DNA from: a virus | Direction: 5' to 3' (one strand) | Length of the DNA stretch: 42,373 nucleotides | IMG/VR virus record: IMGVR_UViG_3300020347_000008 | Span: 1-42,373 of that record | Shown here: positions 1 to 42,373 of the stretch, piece by piece | How positions within the stretch are numbered: position 1 is the stretch's first letter | Layout: each line of letters begins with the position of its first letter | Notes under the pieces: generated by a model | The model's input: the letters and a program-made list of their open reading frames with translations, nothing else | Database searches by the model: none | Told to the model about the DNA's origin: nothing | Made by a program: the position numbers and the translations under genes

Positions 1-164
1 GCACGTTCCGTCAATGTTAAAGTATAAAATTTATAATCTTTAAATTCACCTTTTAAAATCTTTTTGCCTAGTTTCTTATTAGTCGACGGCTTTAAGACTT
101 TAAATTTATAAGTGTCTAAATTGTGAACGTTCTTTTTGTATATCGTGGTTTCTAAATGTGTCAT
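1..164 (-). CDS. small early protein, 5' part of a gene crossing the window ends
   Basis: An ATG at 164-162 opens a minus-strand frame that is still open at position 1. It follows a good ribosome site (AAAAAGGAAAC). If position 1 is joined to 42373, the frame continues as Ala-Asn-Tyr and stops with TAA at 42366-42364. That gives a 57-residue, lysine- and threonine-rich protein beginning MTHLETTIYKK. It would be the first gene after the sigma70-type promoter at 212-241, the position of T7 gene 0.3-type host-takeover genes. I recognise no family. The function is unknown, and the early host-interaction role is inferred only from position. Confidence 0.75.
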   Translation of the reverse strand, partial: MTHLETTIYKKNVHNLDTYKFKVLKPSTNKKLGKKILKGEFKDYKFYTLTLTER

Positions 165-167
165 AGC

Positions 168-185
168 GTTTCCTTTTTGTTTACG
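168..185 (-). repeat. early leader repeat, copy 1
   Basis: The minus strand reads CGTAAACAAAAAGGAAAC just before the ATG at 164. It matches the leader of the gene at 42314 (42318-42334) except for one A. Both leaders also share AAACAAACGTAA farther upstream. The segment carries the Shine-Dalgarno sequence AAGGAAA, so it is likely a duplicated translation leader of the early genes. Confidence 0.6.
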
Positions 186-211
186 ATTGATTACGTTTGT
201 TTACTATTGAA

Positions 212-241
212 ACCCTACCACGATATTTATTTTTATGTCAA
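212..241 (-). promoter_or_regulatory. sigma70-type early promoter
   Basis: On the minus strand a perfect -35 box TTGACA (241-236) is followed after 18 bases by TAGGGT (217-212). That hexamer has the key T, A and final T of a -10 box and is preceded by TG plus one base, an extended -10 element. Transcription would start near 205, about 40 bases before the first early ATG at 164. This fits the T7 scheme, in which host polymerase transcribes the early genes up to the phage RNA polymerase gene. Confidence 0.65.
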
Positions 242-308
242 CTCATTCGTGAAAAAAACAGTATTACAAGGGTTCGCGTGTGTGTGCGAATTATTTCAAA
301 AGTAAAAC

Positions 309-370
309 GCCGGACGTAATGCCACACAATTAGATCATCATGAATCATTCGAATCATTACGATTTCCGGC
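309..370. repeat. imperfect inverted repeat (large stem-loop)
   Basis: GCCGGACGTAATG at 309-321 is complementary to 355-370 (CATTACG, three extra bases, then TCCGGC). This makes a 13-bp stem with a 3-base bulge and a loop of about 33 bases, which contains ATTCGAAT. On the minus strand the stem is followed by GTTTTACTTTT, so it could act as a weak terminator for late transcription. A packaging or end-processing signal is equally possible. Confidence 0.5.
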
Positions 371-582
371 AGAAAAAAAGTGGACTATCGGCGGCGGCCA
401 GGCTGGGGTGGCACGGGGGGATGCTATATGTAGCTGGGGGCAGACATGACCTTACGAATCTTAGGCATTTTTTGAAGACGCGTACAGACACGTACAGAGG
501 CGATAAGCACAACAGAGGGTAAACACTCCGGTGTATAGCTTAAAGTCTCTGTACGAGCTTTACAGACGCTTTTAACGCCTAG

Positions 583-987
583 TTATGACGTACTATCAAG
601 GTAACTAAGAGGATATTCTTTCCAAGGTAGTTGGAAGTGTGGCCCATCAGGGAATGACTTCCATTCTCCACCCCACTCAACGGGAATCTTTAGTTCTTTA
701 GACGCTGATTGAAACGCTTGGTTAATCTTGTCGTACAATGGCATTTCCCATCGGGCGATACCACCGACATACGCGAAGACATCTACGGCGTGACCTGAAA
801 GGTGTCTACTTTTTAACGTAGTAGTAACCCCTTTAGCTAGATATTCCTTTTGAGTCTCTAGAGTTCTTAGTCCTTCAGACACTCCAAAGTCTATTTCAGT
901 TGTTTGAATTGCTCTATAAACAATCTTTACAAGATCAGGGTGTACTCCTACAAGTTTACCCATAGACCTATCGCTTAATTGGTACAT
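583..987 (-). CDS. endolysin, L-alanyl-D-glutamate peptidase type (peptidase M15)
   Basis: This 134-residue protein is close in length and layout to the T5 endolysin (137 residues). It would cut the peptide stems of peptidoglycan at the end of infection. The M15 zinc site is visible: SRHLSGHAVD at residues 60-69 (H62 and D69) and DGPHF at 114-118 (H117), with EWGGEW near 104-109 in the place of the catalytic acidic segment. The start follows GGGAGACGGA. It is the last gene of the late transcription unit, after the large terminase. It stands in for the T7 amidase (gp3.5), which is absent. There is no signal peptide, so release depends on a holin, most likely the product of 4483-4866. Confidence 0.9.
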   Translation of the reverse strand: MYQLSDRSMGKLVGVHPDLVKIVYRAIQTTEIDFGVSEGLRTLETQKEYLAKGVTTTLKSRHLSGHAVDVFAYVGGIARWEMPLYDKINQAFQSASKELKIPVEWGGEWKSFPDGPHFQLPWKEYPLSYLDSTS

Positions 988-1036
988 TCCGTCTCCCTAT
1001 AATTTCTAACGCTCTCACGTAAACGATTCCTAACAT
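968..1036 (-). CDS. possible 22-residue peptide between terminase and endolysin
   Basis: An ATG at 1036-1034 follows a good ribosome site (GGGAGACATAT) and opens a 22-codon basic reading frame that ends inside the first codons of the endolysin gene. The spacing and overlap suit translational coupling, but a frame this short can arise by chance and no family is recognised. It may only carry ribosomes toward the endolysin start. Confidence 0.25.
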   Translation of the reverse strand: MLGIVYVRALEIIGRRNVPIKR

Positions 1037-1051
1037 ATATGTCTCCCTAAG

Positions 1052-2902
1052 TTATCTATCAGACATCCACACTTCTGTACGAATGCCATCTTTACTACGA
1101 CCACGTAGTCCTAGCTTACCGCCTGACTCGTGCCATTCCACAAAGTCTTCCATTTCTTCATCAAGACGTTGCTGAATTACTCCACGTGCAGCTTCCGCTA
1201 CATCCTGACCCATAGATCGCTGATAGTGTGCTACTGCACCCGCTACGGCATCTAATCGGTCATCGTGTTTTAATGACCCACGATCTCTTGTTACGTGGGA
1301 TAGTTGATATAGTAGTGAGAACCGGTGATCTTCAGCGCGTGACTCACGTCTCGCCAAGTCTTCATCAATAACTAAACGATGTTGCGCCATGACGGGTTCA
1401 AGGGTGTCAATAATACGTAGTTCCTTTTGACCTTTCGCCCATTCCGATTCTTTAACAGTACAACCGCCGGGCCATACCTTAGATAATATAGGTTGAAACG
1501 CGGTGACCCACATGCCTTGCCCAAAGTTCGGCTCGACTTCAATGGTCTGTACGTCGTACTTTTTAGCATCAACTGCAATCTCTGTCATAGCTTGCGCGGG
1601 GTCGGCAGCAAAGCCACCAACGTGTAACAGATACATAATACCGTTTAGTACACCTAGGATTGCCCATGCCGTTTCGTCAGCACCGCGTCCCGCTGGGTCA
1701 ACAAAGAGAACTTTTGACTCATACTTTTCCCATTCGCTATCTAAAAATAGCGGACGTAAGAAGTGATCGCCGGAGAACCCTAAGTTTGGTATATCTTTAA
1801 CGTAGTTGTTCTTATCATTGTGTCGTCCCCATTGCACAGTTAGTGGTGCTTTAAGTGGGTTACATGACATAACGATCAAGTCATGTTGTTTTAATGGGTA
1901 ACGCTCCGCGTCACTCAACGATGTATCCAACATGTACTGTAAAGCAAACGATGCTCTACCTTTTGATTCAATTTTTAATAACTCTTGCTCACCAAAACGA
2001 CTGTCAGTAGTTTGACCATACGATGTTTCTTCGGTGTCAAACATATGACGTAAGTATGGCGCAAGTATATTTACTTCTTCACCCGATTGAGTGTCAGTAA
2101 TTAAGTAATTCTTTAATTTATCAACTGTAGGATATCGAACCGGTATCGTAAAACATCGGAATCCCATCTCTGATACTAATTTGTTATACACAGATTCTTC
2201 GGTCTGTGGCGTTCCTAGGAGAATAATGTCTCCCTTTCCATGTTCTGTTTTAGTAATAGGTACAAAGTCAGACTGAATGATACGTACGATCCTACTACGT
2301 GCTTCTTCAGTTAAACTATTACGTTCAACTTCGATATCATCCGCAACTAATAGAGTCGCACGTGATCCCGTGATCTGTCCGGTGATACCTCTTGCTGCAA
2401 CACTATAGGATTGTGACAATGAACCACCAGCAACATCGAATTGATCTGCCATGTCACGACGTGTCGCACCAGACTCTCGTCTACCATCTAACAACCATTG
2501 GACAATCTCCATAGATTCTAAGATACCTTTAGTCTGCGCCACGAACTCTTTCGCTTTAGAACCGGTAGCAGACACAACAAGTATCTTCTCGTCTCTAGGA
2601 TTGCGCATTAGACGCCATATAGCGTACGCTGACGTGATGTAAGACTTACCTAGTGAACGGAAACACCTAATGATGTCTTCACGTGGCTGGTAAGGGTCTA
2701 TGGTCGTTTTATCTTCTGTTGAATCTACACCGAATTGTAGTCGATGTGCTATTTGATATTGTGCCGGAGTCGGGTCAGGTAGACCCAGATGTTTCCATGT
2801 GATAAACAGAAAGTTTCTAAAGTCTTCGAATGCCCCATGAACTTCTATCGGGAACGTTTGTACCCAATGAGGTTCTCCCTCTAACATTAAAGGTTTTAAC
2901 AT
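1052..2902 (-). CDS. terminase large subunit (DNA maturase B, T7 gp19-like)
   Basis: This is the ATPase-nuclease motor that packages DNA into the prohead (616 residues; T7 gp19 has 586). It shows the T7-type Walker A segment CFRSLGKSYITSA near residue 80, a Walker B-like LLVADD, and the nuclease-domain segments VLFVDPAGRGADETAWA and HDDRLDAVAGA with their conserved aspartates. I chose the ATG at 2902 because it follows TAGGAGACGAT. A longer frame to 2989 would run into tRNA-Pro. The promoter-like element at 2942-2961 lies about 40 bases upstream. The partner small subunit is probably 3376-3615, on the other side of the tRNA pair. Confidence 0.95.
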   Translation of the reverse strand: MLKPLMLEGEPHWVQTFPIEVHGAFEDFRNFLFITWKHLGLPDPTPAQYQIAHRLQFGVDSTEDKTTIDPYQPREDIIRCFRSLGKSYITSAYAIWRLMRNPRDEKILVVSATGSKAKEFVAQTKGILESMEIVQWLLDGRRESGATRRDMADQFDVAGGSLSQSYSVAARGITGQITGSRATLLVADDIEVERNSLTEEARSRIVRIIQSDFVPITKTEHGKGDIILLGTPQTEESVYNKLVSEMGFRCFTIPVRYPTVDKLKNYLITDTQSGEEVNILAPYLRHMFDTEETSYGQTTDSRFGEQELLKIESKGRASFALQYMLDTSLSDAERYPLKQHDLIVMSCNPLKAPLTVQWGRHNDKNNYVKDIPNLGFSGDHFLRPLFLDSEWEKYESKVLFVDPAGRGADETAWAILGVLNGIMYLLHVGGFAADPAQAMTEIAVDAKKYDVQTIEVEPNFGQGMWVTAFQPILSKVWPGGCTVKESEWAKGQKELRIIDTLEPVMAQHRLVIDEDLARRESRAEDHRFSLLYQLSHVTRDRGSLKHDDRLDAVAGAVAHYQRSMGQDVAEAARGVIQQRLDEEMEDFVEWHESGGKLGLRGRSKDGIRTEVWMSDR

Positions 2903-2941
2903 ATCGTCTCCTATACGTATAGTATATACAAAGGGGGGGTC

Positions 2942-2961
2942 TGGGCATAAGCACCCTCTAA
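2942..2961 (-). promoter_or_regulatory. repeated promoter-like element, copy before terminase
   Basis: The minus strand contains AGAGGGTGCTTATGCCC, shared with copies at 35551 and 38486 and in variant form at 23812 and 27154. Here it sits directly after the CCA end of tRNA-Pro and before the terminase gene, and no accepted gene starts at it. That favours a promoter of the phage RNA polymerase over a translation signal. The layout (TTAG block, then C-T-T-A-T, then G) resembles SP6-class promoters, which is an inference. Confidence 0.6.
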
Positions 2962-2962
2962 T

Positions 2963-3039
2963 TGGTCGGAGATGCTGGATTCGAACCAACGACCCTTCGC
3001 TCCCAAAGCGAATGCGCTACCAGGCTGCGCTAATCTCCG
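2963..3039 (-). tRNA. tRNA-Pro (anticodon UGG)
   Basis: A full 77-base cloverleaf with an encoded CCA. The acceptor arm CGGAGAT pairs with ATCTCCG. The anticodon stem TTCGC/GCGAA holds the loop TTTGGGA, giving anticodon UGG, and the T arm GTTGG-TTCGAAT-CCAGC is standard. It lies three bases downstream of tRNA-Arg, and both were probably acquired from a bacterial genome. It would help to decode CCN proline codons during late expression. Confidence 0.95.
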
Positions 3040-3042
3040 TTT

Positions 3043-3119
3043 TGGTGCGCCCGAAGAGATTCGAACTCCTGACATCTAGTTTCGTAGACTAGCACTCTAT
3101 CCGGCTGAGTTACGGGCGC
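3043..3119 (-). tRNA. tRNA-Arg (anticodon ACG)
   Basis: A full 77-base cloverleaf with an encoded CCA. The acceptor GCGCCCG pairs with CGGGCGC. The anticodon stem CTAGT/ACTAG encloses CTACGAA, giving anticodon ACG, normally edited to ICG to read CGU, CGC and CGA. The T loop is TTCGAAT. CGT and CGA arginine codons are common in the phage genes around it, which may explain why it is kept. Confidence 0.95.
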
Positions 3120-3124
3120 ATCGC

Positions 3125-3385
3125 TCAAGTGTATTGGCGTTTGCCTATCCGTAAATAACCCTCAATGCTTGTCTCAGGGTCAGGCTTACTAGACTGTATC
3201 ATTTTAGCTGCACTATCAACTTTTAATGTTTTCTTATTTTTATTCTTTTTTTGTTGGGCTATTTGTTTTGCCGTCAACAATAAATCACTTTTAGCTTTTA
3301 CCTTTCCAACTTTCAATGTCTCTGGGATTCGACGCGCAGCGTTAGTCATTGACTGTGAATTAGATAGTCCTGAAGTTACTGCCAT
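3125..3385 (-). CDS. basic protein of unknown function before the tRNAs
   Basis: This 86-residue lysine-, serine- and glutamine-rich protein begins MAVTSGLSNSQ. Its ATG overlaps the 3' end of the preceding gene (3376-3615), so the two are probably translationally coupled. There is no membrane segment or cysteine motif. The middle (about residues 25-55) is strongly basic. It lies between the probable small terminase gene and the tRNA pair ahead of the large terminase. A packaging accessory or DNA-binding role is possible by position only. Confidence 0.75.
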   Translation of the reverse strand: MAVTSGLSNSQSMTNAARRIPETLKVGKVKAKSDLLLTAKQIAQQKKNKNKKTLKVDSAAKMIQSSKPDPETSIEGYLRIGKRQYT

Positions 3386-3615
3386 TTCTCATTCTCCTTT
3401 GACGATACTTCAAAAGGCATCACCTTTCCGTATTTTTCTAAACTTGCAGAAATCTTTTTTGCCGTAGGAAGGTCTTCGACTTCTTCAAATGGTGGAAATG
3501 TTTTTAAGAAATTAGTCACGGCGGAAACCATTGATGGCGATAGTTCATCATCATTGGCTACAATTTTTTTAAGACGTGTGTAAAGTTCGTCTCTTAATTC
3601 AGCGGTATCTTTCAT
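3376..3615 (-). CDS. probable terminase small subunit (DNA maturase A, T7 gp18-like)
   Basis: A 79-residue acidic, mostly helical protein beginning MKDTAELRDELYTRLKKI. Its length, the segment LSPSMVSAVTNFLKTFPPFEE and its place after the holin region and before the large terminase match small packaging subunits of T7-like phages (T7 gp18 is 89 residues). Such a protein recognises phage DNA and loads the large subunit. The ATG at 3615 is preceded by a TAGG ribosome site inside the end of the upstream gene. A longer frame upstream only reads through that gene in another frame. The call rests on size, composition and order rather than a catalytic motif. Confidence 0.55.
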   Translation of the reverse strand: MKDTAELRDELYTRLKKIVANDDELSPSMVSAVTNFLKTFPPFEEVEDLPTAKKISASLEKYGKVMPFEVSSKENEKWQ

Positions 3616-3616
3616 C

Positions 3617-3733
3617 CTAGTAACCTTTTTTCTTTGTGGCTGGTTTTGTTTTAGCCGTTTTAGTTTTTGCAATTTTTGCTTTTGCTTTCCCTTTTGCAGT
3701 ATACGGGAATGTTTTATTTCCGACTTTTGGCAT
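3617..3733 (-). CDS. 38-residue very basic protein (MPKVGNKTFPYT type)
   Basis: ATG at 3733 follows AGGAGAAGTCAAG. The product begins MPKVGNKTFPYTAKGKAKAK and continues as alternating Lys/Ala/Thr to a GY end. I recall the same opening in many small marine-phage proteins of this kind, an impression from memory. The charge suggests nucleic-acid or envelope binding. No function is known to me. It overlaps the upstream gene by 20 bases and ends two bases before the next one. Confidence 0.8.
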   Translation of the reverse strand: MPKVGNKTFPYTAKGKAKAKIAKTKTAKTKPATKKKGY

Positions 3734-3839
3734 CTTGACTTCTCCTATAAACAATATTAATTGCGGTATTCATAAACACGGCAATCATGGTTAATGTCTG
3801 CATAAACAGACCGATAATTCCAATTAATTCTAAATCCAT
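3714..3839 (-). CDS. 41-residue single-pass membrane protein
   Basis: ATG at 3839 opens MDLELIGIIGLFMQTLTMIA, one long hydrophobic helix over residues 4-31, followed by a basic tail (RRSQDAKSRK). It overlaps the next gene by 20 bases. Its place in a run of tiny membrane and basic genes beside the holin candidate suggests a lysis accessory or membrane role. The ribosome site AAGGAG lies rather far upstream (about 14 bases). Function unknown. Confidence 0.65.
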   Translation of the reverse strand: MDLELIGIIGLFMQTLTMIAVFMNTAINIVYRRSQDAKSRK

Positions 3840-3845
3840 CTAACT

Positions 3846-4001
3846 TCAACTTACTCCTTTGTCATCAAGTTTGCTATACATTTTTTGCCATTCTTTACTA
3901 TTAAATATGTACGCTTCTTTAATTTGCTGGATAGTTCGGAAACACCCTAAACATATGCCCTCTTCATTTAAACGACAAATACCAACACAAGGTGTGTTCA
4001 T
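3846..4001 (-). CDS. small DUF1289-like cysteine protein
   Basis: A 51-residue protein with the pattern PCVGIC...C-x2-C-F-R-T at residues 4-22 (C5, C9, C17 and C20). That is the hallmark of the DUF1289 family of small, possibly metal-binding bacterial proteins (PCVxxC ... CxGCxRT). The rest is a short amphipathic helix containing KEWQKMYSKL. ATG 4001 lies directly after the stop of the upstream gene. DUF1289 has no settled function, and a phage copy this short is unusual. It may bind a metal or redox partner in the cell. Confidence 0.75.
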   Translation of the reverse strand: MNTPCVGICRLNEEGICLGCFRTIQQIKEAYIFNSKEWQKMYSKLDDKGVS

Positions 4002-4130
4002 TTATTTAAACCTTTTTTGTATGTATTTAACTGAAGCATAAACACCAAGACCTAGCGCGATATATGCCAACCCATCAAACCAAGACATATGGTGTAACAC
4101 TTCTACTAAGTCTGCGGTGATCCAATCCAT
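4002..4130 (-). CDS. 42-residue membrane protein
   Basis: ATG 4130 follows GGAGAGATAA. The product has one transmembrane helix (about residues 18-35, FDGLAYIALGLGVYASV) and a basic end (KYIQKRFK), a layout seen in pinholin-like and other small phage membrane proteins. It abuts the DUF1289-like gene with no gap. A lysis accessory is possible, but nothing recognisable fixes a function. Confidence 0.7.
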   Translation of the reverse strand: MDWITADLVEVLHHMSWFDGLAYIALGLGVYASVKYIQKRFK

Positions 4131-4139
4131 TTATCTCTC

Positions 4140-4265
4140 CTATTTCTTTTTCTTAGGGAATCCGGCTTTCATATTAGAATAAGCCTTTTTAGTCACGGTA
4201 GACTTTGCTTTACTTCTAGATGTACCGGCTTTTTTTCGAGCATTAATATTTTTATAGAGACTCAT
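4140..4265 (-). CDS. 41-residue conserved basic phage protein (MSLYKNINARKKAGTSRSK type)
   Basis: ATG 4265 follows AAGGAATAATT. The product begins MSLYKNINARKKAGTSRSK and ends MKAGFPKKKK. I recognise this as a small basic protein that recurs in marine phages next to holin and terminase genes; this is from memory of the family, not a search. It has no hydrophobic segment. The dense positive charge suggests binding to DNA, RNA or membrane surface. Function unknown. Confidence 0.85.
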   Translation of the reverse strand: MSLYKNINARKKAGTSRSKAKSTVTKKAYSNMKAGFPKKKK

Positions 4266-4294
4266 AATTATTCCTTATGTTTAGATTGATTAAT

Positions 4295-4486
4295 TTAGGC
4301 TTCCGCCCCGTTGACGATGGTGCATTCGTATTCAACTGATTGCCAATTTCCATCTTGTGGAAAGTCTTCATGCTTAATCTTCATCTCAATACATTGAGGT
4401 TTGTCTTCAAACCATGCTATTGTTTGAGACGCACATTTATCGTTAAGACAAACAGTTAATAACAACGTCCAAATAATTTCGGTCAT
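4295..4486 (-). CDS. small exported-looking four-cysteine protein
   Basis: The 63-residue product has a hydrophobic N-terminus (IIWTLLLTVC) and four cysteines at 13, 18, 32 and 55. It starts within the stop of the holin candidate (ATGA overlap). The layout is like the 65-residue protein at 30273-30470 (cysteines 9, 17, 33, 58), so the two may be distant paralogues. A periplasmic disulfide-bonded protein is the simplest reading. Its job is unknown. Confidence 0.75.
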   Translation of the reverse strand: MTEIIWTLLLTVCLNDKCASQTIAWFEDKPQCIEMKIKHEDFPQDGNWQSVEYECTIVNGAEA

Positions 4487-4866
4487 TTCTTTCCAAACAT
4501 CTTAGATGCTCCTTTGATTCCAAACGACGCACTTACAATAACTCCTAAAGTATATTTATACCAATCTGGCGTCATAGACAAGGCTTGAAACCCGCGCTCA
4601 ACGTATTCAACTGTGAACGGCAAGAAACAAAGTAAAAGGGGGATGCTGAACAAAATTGTAAGGTACTCGTCTTTCCAACTGCTGTCTGAATTTTTTTGAG
4701 CAACTACATCCCAAGCAATTTCTCCAGATATTTGTTTTTCTATTATAGATGTTTCAGCTTCAATCTTTACTAAAGCTTGTTTTGCTTTGGCTTTCTTGGT
4801 GTCCATGTACCCTTCGACGGCACTACTAGCGACCCCAAACAAACCTTTTAATACTAAACCAATCAT
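4483..4866 (-). CDS. putative holin (GTA/3TM holin-like)
   Basis: This 127-residue protein has a short hydrophobic start, a charged helical middle (residues 20-65) and two strong membrane segments in its second half: EYLTILFSIPLLLCFLPF, and YKYTLGVIVSASFG before a basic end. The DEYLT...PWYK-type layout resembles the three-TM holin family found in gene-transfer agents and marine podoviruses. A holin would permeabilise the inner membrane so that the signal-less M15 endolysin reaches peptidoglycan. It follows ATTAAGGAGACATT and lies in the right block, between tail and terminase genes. Confidence 0.7.
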   Translation of the reverse strand: MIGLVLKGLFGVASSAVEGYMDTKKAKAKQALVKIEAETSIIEKQISGEIAWDVVAQKNSDSSWKDEYLTILFSIPLLLCFLPFTVEYVERGFQALSMTPDWYKYTLGVIVSASFGIKGASKMFGKK

Positions 4867-4875
4867 AATGTCTCC

Positions 4876-5343
4876 TTAATTGTGTTTATTTGTATACCAG
4901 AAGACTCCCGCAAACGTTGCAGCGCAAATAACACCAGCGATTATAATCCACAAAATAACATAACATATGTTTTCAATTAAAGCTTCACGCTCTCGTTTCG
5001 CTTGTTTTATTGCGTCAGCGCGTGAAACTCTAGCTTCAGCTTGGAAACGAATCCAATCTTGCCATAATCCTGGGCGACCGCAATAGATCATTACTTGTTT
5101 TAGTTCTTCTTCTTGTTTATGAATTTTTTCAAGAGCCATAAACTCTTCTAAATCATTTCCATCCTTACCGCCCACCTTTGACCAAAATGAATTCTTTTTC
5201 TTATTTCCTTTTTGTGCTAATGCATCTTTGGCATTGACGAAATCCCCAACTGCTTTTCCACAGTCGAAGATTTCTTTACCATTGGATAGGGCGCGTTTAA
5301 TGACGGAAAAAGCTGCGTTAGCCGCCGCTAATTCCATTAACAT
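4876..5343 (-). CDS. membrane-anchored helical protein of the lysis/packaging block
   Basis: A 155-residue protein from ATG 5343 (after GGGAGTAGCA). A longer frame upstream lacks such a site. Residues 1-50 are Ala-rich (MLMELAAANAAFSVIKRAL). The middle is a charged helix with the sequence GRPGLWQDWIRFQAEAR. One transmembrane segment (about 128-150) lies at the C-terminus. The layout of a cytoplasmic helix plus C-terminal anchor could suit a spanin-like, holin-accessory or superinfection role. It overlaps nothing and sits between an XhlA-like protein and the holin candidate. Function unknown. Confidence 0.8.
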   Translation of the reverse strand: MLMELAAANAAFSVIKRALSNGKEIFDCGKAVGDFVNAKDALAQKGNKKKNSFWSKVGGKDGNDLEEFMALEKIHKQEEELKQVMIYCGRPGLWQDWIRFQAEARVSRADAIKQAKREREALIENICYVILWIIIAGVICAATFAGVFWYTNKHN

Positions 5344-5356
5344 TGCTACTCCCTTG

Positions 5357-5563
5357 TTAAACGATTTTCCCGACAATAACAAATGTCAGCGCAATAAACG
5401 CTAGGGTGCTACCCATAATCATGGCTTCAAGTCTCCACAAACGTTTATCAAGCGCAGTCAATTTGTCTTCTACGGATTGATATCGGACGGCACATTCTTT
5501 CTCATGTGCCTCCAATTCTAATTGCACTTTAAGTTGTGCGCTCTGTTCTTGAGATAGCTTCAT
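5357..5563 (-). CDS. XhlA-like coiled-coil membrane protein
   Basis: This 68-residue protein starts at ATG 5563 after AAGGAGTGTCG. Residues 1-45 form a charged amphipathic helix (LEAHEKECAVRYQSVEDKL), and residues 47-66 a single membrane helix. This is the layout of hemolysin XhlA-type proteins, which work with holins in some phages. It opens the presumed lysis block directly after the tail protein genes. It overlaps no neighbour. It could also be an inner-membrane spanin. Confidence 0.7.
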   Translation of the reverse strand: MKLSQEQSAQLKVQLELEAHEKECAVRYQSVEDKLTALDKRLWRLEAMIMGSTLAFIALTFVIVGKIV

Positions 5564-5572
5564 CGACACTCC

Positions 5573-7648
5573 TTAAAATGCAATTGGCATAAGTGTGGTT
5601 GTAGATTCATCGTCATCTTCAGGTAACATAGATTCACCAGCGTATCCGACACCATAGAACGTGCCATCTGTCATTTTAACAAACATAGCACCTTCTGAAC
5701 CACTTCCCGCCAAATAAAAACTATCTGCTTTCTTACGATGCATTAATACGGGTGTAAACCAATACGTCGTACTGTTGGTATTTCCTTGCCCTAATTGTCC
5801 GTTACCACCATACCCAACAGAATGTAATGATCCATCAGCAAGTTGCGCAACGGTAAATCCATACGATCCCGTACCAGCATTCTGGATATCAACAATTGGA
5901 GAACGACCTGATGCATTAAATGATTGTAATTCAGCCGTCACATCATTACCATTAGGATCAGCTTTACATTCAGTAAATCCGGTACGTGATGTTGTATCCG
6001 CACCTACGCCTAATTGACCATAGCCGTTGTATCCGGTTGCCCACAATGAACCATCAGTTTTTATAGCAAATGTGTTGGTGTAATCAGAACCTCTCATCCA
6101 GCATTTTGAAACACCAGCAAGAACAAGTTCCGGCGTATATCGGTTACCCGCAGTACCCCCAAGATTACCATAACCATTGTAACCCCATGTATACAAATTA
6201 TCCGCGTCATCAATAGCAAATCCAGCGGCTCCGGTATCACCCGAAAGACCTATGTCTGTAACTGTAATACTATTGTCGTAGAAATAACTAATTAAAGTTG
6301 CATTAGATAAAGAAGTAGTATTTCCTTGTCCTAATACTCCCGCACCGTTATTCCCCCAAGCATAGACATTACCATCACTTTTAAGAGCAAGAAGACTTGA
6401 GTATTGTGAGTCACTTTTAACAATTTTAGTAATACTTGTTAAACCACTTACTTGAACAAATCGACTTTGGCTTGTTGTATTTCCATTACCAATTTGACCA
6501 TAACCATTATATCCACAAGCGTGTACTGTACCGTCACTACATAACACATGGTTTGACGAATAGTCTCGATTACCATTAGACGCTGCGTTTTGTGTTACGG
6601 TTTTTCCGTTAATAGAATTAGCAGAATCTCCGCTGGCATAATATGGAGTGTGAAGCGCGGCGGTACTTCCGCTTCCACCTTCACCATATCCGTTTCCACC
6701 CCAACACCAGAGTCCACCATCTTCATCAATAGATAAAGAATTATAGTCATAATTACTATAAACGTAAGTCATTTTTTTTGAGCCAAATGGAAAAGCAACT
6801 GCCGTAGGATAACTTCTATCGGCGGTATCTACACCGCGCCCGCCACAAAAGTTTTCACCACGACCCCAATACCTAATACTTCCGTCGTCCATAATCGCAT
6901 TACCTTTACGATACATGGCATTAGATTGAGGGTCTTGATGCCCAATTACACGCATTCCAGAACGAGTGTCACTTGTACCCCAATATGGAAAACCATTAGT
7001 ATCAATTTTTAAGACATCTCCCGGCGCACCAGAAACAAGAGGCACTAACTCTGTGCCGTTATAATAAATAATATCACCAGGATTTTCTGTAATGTTATCT
7101 ACACCTTGAGCCATTAATGCCCAACCCGCCCCATACGCAATTGAGCTTGATGTATATTTGACGTTCATACGTCCGCCCATGCCCGCATGAATACCACATT
7201 TATAAAACAACGTAGCTGGGGTCGAAGCATCCGTAACGATGGTGACGGTTGACCCAATATTACCAGCCGTGCCAGATGACGTTACACCCGTAGTGTAAGC
7301 CGTTCCATCTACCGTTGTTGAAAAGGCGAGAGGGTGACCGGTCATTGTAGAGTCAGCGACATTGAAGACATATGTTCCACCTTTTAACAAGTGTAGTGTC
7401 TCTTGTTGTACGCCATCAACAAAGTATTTATTACTGCCACCAACTACCCCTACAGTTACTGTATGGTTAGTAGTTGTTGAAACTAGTGTCCCCGTAATAG
7501 TTGCTGGGTTGACACCGGTTGTGCCATCTGTGTCACAGACATATGTGCTTGAATTATAAGACACGACGTCTTGTTTATTATAAGTCGTTGCAGAAGAGTA
7601 AGCACCCTTCCAACTAAACGACACTTTACCAAGTGATATTGTTGCCAT
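5573..7648 (-). CDS. tail/receptor-binding protein: CBM-like module, cupredoxin-like domain, RCC1 propeller
   Basis: A 691-residue virion protein in three parts. Residues about 8-40 (SWKGAYSSATTYNKQDVVSY) form a small carbohydrate-binding-like module also found at the start of the neighbouring gene. Residues about 60-170 look like a cupredoxin: H105 in GHP, then C151, H154 and M157 in CGIHAGM, the His-Cys-His-Met set of type 1 copper sites. Residues about 235-691 carry eight RCC1-type signatures (GYNGYGQLG and variants), a seven-bladed propeller. It follows AAGGAAATAAATT. By position after the fibre gene it should contact the host surface. Copper binding is inferred from residues only. Confidence 0.85.
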   Translation of the reverse strand: MATISLGKVSFSWKGAYSSATTYNKQDVVSYNSSTYVCDTDGTTGVNPATITGTLVSTTTNHTVTVGVVGGSNKYFVDGVQQETLHLLKGGTYVFNVADSTMTGHPLAFSTTVDGTAYTTGVTSSGTAGNIGSTVTIVTDASTPATLFYKCGIHAGMGGRMNVKYTSSSIAYGAGWALMAQGVDNITENPGDIIYYNGTELVPLVSGAPGDVLKIDTNGFPYWGTSDTRSGMRVIGHQDPQSNAMYRKGNAIMDDGSIRYWGRGENFCGGRGVDTADRSYPTAVAFPFGSKKMTYVYSNYDYNSLSIDEDGGLWCWGGNGYGEGGSGSTAALHTPYYASGDSANSINGKTVTQNAASNGNRDYSSNHVLCSDGTVHACGYNGYGQIGNGNTTSQSRFVQVSGLTSITKIVKSDSQYSSLLALKSDGNVYAWGNNGAGVLGQGNTTSLSNATLISYFYDNSITVTDIGLSGDTGAAGFAIDDADNLYTWGYNGYGNLGGTAGNRYTPELVLAGVSKCWMRGSDYTNTFAIKTDGSLWATGYNGYGQLGVGADTTSRTGFTECKADPNGNDVTAELQSFNASGRSPIVDIQNAGTGSYGFTVAQLADGSLHSVGYGGNGQLGQGNTNSTTYWFTPVLMHRKKADSFYLAGSGSEGAMFVKMTDGTFYGVGYAGESMLPEDDDESTTTLMPIAF

Positions 7649-7659
7649 AATTTATTTCC

Positions 7660-9369
7660 TTAAAATTTAACGGGTGAGGGGGTTGTAGCGTATTCTTGCT
7701 CATCTTCACGACCAAGTTGCCCATAATTATCGTAGCCGGTAGAGTAAACGTTTCCGTCATAACCTAAACCGTAAAACGTGTTGTAGCTGGATGCTTGCTG
7801 CATATACCCACCAACGATCCACTCTTTAATAGGTTTATTAAGTTTCATTAAACTATCGGGAACGTTACCAAGATAGCCATCTGTTATCGTGCCGTTCCCA
7901 GCAACACCCGTGCCATTGTATCCACCATTCTGAAATGATCCGTTATTCTTTTCGACCATCCAAAATCGTCCATAGTTGATGCCTTGTGTTACAAATCTTT
8001 TATTGTCGTAACCATACTCAACTAATCTTGTCCAAACATTGGATACAGTACCCGGAGAATATTGTGTTCCGTACGACCCAGCACCGGGTAAATACCCCAT
8101 ATACCACATCGATCCATCGTTCTTAATGCCCATTATGGTTGGGTAATAGCCATTCCAACAAGATACTTGTTTCCAATTGTTACCATTTGCGCGACCATCA
8201 GAAATCATACCACCAGGGTTGTACACACGTGGTGTAACGTTATACCCACTTTCGTTACCACCCCAATGCATAATCTCTCCGTTTTCGAAAAGAATTACGG
8301 CAATACGATATTCACCCGCACCTGATCCGTGAAAGTAAGACCCATGAAACATAAAATCTTTTGCGGGGTAAACGGCAGTTTGTGGGATTAAAGTATGTTG
8401 AGCGGAGCGCCAATCTGCCACGGGGTATACGTAATTGCCCGCGCTATTGTACTCACCACAAATATACATCCTACCAGCAGCATCTTTTAACACAGACACC
8501 ATATAATCACCGCCACCTAGATAAGCTTTAACCATTGGTATTTCGGCTGATTTAGTAATTAATTTTGGTGTTGTTAGGTCATAATCACCACTATTAGTTT
8601 CTTGAGTACCGCCTGAAGATTGTCTATTACGTCCGACGTAGTACATTCTACCGTCATCAGTTCTAAAAATTCTAGCATTAACTGATGCTTCATTGTTACT
8701 CATGTAAACGTCAGTTACTTTTGCATCGGCGGGAAGGTCACCTTGACCATTAATTAACTTTGGAGTCCATTGATTGGTAGTGTTTCCAACTCCAACTTGT
8801 CCGTAATTGTTGTAACCCCAACCCCATAATTGACCTTTATGATCAATTGAATGTACGGTGTAAATGCATGGGTAAACATCAACCATACGCCCCGCACCTT
8901 CAGGAAACATAACTTGTGTAGGTCTATTACAATTTTGATCTGCTTGTGTTTTTCCACCTAGTGCGCCATATATTGTACGACCAACTGCCATGATTGTACC
9001 ATCGGACATAATAAAGTACATTGTTTCTACCATACCCGCGCCAGAGTTGTCAGCGTAATCAATCTTTGGAAGTTTTGCCACACCGGTTCGACGTGGGTTA
9101 TCTGTTGGAAAAGCAAACTCAGGCATCCCAAGTCCATTAATTTCTAGTGTTTGGTCGACAATACCAGACACAACGGTGGTGTCATCGGGTGTAAGTACTT
9201 CACCTTTTGCCGTACCGTTTTGTTGATCTTGGGTGTGCTTAACCCACGTAGTCCCGTTGTAAGCGTATATTCCACCTTCTTTACGTGTGACGTCTCCATT
9301 TACATAGGTCGCCGTGGCGGAATACTCACCTTTCCAACGGTAGCCGATTTTTGTATAATCAATTTGCAT
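7660..9369 (-). CDS. tail protein with RCC1-like propeller
   Basis: A 569-residue protein with the same N-terminal module as the next gene (WKGEYSATATYVNGDV, residues 12-27). About eight degenerate RCC1-type repeats follow, each built around G-Y-N/D-x-Y-G-Q-L/V-G or a relic of it (WGWGYNNYGQVG, YSTGYDNYGQLG). Unlike its neighbour it lacks the cupredoxin-like domain. The pair looks like an old tandem duplication. It starts after AGGAGACGATT, 11 bases past the fibre gene. A receptor-binding or fibre-tip function is inferred from position; RCC1 propellers generally serve as binding scaffolds. Confidence 0.85.
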   Translation of the reverse strand: MQIDYTKIGYRWKGEYSATATYVNGDVTRKEGGIYAYNGTTWVKHTQDQQNGTAKGEVLTPDDTTVVSGIVDQTLEINGLGMPEFAFPTDNPRRTGVAKLPKIDYADNSGAGMVETMYFIMSDGTIMAVGRTIYGALGGKTQADQNCNRPTQVMFPEGAGRMVDVYPCIYTVHSIDHKGQLWGWGYNNYGQVGVGNTTNQWTPKLINGQGDLPADAKVTDVYMSNNEASVNARIFRTDDGRMYYVGRNRQSSGGTQETNSGDYDLTTPKLITKSAEIPMVKAYLGGGDYMVSVLKDAAGRMYICGEYNSAGNYVYPVADWRSAQHTLIPQTAVYPAKDFMFHGSYFHGSGAGEYRIAVILFENGEIMHWGGNESGYNVTPRVYNPGGMISDGRANGNNWKQVSCWNGYYPTIMGIKNDGSMWYMGYLPGAGSYGTQYSPGTVSNVWTRLVEYGYDNKRFVTQGINYGRFWMVEKNNGSFQNGGYNGTGVAGNGTITDGYLGNVPDSLMKLNKPIKEWIVGGYMQQASSYNTFYGLGYDGNVYSTGYDNYGQLGREDEQEYATTPSPVKF

Positions 9370-9380
9370 AATCGTCTCCT

Positions 9381-10286
9381 TTAGATGGTGTATGCTAAGT
9401 TATTAGAAGTAGTTACACCAAATGCGATATTCTCACCAAGTGTCCAAGTTTTGTAATCATTTACATCAACGTCAATTTTTCCATAATCTACAATAATTTC
9501 TTGTCCGTTTGCTGACATTTTAAGTCCAAAGAATTGTGGAGAAGCCACCGAAGTAACGAGATCATAGCCCGTTCCCGCACTATTAATTTGTAGAAATGAA
9601 CCAGCAGATAATGAACTTGGTAGTCCAGCAACTGTTAATGCCGCCTCTGCCGCAACTTGTGCTGCGATTGCATCATCTCGTGCTTGTTCAGCGGTTGTGG
9701 CCGCCGACGTCGCACCGGCAGATGCCGTTGCGTAGCCTTGTGCTAGACCCGCTTGTGTAGTCGCAATACCAGCTTGTGTGGTTGCCGTGCTGACTTGAGT
9801 TGCCGTTGCGGATAAAACATAAGCTTTATTGGCCGCGTCTGTGTCGTCGACCGGAGCTGCCATATTAATAATACGAGATGTGCCAGCTTCCCAATTGTTT
9901 GCGGAGTTACGAGCCATCGCAACTTCTTTAATATCGTTTGCCTCTTGGGCTAAATAAAATCCTTGTAAACTATCTTGATCAAGAATTTCTTCCGACAAAA
10001 CTGAACCGGTCTGATAGTCGACGAGACGTGTTCCCGGTGAAGTCTCACGCTGAAACACCATCGAATCACCGATAGCGGCGGGTGTTGTTAGAATGACTCG
10101 ACTAGATAATGTCGCGTCAAATTGATAATCGCCTACTACTGAAGCAGTAGACTGTGATAATTGTGTACCGTTTTTAAATACAAGAACATGGGATTGAGCA
10201 ATGTACGGGAAAGGAATGTCAAAGTGCGTCGCATCAGTTCCCGCCAAGCTTGTTACCGTTACCACTTCACGTGCAAATGCTGGCAT
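9381..10286 (-). CDS. tail fibre, T7 gp17 N-terminal type
   Basis: At 301 residues it is much shorter than T7 gp17 (553). Residues 1-150 carry the T7-fibre attachment domain (FDIPFPYIAQSHVLVF and LDQDSLQGFYLAQEANDI). Residues about 155-215 form an Ala/Thr-rich coiled coil, and the remainder is a short beta-rich tip. The absence of a large receptor-binding tip suggests that it is an adaptor, with receptor contact handed to the two RCC1 proteins downstream. It follows the terminator-like hairpin at 10309-10330 and the ribosome site AAGGAAATTATA. Confidence 0.9.
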   Translation of the reverse strand: MPAFAREVVTVTSLAGTDATHFDIPFPYIAQSHVLVFKNGTQLSQSTASVVGDYQFDATLSSRVILTTPAAIGDSMVFQRETSPGTRLVDYQTGSVLSEEILDQDSLQGFYLAQEANDIKEVAMARNSANNWEAGTSRIINMAAPVDDTDAANKAYVLSATATQVSTATTQAGIATTQAGLAQGYATASAGATSAATTAEQARDDAIAAQVAAEAALTVAGLPSSLSAGSFLQINSAGTGYDLVTSVASPQFFGLKMSANGQEIIVDYGKIDVDVNDYKTWTLGENIAFGVTTSNNLAYTI

Positions 10287-10308
10287 TATAATTTCCTTAT
10301 AAGAATAA

Positions 10309-10330
10309 GAGGGGGCGCAATGACCCCCTC
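10309..10330 (-). terminator. hairpin terminator after the largest internal virion gene
   Basis: On the minus strand GAGGGGG and CCCCCTC form a perfect 7-bp stem with an 8-base loop, followed by TTATTCTTAT. It begins four bases after the stop of the 10335-14702 gene. The U tract is interrupted, so it probably attenuates rather than stops transcription into the fibre genes. Confidence 0.6.
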
Positions 10331-10334
10331 AATG

Positions 10335-13300
10335 TTAGTTTTCATTACCCATTGCAACATTTGCAAGTTGGTAATACAATTTAAATGGCATCAATTTGAT
10401 CAAGGTGTCTTGCATAGCATCTGTATCTCCTCGAACGGAAGAGTCTTTTAAGTCCATTAGGTCTTGCAATAGACCACCGGTTGGGCCACCTACTAACGCG
10501 AATCTGTTACGCTCACTTGAGTAACGTGATCCCACTCCACCACCAAAAACATTCAATTCTTTTGATATTTGAGCCATAGGTGTCGAAAGCCACATTAAGA
10601 ACCCTGAACGATCCATAATGTCGTAGCCCCATTCTGTTGGTGTTCTGTCTAAGATTTCACCTTTACGTTTAAGATCAGTTGCTGCCACCACGGTGTAGCC
10701 TAGTAACGCTTGTATGTTGAGTGTCATAAAGGCGTGTAAATCTCCGTATGTTGCCATACGTTGAAATGCTGGTAACATGTATTTTGTCATTGAGACAAAG
10801 CCATATGTTTGAAACTGTAATAGAGCCTTACCAAATCCACGAGACATAAAGAACGGCGTGTCACCCTTACTTGGTGTCATGATTGCTCGTGTAGCAGTAT
10901 GGTCTAATGCAGAAAACACCGCATCATAAGCCCGTTGACCCTCAAGTCCCTCATTCAACCACCTCCCCATTTCAAGTTCATAAACACCTTTATCTAATGA
11001 TGGCGGGTGTTTTTTCATCATTTTTTGGATTGATCTTGCTTCGTCTCTACCTATCCCTAAAGCGGCAAGTTCTGCAATCTCTTGTTCAGCAGCGCCACCT
11101 TTTTGGGCAGAAGCCGTGTCAAAAAGTTTAGCGTAGTTTTGCATCTTAACTACAAGATTATGTTGCATTTCCATCATGGCAATTGCTTTCATACGAGTGT
11201 TCCACCATCGCATTCCTGACATTACGTTTGTCGTTTCCGTTAAGCCACCCAAGCTACGATCAACAATACTTGTACCATAATGTTTCCATGTTCCATGATC
11301 CCCAATGCCTACTTTTGAACCTAAGTCTTCAACGCCCATCATTTTCATGTTTGCGCTTGAAGACATCAATCTTTCACTATAAATAGCAATTCTGGAAATT
11401 TCAGGACTTCGCAATCCTTTAAGTGCGGCGTTTGATTGTTTAAAGTTTTTAACGGCAAACGTCCCCCAACCAGATGTGAAAAGCACATTGGATAGATCAG
11501 TCAATGAAGGTATGATAAATCCTGATCCGTAACGGACGTAGTTAAAAGAACGTGCAGTTTTACCAAACCAAGAAAGAAATCCTTCAGGGTCTATTGGTTT
11601 TCCGTACTGTCCTAACAGATTTAAAATACCGTTTTCAATATCAGATTTAGCTTCATCAGCTTTCTTTTGTATCTTATCTCGTTGTGCTTTTGATTTACCA
11701 GATTTAAGCAAATCAAAGTCGGCTTGTACTTCTGCTTGTAAATCTTCGACAATTTCTTTTTCAGCTTTATGACCAAACGTATCTCTAAGAGCCATACGTG
11801 GTGCTAAGTCTTCCGCACTTCGACGCATCGCCGACATAAGATCGTCGTCTAAAATTCCTAGACGATAAGCTTCAAGACGTTGTTCATTTGTCAAAACAAT
11901 TTGACGTTTCTTTGTTCTTCCTGAAGCTGCAATAAGTTCTCCGTCCCAGCCCCCAAATGGATCACGCTTTCCGTCAGACAATTTAGCCACTAATTCTTCA
12001 ATGTATGTATACAAAGGCGCACGGTTTGCTTGTTTGTTGTACTCTTTCTTAGCTTTCTTAACACCTCGTTTGCTTTGTCCAGCTTCTTTATTTTTAAGTT
12101 TAAGTTCGTCTGCTAAAATTTTTCTATTTTTGGTGATACTAGCTTTGGCATTCTTTGCGGCCGCCAACGCCACACCAACTTTTTCAAGTTTTGGATCAAG
12201 TCGAGCAAGAGTGCTATCAATTTTAGAAAGACGTTTATTGTAGTTATTTAAACGTTCACGAAGCGTTGCGAGACGGCGTGAAGATACCGGCTTTTTCGCA
12301 GCTTTCTCGACTGCTTCACCTAATGCATCTTCTCCTGATCTTGCAAGTTCATTGTCAGCTTTAGTCACCATACGTCGTGTTTCGTCGATATCAGCTTTAG
12401 ATGCTAATACACCTTCGCCTTCAATCATTTTCATCAATGCTTCAGCTTCTTTAACTTCTGTAATTCGCTTCTTTTTGATACCACTAGTTCTTGCAGATAT
12501 CTCATGATATTGATTCATACGAACAATTAATTCAGCTTCTGCTTCTTTTAATTCAGTTTGAGTACGTTCTTTTTCTAGCTTTATTTTTTCTTTTTCTAAA
12601 GCAATTGCTTCACGTTGCCCTTGACGATACTTAATAATTTTCTCAACTTCAGCAACTGTCGCATTTTTAATATCAGTATTATTTTTACGTAAGTCTCGTG
12701 CCGCTAAAACTGCCGCTCTACGTGCGGTATATAGTTTTTCTTCAGCAAGTGAAAGTTTTAAAGACGCTTCGGCTTCAAGACTACGATCGACATTACCAGA
12801 CCAATCTTCTAAAATTTCTTGCTTTTTCTCAAAACCTTTATCAATATCATATTTAACTTCTTTGACATTTTTACCAGCGATAATTTGATCACCTTTTATG
12901 GTAACTTCTTCTTTGCCTAATTTATTAAATTGATCTTCAGTCATCAAATGACTTTCAAGAAGAAATTCATCGCTTGGCTTTTTAGCAAAGACGCCGTGGA
13001 AGAATGCTATAGCTTCAGTACGATTTGCACGAATAGCTTTACTACTCCACAACTGCGCCATGACATAATCTTGGTCACCTTTTGTAGCCATGCCTAAAGC
13101 TTCTAGTAATTCTATTTGCGCATCATGATAAGCCCTAGTGTCATCTGCCAGCTTACGAGCGTTTCGCTCAATAATTTGCCAACCTTCATCACCAAATCTA
13201 TTTTTATATCCAGCAATCATATCATCAGTTAGATTGCCAAAATTCATTTCACGAGCAATAGCAACAAACTCAGCATCGTCAAAATTAGTACCCGTACCAC

Positions 13301-14702
13301 GCTCAATGGGTGGCTTACGTCCTGATTGATTTTTACCTTTGATTATGTCTTTACCTAGTTGACTAGCACGAGTTGCCGTTTCTGACGCTCGTTGTCCAAT
13401 AGGGGAAAAATTTTCACCATTTAATTTCGCCAAGTCCATACGAGTCTGAATAATATTATCCTTGGCTCGAAGGGCAACTTGCTCATGACTATCTAATAGA
13501 CGCTTAGTCTTATCTTCAATAGACGCTTCAGCTTTACCTTTTTGCATGTGGTTCAATAGAATACCACCGGTGTCATATAATTTTGCGGTGATCAATGCCA
13601 TTTTACTAGAAGCACTTGTTAATCCTCTAATCAAAGGACTTGTTCCACCAATGTATCTATTCTGTAAAATTTTTACACCACCTCGACCTATCACTTTAAC
13701 ACCAGATCGTAATGCTCCTTGTGCCATAAGTGCGGTAGGTTTTACAATTCTAGCACCAAGTGCCACACTTTCAGCAGCCATCGCACCAGCGGAACGCGCA
13801 ACCGGATTTTCAGCTACTACTTCAAATGTGTTCTTACCACCTTTAATGATTGGTTTTAACACCGCGCTATTTGCAAGACCATTACCAAAATTAGATACCC
13901 CCATGTATACGGGGTTTTGAGGGTTCAACCAATGATTAGGATTTGAAACGTGTAGTGAACTCAAAGGATCACGAGCAGCTTTCCACACACCAACACCACC
14001 ACCGAACACACCACCAGCCGTAAGGTTAATACCAGCTTCCATTGTAGTACGTAAGTCTTGTCGTAGTTGTAGTGCGCTTTCTTGAACTCCTTGTGCAATC
14101 ATACCGTTTAGCATATATGTGCCAATTTTTTTCGCAGTTCCGACCTTTTTAACTACGTTTAATCCTGGTACAAAAGTTGATACGTCTATGAAAGAAGCTA
14201 AACCGCCAACTAACATTCCTAAAATACTTCCACCATGTAGATCACCACGAGCGTTATGCATTTTACGAAGACGTTCCACACGCTCCATGAATTGTTGTGG
14301 GCCGTGTACATCTTCAAACATCCCACGACGAACCCAAGACTCTGCGTCAGTTAGGTCTTTATAATTACCCATAAAGAATTTTTGAGGATTGAATCTGTTT
14401 TCAGGGTCGTAGTACATTTGCATATCTTCCGGAACAAGATCGCCGGTTGATTCCCCATAATTTTGTGCAGACTTATCGTCAATAAACATACCATAACGAA
14501 GTGAATCACCAATTATAGTTTCTTGCATATACGTTTCATACATCGTCCCAAAGAAACCTAAAGCGGGCGTTGTCACACCAGACGCCTTATACGGCGTAGA
14601 AACTGCGTTAATAGCATTAGTATAACGTTGTATTTTCGCCCTTTCTTCAGCATCAACTTCTGCGTTGATGGGCGTAACGCCGTAGGTAAACTCTTCAGCC
14701 AT
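10335..14702 (-). CDS. internal virion protein D, T7 gp16-like, without lytic domain
   Basis: The 1455-residue product is the largest in the window (T7 gp16 has 1318). Gp16-type proteins are ejected into the cell envelope and help to translocate DNA. Here the N-terminus shows glycine-rich hydrophobic stretches (about 155-190 and 225-240) but no SLT signature. About residues 640-920 form a long Lys/Glu/Ala coiled coil. The C-terminal third holds the conserved-looking SRGFGKALLQFQTYGFVSM. The peptidoglycan-cutting domain sits instead in the adjacent gene (14705-16444). The start follows GGGAGAAAATAAGA. Confidence 0.85.
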   Translation of the reverse strand: MAEEFTYGVTPINAEVDAEERAKIQRYTNAINAVSTPYKASGVTTPALGFFGTMYETYMQETIIGDSLRYGMFIDDKSAQNYGESTGDLVPEDMQMYYDPENRFNPQKFFMGNYKDLTDAESWVRRGMFEDVHGPQQFMERVERLRKMHNARGDLHGGSILGMLVGGLASFIDVSTFVPGLNVVKKVGTAKKIGTYMLNGMIAQGVQESALQLRQDLRTTMEAGINLTAGGVFGGGVGVWKAARDPLSSLHVSNPNHWLNPQNPVYMGVSNFGNGLANSAVLKPIIKGGKNTFEVVAENPVARSAGAMAAESVALGARIVKPTALMAQGALRSGVKVIGRGGVKILQNRYIGGTSPLIRGLTSASSKMALITAKLYDTGGILLNHMQKGKAEASIEDKTKRLLDSHEQVALRAKDNIIQTRMDLAKLNGENFSPIGQRASETATRASQLGKDIIKGKNQSGRKPPIERGTGTNFDDAEFVAIAREMNFGNLTDDMIAGYKNRFGDEGWQIIERNARKLADDTRAYHDAQIELLEALGMATKGDQDYVMAQLWSSKAIRANRTEAIAFFHGVFAKKPSDEFLLESHLMTEDQFNKLGKEEVTIKGDQIIAGKNVKEVKYDIDKGFEKKQEILEDWSGNVDRSLEAEASLKLSLAEEKLYTARRAAVLAARDLRKNNTDIKNATVAEVEKIIKYRQGQREAIALEKEKIKLEKERTQTELKEAEAELIVRMNQYHEISARTSGIKKKRITEVKEAEALMKMIEGEGVLASKADIDETRRMVTKADNELARSGEDALGEAVEKAAKKPVSSRRLATLRERLNNYNKRLSKIDSTLARLDPKLEKVGVALAAAKNAKASITKNRKILADELKLKNKEAGQSKRGVKKAKKEYNKQANRAPLYTYIEELVAKLSDGKRDPFGGWDGELIAASGRTKKRQIVLTNEQRLEAYRLGILDDDLMSAMRRSAEDLAPRMALRDTFGHKAEKEIVEDLQAEVQADFDLLKSGKSKAQRDKIQKKADEAKSDIENGILNLLGQYGKPIDPEGFLSWFGKTARSFNYVRYGSGFIIPSLTDLSNVLFTSGWGTFAVKNFKQSNAALKGLRSPEISRIAIYSERLMSSSANMKMMGVEDLGSKVGIGDHGTWKHYGTSIVDRSLGGLTETTNVMSGMRWWNTRMKAIAMMEMQHNLVVKMQNYAKLFDTASAQKGGAAEQEIAELAALGIGRDEARSIQKMMKKHPPSLDKGVYELEMGRWLNEGLEGQRAYDAVFSALDHTATRAIMTPSKGDTPFFMSRGFGKALLQFQTYGFVSMTKYMLPAFQRMATYGDLHAFMTLNIQALLGYTVVAATDLKRKGEILDRTPTEWGYDIMDRSGFLMWLSTPMAQISKELNVFGGGVGSRYSSERNRFALVGGPTGGLLQDLMDLKDSSVRGDTDAMQDTLIKLMPFKLYYQLANVAMGNEN

Positions 14703-14704
14703 TC

Positions 14705-16444
14705 TTATTTTCTCCCAAGGTTGACTCTAAATCCAAACTTTGCTTCCGCATCTTCATCCGCAAACAATTGTCTAAACCACGCGTAGAAAAACGTTTCGTC
14801 TTTACCACGTGTTCTACTCATATTTTTTTTAAAGTTATATTCATCCATTTCTTTATTATCATTACCCACAATAAGATTCCCATTGTCATCTTCTGTAAAC
14901 GTAAATTGACCAATTGTCATTAACGCTTCTAAACGTGGATCATAAAAATCGGAAGTCATTTTTGTAAGTGACCCTAAAATACTATTACCATACGCGACTT
15001 TATGTAATTCTTCAGCCGACGGACGTTCTAAACTCATTCCTTTTGATTTAAGAACTTTAGGTAAATTATTTAGACCATCTCTAAAATTAACCATCTCAGA
15101 TGCAAACATCCCATTAACGTCCATGACACCAAACAATTCATCCCAATCTTGGTACTTGCATGATTTTTTACCTTTAGATTGGCAATACTCTGCCATTTGT
15201 CTCAATACGTCTCGTGCGCCTGGTGAGAAAAAGTTAGCCCCATAGACTTGTTTACCAGCGGGACTCCATTTATCCATTGTCTCTTTGTCAAATCCAACGG
15301 TTCTTCCAGCTTTTTTAATTAGACCTTCTGTCGCCCAAATCATTACCGCACGTACGGGCGCGGGGATAGCATTTTTAATTGGTATTGCTTTTTCTAGAAA
15401 TTCGTCAACTTCAGATATTGGCTCATTGATGCCGTCTGAACGTGTCAACATTTTTTTCATCTCTTTGTCGAATGCTACTTTTTCTTCAAAATTTTCAGGC
15501 TTTGATTTAGGCAATGGTATATTAGGTTCAATATTTTCTAATGGTTTTTCTTTAGCCTCAAAAGAAAACATTTCCGAAAGCATCATTATTTTATCAACAA
15601 TATTAGACGTGACCGGTTCAGGCGCAACTTTTGACATTTTTACTTTAGCAAAAGGTTTAATCGTATCTGCTTGCGCTGATGAAATACCCAACAAAGACGC
15701 AAAATTAAATGTGTCTGGTCGTTTTCGGAAGTCTTGACCTTTTTCAATATTAGCTAAATCTGGGTTATTACCAAAGAATTTATCATGTTCTCTTTTACGG
15801 CGTGAGTCCAATGCTTTTAATTTATTTGCATTACTTAGGTTAAGTATCTCGTAACTGACGGACGCTGCGTCTCCACCTTTAAGATGTTTAATAAGATTTG
15901 GGCCAATGAGGGCGGGTGAATTGTAAGCCATAGATACAAGAGAAATACGTTGATTGGCATTTAATGGAACTCCTTCTAATCTAGACTGCACAATTTTTTC
16001 TGCTTCTTGAACTTTAAAATCAAACAATCTACGAGATTGCGCTTCATCTAAAATGATTTCACCAGATAAAAGTTTTTGATATTTTTCAGGAGTAAACCCA
16101 AGAACGTCTTGAACAATAGTTGGATTAGCTTCTAAGTTTGTTCCATAGCCTACATGTTTAATACCGTTAACCATATGGACTGATCCATTATAACCTTCTT
16201 CCGTAGTGATAAAATCAAATCGATCTTGATTGTATTTACCAGGCTCACCTAGACCCGCTGGGCCGTGATAAGCAAGTGCTTGATTAAACATACCATCGTA
16301 CACTTCGGAAGGATTTGCTTGGTTAAATTTTTTGTAATGCGCGGGGACAGTAATGTTTTCTGAAGGTGGTAGAAATCCTGAAGTTGTTAATTCATTATGT
16401 GTGTTTTCATAACCCACCTTTAGTTCTTCTTCTAAATCAGGCAT
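14705..16444 (-). CDS. internal virion protein with GH24 (T4-lysozyme-like) muramidase domain
   Basis: A 579-residue protein. Residues about 70-225 match a GH24 lysozyme: TTEEGY with catalytic Glu 83, VGYGTN at 98-103, then NQRISLVSMAYNSP and the late RRKREHDKFF segment. The rest is charged and helical (about 290-579) with no membrane helix. It lies between the gp15-like and gp16-like genes, ending two bases before the latter starts. In T7 a transglycosylase domain is part of gp16. Here the virion-associated peptidoglycan hydrolase is a separate polypeptide of a different enzyme family, presumably ejected to open the wall for DNA entry. It starts after AGGAGACTTTA. Confidence 0.85.
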   Translation of the reverse strand: MPDLEEELKVGYENTHNELTTSGFLPPSENITVPAHYKKFNQANPSEVYDGMFNQALAYHGPAGLGEPGKYNQDRFDFITTEEGYNGSVHMVNGIKHVGYGTNLEANPTIVQDVLGFTPEKYQKLLSGEIILDEAQSRRLFDFKVQEAEKIVQSRLEGVPLNANQRISLVSMAYNSPALIGPNLIKHLKGGDAASVSYEILNLSNANKLKALDSRRKREHDKFFGNNPDLANIEKGQDFRKRPDTFNFASLLGISSAQADTIKPFAKVKMSKVAPEPVTSNIVDKIMMLSEMFSFEAKEKPLENIEPNIPLPKSKPENFEEKVAFDKEMKKMLTRSDGINEPISEVDEFLEKAIPIKNAIPAPVRAVMIWATEGLIKKAGRTVGFDKETMDKWSPAGKQVYGANFFSPGARDVLRQMAEYCQSKGKKSCKYQDWDELFGVMDVNGMFASEMVNFRDGLNNLPKVLKSKGMSLERPSAEELHKVAYGNSILGSLTKMTSDFYDPRLEALMTIGQFTFTEDDNGNLIVGNDNKEMDEYNFKKNMSRTRGKDETFFYAWFRQLFADEDAEAKFGFRVNLGRK

Positions 16445-16453
16445 TAAAGTCTC

Positions 16454-19075
16454 CTATTTCATGTTGTTCAATAATTGTAGTAAGATATCATTTTTAGTTG
16501 TTGATTCATCTGTATCTACAAAATGAGGTATAACACCTAAATGATACCCTGAATATCTACCATCACCATCTTTCTCTCCGTAAGGTGATAAAACTACGTA
16601 TGGATTTAAATACTTTTGAGCCATTAGTAAATCATTTTTATAATCACCGGTAAATTTGATTGTAGAATTTGGTTGTGGTTGCCACCAACTAAACCCATCA
16701 CGACTAGATGATCCATCTGCATTAATTTTAGTAATCTGTTCTACATTCATTTCAACCCCGACATTTAAACCGATAGGTGTAGTAGGATTTAAACTATCAA
16801 AAATACCGTAAACGGTTACGTTTTTTGTTGTTTCAGTTCCCATCGCGTCTATTGAAGTGACGGGTATATTGAAATATTTTGAAGGACGTATTTGAATATC
16901 ACCACCATCGGTAATATTTAAATCAGGAAAACCATCTGTAATCGTTAAAGCGGCTTCATTCATATTGCCTAAAACATCTTCTACTTCACCATCAGGATTA
17001 TTAATCTGATTACCGACCGGAATTTGTCCGAATTTTCCAACATCAAGGAACATTTCTGCATCAGCTTTATAATGTAAAGCATCGTTGTAATACACAACTT
17101 TACCTTTTAATTTATTAGCCATCGATTTTATAAGATTGTCTTGATTGTCGTCATCATCAGTTGTCCATTTACCACTAACAATTAAATCAGCAACCCCTTG
17201 AGTCATCATGTCTTTTAAACGACTGACCAAAGTATTATCCATTTCTGGGCTTCCCCAAATCATATCGCCTAAAATTACTTCATCAAAAATTTCAGCGGTT
17301 GCGGATGACTTTAACCAATTATTATATGCAGCTACCCTTTTAGGCTTACTAGCAACGTCAGATTCACCTGATTTAATGTCTTCCGCAAAAATCATATTCA
17401 TTAGACCGGTTTCGTCAATTAGTTTATGCGCTTCTTCATACTCTGGTAGAAGTGTCGCACTACTAGTTATTGTGTCTGTGCCTGATATAAGAGAAGCAAT
17501 CTTTGGGCCAACCACTTTGTCTTGCCCAAACACGTCATCTTTTATTTGACTTAAATCATTTGTAGAATCAATTTGTTTTAGCATTGATAGTGTGCGATCT
17601 ACAATTTCAGTATTCTCAGACAAAAGACCCGCTTTTATTTTAGCTTTCAAAGTGTCGTCAATAACTCCAATTCCGTAACGATCAACGGCAGCACCAATGA
17701 TTTCACCAAACTGAAATTGTTTTTGATTATCAGCCGTAAAATCAAAATTAGGGTTTAAAGACATTTTACCCAACACGGTTTTAGCATTTGCCGCAGTTAA
17801 ATCTCCCGCATCTCCCGTACTTACATTATTCATCAGTTGACTTTGTTGGGTTAGAAACGTTGCGTTTTCAAGTGCTAGTTTCAGGTACGCACTTTTAACT
17901 TTTTGTACTTGTGGTGTAGATACTCCAGACGTTCCAGAAAGTGAAAGAAATGTTTTTTTATACCACTCATTAAGAGCCGTCGATAAACCTGAAGGGTTGT
18001 GTTTAAATGTAGATTCAATTGTAGCTAAATCAGATAGTGATTCGGTGACGGATTTTGACCCTTCTTGTGTTAAATGTTTTTGGTTGGCAGCGTTCACATC
18101 AACAAGAAGTTGTGATACTTGCGATGGAAACTTTTCTCGTAGTGATTGAAGACCATCGTTAGTGCCAGATTTATCACCCACCGGTATAAATTGTTTATCC
18201 AAAAAAACGGCAAATCTGCGACCAGCTTCGGGACTAATCTTTGCGCCTTTGACCATTGCACTTAGAACACGTGATGACACCGCGCCATCAGATTGTCCGG
18301 GCATAATTGACCGCATTTTTTTCATAGCTGACATATAAGAGTCAACAATATTACCACCAGGATTTTGAAATGTGGTGACCAATCCATCAACAATAGTTGT
18401 TTCAATTTTAGCGCGATTTTCTTTTATAACTTGAACTTGTTTTTCAGCACTTAACTTAACAATATTTTTCTGAAACGCTGCTTGTGCAAATTGATTTACC
18501 GTAGAGTCCTTTGAACCTTGCGCATAATTTTTATCCCACCACGCTTTAGCGTTAGTGTCAAAATCTGCGGGTTTCCAATCGGCTGATTTAATCAACATAT
18601 CAGCATACAAATCAGCCCCTAATTGTGATCCAAGGGATTCTTTATAAGCTTGGTTGTAGTGTATATTATTACTATTGGTTTCAGCTTCATTGAAATTTTT
18701 CAATCTATCTGCTTTTGATTGTGGTACGGTTGTCACCGCGCCACTAGAGTCATATGTTGTAGTAAGAGTAGACTCTAATGCTTTGGTATTACCAGCAATA
18801 GCACCTTGTCTTTTTTGTTCTTCAGCAAATCTGGTAGCTTCCAACTTGTCAATCTCATGTGCAGATTTCGCCATGTTTTGCATTGTGTTTTGCATTGTCC
18901 CAAAGAAGTTGTTAAACGCATTTGACAATGTTGCTTCACCCGCCATGATGTCTGTGCCAACCATAGATGATACGTGCTTTTTAATAGCGTGATTTACTTT
19001 AGCACTACCAACCTCTAATTTGGTATTACCAGAAAGCTGGGACAAAACTGACTTTGTACGGGCTTGTCTAGCCAT
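16454..19075 (-). CDS. internal virion protein C, T7 gp15-like
   Basis: An 873-residue helical protein (T7 gp15 has 747) beginning MARQARTKSVLSQLSGN. Its N-terminus is Gln/Asn/Met-rich and helical (residues 40-110). In T7 this protein forms part of the trans-envelope channel ejected at infection. Recognition rests on length, composition and order: after the gp14-like gene and before the muramidase and gp16-like genes. A clean ribosome site (GGAGAATCTTC) marks the start. Confidence 0.85.
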   Translation of the reverse strand: MARQARTKSVLSQLSGNTKLEVGSAKVNHAIKKHVSSMVGTDIMAGEATLSNAFNNFFGTMQNTMQNMAKSAHEIDKLEATRFAEEQKRQGAIAGNTKALESTLTTTYDSSGAVTTVPQSKADRLKNFNEAETNSNNIHYNQAYKESLGSQLGADLYADMLIKSADWKPADFDTNAKAWWDKNYAQGSKDSTVNQFAQAAFQKNIVKLSAEKQVQVIKENRAKIETTIVDGLVTTFQNPGGNIVDSYMSAMKKMRSIMPGQSDGAVSSRVLSAMVKGAKISPEAGRRFAVFLDKQFIPVGDKSGTNDGLQSLREKFPSQVSQLLVDVNAANQKHLTQEGSKSVTESLSDLATIESTFKHNPSGLSTALNEWYKKTFLSLSGTSGVSTPQVQKVKSAYLKLALENATFLTQQSQLMNNVSTGDAGDLTAANAKTVLGKMSLNPNFDFTADNQKQFQFGEIIGAAVDRYGIGVIDDTLKAKIKAGLLSENTEIVDRTLSMLKQIDSTNDLSQIKDDVFGQDKVVGPKIASLISGTDTITSSATLLPEYEEAHKLIDETGLMNMIFAEDIKSGESDVASKPKRVAAYNNWLKSSATAEIFDEVILGDMIWGSPEMDNTLVSRLKDMMTQGVADLIVSGKWTTDDDDNQDNLIKSMANKLKGKVVYYNDALHYKADAEMFLDVGKFGQIPVGNQINNPDGEVEDVLGNMNEAALTITDGFPDLNITDGGDIQIRPSKYFNIPVTSIDAMGTETTKNVTVYGIFDSLNPTTPIGLNVGVEMNVEQITKINADGSSSRDGFSWWQPQPNSTIKFTGDYKNDLLMAQKYLNPYVVLSPYGEKDGDGRYSGYHLGVIPHFVDTDESTTKNDILLQLLNNMK

Positions 19076-19105
19076 GAAGATTCTCCTTCGTTGAAGTTAT
19101 ATTAT

Positions 19106-19702
19106 TTATAATGGAGTTGTCCAAAAACTTTTCTTTGGTGGTTCACCTCTTATAGCACTAAGCGTGTCTTGTCTTGCGCCATATTGTTGTCCCGCTGATA
19201 GCGAGGTGCTTGCGAATCCTAGGATAGCACCGGTCTTCTTAGCGGAAGCTTCAGCCATTACGTTCCCCGCTTGGTTCTCAGCTTGTGTGGTGACGTTACT
19301 GTAATTCTGTTCAGACGCTGCTTTATTTGACTCAAGTCCCGCCAACGCTCTTGCGGAGTTTTTATCAATACGTGTAACGTTCAACGCTTCGCCGTACATT
19401 TCTTCAAACATAATTAAACCCAAAGAACTGTTAGACAACGACGTCTCCGACGCTTGTAATGATCCAATGTCTTCATTAGATTGACGAACACGCTCTGATT
19501 GTTGATCTAAATTATCTTCTTGTTCTTCTGCAATCTTTCGATTGGCTTCAGCATACTCTGCTTCAGCTTGTTGTTTCGATGCTTCGTACTGTGCTTTTGC
19601 TTGCCTAGCTGCTTGTTGTTCCATACGTTTAGCTTGATCCATCTGTTGCTTGGCTTGCATGGCACTAGAAGCGATCATCATAATTGTAATAGGATCACAC
19701 AT
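19106..19702 (-). CDS. internal virion protein B, T7 gp14-like
   Basis: The 198-residue protein matches T7 gp14 (196 residues) in size and place. It has a hydrophobic N-terminus (ITIMMIASSAM), then a long Gln/Ala/Glu helix (residues 15-85), and an Ala/Gly-rich C-terminal part (FASTSLSAGQQYG). In T7 gp14 inserts into the outer membrane as the first part of the DNA channel. It begins six bases after the tail tube B gene, with AGGGG near its start. Confidence 0.85.
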   Translation of the reverse strand: MCDPITIMMIASSAMQAKQQMDQAKRMEQQAARQAKAQYEASKQQAEAEYAEANRKIAEEQEDNLDQQSERVRQSNEDIGSLQASETSLSNSSLGLIMFEEMYGEALNVTRIDKNSARALAGLESNKAASEQNYSNVTTQAENQAGNVMAEASAKKTGAILGFASTSLSAGQQYGARQDTLSAIRGEPPKKSFWTTPL

Positions 19703-19707
19703 AATAA

Positions 19708-22032
19708 TTACCCCTGTCTTGTGATTTCATTAAAGAACCCAACGTAATCGATGGATGTTATATTCATTGGTTTTTCGGAATTATTAAATATACGTATTCC
19801 GACTGTTTTACCATCCGATTTTATGGGAACTCTAAATCCACCTAATTCAGAGATAGCCGCGACTCCAACTTTTGAACTACCTGAACCAACGACACGTCCA
19901 TTAAAAGTGTAAACATCAGGGGTTCTAAATTCAGGTGTTACTTCACACCTAAAAAATCCCGTCTGTTTATAGTTACACACAATGTTTCGAATTTGAAAAC
20001 GTCCACCGGTCATAGTTAGCTTCTGATTGTTTGAGTCTCTTGGAAACAATTTAGATAAAGTAACTGAAGATGTAAAGGTTTCTCCTACAATTGCAGAACC
20101 ACTTGAATAATCTCCTGACGAAGTAATAGTCGTTGTGGTCGGATACGCTACGTTCAATACTTCACCAACTTGCCCAGCGGGAAAATCTGTAGAAAGAACC
20201 ACACGTGATGAACTGTTGTGTTCGTAAGGTGTAGTCCATGTAGTCAAGTTAGTAATAGCACTATACACACCGGTTGCGGTTATCTGTCGATCCATTGATA
20301 TTTGATAAGGATGTTTTTCATCAGACAACTCATATCGCAAGAATGTCTTTTCAAATACTACTGTACCGTTTCTTGACAAGACCATATACATCTCGCCGTC
20401 AATAACCGCCATCCATTTTATTTTAGATGTAGAACCATACGTCCATTTCGACCAAGCAGATTGTGCTTTAGTTTCTCCATCTACATACATCTTATAAATA
20501 TATAATGAAGATCGATCTGATTTTGATAATAGCATGATCATATCATTAGTTGAGTCCCCCGTCATTCGGACTAATGGGGCTGGGATATAACCTAATGCAT
20601 GTAAGGTGACATCTTGTGCGATGTTAGAGACAGAGTTGTCATCGTATTGATACTCAAAAACAATAGCGTCTCTACCAGACTTCGCGGCAAAATATAATGT
20701 ATTACCTAAAGTAATTGGCTCACACGAATCCTCTGTCAAATATGATGTTGATAAATCCACAGTAGCATTTGATGGTGTAAAAGTAGCATCACCAGATACT
20801 TCGAACTGTGCTTTATTTGACGTTAAGAATAATGATTTTCTAAAACCAACGGCGTGTTTCAAATCGTTCACGGTTGAAGAAGACGCCACAAGACCAAACG
20901 CGTCGCTATCAAGTGATTGGGTTGAGAAGTCGGGCCAGAAGGTAAAGTATTGTGATGATTGTGACATGAATACAGTTTCACCTGACACAAACACTAAGCG
21001 ATTTCTGTGGAACGCCAACGCGGTAATTTTATTATCCACGAAGTCTGGGTTCTTAACTGTATCGACATCACCAGCTTTTCGCGGCTCCCAATCATTTTCT
21101 TTAAATGTAAATGAGCCGTCTGCTTCTCTAACCAAAACATGTGGCATGGTTGAAGGATTGAAATAGTTATCAGCGTGTGGGTCAGCAGCTTCAATCCAGC
21201 CACCTTCAAAAGAATCAAACTTTGCCCAATAGCCAATTAATTCGCCGTCAATATTTGACCCCACCCGTATTGGGTAATCAGCGGGGGCGGATAACGGTAA
21301 GTATTTTCGATCAGGCACAGAGTCCGTCATTGTGTACGGGCCATATGTAGCGTCTGTTCCTGAATGTTCTAGCGTAAATAATGCCGTTCCCGTAAGAACA
21401 ATTGTTTCGCCGTTCTGTACGGCAGTCACTCCTGATGGTAATGTTAAGCCACCTATAATTGACGTTGCGAGTTCTGTGTTTGAAAGTGCAGTTGTTACTG
21501 CGTTATTATAAATAGTTGTTGTGACACCACCCGTAGTTAATGTGATGGTGTATGTGGTTGATGAATTAGTTGTTCGACAGTTAATAAGTCCGCGATATTG
21601 TGGAACATAAGTTGAAGCCAACATTCCAACTGTAGTGGTTTTATTAGCAATGACGGTGTAATCAGCGATTGTTACAAATGAGAAAGACTCTTCAGCGTCG
21701 GTCGCTACTAAATAAGTTTTTCCATCTGGAAATGCAACTGTCTTTTCCACACCGTTTAAGTCAAATACTTTTAGGTCGCCCCCATTAATTGTAATTAAAT
21801 ATTGCTCAATAGCGTCTCGACTATACGCGTAAATTGCGGGCGTATCACTATCTAGAATATGAGACATTGACGAAATATGACGGGACGCTGGTCTACTTTC
21901 GAAACCGCCCGTTACTACAGACACTAAAATGTTCTCTGCTTCTTGTACCTGACCGGGCAAGCGCACGGGATCAGGTTGTCGACTCACCCCTTGATAGAGC
22001 GTTTTGATGGATTGCTCTATTAGCTTACCCAT
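19708..22032 (-). CDS. tail tubular protein B, T7 gp12-like (nozzle)
   Basis: A 774-residue protein (T7 gp12 has 794) with the characteristic opening SIKTLYQGVSRQPDPVRLPG and the FESRPAS segment near residue 40. It forms the beta-rich tail nozzle below the gp11 ring and holds the fibres. The middle segment AFHRNRLVFVSGETVFMSQS is also typical of this family. It starts after AGGGAGATAAAAT, three bases after the stop of the tail tube A gene. Confidence 0.95.
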   Translation of the reverse strand: MGKLIEQSIKTLYQGVSRQPDPVRLPGQVQEAENILVSVVTGGFESRPASRHISSMSHILDSDTPAIYAYSRDAIEQYLITINGGDLKVFDLNGVEKTVAFPDGKTYLVATDAEESFSFVTIADYTVIANKTTTVGMLASTYVPQYRGLINCRTTNSSTTYTITLTTGGVTTTIYNNAVTTALSNTELATSIIGGLTLPSGVTAVQNGETIVLTGTALFTLEHSGTDATYGPYTMTDSVPDRKYLPLSAPADYPIRVGSNIDGELIGYWAKFDSFEGGWIEAADPHADNYFNPSTMPHVLVREADGSFTFKENDWEPRKAGDVDTVKNPDFVDNKITALAFHRNRLVFVSGETVFMSQSSQYFTFWPDFSTQSLDSDAFGLVASSSTVNDLKHAVGFRKSLFLTSNKAQFEVSGDATFTPSNATVDLSTSYLTEDSCEPITLGNTLYFAAKSGRDAIVFEYQYDDNSVSNIAQDVTLHALGYIPAPLVRMTGDSTNDMIMLLSKSDRSSLYIYKMYVDGETKAQSAWSKWTYGSTSKIKWMAVIDGEMYMVLSRNGTVVFEKTFLRYELSDEKHPYQISMDRQITATGVYSAITNLTTWTTPYEHNSSSRVVLSTDFPAGQVGEVLNVAYPTTTTITSSGDYSSGSAIVGETFTSSVTLSKLFPRDSNNQKLTMTGGRFQIRNIVCNYKQTGFFRCEVTPEFRTPDVYTFNGRVVGSGSSKVGVAAISELGGFRVPIKSDGKTVGIRIFNNSEKPMNITSIDYVGFFNEITRQG

Positions 22033-22035
22033 ATT

Positions 22036-22629
22036 TTATCTCCCTGATAATGTGTGATAACGGTGGGTGGCATAGTAACAATGCGCATTGTCTTTGAGAA
22101 TGTTGTTATCCTCTAATTCTGACTCAGCGTCTTGTAGCGCAGCCCATGCTTCCATTTCGGCACGTTGTGTAAAACTGTCTAGCGCAACTGATCCCATAGA
22201 AGATTCCTGGAATTTTCGAGCTGCACGAAATGCTATATAGTTTTGAAGTTCAATTGTTAAATCTTCAAATTCAAAATTTACGGTTACTCGACATAGTAAA
22301 TCTTTATCGAAAGTAAAAACTTTTTTAGTTAGATCGTATAGTTTTCTTTTAGTTAAGTTAACACGTACACTTACATTAGTGTCACGGTCACTATCGATCG
22401 TATCAACCCGCATATAAGTCACGGGAAGTAGAATTTCATTTTGGTAGTTTCTTTTAAGTTTAATATCTTCTGTGTTGTAATGCCAACCTTTAGATAAAAC
22501 TTCTAGTTTGACCTCATCCAATTTAGCTTCAGCACTTTCTCCGTCAGGCAAACCTGAAGTTAATGACGAGATCGGCGTTTCACCAATTGAATCAAGGATA
22601 ATGTTTACGGCTTGTAGCTTTGTTAACAT
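22036..22629 (-). CDS. tail tubular protein A, T7 gp11-like (gatekeeper/adaptor)
   Basis: A 197-residue protein (T7 gp11 has 196) beginning MLTKLQAVNIILDSIGETP, the standard family opening. It forms the ring between portal and nozzle. I take ATG 22629, which follows GAGGAAATATT. A frame 18 bases longer would start inside the T tract of the terminator. It is the first gene after the capsid terminator. Confidence 0.93.
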   Translation of the reverse strand: MLTKLQAVNIILDSIGETPISSLTSGLPDGESAEAKLDEVKLEVLSKGWHYNTEDIKLKRNYQNEILLPVTYMRVDTIDSDRDTNVSVRVNLTKRKLYDLTKKVFTFDKDLLCRVTVNFEFEDLTIELQNYIAFRAARKFQESSMGSVALDSFTQRAEMEAWAALQDAESELEDNNILKDNAHCYYATHRYHTLSGR

Positions 22630-22645
22630 AATATTTCCTCTCATC

Positions 22646-22684
22646 AAAAAAAAGGGGAGACATAGGATATCCCATGCCCCCCCT
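22646..22684 (-). terminator. strong rho-independent terminator after the capsid gene
   Basis: On the minus strand AGGGGGGGCATGGGAT pairs with ATCCTATGTCTCCCCT, a stem of up to about 16 bp with some G-U pairs centred on GATATC. It runs into eight Ts. It lies eight bases after the capsid stop codon, the position of the T7 late terminator after gene 10. Confidence 0.88.
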
Positions 22685-22692
22685 AAATTACT

Positions 22693-23691
22693 TTAAGCTG
22701 ACTTCAACTCAATCGCCATTTCTGGGCGCATTGTGCCGTGACCAACAAACATCTTGCTGACCATGAAATCCTCAAGACGTCTCACATCTCTCTCAGTCTC
22801 AAGAGAAATATCAAGAAGCTTGACAGTTGCAACGGCTTGTGGACACCACATAACACCAACGGTGTTTGTGTAGTTCGCACGGTATTTCGAGAATACTGTT
22901 GCAGTAGAAGATTCATCAGTAGATGGGATGTTACGAGATTTCACAACGGTTACACCGTCGATCATCATAGTCTCTGCACGTCCATCAATACCACCCGCAC
23001 CCGCGTGACCGAAATCACGATTAAGTACTAAGTAATTGTTGGTTGCATCTTTAGCATATTTAATTGCGTCAAAGATTTCAGTAGTGACCGCAAGGTAACG
23101 AGGCATAGACTCTGGAACATCTTTGTTAAAGAGTTTAATGTTCGCGTCACGTATAGCGTCGATCCAATCTGTACCTGAATACACACCAGCGGAAGCCGCA
23201 AGTGAAGTATCAGTAATAGATTCACCGCCCGGAAAGGGTGATGCCGCAGCAGTACGGGCTGCCAAGATCAATTGCCTGAACACGTTTTGGTCAAATACTT
23301 TAGCTAGTGCGCGTCCCATTTCAGATGAGATAATTGAGCGCATGTCAAAGTGACTTAGGATACGGTCGAGATCAGCAATACCATAATGCGACACAAGAAT
23401 GTCATCTACATTAATGGTTAGTTCTGAAGTCGAGAAATCATTACCAAGCATTTCTGTGCCGGGTGTATGATATTCAGCTTCCGCTTTCCAAGTTTTAGGG
23501 AAACGATAAGATTTCGCACCGCCCGCGAGGGACTTTACAGTATGCTTATCGAGTGTAACAGTTGCGGAGTCAAAAGCCGTAATGACTTCTCCTCCAAATA
23601 AATCCAAATAGAGGCTTCGGTTATCTAGCGAACCACCAGAGGTTGCTCCTTTACCAAAACGTACTACGGATGATGCATCGCCTAGGGCCAT
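22693..23691 (-). CDS. major capsid protein, T7 gp10A-like (HK97 fold)
   Basis: A 332-residue protein (T7 gp10A has 345) with family features: LFGGEVITAFDSATV near residue 35, YRFPKTWKAEAEYHTPG near 62-78, DDILVSHYGIADLD near 98, and VGVMWCPQAVATVKLLD in the C-terminal part. It forms the icosahedral shell. The gene is isolated between terminators at 23837-23869 and 22646-22684, with a promoter-like element at 23812 ahead of it, an arrangement that suits very high expression. There is no open extension past its stop that would give a 10B-like minor form. Confidence 0.96.
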   Translation of the reverse strand: MALGDASSVVRFGKGATSGGSLDNRSLYLDLFGGEVITAFDSATVTLDKHTVKSLAGGAKSYRFPKTWKAEAEYHTPGTEMLGNDFSTSELTINVDDILVSHYGIADLDRILSHFDMRSIISSEMGRALAKVFDQNVFRQLILAARTAAASPFPGGESITDTSLAASAGVYSGTDWIDAIRDANIKLFNKDVPESMPRYLAVTTEIFDAIKYAKDATNNYLVLNRDFGHAGAGGIDGRAETMMIDGVTVVKSRNIPSTDESSTATVFSKYRANYTNTVGVMWCPQAVATVKLLDISLETERDVRRLEDFMVSKMFVGHGTMRPEMAIELKSA

Positions 23692-23811
23692 GACTTTTCT
23701 CCTATGTTTAGTTAGATTGATTTAAAACGAAAATGAAGCCTAATTATTTCCGATTTAGATTATCCGTCGTAACGGGTCTAACGTACTATTATTGGCATTC
23801 TTGCACCTTTG

Positions 23812-23831
23812 TGGGCAGAACCTCACTCTAA
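23812..23831 (-). promoter_or_regulatory. repeated promoter-like element, copy before capsid
   Basis: The minus strand reads TTAGAGTGAGGTTCTGCCCA, a variant of the element at 2942, 35551 and 38486. It shares GGTTCTGCCCA exactly with the copy at 27154. It lies between a terminator and the capsid start, about 120 bases upstream of the ATG, with no gene beginning here. This placement is that of the T7 gene 10 promoter. Confidence 0.6.
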
Positions 23832-23836
23832 AGGCG

Positions 23837-23869
23837 AAAAAAACAGAGATGACTTTCGCCACCTCTGTT
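23837..23869 (-). terminator. rho-independent terminator between scaffold and capsid genes
   Basis: On the minus strand AACAGAGGTG and CATCTCTGTT form a 10-bp stem with one G-U pair and an 8-base loop (GCGAAAGT), followed by seven Ts. It begins 18 bases after the scaffold stop. The promoter-like element follows at once, so upstream transcription ends here and capsid transcription begins afresh. Confidence 0.85.
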
Positions 23870-23887
23870 CTATTCTTTTTGTAAACA

Positions 23888-24703
23888 CTATTGTCCGTCT
23901 AAATCCCAAGTTGCTGATTGCATTTTTCGCATCACTTCTTGACGGAAAGCTGCGTCAGTTGAATACTTTGGGTTCTTCATATCAGACATCATCTCACCTT
24001 TATTACGATACCCAAACGTATTACCAGAGCGTTGTTCTCCGCTTAATAGTCGAGGTTCGTTACGGTTAGGTGCGGTCGCGCCCATACGAACTTTCATAGC
24101 ATCAATACCAATACGCCAATTTGGTGACGCAAGTAAGGTATTGTACTCAAGCACTTCTTCTTCCGGAATATTATCGGCTGCCCATTTAGACAATGCATTC
24201 CATTCGTCTTCACCACCGGCATATTCAAGAGCCTCTTTAGTTTGTGCCTCTTGTCTATACCCCATGTTGTCAACGTATTGTGTAACTAGATCGCGAGGTA
24301 TTCCAACTTTTTCCAAAGCTACATATTGATCTTCGGTGAAGTCTCCGTCGGATTGGTAAGCAGCTTCGAGGTCTTCTCGTTTAAGACCGGCTGACTCATA
24401 AATGGTACGAACTTGCTCCGACTCTCCCGACTGTTCTTCCTTTGGTGTCTCCGGAGTTTTGCTCTCCGGTGGAGTGTTCTGTTCCAAGCGATAAGCAAGT
24501 TCTTTTGCATGATTTTCCCACGAGTAATTACCGGTTTTATTGTCATAAAATTTATCGAAACCGCCTTCAGGCATTTCAGGAACGGGAACAAGTTCTTCTC
24601 CCGTTTCACCATCTGCCTCTTGGCTACGATACTTTGTGACCATTTGTTCATTATACTCTTCAGACCCCGCGACGGGGGTTGCGTTCTCTTGTTCTTCAGC
24701 CAT
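23888..24703 (-). CDS. capsid assembly scaffolding protein, T7 gp9-like
   Basis: A 271-residue, very acidic protein (T7 gp9 has 307). The first 150 residues are Glu/Pro/Ser-rich and probably disordered. The C-terminal half has the helical segment LVTQYVDNMGYRQEAQTKE and a basic end that would bind the capsid protein. Gene order portal, scaffold, capsid is exactly that of T7. The start follows AAGGAAAATTT. Confidence 0.92.
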   Translation of the reverse strand: MAEEQENATPVAGSEEYNEQMVTKYRSQEADGETGEELVPVPEMPEGGFDKFYDNKTGNYSWENHAKELAYRLEQNTPPESKTPETPKEEQSGESEQVRTIYESAGLKREDLEAAYQSDGDFTEDQYVALEKVGIPRDLVTQYVDNMGYRQEAQTKEALEYAGGEDEWNALSKWAADNIPEEEVLEYNTLLASPNWRIGIDAMKVRMGATAPNRNEPRLLSGEQRSGNTFGYRNKGEMMSDMKNPKYSTDAAFRQEVMRKMQSATWDLDGQ

Positions 24704-24719
24704 AAATTTTCCTTATATC

Positions 24720-26255
24720 TTATTGTGGTTGTTGTTGTTCAGGTGACGCGATTTGTTGTCCCATCATCTGTCCCGCGGCTTGTGCCATTGCTTCTTGTCC
24801 GCCTTGCATGGTTTGTTGTTGCGCTTCTTGTTGTTGCTTTTGTTTTACTTCTTCAGTAGACCTTACGGCATCTGGTAAATCTAGTCCATGAAAAGCTTTG
24901 GATAATAACACATCCATCTTTACGTAAGACACAAGTTCAGGGGGAAGTCCTTGAATAAATTGCAATGCAACTTGAACACGATTGACATCTTGCTCACGTC
25001 CTAAAGCCTCAAGACCCGTAAGTATCACGGGTTCAATCATATCGTCAGGCCAATCAGGAAGTTGTCCATTAGTTTTCATTTGATTCACTAATCTTTTAAG
25101 ACGCGCTTGTTGCATGTCTTGATTCAATTGTGAATAAACGCCACCCAATGTGGACTCAAGTTCTTCTGTTAATTTTCTAATTTCAAAAGCGGTAGTTCTT
25201 TCGGAATCACGGACGCCTGAACCACTCATGAGAAACGCTTGTGAAATCTCACGCGTTTGTCTTTCAAGTTCAGCTGCACACAATTGCATTCCGTTATTGT
25301 TTTGGAATTGCAACATGACAACATCTTCAGGGTTGCCAACAATGATCTCACCATTTTCTGCTTTTGCAATACGACGACGTAGGTTTAAACCCCCCGCGGC
25401 ATTTGGTCTAATCATTGTTACATTTCTTGAAGCCATTGCGGCACCGTCAATTAAACCTTTTGACAAGGCATCGATTGTACGAAGATCAGGTAAATGCTCT
25501 TCGATTTTACCTCGACCATAGTCTTCTCCAACCACGGCGGTATAACGTAATGCATTATAAGGTAATAGCTTATATGTACCGATAGAGCCTGATACTTTTT
25601 TAGCATTGATTTCTTGATAAATATCCCACTCTTGTTTCTTTGAATTCCATTTAATATGGGTATAAAGAGGTACACGATTTTGGGAGTAATCATCTGCGGC
25701 TACCATTGATTGTGCATTTTCAGGTAACGCTTCAGGTGATAGATATTCTTCAGTAATAATTTCTTGCACTTCTCCAGCCATAGTGCGGGAAACACAATAT
25801 TGATCTAAGCGGAAGATACGAATACTATTATCTTCTTGCATAAATTCTAAACAATTACCGGTGACAAGCAGATATTGAAGACAAAGATTGGTGTTACGTC
25901 GCCATTGCTTTCTTTCAATTTCTGCGCCTATTAGTTTTTCGGACATCACTAACCCTTGTTCTATATCAGGGTTGAGTGCCATCTCGCCTTGTTGCATACG
26001 AACTTCCGCTGGAACATCTAACTTAAAACTAGATTTTCCAGGTGGGTACATCGCAACCATTAGCCTTGACGCTAGTGATACTGTGGCTCTTGCTCCTAGT
26101 CCTTGATACGGTTCAGGAAGAATCGCAAACTCGTTGTGACCTTCTGGTGGCATCAAAGCTGGGATGGTAAGAGCAGCACAGTCTCGCGCACGTCTTAGAT
26201 ATGGGTCGCGCTTTCGTTTCATTAATTCGTAGCGGGAACGTGCTGACTCTGCCAT
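24720..26255 (-). CDS. portal protein (head-tail connector), T7 gp8-like
   Basis: A 511-residue protein (T7 gp8 has 536) with typical segments: KRDPYLRRARDCAALTIPAL near residue 14, GLGARATVSLASRLMVAMYPP near 52, ERTTAFEIRKLTEELE near 352, and a Gln-rich C-terminus (about 465-511). Twelve copies form the DNA entry ring at one vertex and bind the scaffold and gp11. It follows AAGAGGTTCAT and lies nine bases after the proline-rich gene. Confidence 0.95.
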   Translation of the reverse strand: MAESARSRYELMKRKRDPYLRRARDCAALTIPALMPPEGHNEFAILPEPYQGLGARATVSLASRLMVAMYPPGKSSFKLDVPAEVRMQQGEMALNPDIEQGLVMSEKLIGAEIERKQWRRNTNLCLQYLLVTGNCLEFMQEDNSIRIFRLDQYCVSRTMAGEVQEIITEEYLSPEALPENAQSMVAADDYSQNRVPLYTHIKWNSKKQEWDIYQEINAKKVSGSIGTYKLLPYNALRYTAVVGEDYGRGKIEEHLPDLRTIDALSKGLIDGAAMASRNVTMIRPNAAGGLNLRRRIAKAENGEIIVGNPEDVVMLQFQNNNGMQLCAAELERQTREISQAFLMSGSGVRDSERTTAFEIRKLTEELESTLGGVYSQLNQDMQQARLKRLVNQMKTNGQLPDWPDDMIEPVILTGLEALGREQDVNRVQVALQFIQGLPPELVSYVKMDVLLSKAFHGLDLPDAVRSTEEVKQKQQQEAQQQTMQGGQEAMAQAAGQMMGQQIASPEQQQPQ

Positions 26256-26264
26256 ATGAACCTC

Positions 26265-26486
26265 TTATTGACTAGTGTTTACGCCCGTGCCGACTGGCCC
26301 GGATGCGCCTGAATTAAGATTGATCTGCAAACTCTTGCGCTGATCTTTCTTACCTTTACGTCTCGACTTCGCATAAGCCTCACTATCCGGCAAAGCTGCG
26401 GCACTAGGTGCTGGTGCAGTTGGTGCTGGTGGTGGCGGCGGTGGCGGTGGAGGAGGCGGTGGTGCTTTAGGTGATGGAAAACACAT
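26265..26486 (-). CDS. proline-rich small protein, T7 gp7.3-like
   Basis: 73 residues: MCFPSPKA, a run of twelve prolines (residues 9-20), a Pro/Ala linker, then a basic part RRKGKKDQRKSLQINL and a Gly/Ser end (GASGPVGTGVNTSQ). T7 gp7.3, a virion protein encoded just before the portal, ends similarly with basic GKKSL... and a Gly/Ser tail. Position and C-terminus support a related tail-assembly or adsorption role, while the proline run is unlike gp7.3. ATG 26486 lies one base after the GNAT stop. Confidence 0.7.
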   Translation of the reverse strand: MCFPSPKAPPPPPPPPPPPPAPTAPAPSAAALPDSEAYAKSRRKGKKDQRKSLQINLNSGASGPVGTGVNTSQ

Positions 26487-26487
26487 C

Positions 26488-26940
26488 TCACAATTTCCTT
26501 CTATTAAATAGACCGGTATCTTTGTACCCCAATTTATGATACAACTTTTGAGTCCGGTCTTGGTTGACGTTGGTAGAGATTCCCAAATTGATTACCTTTG
26601 CTCCCGACTCTGTTGCCCATTTATCATAAGCTTTAAGTAGGCGAACGCCAGCGGATGAACCTCTGTGTGATGGTGTGACGTACAATGCCATGTCTGATGC
26701 AAAAAGTTCGTCACTAAACCAATGAGGGGACACACCCCCAACAAACAGTCCTATAATCTCATCGTCCGTTTCGGCGACAAGTCCACAATACATTTGAGGG
26801 TAGTCCATTATTGATGCCCAAAGTTTGAGAAGCTTTTCCCTATTAAAAGTTAGGAATGAAAAATAAGATTCCTCATGCATTGCTTGACCAAGTTCAAGAA
26901 CTTTATCAACGTCATGGTGTGCCATCTCTCTGATCTTCAT
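26488..26940 (-). CDS. GNAT-family N-acetyltransferase
   Basis: A 150-residue protein with the GNAT fold signature: VAETDDEIIGLFVGG (beta 2-3), MALYVTPSHRGSSAGVRLL with the acetyl-CoA loop near residues 85-105, and VNQDRTQKLYHKLGYKDTG near the end. It would transfer an acetyl group from acetyl-CoA; the target is unknown. The start after AAGGAGACGAAA lies inside the last 29 bases of the preceding gene. Such acetyltransferases are found just before the portal in several T7-like phages. Host or virion protein modification is possible. Confidence 0.85.
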   Translation of the reverse strand: MKIREMAHHDVDKVLELGQAMHEESYFSFLTFNREKLLKLWASIMDYPQMYCGLVAETDDEIIGLFVGGVSPHWFSDELFASDMALYVTPSHRGSSAGVRLLKAYDKWATESGAKVINLGISTNVNQDRTQKLYHKLGYKDTGLFNRRKL

Positions 26941-27154
26941 TTTCGTCTCCTTCTTCTTCAAGTGCTTTCATCATTACAAGTTCATCAATTAAATCCCGAC
27001 GACCAGCATAACGTATGTGGTCTTCGAGAGTTTCCTTAGAACCGATACAACGATGGGGATAGGTTTTATCCAACATCTTTATTAGATCAAACGTTCGATG
27101 TGGAAAATGAATTGTGTCCACATCTTCGTAGATTTTTGGTACTTCGGTACTCAT
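26912..27154 (-). CDS. 80-residue acidic protein at the start of the head block
   Basis: It begins MSTEVPKIYEDVDTIHFPHR and holds HFPHRTFDLIKMLDKTYPHR, with an acidic tail (EEEGDENEDQRDG). No enzyme motif is visible. The ATG at 27154 directly follows the promoter-like element, whose GGGGGG also acts as its ribosome site. It overlaps the GNAT gene by 29 bases. Comparable small genes occur after replication genes in T7-like phages, but I cannot name a function. Confidence 0.8.
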   Translation of the reverse strand: MSTEVPKIYEDVDTIHFPHRTFDLIKMLDKTYPHRCIGSKETLEDHIRYAGRRDLIDELVMMKALEEEGDENEDQRDGTP

Positions 27155-27173
27155 GGGCAGAACCCCCCTTCAT
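27154..27173 (-). promoter_or_regulatory. repeated promoter-like element, copy before the head genes
   Basis: The minus strand contains GGGGGGTTCTGCCCA immediately before the ATG at 27154. The last 11 bases equal the element ahead of the capsid gene, and the rest is a weaker match to the copies at 2942, 35551 and 38486. It lies in the gap after the reductase gene, where late head genes begin. It could simply be a strong ribosome site, so confidence is lower. Confidence 0.45.
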
Positions 27174-27176
27174 TAG

Positions 27177-28874
27177 TTAATCACATTGCTTTTGACCCGT
27201 AGATGGGTCGATGAAGCAAGCTTCGGCTTTTGGTTCAGCATCTTCTTTTACTTCATTGAGTATACCAAAACGCTTTCCAGATGCACGGAATGTCGTGATT
27301 CCTTTACAACCTAATTCCCACGCTTGGCGGTACAATTCTTTAAAAGTATCGTACGTCACGTTGTCACCAACGTTACATGTTTTAGATACCGCCGAATCTA
27401 CATACTTAGAAACAAGTGCCAACATATCTAAATGCTCTTGCGCACTAATTTCATTAGCCGTTTTCCCCGCGACACCTTGATGATACGCGTAGTCTTCCAC
27501 ACGTTCTACTTGATGTCCATCAAATTGTTGAATAGTTCTATCATAGAAATGTGCAAACGGTGGTTCAATTCCAGACGAAACATTATCAGCAGTTAAACTA
27601 ATTGTTCCGGTAGGAGCGATGGATGTTAGATGAGAGTTACGAATACCTTGAGTTTTAATTTTTTCTTGAACCCAATCTGATAACGTCCTGACAAATTTAC
27701 TTTGTAGATATTTTTCTGCATCGTATAAAGGAAACGATCCTTTCTCTGCAGCAAGATCAGATGACGCGGCGTAAGTATAATCTCTAATTGTCTCAAGAAC
27801 TTTTGCCGTAAAATCTAAACACCCTTGTGTTCCATATGGAAACCCACACAGTTCACTAGCGTTTGCCAGACCGGTCACACCTAGACCCATTCGTCTTTTA
27901 TTTTTCGCTTCATCTTTTTGTTTATCAAGAGGGTAAATTGTTCTATCAATTACGTTATCCATAGCACGAACTACATTATAAATGTCGCCCGTTAATTTAC
28001 CATAATCAAATTGACCATCAACCACATACTTAACTAAATTAAATGAACCTAAAAGACATGCGCCGTATGGTGGCAAAGGCTGCTCACCACAAGGATTCGT
28101 GGCGGCAATGCTTTCGCAATACCACAAGTTGTTCATTTTATTGATTGTGTCAATAAACAAAACTCCCGGCTCTGCCCAATCCCATGTGTTTCTCATGATG
28201 GTATCCCACAAAGCTACGGGGTCAATCTCGTCATACACCTTCCCTTTATATACAAGTGGGAAAGGTTTCTTTTCTTTCAGACATCTCATGAATTCATCGG
28301 TCACACCAACAGAAACATTGAAGCCGGTTAGCTGATCGGCGTTTGACTTTGCAGTAATAAATTCCATAATATCAGGGTGATCAATACGTAGCACCCCCAT
28401 CTGCGCCCCTCTTCGGTGTCCGCTGGAAGCAATGGTCTGACATACTGCATCAAATATTCCCATAAAGCTGACTGGCCCACTAGCTTTACTATCAAGCGAA
28501 ACAATGTGATCACCACGAGGGCGAATGTTCGAAAAATCATAACCAATCCCTCCACCTTTTTTCATTGTTAAACCTGACTCTTTTGCTTTATCAAGTATAT
28601 CAGACAGATCATCTTCAATTGTACCTGACACAAAACAGTTGTAAGCCGTGGTCATTCTTGTTGCACCCATTGCATTTTGTACACGTCCAGCGGGTAAGAA
28701 TCTCATAGTTCTTAACGTGTCTTTGAATTCTTCAAAGTGTTGTGGCGTGTCTTTCAATGCGCCAGCAATCCGAACTATTTTAGAATAAAAGTCTTCGCCG
28801 GTTTGTCGATATTTTACTTTATCAATTTCATTAGATAACGGAAGTGTCATTCCGTAATGGTGATTTGAAATCAT
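27177..28874 (-). CDS. nrdJ: class II (adenosylcobalamin-dependent) ribonucleotide reductase
   Basis: This 565-residue enzyme reduces ribonucleotides to deoxyribonucleotides, supplying DNA precursors from host RNA pools. The active-site segment NPCGEQPLPPYGACLLGSFN gives N260, C262 and E264. C80 in AYNCF is the likely first partner of the redox pair, with SKTCN later as the second. APTGTISL matches the phosphate-binding loop. No companion small subunit gene is present, as expected for the B12 type. The ATG directly follows the MazG-like stop codon. The C-terminus ends in ...QKQCD, perhaps a thiol-relay tail. Confidence 0.92.
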   Translation of the reverse strand: MISNHHYGMTLPLSNEIDKVKYRQTGEDFYSKIVRIAGALKDTPQHFEEFKDTLRTMRFLPAGRVQNAMGATRMTTAYNCFVSGTIEDDLSDILDKAKESGLTMKKGGGIGYDFSNIRPRGDHIVSLDSKASGPVSFMGIFDAVCQTIASSGHRRGAQMGVLRIDHPDIMEFITAKSNADQLTGFNVSVGVTDEFMRCLKEKKPFPLVYKGKVYDEIDPVALWDTIMRNTWDWAEPGVLFIDTINKMNNLWYCESIAATNPCGEQPLPPYGACLLGSFNLVKYVVDGQFDYGKLTGDIYNVVRAMDNVIDRTIYPLDKQKDEAKNKRRMGLGVTGLANASELCGFPYGTQGCLDFTAKVLETIRDYTYAASSDLAAEKGSFPLYDAEKYLQSKFVRTLSDWVQEKIKTQGIRNSHLTSIAPTGTISLTADNVSSGIEPPFAHFYDRTIQQFDGHQVERVEDYAYHQGVAGKTANEISAQEHLDMLALVSKYVDSAVSKTCNVGDNVTYDTFKELYRQAWELGCKGITTFRASGKRFGILNEVKEDAEPKAEACFIDPSTGQKQCD

Positions 28875-29279
28875 TTAAATTAGTCCCTTCATTGTTGGTG
28901 GTTTATAGTTTGGGCCTTTAATTACTTTGCCATCTTCACGTAGCATGGGTTTACCATCTACTAATTTAGTCATGTTGGATTGATGAACACGCACAAACGC
29001 TGGTTGTATTGGTATACCGAACGTGACCGCAAAGCCACTAACGACATACATTATATCTGCAAGTTCTTTAACCATGTTCTCAAGTTGTTCGATGTTTGGC
29101 TCTTTTGATTTTATTAATTGATAACTAATAGCACCAACTTCCGCCTCAAGTTCACGAACTTCTTCTTTAATTAAGTCCATACGTAATTGCAAAAGATCAA
29201 CATTTAATTCAGCATTCATTGGTTGACCCATCGCCTTTTGGAAATGGGTCACATACGTTTCTCTAATGTTACTACTCAT
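28875..29279 (-). CDS. MazG/HisE-like nucleotide pyrophosphohydrolase
   Basis: The 134-residue protein has the all-alpha NTP-pyrophosphohydrolase pattern EEVRE (E39, E40, E43) and KELAD (E72, D75), which bind metal. The phage-type end VHQSNMTKLVDGKP...DGKVIKGPNYKPP follows. Such proteins hydrolyse nucleoside triphosphates or related nucleotides. A role in nucleotide-pool or alarmone control is proposed for phage MazG but is not shown here. It starts in a TGATG overlap with the DUF3310 gene and abuts the reductase gene, making a nucleotide-metabolism operon. Confidence 0.85.
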   Translation of the reverse strand: MSSNIRETYVTHFQKAMGQPMNAELNVDLLQLRMDLIKEEVRELEAEVGAISYQLIKSKEPNIEQLENMVKELADIMYVVSGFAVTFGIPIQPAFVRVHQSNMTKLVDGKPMLREDGKVIKGPNYKPPTMKGLI

Positions 29280-30276
29280 CACTCAATGTCTCCGTGATTG
29301 TCCATTTCTTTTCGCTCGACGATGGTGATGAGTCGGTCGAGATACCATCTTGCTTTGTTGAGATCGTGGATGGCTTTACCTTTACCTCTGTATCTACTGA
29401 CGTACTTGATGATGTTTGCGAATTGGACGGCTTCGTCGCCTTCGAGCGTTTCCGCGACGGCTTCGATGTAGTCGATAGTTTGAATTCCGTCTCTGAATTG
29501 GTAGTGTTTAGGGCTGACGGTTGAATCCATTCTGCCTTCAAACTGTTCGGATGCCATAGTCTTACTTCTCCATTGTTAAAATTATAATCGTCGTATCGTA
29601 AAATACGAGCAAGTCGTATCATAGTGATGGCATACTCTTGAGTTAAACCATTGTCGATGAACGCTTGTATTACATTCATCCACATTTGTTTAGGTGATGC
29701 AGCGGCGCTAGTTATCTTATGTGCGCCAACTTTACCAACTCCTGGAATACCTTTGTAGTTGTCGGTTGAATCCCCCATGATAGATTGTTCTAGCATAGTG
29801 ATGTCCGCTTGTGCTTTATTAATCTTCACCCAACGTTTCATCTTATCAGGGTTGAAGAATTTTACCGGCAAAGTAAACATGTCTTTATCAATAGAGATTA
29901 CCACGGGATCAGGAATGTCGGGGTGTGTTCCATAGATGCCTAACAAATCGTCAGCTTCTAAGCCTGACAAAACTGACCATGAATATTGCTTTTGTAAATA
30001 GTCACGTACTGACGCTAAGAACATCGGACGTTTACTTTCTTTCCGATTCATTTTGTACTCAGGGTAAATGTCGTGACGAAAATATTTACGTTTGATATCG
30101 GAGAAACACAAAATAGTTTTGTTTGGTTTTACCGGACGTATCCATTCTCTTAGCATAACTTCCGCGTATGCAAACGCGTCTTCTTCTTTCGCTGGAACTA
30201 GGTCATCACCTGAATCCTCTACCGCAATAGCTGATTTAAAAGCGATGATGTCAGCATCCACAAGTGCCGTCGTCAT
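29272..30276 (-). CDS. 5'-3' exonuclease, T7 gp6-like (FEN family), with overprinted tail
   Basis: A 334-residue protein that would degrade DNA from 5' ends, for primer removal and host DNA recycling. LVDADIIAF (residues 4-12), GLEADDLLG (about 106), SIDKDMF, GDSTDN (about 168) and GIPGVGKVGA are the metal and helix-hairpin-helix motifs of the FEN family. The conserved core ends near RLARILRYDDY and LWHP (about 240). The last ~93 residues, a Ser/Thr/Lys-rich tail, are read from the same DNA as the DUF3310 gene in another frame. The start overlaps the previous stop (ATGA). Confidence 0.9.
   Translation of the reverse strand: MTTALVDADIIAFKSAIAVEDSGDDLVPAKEEDAFAYAEVMLREWIRPVKPNKTILCFSDIKRKYFRHDIYPEYKMNRKESKRPMFLASVRDYLQKQYSWSVLSGLEADDLLGIYGTHPDIPDPVVISIDKDMFTLPVKFFNPDKMKRWVKINKAQADITMLEQSIMGDSTDNYKGIPGVGKVGAHKITSAAASPKQMWMNVIQAFIDNGLTQEYAITMIRLARILRYDDYNFNNGEVRLWHPNSLKAEWIQPSALNTTNSETEFKLSTTSKPSRKRSKATKPSNSQTSSSTSVDTEVKVKPSTISTKQDGISTDSSPSSSEKKWTITETLSDE
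29279..29557 (-). CDS. DUF3310 family protein, nested in the exonuclease gene
   Basis: A 92-residue protein with the DUF3310 signature: IQTIDYIEA near residue 24, QFANIIKYVSRYRGKGKAIHDLNKARWYLDRL near 45-76. The family is widespread in phages and often lies among nucleotide-metabolism genes; its biochemical role is not settled. The start ATG 29557 follows GGAGAAGTAAGACT. All but its last codons lie inside the exonuclease reading frame, and it ends in TGATG with the MazG-like gene. Its clear family match shows this frame is truly used. Confidence 0.88.
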   Translation of the reverse strand: MASEQFEGRMDSTVSPKHYQFRDGIQTIDYIEAVAETLEGDEAVQFANIIKYVSRYRGKGKAIHDLNKARWYLDRLITIVERKEMDNHGDIE

Positions 30277-30470
30277 ATCTTCTCTCCTAAATTTTTACAT
30301 CCGTATGTTACGTTTATTGGAAATGGAAACACATCATGCGCATCGTCGCGCATTTGTTCGGCTCGAATTATACAACGTGTGTAATTTTTATATGGGCCGT
30401 AGTCATCCGTAACTCCAATACATTTACCGTCTGTTGATAAAGCACAGACTAACATGAATACTTCAAACAT
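30273..30470 (-). CDS. small exported-looking four-cysteine protein
   Basis: 65 residues with a hydrophobic start (VFMLVCAL) and cysteines at 9, 17, 33 and 58, plus DYGPYKNYTRC and a helical segment RAEQMRDD. The spacing recalls the protein at 4295-4486. It may be secreted and disulfide-bonded. Start after AGGAGATAACAAA; its stop overlaps the exonuclease start. It lies between the DNA polymerase and exonuclease genes. Function unknown. Confidence 0.78.
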   Translation of the reverse strand: MFEVFMLVCALSTDGKCIGVTDDYGPYKNYTRCIIRAEQMRDDAHDVFPFPINVTYGCKNLGEKI

Positions 30471-30481
30471 TTTGTTATCTC

Positions 30482-32221
30482 CTAATGTGTCTCGCGCCAG
30501 CTATTGCCAATGTCATATGAGCCTGACGTCGGACAATTAAGTCCTAGTTGCTCACCGGCAAGTTTAATAGCTTTCGCAAATAGTTTTCCAATTGATTCTG
30601 CATGTTGTGGTCTACAAGATAGCTGAACTTCATCATGGACATTGGCACAATAATTAAATGTGACCGGTAGTTCTTCAACCACATGTCCATCACGCTCACA
30701 TAAATCATAATGAAATATTACGAGAGCCTTTTTCATTAAGATACTTCCCGCACTTTGCAATAAAAAATTTAAAGCAGAATGTGGACTAAGTATTTTAATA
30801 TGACGTCCATCAATGCCTAGAATGTGACCACGTTCGGCACGTTTCTTTATTAGATCAGACAACTTTCCCAGACCGATAATACCTTCATTCATTCTTCGAC
30901 GAATTTCTTTACCGTTCTTACAAGGCGCGTTTGCCTCTCGCATTATCTGTGAAAGTTTACGATCACTTGCGCCGTACAAGTAAGCGTACGTTGCACGTTT
31001 TACCACGTCACGATCATCAAGTTCAATTAACTTACCGGTACGTGAGTGAACGTCTGTGCCATCTTCTTTCTTTCCTTCGAGCAGCGCAGTAGTATATGCA
31101 CCATCATCAAAGTGTCCTAAGTAATGTGCCAACATTCGTAACTCTAAAGCATCGGCATCAATACCAACAAGCTTGTCCCCAACGTCAGGTTTCCACACTT
31201 CGCGCATTCGTAAATCTCTCTTACTAATCTGCGCCATGTTTGGCCCAAAGTGACTACACCGATTTGTTGTAGTACCAATTGGGTTGACTGACCCATGCAC
31301 ATACCCCGCATCTGTCACACACTTTAACCAACCTGATGCACCTTCACTAATTTGCGAAAGTTGTTTCTGATATAAAAAATATTCAGCAAGTAGTTGTGCT
31401 TCCGGATACTTCAATTGTTTAAGAACCGTCTCATCAATTTGAGGTGAACCAGCGGGGGTGAATTTAGTGGGTGTCCATTCGTACATAGTTATCAAACGTT
31501 CAGCAATTTGTTTACGACTTCCCGGATTAAAGATTTCAATCTTATCCTTGAGACGCTTGCCGGTCTTCTCTGACACACGCTCGACAGTAATCGGTGGAAA
31601 GACTTCTTGTAATTGAACTTCAATGTCCGCCATCTTTTGGCGCATTTCTGAAGCCAACTCTTCACAAGCTGGAACATCTAACTTAAAGCCGTGTCGTTCT
31701 TGTATACCCATCACATAAGCAAAGTCACGCTCAAGGTTATACGAATTTAGAAGGTCTGCATCTTTACGTTCGGTTGTTAGAAAGTCATAGACTTTTATTG
31801 TAACCGCCACGTCAGTTGCACAATACTCACCCATTTCTTTTGTGAACGTTGACCAATCAGAGTAATCTCCTTTTGGAAATCCAAGACGCTCACCCCACTT
31901 TGCCAACCCATGTCCACCACGTTGCGGATGTTGAAGGCGTGAATAGATAAGTGTATCGACGATTTGTTCTCGACGTATATCTACATCAGGGTAAAGATAT
32001 TCAATTGCGGGGAAGTCAAACATCATGCCGTTGTGCATAATGATTTGATCGGCATCAGTTAGTCGATCAAGTCCTTCTTTAATGGAAGGATAGTTGGGCG
32101 CGTCAGCGTATACTATTATGTCAGTCGGACACGTCAAGTTCGCTATCGCTAAACAATGACATTTGGTCATTGGTGTCGAGAAGAGTCCGTCTGTCTCGAT
32201 GTCTGCGATTAGTGTCTTCAT
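30482..32221 (-). CDS. family A DNA polymerase, T7 gp5-like, compact form
   Basis: The 579-residue protein has a 3'-5' exonuclease domain (DIETDG with D7 and E9; HNGMMFDFPAI; YCATDVAVTIKVY) and a polymerase domain. The latter holds motif A GIDADALELRMLAHYL, motif B KRATYAYLYGASDRK and motif C NVHDEVQ. T7 gp5 has 704 residues. The segment between FPPI and FNPGSR, where T7 carries its roughly 70-residue thioredoxin-binding loop, is only about 20 residues long here. I use ATG 32221 after GAGGAATATTTTG. The first 101 bases overlap the HNH gene. Confidence 0.93.
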   Translation of the reverse strand: MKTLIADIETDGLFSTPMTKCHCLAIANLTCPTDIIVYADAPNYPSIKEGLDRLTDADQIIMHNGMMFDFPAIEYLYPDVDIRREQIVDTLIYSRLQHPQRGGHGLAKWGERLGFPKGDYSDWSTFTKEMGEYCATDVAVTIKVYDFLTTERKDADLLNSYNLERDFAYVMGIQERHGFKLDVPACEELASEMRQKMADIEVQLQEVFPPITVERVSEKTGKRLKDKIEIFNPGSRKQIAERLITMYEWTPTKFTPAGSPQIDETVLKQLKYPEAQLLAEYFLYQKQLSQISEGASGWLKCVTDAGYVHGSVNPIGTTTNRCSHFGPNMAQISKRDLRMREVWKPDVGDKLVGIDADALELRMLAHYLGHFDDGAYTTALLEGKKEDGTDVHSRTGKLIELDDRDVVKRATYAYLYGASDRKLSQIMREANAPCKNGKEIRRRMNEGIIGLGKLSDLIKKRAERGHILGIDGRHIKILSPHSALNFLLQSAGSILMKKALVIFHYDLCERDGHVVEELPVTFNYCANVHDEVQLSCRPQHAESIGKLFAKAIKLAGEQLGLNCPTSGSYDIGNSWRETH

Positions 32222-32510
32222 CAAAATATTCCTCATCTTGGCTTACATGAATGGTACGATGACAGTTAGAGCATAGGAGATCACACTTGTCGGCTTCCGC
32301 CTTTACGGCGTCCCAAGGATAATCTGTCATCGTGGATTGTCGCATTGCGAAAACTTTAGTCATCGGATTGCGGTGGTGAAAATCATAACACTCTTGTGTA
32401 AATGTTTGCTCACATTTTTTACACTTGTTTCCTTTAGCATCAATTAGTTCTTGCATTAGTTTCTTTCGTCGAGTCTGCCGCGTGTTATTATTTGCGGGTG
32501 TCCAAGTCAT
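32121..32510 (-). CDS. HNH endonuclease
   Basis: The 129-residue product has zinc-knuckle pairs C30/C33 and C80/C83 around the catalytic DFHHRNP (H45, H46) and the closing NCHRTIH (H84, H88). It would make DNA cuts. It starts in a TAATG overlap with the primase-helicase stop and its last 33 codons overlap the DNA polymerase start. Free-standing HNH genes are common mobile inserts in T7-like replication clusters, often as homing endonucleases; a packaging or resolution role is an alternative. The tight coupling suggests a long-settled resident. Confidence 0.9.
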   Translation of the reverse strand: MTWTPANNNTRQTRRKKLMQELIDAKGNKCKKCEQTFTQECYDFHHRNPMTKVFAMRQSTMTDYPWDAVKAEADKCDLLCSNCHRTIHVSQDEEYFDEDTNRRHRDRRTLLDTNDQMSLFSDSELDVSD

Positions 32511-34102
32511 TAGATACTAATATCCTCTCTCTCGAAGCCGTCTCCTTGTGCCTCTGTCATTAAACCGGTGATAGGATCGAATGATAAATATCCGATTGTG
32601 CCGGTCAGGCCACTATATCTATTTTTTAAACACTTAACTTTAACTAGGTTTTCTCCCTCACTCGCATTACGAGACATGGAAACAACTGCATCTGAAAGTT
32701 GAGCAATAGATTGTGACGATCTCAAAGAAGAAAGTGTCGGGTCTAGACCATCTTCATATCCTTTGTCACCTGACGCTCGACGTAGATGGGATACAAGAAT
32801 AATACCAGCACCGGTTTCTTCGCAGAAAGAACGAAGACGACTCATTGTATAGTCCACTTGCTTACGCTCGTCTCCACCGTTGACCATAAAGTCTCCGCCA
32901 GAAAGTAATATTGACAAGTGATCAATGAATATAAAGTCACACTTATTATAGGTAACCATATACTTTAATTTATTCAATAGGTTATCTGAATCCATTGAAC
33001 CGAAATGGTCGTACAAGATAAAGCGACCCGTGCCTAGCGTGGCGTCGAATGCTTTTTGCTTGTCGTCTTGGCTGATGTCTTGTGGCAAGTGCATTTGTTT
33101 CCGCAAAGCCATCGACATAAAGCGCAAACCGGTGCGGCCAACGCTTTCCTCAAGTGCAACGTAACCCACAGTTTTATTGTGAGTAATCGCAAGATCATAA
33201 GCGATAGACGCCACGAGCGTAGACTTTCCACAACCGCTGCCAGCCGTGATCGTAAGTAACTCACGAGGTCTAAGACCAAATAGTATGCGGTCGAAAGATG
33301 GGTAGGGATACGGGATACCCAAGACCGTAGGTCTGTTAACTTCATTCCACAATTCCTTTCCATTTATAATTGAATCCGGTCTACAATCTTTCGCGTTGTA
33401 AACTGAAAACAGTAGGGGTTTAAGTTCGTTATTTTTTAGGTACTCATTTGCATCTTTATATAAATCAAGCGATGCAATCTTTGCTTTTCCTGGAGTTATT
33501 AATTCTGCACAAACTTTTGCTGCTTTCTTACCTTGATCATCCGCATCAAACATGAAACAAACTTCTTCAAATGTTTCTAAAAAATCAATTGATCTAGCAA
33601 CTGCTTTGGCTGCGGACTGTGCGCCGTTAGGTACTGACACAACGGGCCACTTCGAAGCTTGGTAATAACTCATTGCATCAATTTCACCTTCGACAACAAC
33701 GATACGTTTACCATTAGCTTTAAATTTATGCTCTCCAAACAAGCCTATATTATTAAAGTCTCCGCGTGTTTGGAATTCTTTGTTTGGAAATCTTAGTTTT
33801 TGTGCAACCAATTTTCCTTCTTTGTCATGATACGGTGCAACTTGACAAGGTTTGCCATTAACACTCGTAAGTTTGTAGCCAAAAAATTTACATGTTTCTT
33901 CAGAAAGTTTACGCTTTGGTAGTGCATTGACTTCCCCATCTAATACTAAGTCTGCCACTTGCTTACTCCGTGTAGTTACATTGGGTTGATCGGTAGTCCA
34001 GCGATGCTTTTCGCATGAGAAACAATAAGTGTGATCGTCAAACATACTTAGTGCATCGCTGGAGTTACAGTCAGGACAAGGAAGATGCGCCTCAATCAAC
34101 AA
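32510..34102 (-). CDS. primase-helicase, T7 gp4-like
   Basis: A 530-residue protein (T7 gp4A has 566) that unwinds the fork and lays primers. The N-terminal zinc finger has C9, C12, C27 and C30. The TOPRIM domain shows VVVEGEIDAMSYYQ and FDADDQGKKA. The helicase has Walker A GSGCGKSTLVAS, Walker B FIFIDHLSIL and the later LVSHLRR. No ATG exists before the zinc finger, so the start must be TTG at 34102 or 34099, inside the stop of the preceding gene. A rare start may limit its level. T7 makes a second, finger-less form; the first internal ATG here falls within the finger. Confidence 0.93.
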   Translation of the reverse strand: MLIEAHLPCPDCNSSDALSMFDDHTYCFSCEKHRWTTDQPNVTTRSKQVADLVLDGEVNALPKRKLSEETCKFFGYKLTSVNGKPCQVAPYHDKEGKLVAQKLRFPNKEFQTRGDFNNIGLFGEHKFKANGKRIVVVEGEIDAMSYYQASKWPVVSVPNGAQSAAKAVARSIDFLETFEEVCFMFDADDQGKKAAKVCAELITPGKAKIASLDLYKDANEYLKNNELKPLLFSVYNAKDCRPDSIINGKELWNEVNRPTVLGIPYPYPSFDRILFGLRPRELLTITAGSGCGKSTLVASIAYDLAITHNKTVGYVALEESVGRTGLRFMSMALRKQMHLPQDISQDDKQKAFDATLGTGRFILYDHFGSMDSDNLLNKLKYMVTYNKCDFIFIDHLSILLSGGDFMVNGGDERKQVDYTMSRLRSFCEETGAGIILVSHLRRASGDKGYEDGLDPTLSSLRSSQSIAQLSDAVVSMSRNASEGENLVKVKCLKNRYSGLTGTIGYLSFDPITGLMTEAQGDGFEREDISI

Positions 34103-34298
34103 GGGCGTATCTCACATAACGCTGACCGGTTGGGTCGGTCTTCATGATCCTATTAAACTTCATACCTTTAACTTCAAGGTCACATATCCGGCGGGGGAGA
34201 GCGCGGATTTTATATAGGTTTTGTGCCTCAATGTTTGAGATTGTTTTACGAACACCGAAGTGTTTTTTCAGCATGTCAAGCTGGGATATTTTAGCCAT
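34092..34298 (-). CDS. small winged-helix protein
   Basis: The 68-residue basic protein begins MAKISQLDMLKKHFG and shows helix, helix (ISNIEAQNLYKI), RRICDLEVKG and a beta hairpin (TGQRYVRYALVD). This is the size and order of the small winged helix-turn-helix proteins common in phage replication clusters. It may bind DNA near the replication proteins. ATG 34298 follows GAGGTATAATCGT. Its stop overlaps the TTG start of the primase-helicase. Confidence 0.75.
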   Translation of the reverse strand: MAKISQLDMLKKHFGVRKTISNIEAQNLYKIRALPRRICDLEVKGMKFNRIMKTDPTGQRYVRYALVD

Positions 34299-34302
34299 AC
34301 GA

Positions 34303-34749
34303 TTATACCTCAATTGGTTTATAAGTTATTTGTATACCTTCCTCTTCTTCCGGAAGGGTGTAACGTTTCGTTACGTAGAGTGAGATCAGTTGATCATCAT
34401 CATTCCAAAAGTTACCATCAGTAGTCATAGAATCTAATGGGCCTTTAGCATAATTATCAACATCACCACGAGGGTAAAGTCGAGATACTGTCTTCGGTGG
34501 TTTCTTTAAAACCTCAATGACTGCGAATAAAGGCTTGTCTGTTTGAGTATTCTTATCAACAATGTTGTTCAGAATATCTTTAACGTCGCGCCTAAATCGT
34601 TCATATGTTTTACCGTAGTAAGTACCCCAACGAGTGACCCTTGGTCTTGAAGCCGGTACGGGATCAACCGATAAAAATAAAGTGATTGCTCCCGAACCCA
34701 ACAAAGATTTAATTTTCTTTGTTAAGTTAGATTGCGATATCAAAGTCAT
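34303..34749 (-). CDS. RusA-like Holliday junction resolvase
   Basis: A 148-residue protein with the RusA pattern: SVDPVPASRPRVTRWGTYY near residue 30, RGDVDNYAKGPLDSM near 105 with the catalytic aspartates, NDDDQLISLYVTKRY near 122. It would resolve branched replication DNA before packaging. In T7 this slot, after the SSB gene, is held by endonuclease I (gp3), an unrelated enzyme with the same job. Start ATG 34749 overlaps the SSB end by 23 bases in another frame. Confidence 0.85.
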   Translation of the reverse strand: MTLISQSNLTKKIKSLLGSGAITLFLSVDPVPASRPRVTRWGTYYGKTYERFRRDVKDILNNIVDKNTQTDKPLFAVIEVLKKPPKTVSRLYPRGDVDNYAKGPLDSMTTDGNFWNDDDQLISLYVTKRYTLPEEEEGIQITYKPIEV

Positions 34750-35281
34750 CGTCGTCCGTGTTGGTATCCTTGGCGACTGCTTCAATCTCGTCGAAGTCAG
34801 CGGTCGGACTACCCCCTACATTACGCTTTTCAAGTAACATAACGTTTCGCAATTGACATGCGACGCCTTTGTTACCACCAGCGTTATACGGAATTAACGC
34901 GAATGATGCTCGAATGATATCACCACTAGCTGGATAGTTCTCTTCAACTAGAGGCTTCTTAGATGTGTCGACAAATCCTGGTTGATACTTAGTCTTTGCG
35001 ACAAGTGTGAACTTACCGTGGAACTCTTCGTTCTTTGCTTCGTTTCCATCTTTGATTGGCGACTTAAACGAATCAGGGAACTCTTCGCCCTTGGCAATTT
35101 CTTTAATCATCTTGGATAATCCACCAAGATACTTTTTAGTATCCGGATCAGTTGGGTCAAACACAAGAGTTACCTTGTACTTACCATCACTATACTCTTG
35201 CCCTTCATCCGGACGTGCAAGCCATGCATACGCCGCGACTGCTGGGACGGATACTGTTACGGGGTGATTTTTTTTAGCCAT
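34727..35281 (-). CDS. single-stranded DNA-binding protein, T7 gp2.5-like
   Basis: The 184-residue protein has a KVTLVFDPTDPDTKKYL segment and a beta-rich OB-type core. It ends in a strongly acidic tail with an aromatic residue (TDDDDFDIAI), the mark of gp2.5 proteins that dock the polymerase and primase-helicase. It coats single-stranded DNA at the fork. Start after GAGGAAAGT. The 3' end carries the start of the RusA-like gene in a second frame. Confidence 0.88.
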   Translation of the reverse strand: MAKKNHPVTVSVPAVAAYAWLARPDEGQEYSDGKYKVTLVFDPTDPDTKKYLGGLSKMIKEIAKGEEFPDSFKSPIKDGNEAKNEEFHGKFTLVAKTKYQPGFVDTSKKPLVEENYPASGDIIRASFALIPYNAGGNKGVACQLRNVMLLEKRNVGGSPTADFDEIEAVAKDTNTDDDDFDIAI

Positions 35282-35293
35282 ACTTTCCTCATC

Positions 35294-35557
35294 TTAATGT
35301 AGTGTTATGTGATGATCTTGTGTTGCGAGACAATGCTTAATAAAGTCTCCAATGTGAATACCAAGATCAGTTAAGTGGGTCGCCGTATCCACCGGCAACA
35401 TCCCAAGTGATTGAAACTCTTTAGATGCAGAATAAAGCACCTTATCTATATAGTCTTGTCGATAACTATCTGGTTGACGACTTTGGCGTTCCATCTCTTC
35501 GATGAATTCCTCGTCCTCAAGTGACAGAATGTTATCGTATTGTTTCTGCTTGGGCAT
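35294..35557 (-). CDS. 87-residue protein after RNA polymerase
   Basis: It begins MPKQKQYDNILSLEDEEF, is acidic in the first third and helical throughout, with no metal or catalytic motif. The ATG at 35557 has GAGG six bases upstream. Another ATG six bases farther up has no room for a ribosome site. The start lies within a copy of the repeated promoter-like element (35551-35570). It is the first gene after the RNA polymerase and precedes the SSB gene, where T7 keeps small regulators such as gp2; any such role is a guess. Confidence 0.8.
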   Translation of the reverse strand: MPKQKQYDNILSLEDEEFIEEMERQSRQPDSYRQDYIDKVLYSASKEFQSLGMLPVDTATHLTDLGIHIGDFIKHCLATQDHHITLH

Positions 35558-35570
35558 AAGCATCCTCTAA
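35551..35570 (-). promoter_or_regulatory. repeated promoter-like element, copy before the SSB block
   Basis: The minus strand contains AGAGGATGCTTATGCCC, one base different from the copies at 2942 and 38486. It lies between the RNA polymerase gene and the replication genes, where the first middle promoters of T7-like phages lie. The ATG of the 87-residue gene falls inside it, so a shared translation start is the main alternative. Confidence 0.55.
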
Positions 35571-35598
35571 AAGTTTTATCACAAGTGACATTACTAAG

Positions 35599-38106
35599 TT
35601 AAGCGAAAAAATATTTCGCGTCAAGAACTTCAGAAACATCGAACGTTCCTTGTGATGGTGGTGTGGGTAAGTCTACGCTTGGTGCGTACGACTCAATGTA
35701 AGGATGAAACACGTCATTAATCCAATCACCACTAAACATTTCATATGCCTCACTTCTTATAGTGTCTCGCATTATGTCCACACAATCAGGGTGAACGGCG
35801 AAGCTATCATGAATGGCAGCGATTGAATTTACACCATGTTTGTAGTGTAGTTTGGTAACAACACGTTGCATTAAAGCACTATCAAGCGAGTGAATAATGT
35901 TTGGACTCGAACTTAATTGTTGTTTTCTAGATGACAGTCCACCGGTCGGATTCTCATCCCACATGAAGTAACTTCCCATCACCGTTTTAACATCTGATTT
36001 AGCAACGTTCCAATAAGATTGTTGTATCTTTGAACCCGCCGGTGTCACCCATGTTAAAGGTATATCAAACTCAGCAAGTGCAGAAGCTACCGCTTGGAAA
36101 TACGTCATGATAGGGCGAGATGCTACAACGGTTTGCTCCAATGCTAAAATCAATTTGTCTCGCATGTACCCCGCATTTTCTAAACGATGTCCATCTAGTT
36201 TATCTACGAATCCATCATGGATCAATTGATCTTGGATGCCACGTGGCGTAACTCCATAACTCGTTGTCATACATGCACGTTTACAGACGGATCGATTGAT
36301 GTTGCCAATCCATCGTTGTGCTTGCTCAAGGTTCACACCATTAGCAATATCATCAGCTACAAAACGCTTAACTAAATCGGCGGTCGCAGAATAAATATCA
36401 AAGCGTGTTGGATCAGAGGAACAATTGGTCAGCTTTGCGCCCATAGGGTCACGTCCAATTAACGATAGCAATTGTAGTCCATTGTTTGAACCATCTTGGT
36501 GAATCGGAAGGTCACTTTCAAACAACGCTGGGTTGTCGAGGCTAGTTGCTTTTGTCCAATCAACACACGTCTGATAAAATTCTAACTCCTTGTCACCATG
36601 TGTCCAGAATCTTTGACCATCAAGAGGATCAATTGCACTATCTACAATCATATCGTGATTATCTTTTGCCCATACTTGCATTTCTTCAAACGTTAGTTTG
36701 TCTTCACCATATGTATTACAAAGACGAACGGCTAACCAATGTAACCCACGCTCACCGATAGGTCGTTTCTCATAGAATCTCATTGTTCCACGTCCTAAAC
36801 TATCAGCTTGTGGATTCCAATCAGGCGTCACGTAATAGAATCTAGTACGACTATCACATTTAATGACATTGTAGACCGGCTTGTCCTTCACGGCTTCCAT
36901 AGTGGAAAACTTTCTAAGAACTGATTCACGTCTCGACACTTCACTAGCATTACGACCATGAATTTTTGACAACGAGTATTTCCATTCAGCTTTACTGACC
37001 TTATCCATTTTGTCCCATTCTTCGTCTGTCACACGATCAGGAATTTTCTCAGGGTCAGGCGAAGGGATGCAGTCAATGAGTTCTAAATTGTCAACGAATG
37101 AGTTTCTAGCAATTTCCAATGCGGGCTGATCGACCACATAACCAACTTGTCCTAAAATGTTTGCAGCATTTAAAGTCGTTTGACTTAATGGATTATCTAA
37201 ACCGGCGGTGTGTTTGTGTAAACCACCACGAATAAAATCAATTGGAATTCCAAGATAGCCACCATCATATCTCTTGTTGATGTCATCCCATTCCCATTTA
37301 CGAGGTGGAATCAACATAGGTTTTAAGACCGGTGTCGCAATCTCTAAGTTAGAGTTAATGTCTTCCATCATTAGACGACATGCATCAGACAAGAACACCT
37401 GACGTTCTGTCTTGTGCCTGATTTGTACATAACGTAACTCAAAAAATCCGCCGGTTTCTTCGATCAGTAATTGCAGTAACTTTGCGCCGATGTGAATCTT
37501 GGTGTCACGTCTCCAATCTAAAGTCTCAATTGACTTGATACGTCGTGACCAATTGCCCCATTGTCTTTGATTAAAGTTCTTAGCTTTACGAACCAATTTC
37601 GCTGCCAAATTGGGGCCACCGGTTTCACTAGCTTCCAACTTAGAATCACGAAGCCACTTCTCGAACTCAACTTGTTGCTTTACGGCAAGTCCAATGCTTA
37701 AACAAATTGTACGTCCTGGACGCCCAATACCATTGTCAACCATACGTGCATTAAGAACAGAACGAAGAGAGATGTAGGCTAAACGATCTGCTTTGACAAA
37801 TGGAAGATACCACCACCACACCGGACGAACACCTCTTCCAGAATTCGCAATGCCTTCCACGGCAATCGCTTGTTCACGTTCGATCGCTGGGATTAGTTCT
37901 CGCATTGTCTCTTGGAATATCTTACGACCAACTTTAGTGTCACCCACTTTAGTTGCGGGGTCTGTTAGTAATTTATTGAAACGTTGAACCCCTTCGTTTA
38001 CACCCGCAAGTTCAAACATTCGCTGCTCTTGTTCTTCTTTGAAAGCACCTTCAAGTATAGACTCAGGTGAAAAAGAATCTGCTAATTTATCTGTAGATAA
38101 ACTCAT
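35599..38106 (-). CDS. single-subunit DNA-directed RNA polymerase, T7 gp1-like
   Basis: An 835-residue enzyme (T7 has 883) that transcribes middle and late phage genes. The catalytic set is intact: D538 in HQDGSNNGLQ (motif A), K609 and Y617 in NRSVCKRACMTTSYG (motif B), and D767 in IHDSF (motif C). The C-terminus ends FFA, like the T7 FAFA foot that contacts the nucleotide. The promoter-recognition loop should lie near 700-735. It is the last early gene, five genes below the methyltransferase block. The five repeated elements elsewhere are its best target candidates. Confidence 0.97.
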   Translation of the reverse strand: MSLSTDKLADSFSPESILEGAFKEEQEQRMFELAGVNEGVQRFNKLLTDPATKVGDTKVGRKIFQETMRELIPAIEREQAIAVEGIANSGRGVRPVWWWYLPFVKADRLAYISLRSVLNARMVDNGIGRPGRTICLSIGLAVKQQVEFEKWLRDSKLEASETGGPNLAAKLVRKAKNFNQRQWGNWSRRIKSIETLDWRRDTKIHIGAKLLQLLIEETGGFFELRYVQIRHKTERQVFLSDACRLMMEDINSNLEIATPVLKPMLIPPRKWEWDDINKRYDGGYLGIPIDFIRGGLHKHTAGLDNPLSQTTLNAANILGQVGYVVDQPALEIARNSFVDNLELIDCIPSPDPEKIPDRVTDEEWDKMDKVSKAEWKYSLSKIHGRNASEVSRRESVLRKFSTMEAVKDKPVYNVIKCDSRTRFYYVTPDWNPQADSLGRGTMRFYEKRPIGERGLHWLAVRLCNTYGEDKLTFEEMQVWAKDNHDMIVDSAIDPLDGQRFWTHGDKELEFYQTCVDWTKATSLDNPALFESDLPIHQDGSNNGLQLLSLIGRDPMGAKLTNCSSDPTRFDIYSATADLVKRFVADDIANGVNLEQAQRWIGNINRSVCKRACMTTSYGVTPRGIQDQLIHDGFVDKLDGHRLENAGYMRDKLILALEQTVVASRPIMTYFQAVASALAEFDIPLTWVTPAGSKIQQSYWNVAKSDVKTVMGSYFMWDENPTGGLSSRKQQLSSSPNIIHSLDSALMQRVVTKLHYKHGVNSIAAIHDSFAVHPDCVDIMRDTIRSEAYEMFSGDWINDVFHPYIESYAPSVDLPTPPSQGTFDVSEVLDAKYFFA

Positions 38107-38115
38107 GTAGTCCCC

Positions 38116-38355
38116 CTATTTGTAGTTTCTATTGTTTAATGCTTGTTGTTCTGCTTTTAGTTCGTCAAATATTTTCCTACGCCCTTTATGTGATTTATAT
38201 AAAAGTAACCCCAAAACAATGATGAGGGTTGGCTGAATAATAATAAACAACCAAACGTTGATCTCTTCGTATGACCATCCACTATAAGCAGATAAGTCTC
38301 TTAACAATTTGATACACCAATTGCATATCTCAACCATTGCGATGTCGTACTTCAT
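38116..38355 (-). CDS. small membrane protein just before RNA polymerase
   Basis: A 79-residue protein from ATG 38355 (GGAG nine bases upstream; a TTG farther up is less likely). It has a cytoplasmic-looking start with two cysteines (EICNWCIKLL), one membrane helix at about residues 35-53 (LFIIIQPTLIIVLGLLL) and a basic helical tail. Its start overlaps the stop of the 46-codon frame upstream (ATGA). Early membrane proteins of this size in T7-like phages often act on the host envelope; no family is recognised. Confidence 0.78.
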   Translation of the reverse strand: MKYDIAMVEICNWCIKLLRDLSAYSGWSYEEINVWLFIIIQPTLIIVLGLLLYKSHKGRRKIFDELKAEQQALNNRNYK

Positions 38356-38492
38356 GTATTTATTCTCCAATTTGTTTCTGTTTCTCTTACGTCTTTCGTA
38401 AGTCTTACGTGTGTACTTCTATTAGTCCTAGAAGTAGTAACGTTAGTCGAACTATATGCACACTTATAGTACATATAGCTAACCTTTGGCAT
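38352..38492 (-). CDS. possible 46-residue Thr/Ser/Arg-rich protein
   Basis: ATG 38492 has GAGG six bases upstream and opens MPKVSYMYYKCAYSS. The frame ends in an ATGA overlap with the next gene, the usual sign of coupled translation. The composition (Thr, Ser, Arg, Tyr) is unusual and no family is recognised. The start lies in a copy of the repeated promoter-like element; if that copy is only a promoter, this frame would not be translated from its transcript. Confidence 0.45.
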   Translation of the reverse strand: MPKVSYMYYKCAYSSTNVTTSRTNRSTHVRLTKDVRETETNWRINT

Positions 38493-38505
38493 AAGCACCC
38501 TCTAA
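38486..38505 (-). promoter_or_regulatory. repeated promoter-like element, copy before RNA polymerase block
   Basis: The minus strand contains AGAGGGTGCTTATGCC, identical over these bases to the copy before the terminase. It lies about 380 bases before the RNA polymerase start. As a promoter it would let the polymerase raise its own expression. It also spans the stop of the 26-residue peptide and the ATG of the 46-residue frame. Confidence 0.55.
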
Positions 38506-38582
38506 AAGATACTTAACAACATCAGTACGACTAAAATTACTACAAATATATTATCAATTAACAACATATTATGGTTCTTCAA
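38502..38582 (-). CDS. possible 26-residue hydrophobic peptide (TTG start)
   Basis: A TTG at 38582 lies six bases after a strong AAGGAG. It opens a frame ending in a long hydrophobic run (IDNIFVVILVVLMLLSIF), a plausible single membrane helix. It stops inside the repeated element at 38486. Very short, so it may be chance, but the strong ribosome site and membrane character fit the small membrane peptides that phages make early. Between it and 38680 I see no other frame. Confidence 0.4.
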   Translation of the reverse strand: MKNHNMLLIDNIFVVILVVLMLLSIF

Positions 38583-38626
38583 GTGGTTCTCCTTAAAGTT
38601 AAAATTCTTTATAAACTTTCCCGCTG

Positions 38627-38646
38627 CTGATAGTAAAGTATATCAG
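38627..38646 (-). promoter_or_regulatory. small inverted repeat with -10-like sequence
   Basis: CTGATA and TATCAG flank eight bases and form a small palindrome. On the minus strand it contains TGATATACT, an extended -10-like sequence, but no good -35 box lies at the right distance. It could be a weak host promoter with an operator or a processing hairpin ahead of the RNA polymerase block. Low confidence. Confidence 0.3.
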
Positions 38647-38679
38647 AAATGGCAAAAAAATTTTACAAAATCCAGGCAA

Positions 38680-38904
38680 TCAGTCATCATCTTGTATCTC
38701 ATAAAGATACATTAGACCATCACAATCTTCTTCAGAACAAGCACCGGCTGGAATTATGTCACCAATGACAAGTGTTTGTGGGTTTCTGATAGGAACGACG
38801 TCAATAATATGCTGACCTACTCCACAATCATCACACAAGCATAATGGTTCTTCGATATCTTTTAGATCAATATCGTTTGGTATCTTAAATTTCATAAGTA
38901 ACAT
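38680..38904 (-). CDS. small zinc-ribbon-like protein
   Basis: A 74-residue acidic protein with C-L-C-D-D-C-G at residues 22-28 and A-C-S-E-E-D-C near 55-60, two cysteine pairs that could hold one zinc. The start at 38904 follows AAGGAGAACTACGCT. It lies in the early block between other small genes. No family name comes to mind. Zinc-dependent protein or nucleic-acid binding is an inference. Confidence 0.75.
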   Translation of the reverse strand: MLLMKFKIPNDIDLKDIEEPLCLCDDCGVGQHIIDVVPIRNPQTLVIGDIIPAGACSEEDCDGLMYLYEIQDDD

Positions 38905-38921
38905 AGCGTAGTTCTCCTTAG

Positions 38922-39089
38922 TTAAAATTTAGGTTCATATACTATTCCATCAAGGAATAATTTTTTGTAGTGATCTGCTTGGCGTTTGTAAAAATCAGCA
39001 CGATCAGAATCATTCCATTCTGCATCATGCTGAAGTTGTCGCCATTTTTTTTCTTCAGTCGCAGTACTGACTAAATTGTCATCAGTCAC
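38922..39089 (-). CDS. 55-residue charged helical protein, GTG start
   Basis: I place the start at GTG 39089, which overlaps the stop of the upstream gene, giving MTDDNLVSTATEEKKWRQLQ and a length that fits the operon. The longer frame to 39227 would lie entirely inside the neighbour. The product is rich in Lys, Asp and aromatic residues (WNDSDRADFYKRQADHYKKL), probably one or two helices. Ribosome site AAGGAA is rather far (13 bases). Function unknown. Confidence 0.6.
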   Translation of the reverse strand: MTDDNLVSTATEEKKWRQLQHDAEWNDSDRADFYKRQADHYKKLFLDGIVYEPKF

Positions 39090-39504
39090 ACTTAGTACTG
39101 CTTTCCTTTTGTAAATATACAGTTTGTTCCTTATCTGCATTACCACAGTATGGACATTCAGAAATTGGTTGAGTTTGGTGTTCAGGATAGACACAATCGC
39201 ATTTAAGACAATGTACATCATCAACATATAAGGAGAGCCAAGGGCATTTGAAGTACCCTAGATCGATGGATATCTCAGAGAGTGGATCATTGCCATCTTG
39301 CATAACATAAGCAGTTGCACAAACGTGATCAACCTTATCAATGAACCCCTCACCTATGATATTAATTCTCCAATATTTATGAGACTGAAACCAAAAATCA
39401 CTTAGATTTTCAAGATCATTTTGGACACCATGATTTTCTTTAATAATGTCTTCAACACTTTTAACCATTTCATCCAAACATCTATGAAGTTGCATATCTT
39501 CCAT
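39082..39504 (-). CDS. early protein with C-terminal zinc ribbon
   Basis: 140 residues from ATG 39504, which overlaps the previous stop by one base (TAATG) and follows GGGAGCAGTACTA. The N-terminal half is helical, and the middle is beta-rich (YWRINIIGEGFID). The end has CLKCDCVYP and CPYCGN near residues 98-122, a four-cysteine zinc ribbon. It may bind nucleic acid or a host protein. No family recognised. Confidence 0.78.
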   Translation of the reverse strand: MEDMQLHRCLDEMVKSVEDIIKENHGVQNDLENLSDFWFQSHKYWRINIIGEGFIDKVDHVCATAYVMQDGNDPLSEISIDLGYFKCPWLSLYVDDVHCLKCDCVYPEHQTQPISECPYCGNADKEQTVYLQKESSTKCD

Positions 39505-39686
39505 TAGTACTGCTCCCAATTGTTTGATCCATCTAAACGCTCTTGATCATCTAGCGACGGGAAAGAGGGCAACAGACCCCCTATAAACGTCGCAACTTCC
39601 CGTTTAAAAATAAATCGTGGGGCGTCGTCGATGTCCAAAAGATTCTCCATTGGTAATCCAAAATTTGGTGATGATTGCTTACTCAT
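39504..39686 (-). CDS. 60-residue early protein
   Basis: It begins MSKQSSPNFGLPMENLLDID with a good ribosome site (AGGAGTATAACT) and lies directly after the methyltransferase gene, overlapping the next gene by one base. It is acidic with a basic centre (RFIFKREVATFIGGLLP). No motif or family is recognised. It is a plausible small partner or regulator by context only. Confidence 0.7.
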   Translation of the reverse strand: MSKQSSPNFGLPMENLLDIDDAPRFIFKREVATFIGGLLPSFPSLDDQERLDGSNNWEQY

Positions 39687-39688
39687 AG

Positions 39689-40876
39689 TTATACTCCTAC
39701 TCTTGTTTCTGCTTCAGATTGAAATTGATCGATTGTGTCAAAATGTTCTTTAACCCAATCGCGTAGTAAATGTTCGATGACTGAAATTGTCCAACCATTA
39801 CCAATCATACGATAACGTTGTGTATTACTGACGTGGTTGGTGTAATTCTCAGGTATGGTTTGAAGACGTTCGCATTCTAAACAAGTCAATTTTCTCCAAG
39901 CATACGTATCGACATCAACATGATCATGACGTTTGACGACCACGTTGTCTTTTTGAACTGAAGTCAATGAATTTGTCTTATCATCGAATCTCAATTCTAA
40001 TTGTTGAACCACCTTGTTATTCTCAGGGGTTGGGGTTGATGACATAGAGCCATCAGCACGTTTATAACGTCCTCTGAACGCTCCTATGACTTCAGGGTAA
40101 CAAAGCACCTTTGGTTCTCTGTGACCACCTTGCATGGTCGTCAAAGTGGGTGCTTTACCATCTTCATGATAAACACGTTTGATAACATCAAAACCTTTGA
40201 GATCAGCATCGCCAACGTGAGCCAAACCTTCAGGTGAAAATACTAACTGACGACGATGTTTCTCAAAGTATGATTTAAGATTACCACCTTTGAAATAATT
40301 GGCATCGATACAATGTGATTTATCTCTATCAGTCAATCCATGTTCAAGAATATCAGATAACACAATGCCAAGATCATCAGGTTGTTCAGATTCTAGAGGC
40401 AAATTAGTCCAATATAATCTATGCCTATTTTGTGCAGATACTAAGTTGGAATTGATTGCAATAGGTTGCACCCCAAGATATTCAGATATCACGTCTTGAG
40501 ACTTTTGTGACATTCTGACATTTTCAAAAAGAAAATATTTAGGTTTCAATTCTTTCAACAAATCGACCCATGTAAAAAACAATTTGGATCGTGGGTCGTC
40601 GAAATTCAATCTTTTTCCGGCAAATGAAAATCCCTGACATGGACTTCCGGCTAACATTAAATCAATGGACTCCGGAAACATATTAGCATTTACTTTTGTG
40701 ATATCACCAAGATTGATTGAATTTGGATAATTTTTATCAACAACGATATCAGTATATTTATCCACTTCACTTCGATAATATACATAATCATTTTGTGTGA
40801 AGCCCAAATTATTCAATGCGATTTGTCCACCGGACAATCCATCAAATGATGAGAATATAACTTTTTTCTTAATCAT
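39689..40876 (-). CDS. C5-cytosine DNA methyltransferase
   Basis: This 395-residue enzyme transfers methyl from S-adenosylmethionine to cytosine C5. The motifs are complete: I SSFDGLSGGQIAL (residues 9-21), IV GSPCQGFSFAGKR with catalytic C80, VI FENV (117-120), VIII QNRHRLYW (149-156), a target-recognition region about 190-320, IX LTCLECERLQTIP and X GNGWTISVIEHLL. No restriction enzyme is next to it, so it is a solitary early methylase, likely protecting phage DNA from host restriction. The start ATG 40876 overlaps the previous stop (TGATG). The target sequence cannot be read from the protein. Confidence 0.93.
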   Translation of the reverse strand: MIKKKVIFSSFDGLSGGQIALNNLGFTQNDYVYYRSEVDKYTDIVVDKNYPNSINLGDITKVNANMFPESIDLMLAGSPCQGFSFAGKRLNFDDPRSKLFFTWVDLLKELKPKYFLFENVRMSQKSQDVISEYLGVQPIAINSNLVSAQNRHRLYWTNLPLESEQPDDLGIVLSDILEHGLTDRDKSHCIDANYFKGGNLKSYFEKHRRQLVFSPEGLAHVGDADLKGFDVIKRVYHEDGKAPTLTTMQGGHREPKVLCYPEVIGAFRGRYKRADGSMSSTPTPENNKVVQQLELRFDDKTNSLTSVQKDNVVVKRHDHVDVDTYAWRKLTCLECERLQTIPENYTNHVSNTQRYRMIGNGWTISVIEHLLRDWVKEHFDTIDQFQSEAETRVGV

Positions 40877-41109
40877 CACACACCCCTTTTTTTATTAATA
40901 TAAACGCGAAGGTGTGTTGATTTATCGATAGGTTGACCGGCTTCATAATGTCTCCAATTAGCTTTTGCCTCGTCATTCATATATTGACCTTTCAGTCTCA
41001 AATCATAACTTGGTTTATGCAAATATTTACGACATAGTTTTATAAACGCTCGACCTTCGTCATTGTTTGGTATTTCTGAAAATACATATCTACATTGTTT
41101 TTGTTTCAT
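40876..41109 (-). CDS. 77-residue basic early protein coupled to the methyltransferase
   Basis: ATG 41109 follows AAAGGATGCAAAAGC and gives MKQKQCRYVFSEIPNNDEGR. A longer frame exists but has weaker starts. It ends in a TGATG overlap with the methyltransferase gene. The sequence is rich in Lys/Arg and Tyr (KYLHKPSYDLRLKGQY, THLRVYINKK). It may act with the methylase or bind DNA; that is inference from coupling. No family recognised. Confidence 0.72.
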   Translation of the reverse strand: MKQKQCRYVFSEIPNNDEGRAFIKLCRKYLHKPSYDLRLKGQYMNDEAKANWRHYEAGQPIDKSTHLRVYINKKRGV

Positions 41110-41183
41110 GCTTTTGCATCCTTTTGTTAAGTTCTGTTTCATCCTTTTGGAATCATCAGGCAAGATTCACATCTCACTACAGA

Positions 41184-41204
41184 GGTGGGGCATTACACCC
41201 CACC
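41184..41204 (-). other. GC-rich hairpin between early genes
   Basis: GGTGGGG and CCCCACC form a perfect 7-bp stem with a 7-base loop in the short gap between two early genes. No T tract follows, so it is unlikely to be a classic terminator. An RNase III-type processing site or mRNA stabiliser fits. Part of it (GGGTGTAATGCCCC) also resembles the repeated promoter-like element with an indel. Confidence 0.5.
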
Positions 41205-41209
41205 ATAAA

Positions 41210-41665
41210 TTAATATTCACATTCAAAAACACAAAATTCATTATGAATCAAGCAATTTTGAATTTGGTTTCCTAATTGTAAACGTGCATACCATTCTAAA
41301 TATATTCGCACGTCAACTTCAGTATATTTTGGATCATCAGAACTTCGTTGATAAAAAATCTGACTTAAATGCTCCACTAATGAATCAACATTATATGCCA
41401 CCACGTCGACGTTAAAATAAGTGTCAAATATTGGTAATAATTCACCCATTTCTTTTTCACATACTTTCACTTTATCAATAACAGTTTTTAAATGCTCCTC
41501 ACGATTAAAACTGAAAGTACAATAACACGCCTCTTCAAGTTCACCTTCATCATTTTCTATGGGTTCATCCTCATATGGTAAAACCCCAAAAAATTCAGCA
41601 TCTGTTGACGACTGAACGGCAAACCAAAATTTACCTTCAATATCTCCATGATAATATCTGCCCAT
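41210..41665 (-). CDS. conserved-looking early phage protein (MGRYYHGDIEGKFWFAVQSS)
   Basis: A 151-residue acidic protein from ATG 41665 after AGGAGAAAAATA. The opening GRYYHGDIEGKFWFAVQSSTD followed by ADFFG-like AEFFG is one I recall from unnamed proteins in phages and environmental viral sequences, recollection rather than a search. A cysteine pair lies in the middle (EACYCTFSF), and aromatic residues are common toward the end. No catalytic motif. Early expression is expected from position. Function unknown. Confidence 0.8.
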   Translation of the reverse strand: MGRYYHGDIEGKFWFAVQSSTDAEFFGVLPYEDEPIENDEGELEEACYCTFSFNREEHLKTVIDKVKVCEKEMGELLPIFDTYFNVDVVAYNVDSLVEHLSQIFYQRSSDDPKYTEVDVRIYLEWYARLQLGNQIQNCLIHNEFCVFECEY

Positions 41666-41700
41666 TATTTTTCTCCTAAATTTATCTAATTGTTTGGTAT

Positions 41701-41940
41701 TTAAATGCAACATATTTCGCCACTAGTTATGGAGTTACACTCCGTGGTATCGCCACAACATATGCCATTTTCCATGATTTCCTCTTTAATAAAATCACAT
41801 TCAAAAGTATATATTTTATGGTCTATTGGTAACAACTTTCCATTCTTACAATAGATTTCAATTACCCCATCATTAAGATACCATGTGATAGGATAATATT
41901 TTTCTTCTAAGGCTTTATTTTCTTTTTCCCAATCTTCCAT
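41701..41940 (-). CDS. 79-residue acidic cysteine-rich early protein
   Basis: ATG 41940 follows GAGGGGGCATAATC. The N-terminus is helical and acidic (MEDWEKENKALEEKYY). The centre is beta-like (WYLNDGVIEIYCKNGKLLP), and the end is rich in cysteine (GICCGDTTEC...GEICC). The cysteines could bind metal. No family recognised. It lies two bases downstream of the gene at 41943. Confidence 0.75.
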   Translation of the reverse strand: MEDWEKENKALEEKYYPITWYLNDGVIEIYCKNGKLLPIDHKIYTFECDFIKEEIMENGICCGDTTECNSITSGEICCI

Positions 41941-41942
41941 GA

Positions 41943-42314
41943 TTATGCCCCCTCAACTGAAGAGATAAAACCCATACGCTGAATGTCTTCAAAAGATAAA
42001 ATATAACGCTGATCAGGTGCTGATTTTTTGACGGCTAAAAATGGCTTAGTTCTAGCCTTTTGACGATACCCCACAATTTGCCATGTTGGATGGTCGAGTT
42101 CTAAATTTATATTGTGGATTTTAGCAATATTTTGAAGGTGTTTTTCTTCACGTGTCTGACCACCTTCAACAGTCATTTTTAATTTAAAATCAGCTTGTGC
42201 TGAATCAAATGAGCAATTACCTAATTCTAAATTGATTCCGTTTATTGGATTATCATTTAGTATTTTTTCTAAATGAGTTCTAACGGCTTTTAATGTAGTT
42301 CTATTGATTTCCAT
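41943..42314 (-). CDS. 123-residue early protein
   Basis: It begins MEINRTTLKAVRTHLEKILN after a leader almost identical to that of the gene at 164 (AAAAGGAAAC then ATG). The N-terminal helix and the segments INLELGNCSFDSAQADFKLKM and FLAVKKSAPDQRYILSFED suggest an alpha-beta fold. I do not recognise the family. It is the second gene after the early promoter if the window is circular. Confidence 0.78.
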   Translation of the reverse strand: MEINRTTLKAVRTHLEKILNDNPINGINLELGNCSFDSAQADFKLKMTVEGGQTREEKHLQNIAKIHNINLELDHPTWQIVGYRQKARTKPFLAVKKSAPDQRYILSFEDIQRMGFISSVEGA

Positions 42315-42317
42315 AAT

Positions 42318-42334
42318 GTTTCCTTTTGTTTACG
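42318..42334 (-). repeat. early leader repeat, copy 2
   Basis: The minus strand reads CGTAAACAAAAGGAAAC before the ATG at 42314 and is preceded by ATAAACAAA. It matches the leader of the gene at 164 (168-185) apart from one base. It contains the ribosome site of this gene. Confidence 0.6.
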
Positions 42335-42363
42335 TTTGTTTATATCAGCCAAGTTGGTGACTG

Positions 42364-42373
42364 TTAGTAATTA
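42364..42373 (-). CDS. last codons of the gene that crosses the window ends
   Basis: Read on the minus strand from 42373, these bases complete an Ala codon begun at positions 2-1, then give Asn and Tyr codons and a TAA stop at 42366-42364. They close the frame opened at 164. The next gene starts 50 bases downstream, normal spacing for this genome. Confidence 0.65.

Follow-up and report, generated by a model that had tools for sequence, protein, structure and literature searches.

The window analysed here is a complete IMG/VR virus record, 42,373 bases long and classed as linear, from a T7-like phage (42.4 kb) with its main genes encoded on the minus strand. Transcription would run from an early region with a cytosine methyltransferase through RNA polymerase (RNAP), a single-stranded DNA-binding protein (SSB), RusA and primase/helicase, then DNA polymerase, exonuclease, ribonucleotide reductase, a GNAT acetyltransferase, portal, scaffold and capsid, and finally tail tube proteins, internal virion proteins, a tail fibre, two RCC1-repeat proteins, two tRNAs, the large terminase and an endolysin; the label internal virion protein was assigned from gene order. 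The RNAP gene (35599..38106, minus strand) encodes a single-subunit T7-type enzyme of 835 aa (Pfam RNA_pol, 4.8e-86; T7 RNAP chain 1aro, 3.3e-53). Further landmarks, all on the minus strand, are the Gp2.5-like SSB, which is the first larger gene of the unit behind RNAP (34727..35281; phrog_112, 1.7e-36), the major capsid protein gene (22693..23691; Pfam Gp10A-like, 8e-42), a 1455-aa virion protein (10335-14702) whose sole PHROG match is phrog_16310, of unknown function (4e-72), and the large terminase subunit (1052..2908; phrog_38, 2.9e-103).

Two other gene products were observed on the same strand. The C5 cytosine DNA methyltransferase of the early region (39689-40879; Pfam, 2.5e-41) also occurs, at 50-56% identity, in nine relatives and, at 90%, in the window's closest relative (G001, 95%). 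In the tail region, two adjoining RCC1-repeat proteins (5573-9369) match the Pfam RCC1-like domain at 2e-55 and 1e-26; the second match is below the curated cut-off, and this protein also matches RCC1 at 3e-18. For comparative analysis we scanned 23 related records totalling 525,786 bases, 22 of which have the polymerase at 59-97% identity, and one of which, G016, has the element described below and late genes in common with the window (47-97% identity). Cultured relatives are distant: 2,570 matches were found among 50,697 phage records, all below 60% polymerase identity, with an identity of 25-27% among the matches listed (60 of 2,570). Pelagiphages and cyanophages occur among the matches and, together with the gene content, suggest a marine habitat for these phages.

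A short repeated element recurs along this genome. The original prediction had described five copies of about 20 bases, ahead of the RNAP, SSB, head, capsid and terminase blocks, and had likened them to promoters of a phage RNA polymerase. All five were found, every one on the minus (coding) strand and in the predicted order along it; the repeat is as described, and its actual length is greater, about 21 bases (−16 to +5). The copy at 38486..38506 (TTTAGAGGGTGCTTATGCCAA) lies ahead of a small frame (38116-38370) and RNAP, and its predicted +1 is the G at 38490. A second copy (35551..35571, TTTAGAGGATGCTTATGCCCA) is immediately behind RNAP, and the ATG it contains (−2 to +1) starts a small gene. 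The head-block copy (27154..27174, AATGAAGGGGGGTTCTGCCCA) has the ATG of the gene at 26912-27154 at its +5 position, the capsid copy (23812..23832, TTTAGAGTGAGGTTCTGCCCA) is in the scaffold/capsid intergenic region, and the copy at 2942..2962 (ATTAGAGGGTGCTTATGCCCA) abuts the 3′ end of a tRNA-Pro ahead of the large terminase gene. The copies at 2942, 35551 and 38486 had been called nearly identical, and all three contain the 18-mer TTAGAGGRTGCTTATGCC exactly; it has no further match in the record, on either strand, with up to 3 mismatches. The copies at 23812 and 27154, which had been singled out as a variant pair, have GGTTCTGCCCA in common. To these we add a previously unlisted sixth element (11104-11124, minus strand, TTTTGACACGGCTTCTGCCCA), within the gene of the 1455-aa virion protein and about 0.8 kb ahead of the tail fibre gene. 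The ribonucleotide reductase gene (27177-28874, minus strand) sits immediately ahead of the head-block element; no tblastn match to it was found in G002, G006, G011, G015 and G017, where the head-block element is kept.

We numbered the element from the G that follows TTMT, which was set as +1, and built matrices of 21 positions, −16 to +5. Among 53 listed sites from the window and its relatives, G+1 and C+3 are present in 53/53, T−4 in 52/53 and T−14 in 51/53. Positions −16 to −13 are mostly T/A, TTMT occupies −4 to −1, and the purine G stands at the start, which is the layout of a T7-type promoter. The element occurs in two forms that differ at −2: a middle form, TTAT/GCC (the slash precedes +1), at 38486, 35551 and 2942, and a late form, TTCT/GCC, at 27154, 23812 and 11104. 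Position −2 is C in every one of the 22 sites listed for the head, capsid and virion-gene slots, and is A in 20, C in 4 and T in 4 of the 28 sites upstream of and behind RNAP (Fisher p 2e-10, shared ancestry ignored). The split at −2 tracks the slot, and might set promoter strength or timing. The variable bases at −9 to −6 (GGTG vs CATC) were considered as a correlate of the polymerase specificity loop and discarded, since the loop is nearly invariant and both forms are found within one genome (e.g., G005). A small hairpin in the CATC forms (GCAT-CCTT-ATGC) was dropped because it is not general across the listed sites.

The number of sites far exceeds chance expectation. A matrix built from the five copies identified 66 coding-strand sites scoring at least 16 in the 23 related records and none on the other strand, where about 0.9 would be expected by chance over both strands of the 525,786 bases (0.076 per 43 kb under a Markov null derived from five relatives); the 66 sites are not independent, as the records overlap in kinship and near-identical records are counted. 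The 53 listed sites were chosen by hand from 15 of the 24 records (window plus 23 relatives): G007, G010, G011, G013-G016, G022 and G023 were left out as near-duplicates, some records (G001, G005, G008, G012 and others) are listed for certain slots only, and low or isolated matches (IVP2, the DNA polymerase region, a 12-bit site in G003) were also omitted. With the 53-site matrix, which includes 6 of the window's own sites, the five window copies score 25.0-32.4 and the virion-gene site scores 20.0, all above the top score of 19.4 obtained from 100 dinucleotide shuffles of the window. A 43-site matrix without window or G001 sites ranks the five copies 1-5 (31.6 to 21.9) and the virion-gene site sixth (17.7), and the next score is 12.0, on the opposite strand; because the window's own matrix was used to find the sites of the relatives, neither profile is fully independent.

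A loose consensus pattern, which misses the window's weaker virion-gene site, matched 10/10 of the clade records given, with 3 of its 35 matches antisense; three of the 12 T7-like phages outside the clade have one match each, antisense to their RNAP genes. Pattern hits from separate searches include some on contigs lacking this polymerase (e.g., G038-G040), which were taken as chance or fragments. The divergent record G037, whose RNAP is 26% identical, has no coding-strand score above 10.9, its best antisense score being 15.7. The motif was not found in the open-access literature surveyed, where the search terms did not include the letters of the element.

Of the 66 sites, 63 fall into six common genomic slots: upstream of RNAP (21 sites; a broad slot of 0.3-4 kb), behind RNAP (19), head block (12), virion gene (6), capsid (3) and terminase (2). 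The remaining three represent a single site seen in three near-identical records. Counting slots as filled at a score of at least 12, with the window included, the slot behind RNAP is filled in 20/20 records, the head-block slot in 12/12 and the virion-gene slot in 10/10. The capsid slot is filled in nine of the ten records where it is visible, the tenth scoring 10.1; scores there are low (10.1-15.6) in 6/10 records. Upstream of RNAP, an element is found at 0.3-3.6 kb in 17/18 records, and in the remaining record, G021, the site lies at 3.9 kb. Two RNAP-upstream elements scoring at least 16 were observed in G001, G005, G007, G008 and G009. The scan of relatives that had been proposed as a check therefore recovered the element in common slots, the capsid slot among them, and the pattern that would have told against a promoter, an element following the start codons of one gene family only and absent before capsid genes, is not what the relatives display. 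A near-identical element, within the length range of such promoters (about 17-23 bases), recurs on the coding strand in front of middle and late transcription units.

The terminase slot is different. That the element precedes the terminase gene is correct for the window, and does not extend to a general slot, as a copy is present in only three of the 12 clade records in which the slot is visible (window, G001 and G016). In the nine remaining clade records where the gene is visible, the best scores in the 1.5 kb upstream of terminase are 0.7-10.3 and were not counted. Directly ahead of the terminase-slot copy lies a tRNA-Arg and tRNA-Pro pair (2963-3119, minus strand), found only in the three records that have this copy; no tRNA was detected in the sequence pieces examined from the 21 other relatives. 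The tRNA pair and the terminase-slot promoter may have arrived as one cassette. An attachment site, considered because the 2942 copy abuts the tRNA-Pro, was dismissed, as the element recurs away from any tRNA.

Within the virion gene the conservation of the element is at the level of DNA. The element has the late form there, as at the head and capsid sites, and its core is read as GCT TCT GCC (Ala-Ser-Ala). Synonymous identity at these codons is 63/63 (21 pairs × three codons, seven genomes), compared with 42% for the gene as a whole (12,831 comparisons), and of 819 five-codon windows the five highest-ranking all fall in the element stretch; G001 was not counted, being too close to the window. 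These frozen codons reflect selection on the DNA or RNA sequence, not on the protein.

A local terminator accompanies the capsid element. Directly behind the capsid gene is an intrinsic terminator with a 14-pair stem and a T run (22653..22684, minus strand), the longest stem among 24 terminator-like sites in 22400-42373. A hairpin and T run are found behind capsid in 9/9 clade records, window included, with several different stem sequences; these are the records in which both capsid and the next gene could be placed, among them G002 and G015, which are the same, and the window and G001, which are nearly so. A hairpin also stands behind capsid in the divergent G037, where the element is absent, so the capsid terminator is a feature of T7-like phages and is not specific to this clade.

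The SP6 promoter is given as ATTTAGGTGACACTATA followed by G in the section consulted of PMC11617373. In a gapless alignment its TTTAG lies at −16 to −12, its CT at −5/−4 and its G at +1, the same register as the element here, so the suggested likeness to SP6 holds. Transcription from the SP6 promoter starts at that G. Seven promoters predicted by the annotators of Proteus phage Pm5460 (Molineuxvirinae) are similar in having TTAGAG (3/7) or TTAAAG (4/7) at −15 to −10, CT at −5/−4 and G at +1, and two of them are located behind RNAP and between scaffold and capsid. We assigned +1 because of this SP6/Pm5460 register and the G in 53/53 sites. SP6 and Pm5460 differ from the element in having TATA/GAA where TTMT/GCC is found here, and the bases at −9 to −6 are unlike and variable; their polymerases are only distant relatives of the phage's, with a different specificity loop. 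At −7 to +1, where the narrow SP6 core is CACTATAG, most sites here read NSCTTATG or NSSTTCTG. By sequence, the element appears to work like an SP6 promoter but is not one.

In T7, class II/III promoters serve the middle and late units, the capsid gene has its own promoter, and the Tphi terminator stands behind it. The phage described here resembles T7 in its middle and late units and in the capsid promoter and terminator, and differs in having fewer sites (six), another sequence, and promoter forms that differ at −2. Each T7-like lineage tends toward its own promoter motif, and so the motif found here would be another of a known promoter kind. In the parts of the LUZ100 report drawn on here, a mapped phage promoter lies directly upstream of RNAP, for which positive feedback was proposed, and a local phage promoter serves the capsid gene together with a strong terminator (PMC10134795). 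Our phage is like LUZ100 in both respects; LUZ100 is described in those parts as having a distinct 17-bp motif, experimentally mapped, a Pseudomonas host and lysogeny genes, the motifs being compared by description (PMC10134795). The main promoter of KP34, mapped by 5′-RACE, is immediately behind its RNAP gene according to the corresponding part of PMC6834552. KP34 and Syn5 resemble our phage in having few promoters, KP34 with one behind RNAP, and their sequences as quoted in the sections used, TAATGTTACAGGAGTA and ATTGGGCACCCGTAA, respectively, are unlike the element (PMC6834552, PMC11617373). The same part of the KP34 account describes two unrelated promoter classes, whereas the two forms here are variants of one motif (PMC6834552).

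We conclude that the phage's own single-subunit T7-type RNA polymerase very probably uses the elements as promoters, a reading supported by the matrix scan of relatives, the SP6 register and a distribution that is not tied to one gene family. The genome encodes such a polymerase, and the 24-residue stretch that aligns to the T7 specificity loop is identical in 13 of 16 clade rows, the other three having one V to I change. The AlphaFold structure predicted for the polymerase had a mean pLDDT of 45, too low to be of use, probably due to an alignment depth of 9 rows. Counting against a promoter are the initial GCC and the melting step TTMT, which are unlike the usual TATA/GGG or TATA/GAA, and also the restriction of the terminase copy to the closest records, the low scores in the capsid slot, the antisense pattern matches and the antisense score in G037. 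It is very unlikely that the element binds some other factor, as a replication origin, a packaging or RNA-processing signal, or a site for a host sigma factor. T7 phage promoters also serve in replication and packaging, which counts for such a role, as does the fact that the reader of the element is one that we infer. Six copies on one strand, most of them heading expression units, the capsid terminator and the SP6-type register speak for the polymerase instead. As for host sigma, sigma-70-like matches in 22400-42373 number 52, against a shuffled mean of 53.7, and only one (9-of-12, 38486-38513) overlaps an element, on the opposite strand. It is somewhat more conceivable, though still unlikely, that the promoter is correctly identified and RNA starts at a base other than the G, either a few bases downstream or at the A of the ATG, which would leave the message of the small gene leaderless. 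A leaderless start would explain the ATG at −2 in the slot behind RNAP, but that A is replaced by C in 22/22 late sites, a G stands at +1 in 53/53, and only with this G as the start do TTAG and CT both fall into the SP6/Pm5460 register.

The least probable reading is that the element is a repeated translation start, with AGAG(G) as ribosome site and the ATG of TTATGCC as start codon, conserved for translation. The original prediction had raised this for the copies at 35551 and 38486. It has substance at 35551, where a start codon overlap is conserved: the ATG inside the element, with AGAG at a good distance, starts a small gene of 87 aa (35294..35557, minus strand), and frames of 59-87 aa begin at the same ATG in 9/11 listed records, the exceptions being TTG in G006 and none in G018. 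The small protein is 27-31% identical to the window's in four aligned relatives, one of these alignments being a 30-residue piece. The head slot likewise has the ATG of a conserved gene at +5 of the 27154 element, and an ATG at +5 or +6 in 7/7 listed records. At 38486 the proposal fails, since the frame opened by the ATG there has only 46 codons; a similar frame in G001 has 34, and the other listed ATG frames of the RNAP-upstream slot have 6-19 codons and are unlike each other. ATG is absent from 7/17 RNAP-upstream sites, and in the other 10 the frames opened by it have 6-46 codons and are alike only between window and G001. In the capsid slot the corresponding triplet is CTG in 8/8 listed sites, and the capsid alignment starts 120-209 bases further on; the virion-gene site, also with CTG, is within the reading frame of another gene. 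G018 and G020 keep the element behind RNAP without ATG or small frame, and their next frame of at least 45 codons is SSB. A start codon fixed in every copy is thus not found, failing in the capsid, virion-gene and RNAP-upstream slots. We reject the element as purely a translation-start signal, while it overlaps translation signals in two slots.

With promoters of the phage polymerase as the preferred reading, infection could proceed as follows. Host polymerase would make the early RNA, including the message for the phage polymerase. The phage polymerase would then bind the double-stranded upstream part of the element, that is, the T/A-rich step followed by AGAG at about −16 to −10, plus −6/−5, melt TTAT or TTCT at −4 to −1, and begin RNA at the next G (5′-GCCC...). 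Through the RNAP-upstream site the polymerase would reinforce its own synthesis by positive feedback, the site behind RNAP would open the replication genes, and the late-form sites would open the head, capsid and tail-fibre units, with the terminator closing the capsid unit as in T7.

If RNA starts at G+1, the messages of the promoter behind RNAP cannot make the small gene, the start codon of which begins at −2. This leads to a tentative proposal, which we consider possible though not probable, that promoter and start codon are fused behind RNAP, so that only read-through RNA from an upstream start would yield the small gene product, and that the head-block site behaves likewise, its own messages having a leader of 4-5 bases without a ribosome site. 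Combined with the A/C split at −2, firing of the two promoters would switch off both small genes in step with the shift to replication and late transcription.

The six predicted sites, in two natural forms, and their polymerase constitute a testable polymerase-promoter pair in a clade without a close cultured relative among the matches. With it, transcription units could be assigned in metagenome-derived genomes of these phages, and the set of orthogonal expression systems could gain a member. Where promoter and start codon overlap, the same bases would carry signals for both transcription and translation in a simple setting, and this overlap is the feature most worth following.

Follow-up and report, generated by a model that had tools for sequence, protein, structure and literature searches.

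RCC1-domain proteins have been detected by mass spectrometry in virions of phage GAP32 (PMC5259590) and of phage W70, where they belong to PHROG 4219 and are proposed to act in DNA handling (PMC11370258). The closest described tail arrangements are the anchor-branched systems of Autographiviridae and other phages, among them Klebsiella podoviruses, with KP32viruses group D, KP34viruses group A, the K1-5 adaptor gp37 and G7C gp66 as examples (PMC6872550), in which a short T7-type anchor protein comes first and is accompanied by separately encoded receptor-binding proteins that share a conserved N-terminal stretch, the heads being exchangeable on a constant backbone. The locus described here resembles them in all of these features and has RCC1-type proteins at the place of the heads. 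In the open-access literature we found no description of a pair of RCC1 proteins that acts in receptor binding by a phage.

The window analysed, the whole of a 42-kb virus record (42,373 nucleotides), has the gene layout of a T7-like podovirus. Three genes follow one another on its minus strand with 11 bases between neighbours: an adaptor fibre of 301 aa (9381..10286), a 569-aa ORF that we call rccA (7660..9369) and a 691-aa ORF that we call rccB (5573..7648), the last two confirming the reading frames of the preliminary description. We consider it probable that these genes encode a split receptor-binding apparatus, exchanged as a unit, in which an anchored adaptor carries two docked RCC1 heads. 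The T7 gp17-type N-terminus of the adaptor would fix it to the tail, and an 85-residue docking domain (CTD) would form its other end. The paralogues rccA and rccB would plug into this socket through their N-terminal modules (N-modules) and present their propellers as host-contacting heads, the docking, the receptor binding, the stoichiometry and the presence of both proteins in this virion all being predicted. Such a set would be passed on and swapped as one piece, would sit on different anchors in podoviruses and siphoviruses, and on one podovirus backbone would alternate with other head sets. Judged from sequence and gene order, adsorption is the most likely function of the set. Elsewhere in the window, the genes for the small and the large terminase are separated by genes for tRNA-Pro(tgg) and tRNA-Arg(acg) (2963-3119; terL at 1052-2989, minus strand). 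The TTG listed as start codon of terL overlaps the tRNA-Pro gene, and alignments with most relatives begin only near residue 30, so that the real start probably lies downstream.

Residues 13-159 of the fibre (9810..10250, minus strand) match PF03906 Phage_T7_tail at 8.1e-23 and form the T7 gp17-type N-terminal anchor, which is followed by a variable coil and by the CTD, the proposed head socket (conserved residues 217-301; 9384..9638, minus strand). The CTD has 17 invariant positions across eight relatives. The fibres that carry it have N-terminal parts of about ten kinds, which show no similarity to one another. The fibre had been regarded as truncated. It is of full length compared with its relatives and, because its C-terminus is the conserved domain found in every complete cassette, it cannot be called so. 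A profile search of the PDB with the CTD returned chance T-cell-receptor matches only and no related solved structure, and a search of cultured phages with rccA or the CTD matched nothing.

Both downstream proteins belong to the RCC1 superfamily, as the preliminary description had proposed when it assigned about eight repeats to each. Pfam matches were obtained to WD40_RLD and RCC1 for rccA (9.5e-27 and 3.4e-18) and rccB (2e-55 and 1e-24), with RCC1 repeats of rccB and rccA above the curated PF00415 cut-off (87.3 and 66.4 bits vs 21.7). Their sequence matches in the PDB are HERC2, HERC1, UVR8 and RCC1, and rccB in addition matches PHROG 4219 at 2.7e-33. AlphaFold2 models of rccB and rccA, computed from ten and eleven sequences and of moderate confidence (mean pLDDT 68.6 and 71.4), contain about eight sets of strands, three or four in each. 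With Foldseek, the best PDB matches of both models are all RCC1-type, UVR8 and HERC2 chains among them, with TM-scores to the target of 0.6-0.7 at this model confidence, and UVR8 ranks first for rccA (E 2.3e-21) and rccB (E 7.4e-19). The canonical RCC1 propeller has seven repeats. A repeat HMM found eight in rccB (propeller residues ~241-691; 5576..6928, minus strand), the number that 57 of the 67 members of the family have. In rccA (residues ~113-569; 7663..9033, minus strand) it found seven, and a degenerate eighth is seen by eye; the number thus departs from the canonical count, superfamily membership being unaffected, and an eight-bladed ring is possible. RCC1 propellers are more familiar from animals and plants, and the preliminary description called them best known from eukaryotic binding proteins; the repeats are, however, common in bacteria and phages too and not mainly eukaryotic. 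One viral contig (L035) carries a 4228-aa ORF made up of RCC1 repeats (134-12820).

The N-modules comprise about 46 residues with the pattern LGKI.F.W.G.Y...T.Y..DDVVSY.GS.Y and occupy residues 1-46 of rccA (9232..9369, minus strand; module HMM E 1e-18) and 1-48 of rccB (7505..7648, minus strand; E 6e-20). The two copies share 16 of 45 residues, so that the earlier idea of a shared module stands. Its reading as a carbohydrate-binding module is not supported: Pfam CBM_5_12 scored below the cut-off in rccB (17.6 vs 26.2 bits, E 0.004) and had no match in rccA. Because the module is the most constrained part of these proteins and is common to all heads, docking appears the more likely role. It is found on rccA, rccB and the alternative heads described below, as the conserved N-terminal stretch of further candidate receptor-binding proteins.

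Between N-module and propeller, rccB contains a separate domain at residues ~50-170 that had been overlooked (insert residues 49-175; 7124..7504, minus strand). It is optional, with relatives of ~550 aa lacking it. Four of its residues, H57, C103, H106 and M109, are invariant in 11 chosen homologues; this pattern of His plus Cys-x2-His-x2-Met (x3 in some) is the ligand set of type 1 copper proteins and suggests such a site, motif-free homologues also existing. No significant cupredoxin family or structure match was obtained (PF25489 0.0047; Copper-bind 0.079, in one member; chance matches in the PDB), and with profile matches this weak we keep the possible cupredoxin assignment as a lead. The His/Cys domain also occurs in L188, L195, L186, L032, L073 and L060, as well as in numerous tail proteins of marine phages (PHROG 677, PHROG 30742).

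To follow the cassette beyond the window, relatives collected from IMG/VR and bacterial genomes were mapped with HMMs, giving 35 rccA clusters at 90% identity. Where there is room upstream of rccA, its immediate neighbour on that side is a CTD fibre in 33 of 34 clusters; where there is room downstream, the next gene is rccB in 31 of 32. The exception in both counts, L115, is an RCC1 protein that stands by itself in a bacterial MAG. In 27 of 39 non-redundant complete cassettes the fibre gene overlaps rccA by four bases, and rccB usually follows within 8-41 bases. An RCC1-independent search that used just the CTD brought in another four contigs, and in each of them the order is CTD-rccA-rccB. 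Cassettes occur with T7-like anchors in T7-like podoviruses, between tape measure and J genes in siphoviruses (L007), and in prophage-like regions of the betaproteobacteria Zwartia panacis, Polynucleobacter, Comamonadaceae and Lautropia, next to a tape measure gene in L081 and L087. In the rccB tree the T7-anchored cassettes do not form one clade (AU p 6e-72); its strongly supported branches require at least five changes. The rccB of the window is no more distant from siphovirus and prophage copies (44-48% identical) than from that of L170 (41%), a contig whose terminase is 82% identical to the window terminase.

Several other arrangements were observed. The Micavibrio MAGs L136 and L145 carry, in a prophage-like region (8454-10665), a CTD fibre with a single RCC1 protein, possibly the cassette reduced to its minimum. 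The MAG JAIXUS01, which is labelled Bacteroidetes, holds three cassettes of the betaproteobacterial prophage type (L083, L085, L089), which reflect either several prophages or mis-binning. In L046, L049, L051, L052, L056, L058, L059, L061-L063 and L070-L073, a T7-anchor fibre of ~320 aa is followed by one protein of ~1075 aa with an N-module and RCC1 repeats, nearly always including the His/Cys domain.

Measured against the nearest relative (L075), dN/dS is lowest in the predicted docking and anchoring parts (N-modules of rccA and rccB, 0.06 and 0.04; T7 anchor, 0.05) and higher in the propellers of rccA (0.13) and rccB (0.24). The heads are thus the freer part of the set, yet under purifying selection, and no dN/dS above 1 indicated diversifying selection on the propellers. 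The preliminary description had seen in repeat divergence a special route to host-range change. Across relatives, repeat number proved stable and the exchange of whole cassettes is the clearer signal; the visible routes of variation are substitution and cassette exchange. Divergence of rccB from L017 is raised, in dS too, and recombination may lie behind it.

Over long distances rccA diverges more (29-37% identity) than rccB (40-52%). These unequal rates would fit a division of labour in which only one of the two proteins is the adhesin and its partner serves as assembly factor or cap, comparable to the Tfa or gp38 chaperones, or a connector between fibre and head. Fibre-adjacent chaperones are common, in marine phages too (PMC10579305), and in the Micavibrio prophage the CTD is accompanied by one RCC1 protein only; even so, rccA and rccB have the same architecture of N-module plus propeller and neither resembles a known chaperone family, which leaves this explanation credible though distinctly less probable than a pair of docked heads. 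Some polysaccharide lyases are beta-propellers, and the heads could in principle be such enzymes, lyases or depolymerases, rather than pure binding proteins. Indeed, Autographiviridae with two receptor-binding proteins often carry depolymerase heads (PMC6872550), but the sequence and fold matches of rccA and rccB are to the binding proteins RCC1, UVR8 and HERC and include no lyases, and we regard an enzymatic role as improbable.

The proposal of two RCC1 heads docked on an adaptor gains from what occupies the same locus in relatives, which were picked by terminase alone. In L212, L214, L215 and L244 a T7-anchor fibre is accompanied by three or four N-module proteins without RCC1; these measure 264-302 aa and 553-698 aa and replace the RCC1 pair. 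L223 has a single long fibre at this locus, and L225 and L253 have unrelated proteins. We had considered the CTD to be confined to RCC1 pairs and rejected this, as an iterated profile detects diverged CTDs in the fibres of L212, L214, L215 and L244. Since N-module proteins without RCC1 come next to these CTDs, the CTD correlates with the N-module rather than with RCC1, which is the pattern expected from a socket and its plug. With the iterated profile, an N-module protein follows the CTD fibre in all 33 clusters, whereas among 17 T7-anchor clusters without a detected CTD it comes next in seven and is absent in ten (Fisher p 1.9e-6, uncorrected for relatedness). Most of the seven seem, by eye, to have diverged CTDs, and at the sensitivity of the HMMs the pairing is not exclusive.

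A fold search against viral models pointed to a PollyC protein whose label includes a T7 tail-fibre N-terminal domain. In the cultured Autographiviridae PollyC and Ppr_SeaP1 the corresponding gene stands at the gp17 position, adjoining genes for an internal virion protein and the terminase, and its product matches RCC1 at 1.1e-24 and 5.5e-30 and the T7 anchor at 6.7e-5 and 1e-4, the anchor scores of 23.1 and 22.4 bits lying slightly under the Pfam cut-off of 25.2. Neither the CTD nor the N-module is present in these one-polypeptide proteins, as expected if both parts serve to join separate chains. Such fusions of a T7 anchor to RCC1 are the best single indication that the propellers act as distal fibre heads. 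Together with the strict three-gene synteny and the alternating receptor-protein sets, they support the initial suggestion of a distinct tail or adsorption device in place of a long fibre tip. That rccA and rccB are instead DNA-condensing proteins packed in the capsid, as proposed for the RCC1 proteins of phAPEC6 and W70 (PMC7247149, PMC11370258), on the strength of the domain name rather than of DNA-binding data in the available text of those reports, is very improbable for genes that lie in a fibre cassette, alternate with other tail proteins and travel with the CTD between podo- and siphoviruses, and whose RCC1 domain is elsewhere fused to a T7 fibre anchor.

The three-gene set looks like an exchangeable host-recognition kit. 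Chances are about even that the CTD and the ~46-residue N-module constitute a general, so far unnamed socket-and-plug pair for the exchange of heads among podoviruses, siphoviruses and prophages, and that RCC1 propellers annotated under "chromosome condensation" make up a large and neglected group of such heads. If the proposal is right, phage RCC1 proteins currently filed under DNA condensation acquire a function, a transferable and directly testable docking pair is named, and it becomes clear how the same head set can work on short- and on long-tailed phages with different hosts. Predictions of host recognition would benefit as well in uncultured aquatic phages, most of whose receptor-binding proteins go unrecognised.

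The virion proteins of the jumbo and Vequintavirinae coliphages GAP32, phAPEC6 and W70 (PHROG 4219) likewise have RCC1 propellers; these proteins are about 40 kDa in size and stand in other genomic contexts with a proposed DNA role, and no adaptor cassette has been reported for them. Host-recognition genes common to morphologically different phages are known from the Alteromonas phages A5 and V22 (PMC10579305), whose set is a conventional tail fibre with its chaperone, whereas here it is an adaptor with two RCC1 propellers. The Pseudomonas phages PollyC and Ppr_SeaP1-4 (Autographiviridae-type) and Littlefix (Schitoviridae) share an RCC1 propeller in the distal part of the fibre gene, which in PollyC and SeaP1 occupies the gp17 position and encodes a T7-type anchor in front of the propeller; unlike the set described here, theirs is a single polypeptide that has neither CTD nor N-module. 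The anchor-branched systems differ in their docking parts. Their first protein has a T4gp10-like branching domain; for the CTD, a profile search of the PDB shows no detectable relation to solved structures, T4gp10 included. The plug is a module of ~46 residues here and a short peptide there. The heads described here, in contrast to those of the anchor-branched systems, are RCC1 propellers, always as two paralogues, in a set that is common to siphoviruses too.

Follow-up and report, generated by a model that had tools for sequence, protein, structure and literature searches.

Among T7-like phages, one lineage carries a gp6-like exonuclease whose reading frame continues through the whole or most of the small gene behind it, usually DUF3310, and this layout very probably arose by loss of the exonuclease stop codon, the overprinted tail being kept by selection acting on the third positions of DUF3310 codons. 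We describe it from IMG/VR record IMGVR_UViG_3300020347_000008, whose entire 42,373 nt we call the window and whose gene content is T7-like (RNA polymerase, primase/helicase, family A polymerase and major head protein). The features of the locus are the following.

29272 to 30276, minus strand: full open reading frame of the T7 gp6-like 5'-3' exonuclease (FEN family), 334 aa from an ATG; phrog_107, PF02739
29548 to 30276, minus strand: exonuclease core up to LWHP, where T7 gp6 ends (LWRP); pLDDT mostly above 90
29275 to 29547, minus strand: exonuclease tail, 91 aa, polar, Ser/Thr 41%; residues 257-334 predicted to be disordered
29279 to 29557, minus strand: DUF3310 gene, 92 aa from an ATG, helical domain, PF11753; entirely within the exonuclease frame and read in another
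29568 to 29571, minus strand: GGAG, Shine-Dalgarno-like, 10 nt ahead of the DUF3310 ATG
29272 to 29274, minus strand: exonuclease stop codon TAG, within the MazG-like gene
28875 to 29279, minus strand: MazG-like (PRA-PH) gene by Pfam, ATG at 29279-29277

DUF3310 starts 719 nt downstream of the exonuclease ATG, at an ATG made up of bases from the Leu-Trp codons of LWHP, and is read on the same strand in the +2 (= -1) frame relative to the exonuclease. Both its start and its stop (TGA, 29281-29279) lie inside the exonuclease frame, giving a nested overlap of 279 nt, and the exonuclease TAG follows just beyond, about 2 codons into the MazG-like gene; base 29279 is read in three frames, as part of the DUF3310 stop, of the MazG-like ATG and of an exonuclease codon. 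The first-pass annotation of this DNA had described dual coding of a complete small gene, with the exonuclease frame open for about 93 codons past a core ending where DUF3310 starts; the count is 91 codons beyond LWHP, the layout is as described, and the frame is kept in at least 22 distinct loci. A purine-rich, Shine-Dalgarno-like site precedes the overlapped gene in 22 of the 22 tailed loci listed. A programmed frameshift producing an exonuclease-DUF3310 fusion, judged by eye, is needless because DUF3310 has its own start and Shine-Dalgarno-like site. An antisense frame (29294-29524, plus strand) is also open across the overlap region.

All three genes are backed by Pfam and PHROGs. The exonuclease matches phrog_107 (E 4.9e-57) and PF02739 (47.8 bits, cut-off 34.3), its C-terminal SAM-fold domain scores 24.0 bits against PF01367 (cut-off 40), and a Foldseek search of the PDB with the core model returns T5 FEN, plastid exonuclease 1 and T4 RNase H. 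Nine acidic residues (D7, D9, E107, D109, D110, D130, D132, D169 and D172), which we take to be the catalytic active-site residues of the FEN family, are invariant in 17 of 17 aligned rows. DUF3310, a family often labelled nucleotide kinase in phage records, is present in the window as a full domain (PF11753, 62.1 bits, cut-off 24) with a compact, helical predicted structure; what sets the copies described here apart is that all or most of their coding sequence lies within another gene and that their third-base usage departs from that of their own genome.

In T7 the exonuclease ends precisely with LWRP, and its gene shares 13 nt with gene 6.3. In 10 of 12 inspected annotated phage records near a homologous exonuclease the overlap with the next gene is 13-47 nt, and in the other two there is none; in 70 loci with an adjacent, non-nested DUF3310 gene, the exonuclease mostly stops 13-25 nt past the DUF3310 start. 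A long exonuclease tail is absent from T7 and from the 12 inspected records. A small overlap at LWxP is therefore the rule among relatives and the long tail the exception: termination at LWxP is usual, though not defining, and the window exonuclease continues for 91 residues more. The first-pass annotation had held that a stop near 29540 in relatives would undo its reading; the more distant relatives do stop there, which leaves the dual coding standing and makes the tail, as the end of T7 gp6 at LWRP also indicates, the property of one lineage. Querying a phage collection with the window exonuclease gave 1856 records, none with a single place covering 80% of the query, and querying it with the exonuclease of another tailed locus (L024) gave 224 records with one place covering at least 80%, of which the two inspected both have a short exonuclease, so a cultured phage with the long tail may exist.

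The breadth of the lineage was surveyed by profile scans and one pipeline, which reduced 295 loci to 241 distinct ones (54 were removed because they duplicated another locus across the compared region or had no exonuclease match); 77 polymerase-like loci (L172-L248) fell outside the analysis. We scored an exonuclease as tailed when its frame was open for more than 100 nt into the DUF3310 domain. At least 134 of the 241 loci have DUF3310 within 1 kb, and at least 21 of these, the window included, are tailed, a proportion (at least 21/241) that is no natural frequency, since each scan took in up to 600 candidates and 80 loci, and the queries included tailed members, so that tailed loci are over-represented. 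The 134 comprise the 21 nested loci, 70 controls (adjacent, same frame, non-nested) and 43 that were left out for another frame, another distance or too short a stretch. A 22nd tailed locus, L103, has DUF6378 (PF19905) instead of most of DUF3310 and a 50-aa tail, extending the range of tail lengths from 66-98 aa in the DUF3310 cases to 50-98 aa overall; in one locus (L022) the frame is followed open only as far as the contig end. Nesting is complete in 8 of the 20 loci in which both ends are present, and the other 12 overlap most of the gene.

The tail frame has persisted across considerable divergence. Two IMG/VR contigs that are identical in this region (L001 and L002) differ from the window at 120 of 1005 bases and retain an open frame one codon longer, and across 17 tailed rows the exonucleases, tail included, are 35-92% identical to that of the window. 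The first-pass annotation had called the tail newly made; its presence in 22 distinct, deeply diverged loci shows it to be old, and the sequencing error that the annotation allowed for is contradicted by the same relatives. A 74-row tree of the exonuclease core, built without the near-copies L001, L322 and L324, requires three changes to account for 19 tailed rows, all of which fall in one 23-row group whose support is modest (80/88); a previous tree of 69 rows required two. Four rows of this group are untailed (L025, L036, L255 and L283), and in none does DUF3310 start inside LWxP. With the new frame confined to one lineage and the DUF3310 frame widespread, the distribution is that of an overprint. 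Four tailed loci (L024, L026, L253 and L256) begin DUF3310 at the same place with TTG rather than ATG. In L103 (3205-3522), DUF6378 takes the place of DUF3310 after about the first dozen codons and looks swapped in behind a shared gene start, and the exonuclease tail there keeps DIWMK before a basic Ser/Thr/Lys/Arg stretch across DUF6378. One tailed locus (L169) lies in the genome of Marivibrio halodurans, a cultured alphaproteobacterium (G003:C11:369415-370431). The same contig encodes, at a distance of about 6 kb, a major head protein with 61% identity to that of the window and, at about 29 kb, an integrase match, so the locus probably belongs to a T7-like prophage. A separate group of exonucleases (L167, L264-L266, L268, L273, L274, L276, L280, L281, L284, L287, L296-L298, L300, L301, L303, L304 and L310) has tails of 27-30 aa that are clear of DUF3310; their last residues form a conserved ETTVFGTRI-like peptide resembling a binding motif.

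The codons of the overlapped genes point to selection on the second frame. When the window DUF3310 was recoded synonymously with the codon usage of its genome, 4.6 stops were expected in the exonuclease frame and 0.18% of draws left it open, against 0.195% with local codon usage; across the 22 tailed loci the figure ranges from 0.013% to 19%. Third-base C makes up 45% of codons in the window DUF3310 against 7-22% in 31 other genes (z 8.4) and exceeds expectation in 22 of 22 tailed loci (z 2.0-8.3; pooled 1.75x), with third-base T pooled at 0.39x. Beyond the exonuclease stop the same overlapped genes give 0.74x for C and 1.09x for T (11 loci, 215 codons), and the 70 non-nested controls give 1.03x and 0.94x, with a mean z of 0.24 and a maximum of 2.79. 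T at the second base of a codon specifies Leu, Ile, Val, Phe or Met, C specifies Ser, Thr, Pro or Ala, and A or G may yield stops. As the third base of each DUF3310 codon is the second base of a tail codon, the preference for C over T fits selection for an open, polar tail.

Synonymous change is reduced in the overlap as well. Between the window and G001, third-position divergence in DUF3310 is 0.10, the lowest of 32 genes and well below the 0.31 and 0.34 of the flanking genes; two frames elsewhere in the window that partly overlap their neighbours (32121-32510 and 34303-34785, minus strand) are also low, at 0.17 each. Between the window and L001, codons for the same residue differ in 7 of 84 cases in DUF3310 versus 71 of 205 in the exonuclease core. 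In 27 tailed pairs, which like the control pairs share sequences and are non-independent, the ratio of synonymous change in the overlapped gene to that in the core is 0.24-0.74 (median 0.57), against a median of 1.01 in 642 control pairs; among the 329 control pairs with core change of 0.05-0.5, 13 have a ratio of 0.5 or less. Under drift at the synonymous rate of the core, the probability that the frame stays open is 0.12, 0.35, 0.43, 0.08, 0.03 and 0.006 in six pairs, and it is open in all six, so early stops have seemingly been removed by selection. The comparison of codon positions in both frames that the first-pass annotation had proposed thus favours selection on both, and from these substitution patterns both readings appear to be under selection. 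By codon usage, for which the older frame of an overlap is expected to lie closer to the genome (PMC3744397), both frames deviate and the tail frame is the closer in 9 of 22 loci, on a measure that differs from the one used there.

What is selected appears to be composition more than sequence. Compared with recodings that leave the frame open, real tails are depleted in hydrophobic residues (z -2.4 to -7.7) and enriched in Ser/Thr (z 1.7 to 7.4) in all 19 loci that could be estimated, the other 3 of the 22 yielding too few open draws. The first-pass description of the tail as Ser/Thr/Lys-rich and drawn from DUF3310 bases agrees with this (Ser/Thr 41% in the window); its description as basic does not survive, the window tail having 13 K/R and 11 D/E (net about +2, nearly neutral). 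Selection for a basic tail is ruled out by the 19 estimable loci, in which K/R is not raised over the output of the frame itself (z -2.6 to +2.0) and net charge shows no rise and mostly falls below what the frame gives (z -5.6 to +1.3). Position-specific codon conservation is only slightly higher in nested than in control genes (excess 0.079 versus 0.059 and 0.052 versus 0.020), which excludes strong sequence-specific conservation and means that the tail sequence, its first residues apart, is not clearly selected. Seven changes between the window and L001 before the diverged C-terminus are silent in DUF3310 and alter the tail, and these count against a selected tail, as does the variation in tail length.

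AlphaFold, run with a 17-row alignment, gives a confident core, a short strand at residues 249-251 and pLDDT below 50 across residues 257-334. All 15 clade-1 loci share a Trp early in the tail, even though the overlapped gene encodes Met, Val or Leu across it; where it encodes Val or Leu, the codon is xTG every time (P 0.06-0.50 each). A Trp also occurs in that stretch of L025 and L036, whose tails are short and which lack DUF3310 at this place, so a short ordered extension may predate the long disordered section.

The observed layout and its conservation, together with the bending of codons confined to the overlap, the lowered synonymous change and the hydrophobic depletion, suggest the following course of events. 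The ancestor would have had a T7 gp6-like exonuclease that stopped no more than a few codons from LWxP, and the gene after it (in many cases DUF3310) would have begun at the ATG contained in the Leu-Trp codons. One lineage of T7-like phages would then have lost that stop, and ribosomes finishing the exonuclease would continue through DUF3310 in the other frame, adding a tail of about 50-98 residues, with DUF3310 produced separately from its own start 10 nt after the Shine-Dalgarno-like site. Selection on the exonuclease product would then fall on DUF3310 third positions, where bases that give stops or hydrophobic residues would be avoided and C favoured over T, leaving the tail open, Ser/Thr-rich and disordered. 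The missing stop itself suggests that the tail is translated. Most likely, though we are less sure of this, it is retained for its usefulness, as a flexible, soluble extension behind a short Trp anchor that packs near the core; the benefit may be better solubility or contacts with DNA or replication partners. Overall we lean slightly towards a working tail over one that is simply benign.

The strongest competing account, which we rate at somewhat more than a one-in-three prospect, is that a single stop loss left an inert tail, selected only for solubility and lack of toxicity, so that third-base C and low hydrophobicity reflect avoidance of damage and not function. Because selection acts on composition and not on sequence, a benign tail would look much the same, and in E. 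coli random peptides do less harm when they are rich in small residues that promote disorder (PMC9210321). The ease with which such a tail could be lost argues the other way: in each locus 9-23 single silent changes in the overlapped gene would end the exonuclease early and untailed relatives are the rule, yet 18 of 18 tree rows of the group with a DUF3310 start inside LWxP still have the tail, and the early Trp is conserved in the tail frame. A more specific version of the working tail, in which it is a selected part of the exonuclease (Trp anchor plus disordered arm) for whose younger reading an older, widespread gene has been recoded, is one we advance tentatively and consider rather doubtful; the arm would perhaps contact DNA or the nucleotide-metabolism proteins of the overlapped genes (DUF3310, MazG-like). 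If true, a nuclease arm and a small protein would be genetically locked together, and the recoded older gene would be missed by codon-usage rules for dating overlaps.

Translational coupling, in which the long frame keeps the DUF3310 mRNA open or permits reinitiation at the next gene and the tail is a benign by-product, is unlikely. It would suit the window, where the exonuclease ends about 2 codons inside the MazG-like gene, and the 13 of 20 loci whose exonuclease stop and overlapped-gene end are less than 20 nt or so apart; in the other seven, however, the stop falls 26-125 nt before that end, and in L103 about 50 codons before the end of DUF6378. Foreign origin, recent recombination, codon adaptation or an RNA or DNA signal, with the open frame as a side effect of the bias, is very improbable. 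The codon usage of DUF3310 is an outlier in its genome and L103 has swapped its overlapped gene, but the bias is towards C and not G (third-base G 0.62x in overlapped codons) in 22 of 22 loci and is gone past the exonuclease stop within the same genes. In L103, DUF6378 is biased up to that stop (z +2.8) and not after it (z -2.6), and neither the 70 non-nested DUF3310 genes nor the window major head protein (third-base C 0.21) has the bias; on its restriction to the overlap and absence from controls we rejected codon adaptation and foreign origin. A chance open frame (P near 0.002 for the window and at most 0.19, in L169) or a sequencing error has next to no credibility, given relatives that keep the frame open in 22 distinct loci on many contigs, one of them in the M. 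halodurans genome.

The tailed phages are a mostly uncultured T7-like group. Long overlaps between genes on one strand tend to be viewed with suspicion, as possible artefacts of annotation. In this case a set with replication across loci (22 overlapped, 70 controls, and the same genes before and after the exonuclease stop) isolates the effect of selection on an overprinted frame, in which the third bases of the older gene are bent and the younger product is open and poor in hydrophobic residues. The set provides a natural experiment that bears on whether overprinting yields disordered extensions that work or that are simply tolerated, and M. halodurans is a cultured carrier.

Relative to T7 gene 6 and phrog_107, the tailed loci have a similar core, a position close to the DNA polymerase gene and a next gene starting within LWxP; they differ in running for 66-98 codons through that gene (50 in L103), whereas the overlap in T7 and the 12 annotated records is at most 47 nt. 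Nested overlaps and the disorder of overprinted products are well known in viruses (reviewed in PMC8227390). The titles and abstracts searched yielded no description of an exonuclease-DUF3310 overlap. As with gene E in D of phiX174, treated in the same review, a gene lies within a gene on the same strand and the newer product is disordered; in phiX174, however, the newer coding is a stand-alone gene, whereas here it lengthens an old enzyme at its C-terminus across a complete downstream gene that already existed, and the codons of the old gene are visibly bent. Prokaryotic same-strand overlaps formed by stop-codon loss have the same origin, a later stop in the adjacent gene being used, but the overlap described here is long (279 nt in the window), takes in an entire gene in 8 of the 20 loci with both ends present and recurs in deeply diverged phages.
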